Below, one piece after another: positions 1-16,714 of a stretch of DNA of 16,714 bases (within the stretch, counting starts at the first letter, position 1; every line of letters begins with the position of its first letter). A program made the translations under genes and the position numbers. The notes beneath the pieces are model-generated. The model was not told where the DNA came from. It saw only the letters and a program-made list of their open reading frames with translations, and did not search any database. The stretch is from Thermoplasmata archaeon (GTDB lineage: Archaea; Thermoplasmatota; Thermoplasmata; Thermoplasmatales; Thermoplasmataceae), in the NCBI GenBank assembly GCA_021790415.1, contig JAJYDZ010000003.1, positions 1-16,714 of the forward strand. Reading direction: 5' to 3'.

Positions 1-1
1 C

Positions 2-3000
2 AATAGGAAAGCTACAATTTATGCTCTTCTTGCAGGAGCAACTTATGGGGCCCTTCAGCTTTCCTGGCAGGGACATGCTTACATTCTTGCTATTGTTACT
101 ATATATGTAGTTATCCAGTTGATCGTGAACCTGTTCCTTTCAAGGAACAATGAATATCTCGTTTATGTAAGTTTTATATTTGTCGCGATTTCATTCTCTA
201 TGAGTGCTTATTATTATTACGCTGCAAACAATGCCCCAAGTGCATGGTTTGTCCCCCCACTTTACATAGGATTGGGAATGATATTAATATCTGTTATTAT
301 GAGTATAGCGGGTAGAAAACCATGGATCATTTCAATTCCAGTAATGATTCTCTTTATAGGTGCTACTCTCGCCGGTCTTTACAAATTTGCACCTCATATT
401 TTCAATGAAATCATATCGGGAGAGGGGTATTTCATAAAGAATAGGGTTTATCAGACAATAGCTGAAGCTCAATCACCACCTCTCGGACAGTACATTGGAG
501 GGTTTGGGGTTGCACAGTTTATACTTGGCATTGCCGGTTTTGCTTATGTTACCTATTCATTCGTTAAACAAAAATCTGATTCCCTTCTTTTGCTTCTAGT
601 GTTTAGTGGAGTTTCAATATATATGAGTTTTGCAGCAGCTAGATTCAATGTAACTGCAGCACCAAGTTATGCTATACTTGGAGCAGCGCTCCTTGCATAT
701 TTCTCCAATCTGCTCAAATTGGACAAAAATGTTAGTGAAGACAGAATTAAAAGAACATATAGAAGAAGTAAGGCCCTTACAGGAAATATTAAATGGCTTC
801 AAGCTGCATTTGTATTTTTAATCGCGTTTGGAATTCTCATACCCTCCGGTCTCGGAGTTGTTTCAGCTGCGGTTCCCGGAAACTCTGCAACTTCAGTGAA
901 TCATGAGGTTTATAACGCACTACCGTCATTTTTGAAACCAACTTCTTATCTTGCTAACCAGAGCGCATATTTTGGCACAACTGGTTCATTTATCACCAAT
1001 TCAACAACTCCTTTATCAAAATCCCTTGCATGGCTTGCTACACAACAGCAAAATCTCTCACTTGCAGAGAAACCTGCTTATGTCAACTGGTGGGATTACG
1101 GTTTCCAGGAGTTAAGTCAGGGCAAACATCCAACAGTTGCAGATGACTTTCAGCAGGCATATCAGGTTGCCGGGCAAATACTCCTTTCCCAAAATCAGTC
1201 ACAGATAATTGCTCTTCTGTCTGCAAGACTGATGCAGGCTTCATTACTGCAGAACAATGGACAGTTTACACCCGTAATGAAAAGTGCTCTCTCTGAATAC
1301 CTGAATGCATCAGAAATAAATACTCTTCAGAGTATTTATAACAATCCACTACAGGATGTTCCATGGATACTGAACAATGCTTCTGTATATGGACAATTCA
1401 TTCCATCAATTTCATCTACGAACGCATATTTTGCCTTAATTAAAGGACAGTTGGCATCAAAAGTGAGTCTGACTAATCTGGTAAATTTATATCAGAATCT
1501 GCAAAGTGTGACAGGGTGGAGCATTCAATATATACAGGCTGACCATTCACTTTTCCCTCTTAACGGTCTGAACACAGGTATATTCTATGCACCCGCTTAT
1601 CTTACTGACACGCCATCATACATAACTCCCGGAGGAGGTGTTGTTCCAACTGCATATTACCAGATTTTCGCGCAGACTCCAAATGGTACTTATCCATTAA
1701 ACCAACTTCCTACAAACCTGATTCCAACAGGGTACACAATTCAATACACACCAGCATTCTATAACACGACCTTGTACAGGGCAATGATAGGAATACCTCC
1801 ATCTGCAGTAGGCCATACACAAGGAATTCCCGGTCTAACATTTGGAACAACGAAATATACTATGCAACCTGCCTGGAATATGAGCAATTTTGAGTTGGTA
1901 TATGATGGTGTCCCCTATAATCCATATAAAAACTTTAGCGCACATCCAAACGCCTTCAAGATTCTACCTATCCAGCAGGCTTACAATCTTCAAAAGAATG
2001 GAGAAGGTACTGCCTTTATCTTTCCACAGGTTTCATCTATAATTCAGGGAACTGACCCAATTCTAAGATATTTCCCAGGAGCAATCGTAACAGGTCAGGT
2101 AAAGACGAATTCAGGAATACCTGAATCAGGCATAAGAGTAACTATACTGGATCAGTATGGAATACCTCACCAGACGGTTTTAACGAACTCAAATGGTTAC
2201 TATAACATAACAGCACTTCCCGGAAATGATACCCTCATATACTCTTATGGAACGTTGAACTCACAAACTCTGGAAGGAAAAAATTTCCTCCATGCTATTG
2301 GATTTGCTATCTCAAACCAACAGGCAGAAAGAAAAGATCTGGCTCTGAACACTACCACAGGACTTCCTAACTACTATCTTGTTAAGAATTACCACGTAGG
2401 GAATTTCAACTCTACAGGTACTGTGGAAATTCAGAAACAAAATGGAATTAATGGAAAAAGTTTCAGCACAACCAAAGTAGAGAATGGAACTGTAATATTG
2501 CAGAATCATATATCCGGTCAGATATTCAACTTCAGCATCAATCATGGGTCATACAATGTAACTGGTATTCCACAGGGAAACTACACAGTATCTGTTTATT
2601 CTAACGGAATCACGTACCATAATATACAGGACAATGTTTACACTCCAAATTCTAACATTGGATATGCCATTAAAATACCGATGTCTCTCATACAGGTCAA
2701 CCTCTCTTACAATGGTCAAAGGATTTCCGGTGCTACAGTTTATGCTGGAAAATACACTGCAACAACAAATAGCACAGGTACTGCACTCATGTACACTGTT
2801 AATGGATCATATTCTGTTTATGGAAAATTAGGAAACAGTATAACACAGATATCTGACGTTAATATTCCTGTGCTAGGGGAAAACCAAAGCCTAAATCTCT
2901 CACTATTACCCGCTGCGAGATTAACTATTAGCATTTCAAATCAGGGATTCACGCCTTCTGTATTAGACATCTACCAATCTTCATACTCACTAAATCAATT

Positions 3001-5635
3001 GCAACTTCAGAAAAATGGCAGTTTCTACACAGGTCTTGTTCCGTTAGGCTATTACAGTGTTTATGATACTTATGACAACATGACGGTACTTCAGGGTGTT
3101 AATTTAAATTCCTCCGGAACTTATACCTTACATGCATATTCCTCTGCCATCTTGAAAGTAAAAAATACCAATGAAAATCTAACACAGTTATCAGGATATC
3201 TCAGTCTCACTAATAGCCAGGGAACGATTATAAAATTAATTCAGGCATTAAATCAGAACATTTACCTTCCCGCAGGATTCACTTATACAATCTACTCTTC
3301 AGCATTTACAAGCACAACTGATTACGTTGCTACCTCAACTGTGAATCTTAATCAAAACACTCAAGCATATATAGATTTCCAGACAGCAAAAACAGTCCAG
3401 ATAGGAATTTATAACCCTTCAGTTGCTGCTGTTTATGATAGCCAATCTTCGGTAAGTTCAGGAGTTGCAATGATAAATCTAAACGGTGGAGCTTATGGAT
3501 CTGCAATTATTAATGCAAAAGGGAATACGCTGATTGCATACAATGCTCAATCCTTGTCCGGCTTCACCATGAAGGCATATTCAGAAGGTTTCTCAACTTC
3601 TACATTCACGGTCTCCACTCAGACTAACGCACCATTAAATCTTCAGAAATCCAATGTCTCTCTTAAATTCACTTCTGTGAATGGCGGTGCGCTACTTGAT
3701 GGGAAAATCACACTTGTGGGTTATTCTAATTATACTTCCAATATCGTAAATGGAAAGGTTAGTTTTAATAATTTACCATACGGTTCGTATTTCCTGAAAA
3801 TATTTGGAGGTAATCAGGTAATTTCCTCTTATCAGCGGATTCTTACTGTTTCAACAGGAGCATATTCGCAGTCATACAATTTTACCAGCCATGTTGTTTT
3901 CAACGTAAATGGTGTGCAATCTTTCAAGATTTTCAAAAATGGCACATTGATAAATGAAGTAAATGGAACTATTGCACCAGGAATTTATACTGTATATGAA
4001 CTTGGAAATGGTCTACAATCCGGAATATCAACCTATAGGATAAACAATAACACAACAGTGAATGCCGTATTATACAACTCATATTGGCTTAATCTCACCA
4101 ATAATTTGGGCATAAGCACAGGGAATTTACTGATAAATTCATCATCTGGCCTGATAAATCTTACATCAATGTCAAGTATTCTTCCGGAAGGATCTTACTC
4201 TGTTCATTATTATGACAATTTAGTAAATTCAACTGGCGAATTCAGAGTTTATCATAATATGACCATGTTATTGAAATCGAACATACAAAGCAACATTACT
4301 TTGAGTGTGGCCCCTTTCTTCACACAGGTGAATGGTCTAGCACTCTACTCGGGCTCTTCTATGGCAGCAATCAATGTCTCTTTCTACAAAAATAATTTGC
4401 TTGAAGGATGGACTTACACAACAGGATCTGGCCACTATAATTTCAGTCTCGCTAACGGAACTTATACCTTGTATGCGTACAGCAAATCAGCAATGGTTGC
4501 GTATCTGGGCCATGTCAGTATTGGGATCTTTCAGGATACTTCTACCAATAATGTATCTTTGGCATCTGCCAATTATATATATGTTTATACTTATGTCGGG
4601 CAAGCACCTAAAGCTGAGAATGTAAACTTGACAGTTTCAAATCTTGGAATATCAACTACCTCAGGTACTGGAATTCTCCTTCCTGCGAAAAATATCACAT
4701 TTACATCATACACTTCGAATACTCTTACAGTGAACAATTACACATTTTCCAACGAGTATCAGTCATCAATTACAATATACACGAATAAAACACAATCACT
4801 TAGCCTGATACTTGAAAAGGTGATTAATGGAAACGTTTCAATCAAGCAGAATTATGTTGCGCAAAACGTAACAGAATTTTCAGCATTCTCCTATAATCTA
4901 AACATAACAAATCTTCTCACAACAGAGACTAACCTTACATTATCATCTGGAAGCAGTGATTGGAATATCACTTTTAATACTAGTACATTGAAAAATCTCG
5001 GTATTAACAGAACTGCATATGTTAAAGCCAACATTAAAAATGTCAATACTGTGCCCTCAGGTGTAAATGAGATACCAATATTGGTCAGCTACAATGGTGG
5101 ATCGCTAACGGATAATGTAAAGGTCAATATGAGTGTAAATTATTCAGCCTCATTAAACATTTCAACTGACTTTGCTGCATTTGATGGTGGAAACATAACA
5201 TACAGTGCTATATTGAAAAACACGGGAAACACGAACGAAACTTTAAATCTTTCAAACAACATCTATTCTAAATATAACTGGCAGGTTGTGTTCAGTATTA
5301 ATGGAAAGATTGTGAACTCAACAAATCTATCCTACGGGCAGTCAAAGAATCTCATCATCACACTGGTACCTGAATCCAATTACTATAACAGTGCATTCAA
5401 CTTTACTGTACAATACAGTATATATCAACTGAACAGTTCGGCAGTCCATTCAGAAAACCTGTATGTGTCGTTCCCAAATCTTGGGGGACTGTACAACACA
5501 GCCAAAGGCGGAAACATTATTGCAAATTACACAGGCAATCCTATATCAACAATTGAAATTGGAATAATGGTTATCGTTGTAGCGGTGATTGGTGGACTTG
5601 CAGGTGTAGCATTCAGAGGGAGGAAAAACAGATGA
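2..5635 (+). CDS. aglB: AglB/STT3-family oligosaccharyltransferase with giant C-terminal extension (5' partial)
   Basis: This enzyme transfers a lipid-linked oligosaccharide to Asn in N-X-S/T sequons on the outer face of the membrane. The frame is open from base 2, so the gene starts outside the window; a TTG at 119 is internal to the membrane domain. 1877 residues are visible (numbered from base 2). Residues 1-290 are multi-spanning membrane domain with the TIAE external-loop motif (152-155). The catalytic WWDYG is at 363-367. The soluble domain continues to a beta module starting near G693 (GAIVTG). After it come roughly 1100 residues of repeated beta-rich modules, a NEW3-like domain (about 1610-1830), a C-terminal membrane helix (about 1848-1870) and a basic tail. 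Archaeal AglB proteins are usually about 800-1000 residues, so this is nearly twice the normal size. I could not confidently place the DK/MI motif. The TGA overlaps the next gene's ATG. Confidence 0.92.
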   Translation, partial: NRKATIYALLAGATYGALQLSWQGHAYILAIVTIYVVIQLIVNLFLSRNNEYLVYVSFIFVAISFSMSAYYYYAANNAPSAWFVPPLYIGLGMILISVIMSIAGRKPWIISIPVMILFIGATLAGLYKFAPHIFNEIISGEGYFIKNRVYQTIAEAQSPPLGQYIGGFGVAQFILGIAGFAYVTYSFVKQKSDSLLLLLVFSGVSIYMSFAAARFNVTAAPSYAILGAALLAYFSNLLKLDKNVSEDRIKRTYRRSKALTGNIKWLQAAFVFLIAFGILIPSGLGVVSAAVPGNSATSVNHEVYNALPSFLKPTSYLANQSAYFGTTGSFITNSTTPLSKSLAWLATQQQNLSLAEKPAYVNWWDYGFQELSQGKHPTVADDFQQAYQVAGQILLSQNQSQIIALLSARLMQASLLQNNGQFTPVMKSALSEYLNASEINTLQSIYNNPLQDVPWILNNASVYGQFIPSISSTNAYFALIKGQLASKVSLTNLVNLYQNLQSVTGWSIQYIQADHSLFPLNGLNTGIFYAPAYLTDTPSYITPGGGVVPTAYYQIFAQTPNGTYPLNQLPTNLIPTGYTIQYTPAFYNTTLYRAMIGIPPSAVGHTQGIPGLTFGTTKYTMQPAWNMSNFELVYDGVPYNPYKNFSAHPNAFKILPIQQAYNLQKNGEGTAFIFPQVSSIIQGTDPILRYFPGAIVTGQVKTNSGIPESGIRVTILDQYGIPHQTVLTNSNGYYNITALPGNDTLIYSYGTLNSQTLEGKNFLHAIGFAISNQQAERKDLALNTTTGLPNYYLVKNYHVGNFNSTGTVEIQKQNGINGKSFSTTKVENGTVILQNHISGQIFNFSINHGSYNVTGIPQGNYTVSVYSNGITYHNIQDNVYTPNSNIGYAIKIPMSLIQVNLSYNGQRISGATVYAGKYTATTNSTGTALMYTVNGSYSVYGKLGNSITQISDVNIPVLGENQSLNLSLLPAARLTISISNQGFTPSVLDIYQSSYSLNQLQLQKNGSFYTGLVPLGYYSVYDTYDNMTVLQGVNLNSSGTYTLHAYSSAILKVKNTNENLTQLSGYLSLTNSQGTIIKLIQALNQNIYLPAGFTYTIYSSAFTSTTDYVATSTVNLNQNTQAYIDFQTAKTVQIGIYNPSVAAVYDSQSSVSSGVAMINLNGGAYGSAIINAKGNTLIAYNAQSLSGFTMKAYSEGFSTSTFTVSTQTNAPLNLQKSNVSLKFTSVNGGALLDGKITLVGYSNYTSNIVNGKVSFNNLPYGSYFLKIFGGNQVISSYQRILTVSTGAYSQSYNFTSHVVFNVNGVQSFKIFKNGTLINEVNGTIAPGIYTVYELGNGLQSGISTYRINNNTTVNAVLYNSYWLNLTNNLGISTGNLLINSSSGLINLTSMSSILPEGSYSVHYYDNLVNSTGEFRVYHNMTMLLKSNIQSNITLSVAPFFTQVNGLALYSGSSMAAINVSFYKNNLLEGWTYTTGSGHYNFSLANGTYTLYAYSKSAMVAYLGHVSIGIFQDTSTNNVSLASANYIYVYTYVGQAPKAENVNLTVSNLGISTTSGTGILLPAKNITFTSYTSNTLTVNNYTFSNEYQSSITIYTNKTQSLSLILEKVINGNVSIKQNYVAQNVTEFSAFSYNLNITNLLTTETNLTLSSGSSDWNITFNTSTLKNLGINRTAYVKANIKNVNTVPSGVNEIPILVSYNGGSLTDNVKVNMSVNYSASLNISTDFAAFDGGNITYSAILKNTGNTNETLNLSNNIYSKYNWQVVFSINGKIVNSTNLSYGQSKNLIITLVPESNYYNSAFNFTVQYSIYQLNSSAVHSENLYVSFPNLGGLYNTAKGGNIIANYTGNPISTIEIGIMVIVVAVIGGLAGVAFRGRKNR
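2078..4500 (+). repeat. Recurrent beta-sandwich modules in the AglB tail
   Basis: The AglB extension repeats a short edge pattern, a Pro/Gly or Asn-Gly turn followed by Y-x-V/L-x-x-Y. Examples are IPQGNYTVSVYSNG near 2563, VNGSYSVYG near 2800, VPLGYYSVYD near 3035, LPYGSYFLKIFG near 3769, APGIYTVYELG near 3975, LPEGSYSVHYYD near 4180 and ANGTYTLYAYS near 4453. This is the style of carboxypeptidase-regulatory/CnaB/PEGA-like domains. The repeats are diverged in protein and not identical in DNA, so they are old duplications or independent family members. Family assignment is by eye. Confidence 0.6.
5615..5623 (+). promoter_or_regulatory. Shine-Dalgarno for the gene after aglB
   Basis: AGAGGGAGG lies eight bases before the ATG at 5632 and inside the last aglB codons. 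It fits the GGAGG core of the archaeal Shine-Dalgarno and supports translational coupling across the ATGA overlap. Confidence 0.6.
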
Positions 5636-6435
5636 ACTACAAATTTTTAATTTCAACAATTTGTGTATCACTGATTGTCATGTCAATACCGCTGGCATTT
5701 GCAGAGCCTTCACATGCTACTAACGGCTCATTCAATGTCACTGTATCTCATCCATCAAGTGTATATAAAAACGAAAGATTTCAGATATTCTTTAATGAAT
5801 CACAGGGTTTTTCAAACTATACAGCCACTATCTATACTGCAGCAGAATATGCCATAGGCCTATCCGCTGGAGGAAACTCACACGAACTTTCGAAAAGTGG
5901 ATTCTTTGAGTTCAATATCACGGCACCAGATGCAGCAAATCAATCCGTATATATCACAATCTATGCCACTGCAACCTACGGTTCTGTTGAAGTCAGTAAA
6001 ATTATCAATATTGCAATTCCTGTCTATGAGCCAATTACACTCAGCGCATATATCTCTAACATAGAATCTACAACATACAGTAATATGTCAATACAATTCA
6101 TTCTTAACGGAGCAATCATTTCAACAAAGGTAGTATCACTAGGTCCCGGTGCGAGCAAGGAAATTACGGTGATTGAACCATCCAGCCTTTTGAATAACGG
6201 AATTAACACTCTTCAGGTCAAGATCTTGAATGGCTCCCTGTTCACTGGCGTAAAATCATCATACGTAAGTACATTTTATTATGGGACGCCTCCAAACTAT
6301 GACTGGATATATTATATCTCAGGTGGAGTTGTTATATTCATGGTGTTCTTAGTGCTTGCCTCCGGCAAGAGGAAAACAGCTACTGGACAGCCAAAATGGA
6401 GATACAACAGGAAGAAAAAACAAAAGAAATCTTGA
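5632..6435 (+). CDS. Secreted, C-terminally anchored Ig-like surface protein
   Basis: Function unknown. The 267-residue product has a clear signal peptide (residues 1-24, hydrophobic core, likely cut after AFA). Two beta-rich Ig/CARDB-like segments follow (about 30-125 and 128-215). Then come a single membrane helix (about 224-244) and a strongly basic cytoplasmic tail ending KKKQKKS. Eight N-X-S/T sequons are visible (for example NGS, NVT, NES, NYT, NIT), so it is a plausible target of the enzyme encoded just upstream. Its start overlaps the aglB stop as ATGA, with a Shine-Dalgarno at 5615-5623, so the two are very likely made together. It could be an accessory subunit of the glycosyltransferase, a surface-layer component, or only an operon companion. 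The stop abuts the stop of the convergent gene with no space between. Confidence 0.85.
   Translation: MNYKFLISTICVSLIVMSIPLAFAEPSHATNGSFNVTVSHPSSVYKNERFQIFFNESQGFSNYTATIYTAAEYAIGLSAGGNSHELSKSGFFEFNITAPDAANQSVYITIYATATYGSVEVSKIINIAIPVYEPITLSAYISNIESTTYSNMSIQFILNGAIISTKVVSLGPGASKEITVIEPSSLLNNGINTLQVKILNGSLFTGVKSSYVSTFYYGTPPNYDWIYYISGGVVIFMVFLVLASGKRKTATGQPKWRYNRKKKQKKS
6411..6429 (-). terminator. T-rich tract downstream of the RNase H-fold gene
   Basis: Read on the minus strand, this stretch is T-rich with runs of three, four and six T, starting 7 bases after the stop of the minus-strand gene. It is the complement of the Lys codons in the tail of the + strand gene. Oligo-T tracts are known intrinsic terminators in archaea; use here is inferred. 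Confidence 0.45.
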
Positions 6436-7077
6436 TCAGATATTATTTAATGTACGGAACTCCTCTTCTATGAGTTCTCTTCTTTTCTTTACAGTCATGG
6501 AAGGGCCATTTTTTAGGAATATCTCTATATTTGCTATTCTTGCAGCTGAAAGGGCATTGTCATGCGTTTTATGGGGAAAACTTGTACCGGTTTCATTGAC
6601 TATCTCAACATTCAAGCCAAGTGGTAAAATCTGCCTCAATATAAACTGCCTGTTAGGTTTATCTCCATTCCCTACCCTGATGGAACAGTATTCTGCCTCA
6701 TAGTCTCCAATTAATCTTTCGACAGTGTTTCTTATTTGTCCCACATCAAAGAGTTCAAAGGCTTCAAGTACAACGTTATTTGAAGTGACTGCAATTCCCG
6801 GTTTAGGCCCAGGGTCTATTCCTATATATATGGTGTGAAATTTATCCCTGCCCATGAAGAATGAAAAACTTCTGCGAACAGCCCGAACTGGATCTTCCTG
6901 GAAAATCTGTTTCTCAGATATTCTGCTATCACCAGTTGAACTTAACACAACATCAACATTTTTCAAATCCTCGAAAATGTTTTCTATCGATATAAAATTA
7001 ATTCCAAAATCCTTGAGTGCGCGGATCACGCCATAGTAAAACCTTGGGTTTTTAGTATATATTCCAAGCTTACCCAT
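6436..7077 (-). CDS. RNase H-fold (RuvC/YqgF-like) protein with extra N-terminal domain
   Basis: 213 residues, probably a nucleic-acid-processing enzyme whose substrate cannot be named from sequence. Residues 1-80 form an alpha/beta domain with little resemblance to anything I know. From about 83 an RNase H-like fold begins: GIDPGPKPGIA (86-96) carries the first catalytic-type Asp, D88, followed by the Gly turn typical of RuvC/YqgF and COG2433-type archaeal proteins. E105 or E108 could be the second acidic residue. H172-D173 followed by a small-residue helix resembles the C-terminal Asp helix of RuvC. The chain is much shorter than typical archaeal COG2433 proteins. The ATG at 7077 is preceded by a TATA-like box at leaderless spacing and no Shine-Dalgarno. 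The gene ends exactly where the convergent operon ends. Confidence 0.7.
   Translation of the reverse strand: MGKLGIYTKNPRFYYGVIRALKDFGINFISIENIFEDLKNVDVVLSSTGDSRISEKQIFQEDPVRAVRRSFSFFMGRDKFHTIYIGIDPGPKPGIAVTSNNVVLEAFELFDVGQIRNTVERLIGDYEAEYCSIRVGNGDKPNRQFILRQILPLGLNVEIVNETGTSFPHKTHDNALSAARIANIEIFLKNGPSMTVKKRRELIEEEFRTLNNI
6475..6490 (+). terminator. Pyrimidine-rich tract downstream of the aglB operon
   Basis: A 16-base all-pyrimidine tract with T runs up to four lies about 40 bases past the end of the + strand operon, inside the 3' end of the convergent gene (its Lys/Arg/Glu codons). It is a weaker candidate than the minus-strand tract. Confidence 0.25.
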
Positions 7078-7100
7078 TCTATATGAATAATAGAACGTTG

Positions 7101-7108
7101 TATTTTAA
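7101..7108 (-). promoter_or_regulatory. TATA-like box, RNase H-fold gene
   Basis: On the minus strand this reads TTAAAATA, 24-31 bases before the ATG. That spacing places transcription start at or next to the start codon, so a leaderless mRNA is expected. It sits in the 130-base gap between this gene and the recJ stop. The rest of that gap holds only a C/T-rich tract just after recJ (7194-7207). Confidence 0.5.
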
Positions 7109-7207
7109 CCATGCGAGCGAGAAGCCCTTTCACAAAAGTAGCTTCATGCCCAACAATTGTCATACATGATATATTTTGTTCTACTGGTTATTTGGGGGAG
7201 GAGGAAG

Positions 7208-8566
7208 TCACCGTCTTTTGATGTTTTTAATCTGAATCCCAACCATTTCGTCCACAAGCTCAACAAACTGCTTCTCCCTTCCTCGGGGGATATTCCCGCC
7301 TGCAGCAATGTCATGGCCTCCGCCATTTCCTTCCACCTTGGTTGCACATTCTTTCATCACCTGGGATAGATTGAGTCCCATCTCAACCATCTTTCTTGTT
7401 CCTCTGCTGGATACAAGTGTGATCTTGTCTCCGGCATTGAATCCTATGACTGGTTTTGTCTGATCTGCAAGGTAGAGCATCAAAGTGCCAGAAATTGCGC
7501 CTGCCATCTCAGAGCCTGGCGCATAGAAAAACTGAATATTTTTGCTTTTTTCCATGGACTTGTATGATCTTGTGATATAATCTATTAGTTTAGTTTCGTA
7601 TATTTTCCGGTTTTTTATCATTATTTCCTTGAGAGAGGTGTTGCCAATGAAATACTCAACTGGAATGGAATTGTCACCATTTTTAGCATTTGCATCTATG
7701 ATAACTGAAAGTTCCGATGACGTGAATCCGTTGGAAAATATCATTTCATCTCTTTCAAGGTAGGACATTGCCTCGCTCTGGCACCCCTGGATCATGAGCC
7801 TGTATGAAAGGTGCTTTCCCAGCAACAGTTTTTCCTCATTCGTAAGGGACTCAGGTTTTCTTGTCCCATCAAGTTTCAGATCATTTAGAAGTGCTTCAAC
7901 ACCTTCTCTGGAACCTGTTAAGCCATTTATGAACGGATCTATGGAATATACAATTGAATCTATAAGTGTTTCACCATGCAGATTGAGGACATGCTTTTTT
8001 TCAATATTCTTTCCGAAGGCCTCAATGAGTCCCCTGTTTACCCCTTTAAACCCTTCCATGTCCTGTTTGTCTGCCATTGCTCCTGTGATCATGAATGGAA
8101 GAAGATCTGAATTCTCAGAATTCATAGCCACTGCAAAAATGAAGGCCATTGTGGCCCCACAGGCTTCTCTTGTTCCATCTATTCCATAATCTCTGGCATT
8201 TATGTTCAGAACACCATTTGGGCTGTCAGAATACAGGTGATGATCAAGAACCAGTATATTCTTCTCCCCAGAATCAAAATATTTTGCCTGGTCTGATCCA
8301 CAGTCCACAAATATAGTGGGAAGATTCTTTTCTTCCTCGTATCTCTTGACCATACCTTCCCTGGACAAGTCCTTTACAAATCCAAGATGGAATCTCTTCC
8401 CTGCCCTGAGCATCGCATTGGTGAGAATAATGGCTGAACTTGTACCATCTCCATCATAGTGTGCCAGAATCCTGAAATAATCGAATTTGTCAAAAAATTC
8501 TCTTGCTTTGTCAAGAGAAGCAATAAAGTCTTTATTGATTATTTTGTCAAGCATTGGTATACTCAC
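7208..8566 (-). CDS. recJ: RecJ-like DHH/DHHA1 single-strand exonuclease (archaeal RecJ/GAN type)
   Basis: 452 residues with all core DHH phosphoesterase motifs: HYDGDG at 36-41 (H36, D38, D40), D88 in DCGS, D108-H109-H110, and D166 in GAMAD. The C-terminal DHHA1 motif GGGH is at 415-418. These residues bind two divalent metals, so an active nuclease is predicted rather than a degenerate Cdc45-like scaffold. In archaea such proteins associate with GINS and the replicative helicase or act on single-stranded DNA or RNA ends; which paralogue this is cannot be told here. The usual rps15-recJ archaeal pairing is present. The first candidate start is a GTG at 8566 overlapping the S15 stop as GTGA. 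An in-frame ATG at 8554 (codon 5) is equally plausible. Neither has a clear Shine-Dalgarno. Confidence 0.93.
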   Translation of the reverse strand: MSIPMLDKIINKDFIASLDKAREFFDKFDYFRILAHYDGDGTSSAIILTNAMLRAGKRFHLGFVKDLSREGMVKRYEEEKNLPTIFVDCGSDQAKYFDSGEKNILVLDHHLYSDSPNGVLNINARDYGIDGTREACGATMAFIFAVAMNSENSDLLPFMITGAMADKQDMEGFKGVNRGLIEAFGKNIEKKHVLNLHGETLIDSIVYSIDPFINGLTGSREGVEALLNDLKLDGTRKPESLTNEEKLLLGKHLSYRLMIQGCQSEAMSYLERDEMIFSNGFTSSELSVIIDANAKNGDNSIPVEYFIGNTSLKEIMIKNRKIYETKLIDYITRSYKSMEKSKNIQFFYAPGSEMAGAISGTLMLYLADQTKPVIGFNAGDKITLVSSRGTRKMVEMGLNLSQVMKECATKVEGNGGGHDIAAGGNIPRGREKQFVELVDEMVGIQIKNIKRR

Positions 8567-9000
8567 AATACTTTGTTGAGTTCCCAGCCTTTTGCAAGAC
8601 GTCCCGTTCTCTTGTAGTACCTTACAAGTCTCAGCATCTTAGCCATTACAAGGCTTCTTCTCCTACTATTGCTGATATCCTTTTTGTTGAGGTTCATGTG
8701 TTTTGAGACTCTCTTGTATTTCGTTATAAGTGCAAGGAGATCTTCAGGAACTTCTGGTGCAATGTTATTTTCAGAAAGTACGTCGCCTATCTTCTTCTTG
8801 TTGATATATTTGAGCTTTGGAACACCATAGAGGTCCCTCAATTTTATACCTATCACTGATGCGGTAAGTCCATCTTTCCTCATCTGAACCACTGCTTCTT
8901 CAACCTCGCTCTGACTCATCTGTATCCAGTTGTGCTTCTCGCCGTAGAATGAGTTTCTTGACCCTGATTTTCCTTTTTTCCTAGTATGCATCTTCGCCAT
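8563..9000 (-). CDS. rps15: 30S ribosomal protein S15
   Basis: 145 residues, the normal length for archaeal/eukaryotic S15 (S13e-type), which binds 16S rRNA in the platform of the small subunit. The N-terminus MAKMHTRKKGKSGS matches the conserved archaeal S15 start and supports the ATG at 9000 over the in-frame Met at codon 4. The basic helical core runs to the C-terminus with MAKMLRLVRYYKRTGRL (about residues 119-135), typical of the family. It overlaps recJ by four bases and is evidently its transcriptional leader. It lies 88 bases downstream of the carbonic-anhydrase-like gene and probably has its own promoter. Confidence 0.96.
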   Translation of the reverse strand: MAKMHTRKKGKSGSRNSFYGEKHNWIQMSQSEVEEAVVQMRKDGLTASVIGIKLRDLYGVPKLKYINKKKIGDVLSENNIAPEVPEDLLALITKYKRVSKHMNLNKKDISNSRRRSLVMAKMLRLVRYYKRTGRLAKGWELNKVL

Positions 9001-9020
9001 TGGAAATCACGTTTTTGATC

Positions 9021-9046
9021 CATATGAATAGCTTATTTATTAATAT
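9021..9046 (-). promoter_or_regulatory. Promoter region of rps15-recJ
   Basis: The minus strand carries an AT-rich box (AATATTAATAAATAAG across 9031-9046), 31-46 bases before the S15 ATG, and a second box TATTCATATG (9021-9030), 21-30 bases before it. The second would give a leaderless mRNA; the first a leader of roughly 10-20 bases. I cannot choose between them. Confidence 0.4.
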
Positions 9047-9088
9047 TGAGTTTAGAAATGTGGGCCTCCGAATGAATGAAGCATTCCT

Positions 9089-9574
9089 CTACTGTATGTA
9101 TCTCTCTTTAAGTTTCAAATATTCAAGCGCATTTAAGTGAGCCATGGCACGGAATTCTGGACTATTTTTTCCTATCTTGCCGGGGACTCCCAGAACAAGG
9201 CTCCCTTCAGGGATAACACTATTCTGTAGAACAACTGCTCCAGCAGCAACAACGCTTCCTGAGCATATCCTGGCCCCATTCATCACAATGGCCCCCATTC
9301 CAATTATACAATCATCTTCGATTGTTGCACCGTGAACCACTGCATTATGTCCTATGGACACATATTTTCCAATTTTTATGGGATATTGTTCATCCACATG
9401 CATGGAAACATTGTCCTGCACATTGCTGAATGAATCTATACTGATCAATTCCGACTCGGTCCTGATGCTTGCAAAATCAAAAATGGAGCATTCATCTCCC
9501 AGCTCAATATTTCCCCTCAGGGAGGCAAGATGGGAAATATAGCAATTTTTTCCTGTTTTCAGAGGCATGATCAT
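9089..9574 (-). CDS. Gamma-class carbonic anhydrase-like hexapeptide-repeat protein
   Basis: 161 residues folding as a left-handed beta-helix, expected to form a trimer with metal sites between subunits. The zinc/iron-ligand histidines of the gamma-CA family are all there: H59, H76 and H81, with the 17- and 5-residue spacing of short YrdA/CamH-like members that lack the acidic loop of Cam. R38 and Q53 (in NVQDN) match the conserved Arg and Gln. The usual R-G-D is here R-T-E, so the Asp is replaced by Glu at residue 40. A C-terminal helix (about 137-158) packs on the helix as in the family. True CO2 hydration activity is uncertain because many members have none shown. Start may be ATG 9574 or the in-frame ATG 9568; the latter better fits a leaderless start from the TATA-like box. 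No operon partner is obvious. Confidence 0.88.
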   Translation of the reverse strand: MIMPLKTGKNCYISHLASLRGNIELGDECSIFDFASIRTESELISIDSFSNVQDNVSMHVDEQYPIKIGKYVSIGHNAVVHGATIEDDCIIGMGAIVMNGARICSGSVVAAGAVVLQNSVIPEGSLVLGVPGKIGKNSPEFRAMAHLNALEYLKLKERYIQ

Positions 9575-9589
9575 GTATGGTATGATCCA

Positions 9590-9600
9590 TTAAAAAATAA
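9590..9600 (-). promoter_or_regulatory. TATA-like box, carbonic-anhydrase-like gene
   Basis: Minus-strand TTATTTTTTAA lies 22-32 bases before the ATG at 9568 and 16-26 before that at 9574. It shares the 105-base divergent spacer with the promoter of the large TPR gene. Confidence 0.35.
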
Positions 9601-9651
9601 CTGTGCATTCGATCTGGGATCAGGCAATACTGCTGAAAACATGTCTTAAAG

Positions 9652-9660
9652 TTATATATC
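9652..9660 (+). promoter_or_regulatory. TATA box of the TPR-M50 operon
   Basis: TTATATATC, centred about 24 bases before the ATG at 9680, with no Shine-Dalgarno between. This is the geometry expected for a leaderless transcript. An out-of-frame ATG at 9675 would not yield the protein. Confidence 0.6.
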
Positions 9661-9679
9661 AAATTAGCAATCCTATGTC

Positions 9680-12600
9680 ATGGCTCTCCCAGGCGAAGAG
9701 AACATTTACAGTATTCTGAAGCACAACATAGACCGATATCTTTCCTCGCGTTCAAAGGAGACCCGCAGGAAGATAACAGAAGAGATAATTTCTTCTCTGG
9801 AGCGTCTTCCTGAATCTTTCACTGCGGATAAGAATCTCTCCTCACAGCTTGAGGTTGTGGTCAGGGATATTTGGGAAAAACAAGACATTCATGATTCATC
9901 AGCAATTCGGAATTTTTACAGAGTGGATATGGAGAACCGAACTTTCCAGATATTTTATACAAAGTCACTGGTTATGGGGGGAGATTCTGCTGAAATAATG
10001 GCATTCCTAAAAGGCAAGTCCATAATAGCGAACATACCACAGGTAGTGGAAAACGTCATGGAAATGGGAAAAATTACATCCCAATGGGACTTTATCGTTA
10101 TGTTTCTCTCCATGAATGGAATATATAATGAGACTGCATATCTGAAATATTCGGAAAATGCTTCCAAACTTATTACTGACATAATAATTGAAAACCTGAA
10201 AAGGAAAAATGCAACCAAGGAGACCATGGAATTCCTCAGAGCTATTTCCGCTGTTGATAACAGCCTTGAATACAAGATTGCTTATCTTGAGGCTCTTGGA
10301 GATAACAATGATATTCCTTCTCTGAAGAGCCACCTTAAAGCAATGGAATTGAACTGGATTGAAGATCTGGAGGACAGAGTCAGGCTGGCACTTCTGTTTG
10401 AAAAAGTTGGCATTTATGATGAATCCCTGAACCTTGCTAATGAGGCTCTCAATGAAAGACCAGGACACGAGGTATGCCTTGAATTGAAGATCAAGCTACT
10501 GTTCGAGCTTGGAAGAGATGAAGAGGTTATAGATCTTTTTCTCGACAGGCATTCAATATTGGAGAAGAGTGCAGAGAGCATGGGAATGTTCTTCAGGTCT
10601 GCAGAGAAAGTGAACAATTATGCTGCAGCAATATCTGTAATCGACAACAACAGGCAGTTAATTGAAAGGCATCAGGATCTTACAGTATGGGCTGTAAAAT
10701 TTCTCGTAAAAGCAAAAAGGACTGATGAGGCAGAAAAACTTATGCATGAACTTCAGGGAAGCGCAATGTCCGACTCGGAGATGCTTAAACTCTCATCCCT
10801 TATAGAAAAAGGGAAAGGGAATATAGATTCTTTCGTGGAGAAATCCGAAAGATATCTTGTGGAAAACCCACATGATATCCAGTTCATAAGCACATATATT
10901 GCTGAGCTCCACAGAAAGGGAATGTTTCAGAAGATTGCCATGCTGTATGAATCATCCGGGGAGGAAATGTTTGGCAATGAACCAGAGACTCTGAAAAAAG
11001 TCCTGGAATCTATGCTTAGAATGAAGGTGTACGAGAAGGCTGGCCAGATACTCAACAGGATTCCATCGGAAAACCTGGATTCTGAAATTGCCATAGCAAT
11101 TCTTGAAACAACAAGGGATGACACATCATTTTCCCAGTTGCAGAAGTATTCTGAAAAGAAAAATACAGGTCAATTTATGAGTGTTTTAAGAGATATTCTT
11201 TACACTGATACACTTACTGCGCCTGATGTCAGATTTGTAAAGGAGAATATGAACGACCAGAACGGACGAACAATTATGTACCTTTTTGCTAAAAAGGAGG
11301 AGTTGGAACAGATCACAAGTATAGAGATGAGTCCAACCATCAATGAAATACGAATGGAGATTGGAAAAAATAATCCAGAGAAAGACTGGAAGCAGTTCAA
11401 TTTCCCTGTCACCAAGGCAAAAATCAGTTCTGGAGAATTTACGGCTGCCGGGAAGATGTTATCAGTGATGGATTCAGAAGCAGATCCGTATCTGCTGTAT
11501 TACAGATCTCTTTATGAAAAGCATTTGGGACATATTACAAATTCAAGGTACAGCATTGAAAAGGCCATGGAAAAAATCAGGGCCACGCCATTTCTTGAAG
11601 CATATCTGCAGATAAACCACAATACAAATGCACAGCAAGCTCTCAGGATAATTGAAGAAATATCCAAGCTCAGAGGCCTTGAAGATTTTGATTTCACACC
11701 GGTCGAAAGCACATTCATTTCCAACAGTGACTTGGATGTTACTGCCAACTTATTGGATCTTTTAGAATACTCTGGAGTTGACAATATCTTTGCCTTAAGG
11801 CTAATGAGAGAAATAAAGATCAGAGACAACGATATTGAAGGCGCTATAGGAATAGACCAGAAAATAATCTCAAATGAGGTGGCGAAAGCTCAGGACATCA
11901 TGAATTATGCAATGGACCTGAAACAGGGGAACAGGATGCCTGAAATGGAAATTCTGATCAAGAATGCTGAGGGTAAGAATATAGATATGGGCACATCCCT
12001 CATATTTGGTGATTTTTACCTGTCGAAAAGAGATTTTTCCTCTGCAATTTACTATTATGAAAAGGCTGCAGGACAGGGAAAGAAACGTGAAGACATACCC
12101 GGTTTGATAGAGGCGCTCATTGGGGATTCAAAGTTTGATGCCGCTCTGGAACTTATAGGGAAATTGCCAAACAAAACACCGTACATGATCAATCTTTATG
12201 CAGCAACAGAGAATGTGCAGGAAATCTCAAAAATAATGAAGAAGCTGAACCTGAAGAACGAAGAAGACAGGGATGCACTCACTATTGTAGTTGACAGGTA
12301 CTGGTCAAACAAAATACTCAGGGAAAATGCAATCGAAAAAATCATGGTTCAGCCAGTACAGAATCCGGGCATTTCCATTGTTGAAAAACTTTTCGGGGAC
12401 AGGAGGGCAGATGCCGCAATTCAACTATTGAGGAAAATTTCCAAAGAAACAAGGGACAGCCCTGAAGTCATATCACTGATGATCAGGATTCTTCCAGATA
12501 TGGGGAAAATTGAAGAACTAAATGAATATCTGACTAAATTCTTCAATTCAAGAAAAGCGTTAAAGGACAAGAGAAAAGTGTTTCATGAAGCATGCATTGA

Positions 12601-13342
12601 ACTTGAGAAATCAAGAATGTATGACATCATACTGAAACACTATCAGGATCATCCAAACCTTTTAGACAATGTTTCTGCAGGAATAATTGTATATTCTATG
12701 ATTGAAAGAGGGTATTTCAATCATGCTGAAAACCTGCTGGCAAAGCTTCAGGGGTCTCTCATCAAAGGAGATGAATATGAAAAACTCACTTCACTTCTTA
12801 AAAAGAGCATGTATCTGGACAAAATCATAACTTATGCTGGAATGGTTCTGAAGAGAAGTTACAACCTTGGAAGAAGAATGGATAAGGGAGAGATCATCAG
12901 CACCACAAAAACAGATCCAATCATGGTGGATGACATAATGGAATTTCTGGCAACCCCGCCAGACACACATCTTTATCCGATTGAGTATCTTGAAAGAGTA
13001 TCCTATGAACTGCTTAAGATAATCAATAGGAAATTGGGAATAAGCAGGATAGAGGAAATTGACATGTTCCATCTCTTCTTTGCATCCAATTTCAAGGATG
13101 TAAGGCTGTCTGTTGCCCTGTACTACTATATCAGGGATCTGTCAAAGCAACAGAAAGATCGGTTGACGGTTGATACAAAGGAAATTCTGGATTTAGCAAA
13201 CAGATGCATAATGGAAAACCTGCCGGAAAACCCAATGATTTATAGTATAACGTTTGATATAGGCATAGGAAAGGCATACAGGGTTTATGCCAAGGCAAGG
13301 GAAATAAAGCAGGTTAACAGGGGGCCAGGATGGAGATATTAA
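9680..13342 (+). CDS. Giant alpha-solenoid (TPR-like) protein of unknown function
   Basis: 1220 residues with no signal peptide or membrane helix, so probably cytoplasmic. The chain is almost wholly helical, with repeated amphipathic helix pairs of TPR type. The clearest are about 234-290 (LLFEKVGIYDESLNLANEAL and the following pair), 335-425, and 773-830 (YLSKRDFSSAIYYYEKAA and the following pair). The last 150 residues (from about 1070) look like a distinct helical cap rather than TPRs. I recognise no catalytic motif. TPR solenoids usually serve as protein-binding scaffolds, so a binding or assembly role is inferred. The gene has its own leaderless-type promoter and overlaps the following M50 protease gene by 13 bases, so the two are probably co-translated and may work together. 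Codon use resembles its neighbours. Confidence 0.85.
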   Translation: MALPGEENIYSILKHNIDRYLSSRSKETRRKITEEIISSLERLPESFTADKNLSSQLEVVVRDIWEKQDIHDSSAIRNFYRVDMENRTFQIFYTKSLVMGGDSAEIMAFLKGKSIIANIPQVVENVMEMGKITSQWDFIVMFLSMNGIYNETAYLKYSENASKLITDIIIENLKRKNATKETMEFLRAISAVDNSLEYKIAYLEALGDNNDIPSLKSHLKAMELNWIEDLEDRVRLALLFEKVGIYDESLNLANEALNERPGHEVCLELKIKLLFELGRDEEVIDLFLDRHSILEKSAESMGMFFRSAEKVNNYAAAISVIDNNRQLIERHQDLTVWAVKFLVKAKRTDEAEKLMHELQGSAMSDSEMLKLSSLIEKGKGNIDSFVEKSERYLVENPHDIQFISTYIAELHRKGMFQKIAMLYESSGEEMFGNEPETLKKVLESMLRMKVYEKAGQILNRIPSENLDSEIAIAILETTRDDTSFSQLQKYSEKKNTGQFMSVLRDILYTDTLTAPDVRFVKENMNDQNGRTIMYLFAKKEELEQITSIEMSPTINEIRMEIGKNNPEKDWKQFNFPVTKAKISSGEFTAAGKMLSVMDSEADPYLLYYRSLYEKHLGHITNSRYSIEKAMEKIRATPFLEAYLQINHNTNAQQALRIIEEISKLRGLEDFDFTPVESTFISNSDLDVTANLLDLLEYSGVDNIFALRLMREIKIRDNDIEGAIGIDQKIISNEVAKAQDIMNYAMDLKQGNRMPEMEILIKNAEGKNIDMGTSLIFGDFYLSKRDFSSAIYYYEKAAGQGKKREDIPGLIEALIGDSKFDAALELIGKLPNKTPYMINLYAATENVQEISKIMKKLNLKNEEDRDALTIVVDRYWSNKILRENAIEKIMVQPVQNPGISIVEKLFGDRRADAAIQLLRKISKETRDSPEVISLMIRILPDMGKIEELNEYLTKFFNSRKALKDKRKVFHEACIELEKSRMYDIILKHYQDHPNLLDNVSAGIIVYSMIERGYFNHAENLLAKLQGSLIKGDEYEKLTSLLKKSMYLDKIITYAGMVLKRSYNLGRRMDKGEIISTTKTDPIMVDDIMEFLATPPDTHLYPIEYLERVSYELLKIINRKLGISRIEEIDMFHLFFASNFKDVRLSVALYYYIRDLSKQQKDRLTVDTKEILDLANRCIMENLPENPMIYSITFDIGIGKAYRVYAKAREIKQVNRGPGWRY

Positions 13343-13944
13343 ACTTTGGAAAGACCAGAAATTCAAGCGAACTGGAAGATTTCACAATCGCAAGCCTGAT
13401 CATAGGATTGGCATTTTCTATTGCACTTTCTGCGTATACAAATCAATTGTATGGCCCGAAATTCCTTCTGTTCTATCTTCCAGCAGGAATGCTTTCAGGA
13501 GTCAGCGCATTCGCACTTCATGAACTGGCACACAGGCAGATGGCCATAAGATATGGATTTCATGCCAGATTCAGGATGTGGCCCTTTGGCGTGTTATTTG
13601 CACTTGTGACCTCATTCTTTGGTTTCATATTTGCAGCTCCAGGGGCAACCGAAGTGTATAACGTAACAAGCCCGGAACTCTATGGCAAAATATCCGCAGC
13701 AGGGCCAATCACCAATACTGTTTTAGGACTGATATTTTTCTCAATAAGCATGTTTGTTGGAGGAACGCCGGGGCTCGTTCTTACAATTGCGGGTTCAGTG
13801 AATATTGCTCTTGCTTTCTTCAACCTTCTTCCAATTCCTCCTCTGGATGGTTACAAGGTTTTCAAGTGGGATACTACCATTTACCTGTTAATGTTCGTTT
13901 TCGCCATTCTGTTATTGATAGTACTTGACAGGGGTTTCTTCTGA
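13330..13944 (+). CDS. M50 (site-2-protease-like) intramembrane metalloprotease
   Basis: 204 residues, about five to six membrane helices. The zinc-binding HELAH sits in a membrane segment (H64, E65, H68). The second metal-site motif NLLPIPPLDG is at 165-174, with D173 as the third zinc ligand. A conserved GPITN stretch lies at 125-129. It is a compact catalytic core without PDZ or CBS domains, like many archaeal M50 proteins. Family members cut membrane-anchored regulators or proteins inside the bilayer. The substrate is unknown. The ATG lies within the end of the TPR gene (13-base overlap), with purine-rich GGGGGCCAGG just before it, so expression is coupled to the solenoid protein, which could recruit substrates; that is an inference. 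Active-site residues are intact. Confidence 0.9.
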   Translation: MEILNFGKTRNSSELEDFTIASLIIGLAFSIALSAYTNQLYGPKFLLFYLPAGMLSGVSAFALHELAHRQMAIRYGFHARFRMWPFGVLFALVTSFFGFIFAAPGATEVYNVTSPELYGKISAAGPITNTVLGLIFFSISMFVGGTPGLVLTIAGSVNIALAFFNLLPIPPLDGYKVFKWDTTIYLLMFVFAILLLIVLDRGFF

Positions 13945-13989
13945 ACACAAATACTAATTAACCAATATTGCGATCTGAGGATGGTATAA

Positions 13990-14442
13990 ATGGAATGCGA
14001 ACTGTGTGGGCAAAAAAGCGAGAGACTGAAAAAAGTGAAGATTGACAGCGCCATAATGTCTGTATGCCAGAAATGCGAAAAATTTGGCATTCCTCTTGAA
14101 AACATGAGAGTTCAGAATGTTTCTCCACCACAGAAATCGGCAACTCCAGTGTTCATACCACAGGCCAGGGCTGTGCCAAAAGTTACCGGGGGAAATCATT
14201 CAAGAAATTTCCATAAAAAAAAGGATTCCGATATTGAAAACCTTGAGATTGTTCCGGATTTCAATGAACTCATTAAATCAGCAAGAACTAAGATTGGAAT
14301 ATCCCAGGAAGAGATGGCAGACAGGATGAAGGAGAAGCGAACGCTTATTGCTGCTATTGAAAGAGGCAGTATCAAGCCCGACATCAAAACAGCCCGAAAA
14401 TTCGAATCTCTATTAAACATAAATATAGTTGAAAAGATATAA
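13990..14442 (+). CDS. mbf1: Archaeal multiprotein bridging factor 1 (aMBF1)
   Basis: 150 residues in the standard aMBF1 layout. An N-terminal zinc ribbon has C3-x2-C6 and C26-x2-C29. A low-complexity linker follows (about 45-85). The C-terminal Cro/cI-type helix-turn-helix (about 91-150) contains IGISQEEMADRMKEKRTLIAAIERG. Eukaryotic MBF1 bridges activators to TBP; the archaeal protein has been linked to ribosomes and translation, so its role is not settled. It begins 45 bases after the M50 gene and may be read through from it. GAGG at 13977-13980 is a weak Shine-Dalgarno. A three-codon frame (ATG GTA TAA, 13981-13989) directly abuts the real ATG. Confidence 0.93.
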   Translation: MECELCGQKSERLKKVKIDSAIMSVCQKCEKFGIPLENMRVQNVSPPQKSATPVFIPQARAVPKVTGGNHSRNFHKKKDSDIENLEIVPDFNELIKSARTKIGISQEEMADRMKEKRTLIAAIERGSIKPDIKTARKFESLLNINIVEKI

Positions 14443-14460
14443 TATTTAAATAATAACAAA

Positions 14461-14476
14461 TATTTTTTAAAAAATA
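14461..14476. terminator. Perfect A/T palindrome after mbf1
   Basis: TATTTTTTAAAAAATA is a perfect 16-base palindrome, 19 bases past the mbf1 stop. It offers a six-T run on either strand, suited to oligo-T termination of mbf1 transcripts. The rest of the 105-base gap holds another T run (about 14485-14490) and the oxidase promoter. Confidence 0.4.
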
Positions 14477-14520
14477 AGCATTCGATTTTTCATTGTGTCA
14501 TAAGCACCTTTCGATAAACT

Positions 14521-14536
14521 ATTAATAAAATATAAT
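14521..14536 (+). promoter_or_regulatory. Promoter of the oxidase operon
   Basis: ATTAATAAAATATAAT lies 12-27 bases before the ATG at 14548. Its left half is at leaderless distance. GGAG at 14542-14545 is close to the ATG and might be used if the mRNA starts further upstream. Confidence 0.45.
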
Positions 14537-14547
14537 CATATGGAGCC

Positions 14548-14796
14548 ATGGATGCTAATACGAAGATAGTGTCTATCTTTCTGATAATTTCCGTAATAGC
14601 AGGAATCATAAGTGAGTTCATTTTCAGGATTGCACTTACAAATTTCTATGCATCTTCTATAGGTCAGACGGACGCTATCTATGAATCCCCAATACTTGCA
14701 GCTGCACTTGCGTCAGGGTTGTTTACGCTTTTATTGTTATATTACCCGGTTTATAAGAAAGGTGTAAGGAACTACTCAGGAGATGATTTCAGATGA
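14548..14796 (+). CDS. Small two-helix membrane protein, oxidase-operon leader
   Basis: 82 residues, not recognised by family. Two hydrophobic helices (about 6-27 and 48-68) flank a short loop with acidic and polar residues, and the C-terminus is charged. The stop overlaps the ATG of the CuA subunit gene (ATGA), and a near-perfect Shine-Dalgarno for that gene lies inside its last codons. Co-expression with subunits II and I makes a structural or assembly role in the terminal oxidase likely. It is longer than the single-helix IIa subunit of the Thermus ba3 oxidase and has one more helix, so it is not simply that protein. It could correspond to a lineage-specific small subunit or an assembly factor. 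No heme or copper ligand pattern is visible. Confidence 0.8.
   Translation: MDANTKIVSIFLIISVIAGIISEFIFRIALTNFYASSIGQTDAIYESPILAAALASGLFTLLLLYYPVYKKGVRNYSGDDFR
14778..14787 (+). promoter_or_regulatory. Strong Shine-Dalgarno for oxidase subunit II
   Basis: AGGAGATGAT matches nine of ten bases of the ideal archaeal Shine-Dalgarno (AGGAGGTGAT) and stands five bases before the ATG at 14793. It fixes that start and shows internal operon genes use ribosome binding sites even though first genes look leaderless. Confidence 0.75.
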
Positions 14797-15287
14797 GCGA
14801 GAAAAATCACAACAACAAGATGAAAGCGGAGGCATTGTGGATCGTGGGCTTTATGGTTGTCTTAGCCTTTGCGGCAGGTCTTAATTTCTATATAACTTCC
14901 CAGAGCGATTTTAGCATAGCAACCAAAATGTCTGGTTCAAATCAAATACCAAAAAACAGCACACCCATTATAGTGGATGGTTACCAGTGGGCCTGGTCAT
15001 TTACATATTATAACGCATCAGGCAAACAGACAAGCGTGGACAATCTCAATATAACTGTAAACCATACCTATACGTTTATAATTACTTCCACAGCTGGTTC
15101 ACAATCAAATGCAGTAATTCACGATCTGTACATTCCTCAGTTTGGAATACAGGTTTATGCAGTTCCAGGCCAGAATAACACTATTACATTCACTCCTGTT
15201 AAAACAGGAACATTCGTTCTGGAATGCGTAGAATATTGTGGATATGAGCATTATCTTATGAGAGGCTATGTGACGGTGGTCGCCTGA
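14793..15287 (+). CDS. coxB: Heme-copper oxidase subunit II (CuA)
   Basis: 164 residues: one N-terminal membrane anchor (about 14-35) and an external cupredoxin domain that takes electrons from a copper protein or cytochrome and passes them to subunit I. The full CuA ligand set is visible: H110 (HDLYIP), C145, E147, C149, H153 and M156 in the C-x-E-x-C-x3-H-x2-M pattern. An aromatic cluster GYQWAWSF (63-70) matches the family's electron-entry region. A single anchor and short length fit B-type (ba3-like) subunit II rather than two-helix A-type proteins. Three sequons (N55, N74 and N86) lie in the external domain, so glycosylation is possible. The gene overlaps the small membrane protein upstream (ATGA) and the subunit I gene downstream (TGATG). 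Confidence 0.94.
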   Translation: MSEKNHNNKMKAEALWIVGFMVVLAFAAGLNFYITSQSDFSIATKMSGSNQIPKNSTPIIVDGYQWAWSFTYYNASGKQTSVDNLNITVNHTYTFIITSTAGSQSNAVIHDLYIPQFGIQVYAVPGQNNTITFTPVKTGTFVLECVEYCGYEHYLMRGYVTVVA

Positions 15288-16714
15288 TGTCAGCTACAAC
15301 CTTGCTCGTTGAAAGCTCCCTTGTACTTTCATTCTTCTTCATATTTCTCTTCCTGATGTATTACAAATATCTCTCGGTAAAGACAGAGGTTGATGTAGCA
15401 GCATTAAACGAGAATTATTACGATTATTCATCTTACCTCAGGGAAAAGAAAAAAGGTGGAGGCGCCATTTCTCCTCATTCCTTCATAATGAATGACAGCA
15501 AGAGCATTGGCATTCGTTATCTTATCACCAGCCTTATTTTCTTCTTCATTGCAGGAACTTTTGGTGTTATAATGAGGGTGAGCCTTGTGGAACCACAACC
15601 AACCTTATTTGCACACAGAGAAGTCATTTATGATATACTGACCACAGAACATGCAATTCTCATGATCTATATGTGGGCTATTGGAAGTGCCCTGGGTCTG
15701 GCTTATTATCTTATACCGAAGTTCATAAATATGAAATCAGACAGGTACGGAAACGCATCATCATGGGGATACTGGATATGGTTGATGGGTGGGCTTTTCA
15801 TACTCTTCTCTAGAACTTCAACCAGATGGTATTATTATCCGCCACTGGCACTACAGCTAAATCCATACGGGGCTGGCGCAATGAACTGGCTCGCAGTTAT
15901 AGGGCTTGAGTTCATTATGATCGGAGTCACCATTGCAGCAATCGTAATTGTCAGAAATATAATCTACGAGAGAAGTGATAGTATGCCTCTGTCCAAGATG
16001 CCGCTTTTCGTATGGTCCGTTCTTTTCACCCTGATCATGTTTCTTGCTTCAGCACCATTTCTCATGACAGCAATGGTCATGCTGTTCTATGATTTCTTCA
16101 ATCCGGTATTCTTTACAGGTTCAAGCTCTTCGCCACTATATTTCACAGAACTTTTCTGGGTCTGGGGCCACCCTATTGTATACATCGCCATCCTTCCTCA
16201 GTTTGGGCTCATATATGAGATAATTCCAAAATTCACAGGAAATAAGGTTTACAGTTACTCTTCAGGCGTTATAGCACTTGGGCTTCTCCTTCCACTCTCT
16301 GAGCTCGTCTGGGGCCACCACCTAATGGAATCTGGTCTTGGGATTGAATGGGGCCTGTTCTTCTCAACAGCTTCATTCTTAGTGGTTATACCTTCTGCAA
16401 TCACTGTTTTTAATTATATAGGAACCCTATGGACTTCGGAGAAAATCAGGCTTACGATACCAATGCTCTTCGTGATAAACGGCATAATGGACTTTGTGTT
16501 TGGAGGCATCACCGGTGTACTAACAGCAATTCTCCCCTTCAATGAACAGACACACGGGACTTACTGGGTTACAGGACATTTCCATTTTGTATTCATGGGG
16601 ATTACTGTGGGTATCGCATTTGCAGCCATCTACATGATATGGCCCTCACTTACAGGAGGGAGGATTTACAGCAGGAGGCTGGCAGGATGGCATTTCGCAT
16701 TTACATCTGTAGGA
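15287..16714 (+). CDS. coxA: Heme-copper oxidase subunit I, B-type-like (3' partial)
   Basis: 476 residues are visible; the frame runs off the right edge. This is the O2-reducing, proton-pumping subunit. Metal ligands are present: H122 in helix II for the low-spin heme, H295 and the cross-linking Y299 in GHPIVY, H344-H345 for CuB, and H431 and H433 (GHFH) for the high-spin and low-spin hemes. I297 replaces the A-type helix VI Glu, and T373 (in SAITVF) stands where A-type enzymes have the K-channel Lys. Both are B-type traits. Other stretches (MPLFVWSVL, GGITGV) look more A-type. An extra membrane helix (about 5-25) and a hydrophilic segment (about 27-75) precede canonical helix I. The ATG overlaps the subunit II stop (TGATG). 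A missing subunit III or fusion may lie beyond the edge. Confidence 0.94.
   Translation, partial: MSATTLLVESSLVLSFFFIFLFLMYYKYLSVKTEVDVAALNENYYDYSSYLREKKKGGGAISPHSFIMNDSKSIGIRYLITSLIFFFIAGTFGVIMRVSLVEPQPTLFAHREVIYDILTTEHAILMIYMWAIGSALGLAYYLIPKFINMKSDRYGNASSWGYWIWLMGGLFILFSRTSTRWYYYPPLALQLNPYGAGAMNWLAVIGLEFIMIGVTIAAIVIVRNIIYERSDSMPLSKMPLFVWSVLFTLIMFLASAPFLMTAMVMLFYDFFNPVFFTGSSSSPLYFTELFWVWGHPIVYIAILPQFGLIYEIIPKFTGNKVYSYSSGVIALGLLLPLSELVWGHHLMESGLGIEWGLFFSTASFLVVIPSAITVFNYIGTLWTSEKIRLTIPMLFVINGIMDFVFGGITGVLTAILPFNEQTHGTYWVTGHFHFVFMGITVGIAFAAIYMIWPSLTGGRIYSRRLAGWHFAFTSVG

Follow-up and report, generated by a model that had tools for sequence, protein, structure and literature searches.

What would an oligosaccharyltransferase (OST) do with a tail of more than a thousand residues that returns to the membrane at its far end? 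The question is raised by the first gene in a stretch of 16,714 nucleotides from a Thermoplasmata archaeon, referred to here as the window. On its forward strand, a frame without a stop runs from base 2, at the left edge, through 5635 and continues from an AglB core into the tail, confirming an earlier reading made from the sequence alone (the sequence-only reading). The complete aglB gene in the window's own assembly (G000) encodes 2,098 aa, which indicates that the window misses the first 221 codons and holds residues 222–2098 of the full-length protein plus the stop codon. Full-length numbering is used throughout; it equals the numbering of the sequence-only reading plus 221, so that residues 690–1877 of that reading become 911–2098 (window 2069–5632). 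The window and G000 differ at 21 bases (8 in 1–7595 and 13 in 6595–16714), which is probably strain variation. Elsewhere, the window holds a 1,220-aa TPR protein near housekeeping genes (9680–13342) and a cytochrome oxidase subunit II–like cupredoxin protein (14793–15287).

The frame encodes AglB, the archaeal OST, and its protein has the overall fold and the profile of the AglB/STT3 family. Alignment places the first acidic motif, SGGSD, at residues 53–57, the TIAE motif at 373–376 (window 455–466, forward strand), and the catalytic WWDYG motif at 584–588 (window 1088–1102, forward strand). The second acidic motif has a metal role. The corresponding region of the window's gene, which lies upstream of the window and was taken from locus L003, reads SDGRMHTPE (within residues 158–182); the pattern in family f1 is S/T-D/G-G-R-M/I-HTPE, with Asp, His, and Glu nearby but shifted in the alignment, whereas DHD is found in most rows of the class and DHH in Archaeoglobus fulgidus AglB. 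DHD/DHH is also replaced in low-charge, acidophile-like lineages that group with f1 in the tree (L058, L060, L061, and L062). The Pfam family PF02516 exceeded its cut-off in 205 of 284 genomes of the class, and G000 was not detected at 1e-3. In the hydropathy analysis, the core shows twelve peaks, with overlap in two pairs, and the extreme C-terminus one more.

Beyond the core, the tail is predicted to be an ordered, all-beta rod that ends in a membrane helix. AlphaFold2 modeling of residues 911–2098, with 36 relatives in the alignment, gave a mean pLDDT of 86.0 and nearly exclusively strand, apart from one long helix at residues 2068–2096; the pTM of 0.50 means that the mutual placing of the modules is not fixed by the model. 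In comparisons with solved structures (Foldseek/VIA), the modules best matched CnaB/transthyretin-like domains, although such fold matches are generic to Ig rods. The string of transthyretin/CnaB-like modules (residues 1019–1828, pLDDT mostly 80–95) occupies window positions 2393–4822 and comprises an estimated ten or so modules. It is followed by two Ig-like domains (about 1829–2048; window 4823–5482), the first of which resembles a sialidase Ig domain, and by the C-terminal transmembrane helix (window 5540–5626) with a very short basic end, all on the forward strand. The sequence-only reading, which had proposed domain searches and structure prediction as a check, anticipated seven or more beta modules, a NEW3-like domain, and a second membrane helix that tethers the loop at both ends. 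The ordered modules are borne out, and hydropathy and the modeled helix support the double anchor; the Ig-like pair is NEW3-like, but Pfam does not call NEW3 there. Below cut-off, Pfam listed fn3_3, EMC7, and others in the tail, and other class members matched CarboxypepD_reg and NOMO-type modules.

The extension starts later than had been assumed. The first beta module (residues 911–1018; window 2069–2392, forward strand) contains a CarboxypepD_reg match (window 2087–2272, forward strand; E 3.5e-11). In a second model covering residues 222–1190 (pLDDT 78.2), model residues 1 to 797–801 align with A. fulgidus AglB from residue 182/183 to its C-terminus at 868–872, whereas eukaryotic and bacterial catalytic subunits mostly end at model residues 691–696 and some yeast entries at 725–726. 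Because the alignment extends through this module to the point where A. fulgidus AglB ends, the module would be the equivalent of the P1 unit of a normal AglB. The extra tail proposed by the sequence-only reading is thus real, but it begins near window position 2393 rather than right after the core. Mean column identity is 0.58 for residues 901–950 and 0.49 for 951–1000, compared to 0.39–0.61 in the core and 0.29–0.44 after residue 1000; conservation of the first module is thus comparable to that of the core, whereas the tail is less conserved. Within the order, the tail can nevertheless be aligned end to end, with conserved glycines and tyrosines.

AglB-L from A. fulgidus (PDB 3waj, 7e9s, and 5gmy; 868 aa) ends after P1; beyond that point, the Thermoplasmata protein continues for approximately 1,080 more residues to a second transmembrane anchor, and a partner gene follows. 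Searches of the open-access literature yielded no account of the long tail, of the partner, or of an AglB lacking the OST motifs. AglB-L of Pyrococcus furiosus and P. horikoshii is not known to have more than a single additional unit or a transmembrane helix at its C-terminus, whereas about a dozen modules are present here. The peripheral beta units P1 and P2 that stand beside the core in P. furiosus and P. horikoshii AglB-L, as described in PMC3703281, are of a similar kind. The S-layer stalk SlaB of Sulfolobus (8qox), unlike the AglB tail, belongs to an ordered S-layer and is not fused to an enzyme.

The survey of AglB lengths that the sequence-only reading had suggested revealed the long form throughout the class. 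Matches were obtained in 109 of 117 genomes of the order, and the open frames mostly measure about 2,030–2,130 aa; the Thermoplasma volcanium protein TVG1271204 has 2,076 aa, so that a long AglB from a cultured species was already on record in databases. A class sample was composed of 80 genomes at ≥95% completeness together with G000 at 73%. Strong matches (E 1e-60 or better) were obtained in 77 of these 81 genomes, and in 72 of the 77 as a single frame of 1,829–2,459 aa. Counted by eye, 55 of the single frames span 2,053–2,459 aa, six of them with one TGA within the matched stretch, and 17, all from family f17, span 1,829–1,967 aa. The five exceptions are G041 and G043 (1,433–1,454 aa), G069, where the gene is divided between two overlapping frames, and G251 and G206, where a contig or record end truncates it. 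Below the cut-off fell three f17 genomes with weaker matches (G209, G230, and G227; E 5e-60 to 1e-38) and G308 (95% complete), in which no aglB was found, only isolated matches to single tail-type modules in short frames. With end-to-end frames throughout order and class, an oddity of one genome or an assembly artefact is ruled out, and the long-tailed form, judged from these frames, is the standard AglB of the class Thermoplasmata.

Departures from this length occur within and outside the class. In genus g2 (G041–G043, L143), roughly 650 residues of the middle tail are absent while both ends are kept, which indicates that the full length is not essential everywhere. Among 23 genomes chosen from other classes of the phylum, aglB frames range from 1,033 to 3,124 aa, and the C-terminal helix is absent in the seven short-tailed forms that could be measured (155–545 residues after the core). 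The longest, a 3,124-aa AglB encoded at L123, continues for 1,860 residues past the core and has a C-terminal helix. G057, which belongs to the same genus as the window, carries a further, diverged AglB frame with 33% identity that is open over 1,590 aa (G057:C20 and G057:C32).

Immediately downstream, with its start overlapping the aglB stop (ATGA), lies a gene for a 267-aa protein with a signal peptide, beta domains, one transmembrane helix, and a basic end (window 5632–6435, forward strand). The second beta domain is CARDB-like, and CARDB was recognized in 24 of 25 members of the family at E 0.01. CARDB-domain surface proteins (3idu, 2kl6) resemble this domain, but the partner is a small dedicated gene that overlaps or abuts aglB. 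Using a profile built from its relatives, the partner was found directly 3′ of aglB at 20 of 20 class loci (L045–L064); these loci had been chosen for long frames, so that length frequencies come from the 81-genome sample instead. It also follows the short-tailed gene of G042 as an overlapping gene and stands at the end of an intact aglB of genus g63 in G251. Outside the class, the partner lies downstream of aglB in G330 and G345, and in G334, G354, G361, and G331 the aglB frame itself contains the profile match; such a fusion hints at a physical link. Twelve genomes whose aglB frames measure 1,033–1,432 aa showed no partner match on the aglB contig when compared by eye (G327, G328, G332, G335, G336, G339, G342, G347, G362, G366, G374, and G386).

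A further property of the tail is its content of N-glycosylation sequons. A recount of the approximately 54 reported earlier gave 56 N-X-S/T sequons (X not P) in the 1,188 residues of 911–2098, compared to 31.9 ± 4.8 in composition shuffles, none of which (0 of 2,000) reached 56. The excess depends on direction: N-x-T occurs 35 times versus 15 for T-x-N, and N-x-S 20 times versus 19 for S-x-N; no excess is seen for N..S/T, NS/T, or Q-x-S/T. The alternation of beta strands was rejected as its source, given that the mirrored S/T-x-N is not raised (34 versus 32.1 expected) and that the surplus is found in N-x-T. Among 31 tails (33 loci minus L056 and L059, which lack WWDxG), forward motifs outnumber reverse motifs in 29 (1,190 versus 687; exceptions L045 and L051). 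In a 400-kb sample of the same-genus genome G048, surface proteins share the bias (N-x-T versus T-x-N, 135 versus 52 in 22 proteins), whereas cytoplasmic proteins do not (155 versus 161 in 192 proteins). The tail thus behaves like other exported, probably glycosylated proteins. No OST other than AglB was found in complete relatives (among them G048, G059, G060, G097, and G101), and the tail is probably glycosylated by AglB.

Could glycosylation account for the tail? According to the sequence-only reading, AglB may glycosylate its own tail to give a built-in coat element; the glycosylated rods would then be part of the disordered exterior protein layer of the wall-less Thermoplasmatales. The N-x-T excess speaks for self-glycosylation and holds in 124 of 124 listed tails of the intact type. 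According to PMC12448462, Cuniculiplasma and Oxyplasma have a dense exterior protein layer of approximately 20 nm, and Oxyplasma archaellin carries glycans at eight of nine sequons; for Cuniculiplasma, AglB and no S-layer were reported (PMC5155288). However, the stretch from 350 residues past WWDxG to the end measures 1,152–1,267 aa in 47 distinct proteins (58 locus rows), while its sequons number anywhere from 8 to 63. The positions of most single sequons are not conserved: a sequon of the window is shared, on average, by 27% of 81 rows, although 75 of 81 have the one at N963, which belongs to the P1 module. The claim of a uniquely sequon-dense tail is weakened by G048, in which surface proteins pool to 2.57 sequons per 100 aa (20 proteins; single values up to 6.77) and its own AglB tail has 4.09. 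Sequon bias is common to other surface proteins, the tail is retained where both OST motifs and bias are lost (see below), and an enzyme is probably too scarce to form a coat. The architecture is also class-wide and not bound to wall-less acidophiles, so that the lack of a rigid wall does not explain it. A coat function is for these reasons an unlikely explanation of the tail, although the tail may contribute to the coat as a side effect in acidophiles. Self-glycosylation keeps the support of the sequence bias, but it would be the glycosylation of any exposed surface protein rather than the purpose of the tail.

The relation between tail and chemistry can be examined in lineages without OST motifs. 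Family f17, with hit names of Methanomethylophilaceae and Methanoplasma, probably lies within the Methanomassiliicoccales. In 11 of 13 f17 genes examined, WWDYG and TIxE are lost, with GGSD kept in two of the 11; the remaining two, of genus g63, keep all motifs. WWDYG and TIxE are lost as well in G198 (L056), from another family. In the tree, g63 is the sister of the motif-less f17 clade and G198 is placed elsewhere, which indicates two separate losses. The exact WWDYG codons are absent genome-wide from 12 of 12 motif-less genomes, whereas each of the 7 intact control genomes contains them once. The partner is adjacent to aglB at all 12 of the motif-less loci, which likewise retain the tail (L056, L059, L125, L126, L145–L148, and L150–L153). 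Among 120 listed of 159 related motif-less-type proteins (P0126–P0245), WWDxG occurs in none, GG[ST]D in 15, and TIxE in 1, and the C-terminal helix is present in 118; among 124 listed proteins of the intact type (including 120 of 194 in one listing), WWDxG occurs in 123 (exception P0061) and the helix in 122. The proteins without the helix (two in each list) are all short (1,232–1,555 aa), and the two motif-less ones, at 1,232–1,313 aa, are perhaps fragments.

The loss of motifs is accompanied by a loss of sequon direction. Pooled over the listed proteins, motif-less tails contain 794 N-x-T versus 749 T-x-N, compared to 3,651 versus 1,662 in intact tails. Tail by tail, N-x-T exceeds T-x-N in 60 of 120 motif-less proteins, equals it in 12, and falls below it in 48, whereas all 124 tails of the intact type show the excess; the proteins are related, so that such counts are not independent. 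In motif-less tails (P0126–P0245), N-x-S still exceeds S-x-N by a small margin (830 versus 675). Surface proteins of the motif-less genome G229 are unbiased (67 versus 68 in 25 proteins); those of the intact genomes G187, G190, and G281 together are biased (29 versus 6 in 9 proteins), and G320, also intact, gave 6 versus 3 (8 proteins, too small a sample). According to PMC9723798, glycosyltransferases tend to be fewer in host-associated Methanomassiliicoccales than in their free-living relatives, which fits a loss of N-glycosylation in f17. As judged from the genes, the thing conserved in the motif-less lineages is a membrane protein with its rod and partner, and not glycan transfer.

Two interpretations of the motif-less proteins were considered. 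GT-C folds serve many donors, and the same membrane fold might have been retooled for another transfer reaction, with the tail still serving the enzyme. The stronger conservation of the core relative to the tail is consistent with this proposal: across ten motif-less gene pairs, dN/dS is 0.18–0.60 in the core and 0.34–1.28 in the tail (0.18 and 0.34 in the close pair L150/L153), the highest tail values (0.87–1.28) coming from four pairs with the distant L151, for which dS and alignment are unreliable. Intact pairs are saturated in three of four cases, and the fourth gave 0.041 for the core and 0.089 for the tail. However, the motifs are lost together, as the counts among the 120 listed proteins illustrate, and the residues at the former motif sites vary widely, which makes a new transfer activity improbable. 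Alternatively, these proteins may form an OST pseudoenzyme family, in which N-glycosylation was given up twice, once in a family that the hit names point to as Methanomethylophilaceae and once in G198, and the catalytically dead OST, rod, and partner were kept for a noncatalytic job; this is a serious candidate, at somewhat less than even odds.

That tail and partner outlasted the OST motifs in two lineages suggests that they probably have a job of their own. The explanation preferred here is an outer scaffold, anchored at both ends and served by a dedicated partner, that is perhaps located at the site of protein export and whose role is separable from sugar transfer; as a whole, this statement is assigned a probability of roughly 0.45. 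Its separability from sugar transfer is quite likely in view of the motif-less loci, and the export-site role is tentative. Counted against the explanation are the lower conservation of the tail relative to the core, the high tail dN/dS of the L151 pairs, the shortened tails of g2, the lack of an aglB match in G308, the generic nature of the fold matches, and the chance that the motif-less proteins acquired a different chemistry. In such an arrangement, rod and partner would together form a scaffold above the enzyme where exported proteins emerge. The scaffold would receive new surface proteins at the exit of the export channel and hold them; in lineages with an active enzyme, it would also present them to the active site.

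A rod of comparable make-up is known from eukaryotes, where NOMO, in the BOS complex (9c7v), likewise combines a long string of transthyretin-like modules with a C-terminal transmembrane helix. NOMO stands at the translocon in the place otherwise taken by OST (PMC9630114 and PMC7505659), but it is a separate protein, and its complex replaces OST at Sec61 (PMC9630114). The tail might accordingly be read as a true relative of NOMO, the luminal rod of BOS, fused to OST. The class profile matches human NOMO2 at E 6e-27, with the next beta-repeat protein at 2.8e-9, Pfam NOMO_5th is above cut-off in two of four proteins scanned (P0023 and L049), and length and module type are alike. However, reciprocal searches with a piece of NOMO2 gave 13 matches, spread over 11 of 121 class genomes, and only 2 of the 13 lie inside an aglB frame (G130 and G159), so that the likeness counts as analogy. 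P0023 alone does not reach NOMO at 1e-3, and NOMO may top the PDB list merely as the longest string of such modules. The NOMO second domain (PF22904), found in 0 of 21 relatives and in no control, is uninformative, as are the controls L135 and L137, which proved to match subtilisins and PKD-type domains; the absence of NOMO from the 50 Foldseek/VIA matches listed for the tail excludes nothing. Common descent with NOMO is consequently very unlikely. Equally doubtful is that a string of surface-protein modules was captured long ago and kept by drift without a specific role, for although modules of these types are widespread in surface proteins and the tail has evolved more quickly than the core, its near-constant length across the class, its end-to-end alignability and conserved residues within the order, and a partner gene at every class locus examined argue against it.

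If the scaffold explanation is correct, the catalytic subunit of an OST carries a second, structural job that has outlived its chemistry, and the partner is a candidate second subunit of the archaeal OST. The motif-less lineages would then represent a natural experiment that separates the structural job from sugar transfer. The ratio of N-x-T to T-x-N in surface proteins is a candidate genome test for working N-glycosylation; it agreed with the presence or loss of OST motifs in three of four samples, the fourth being too small. More generally, the scaffold would bear on the surface make-up of wall-less acidophiles.
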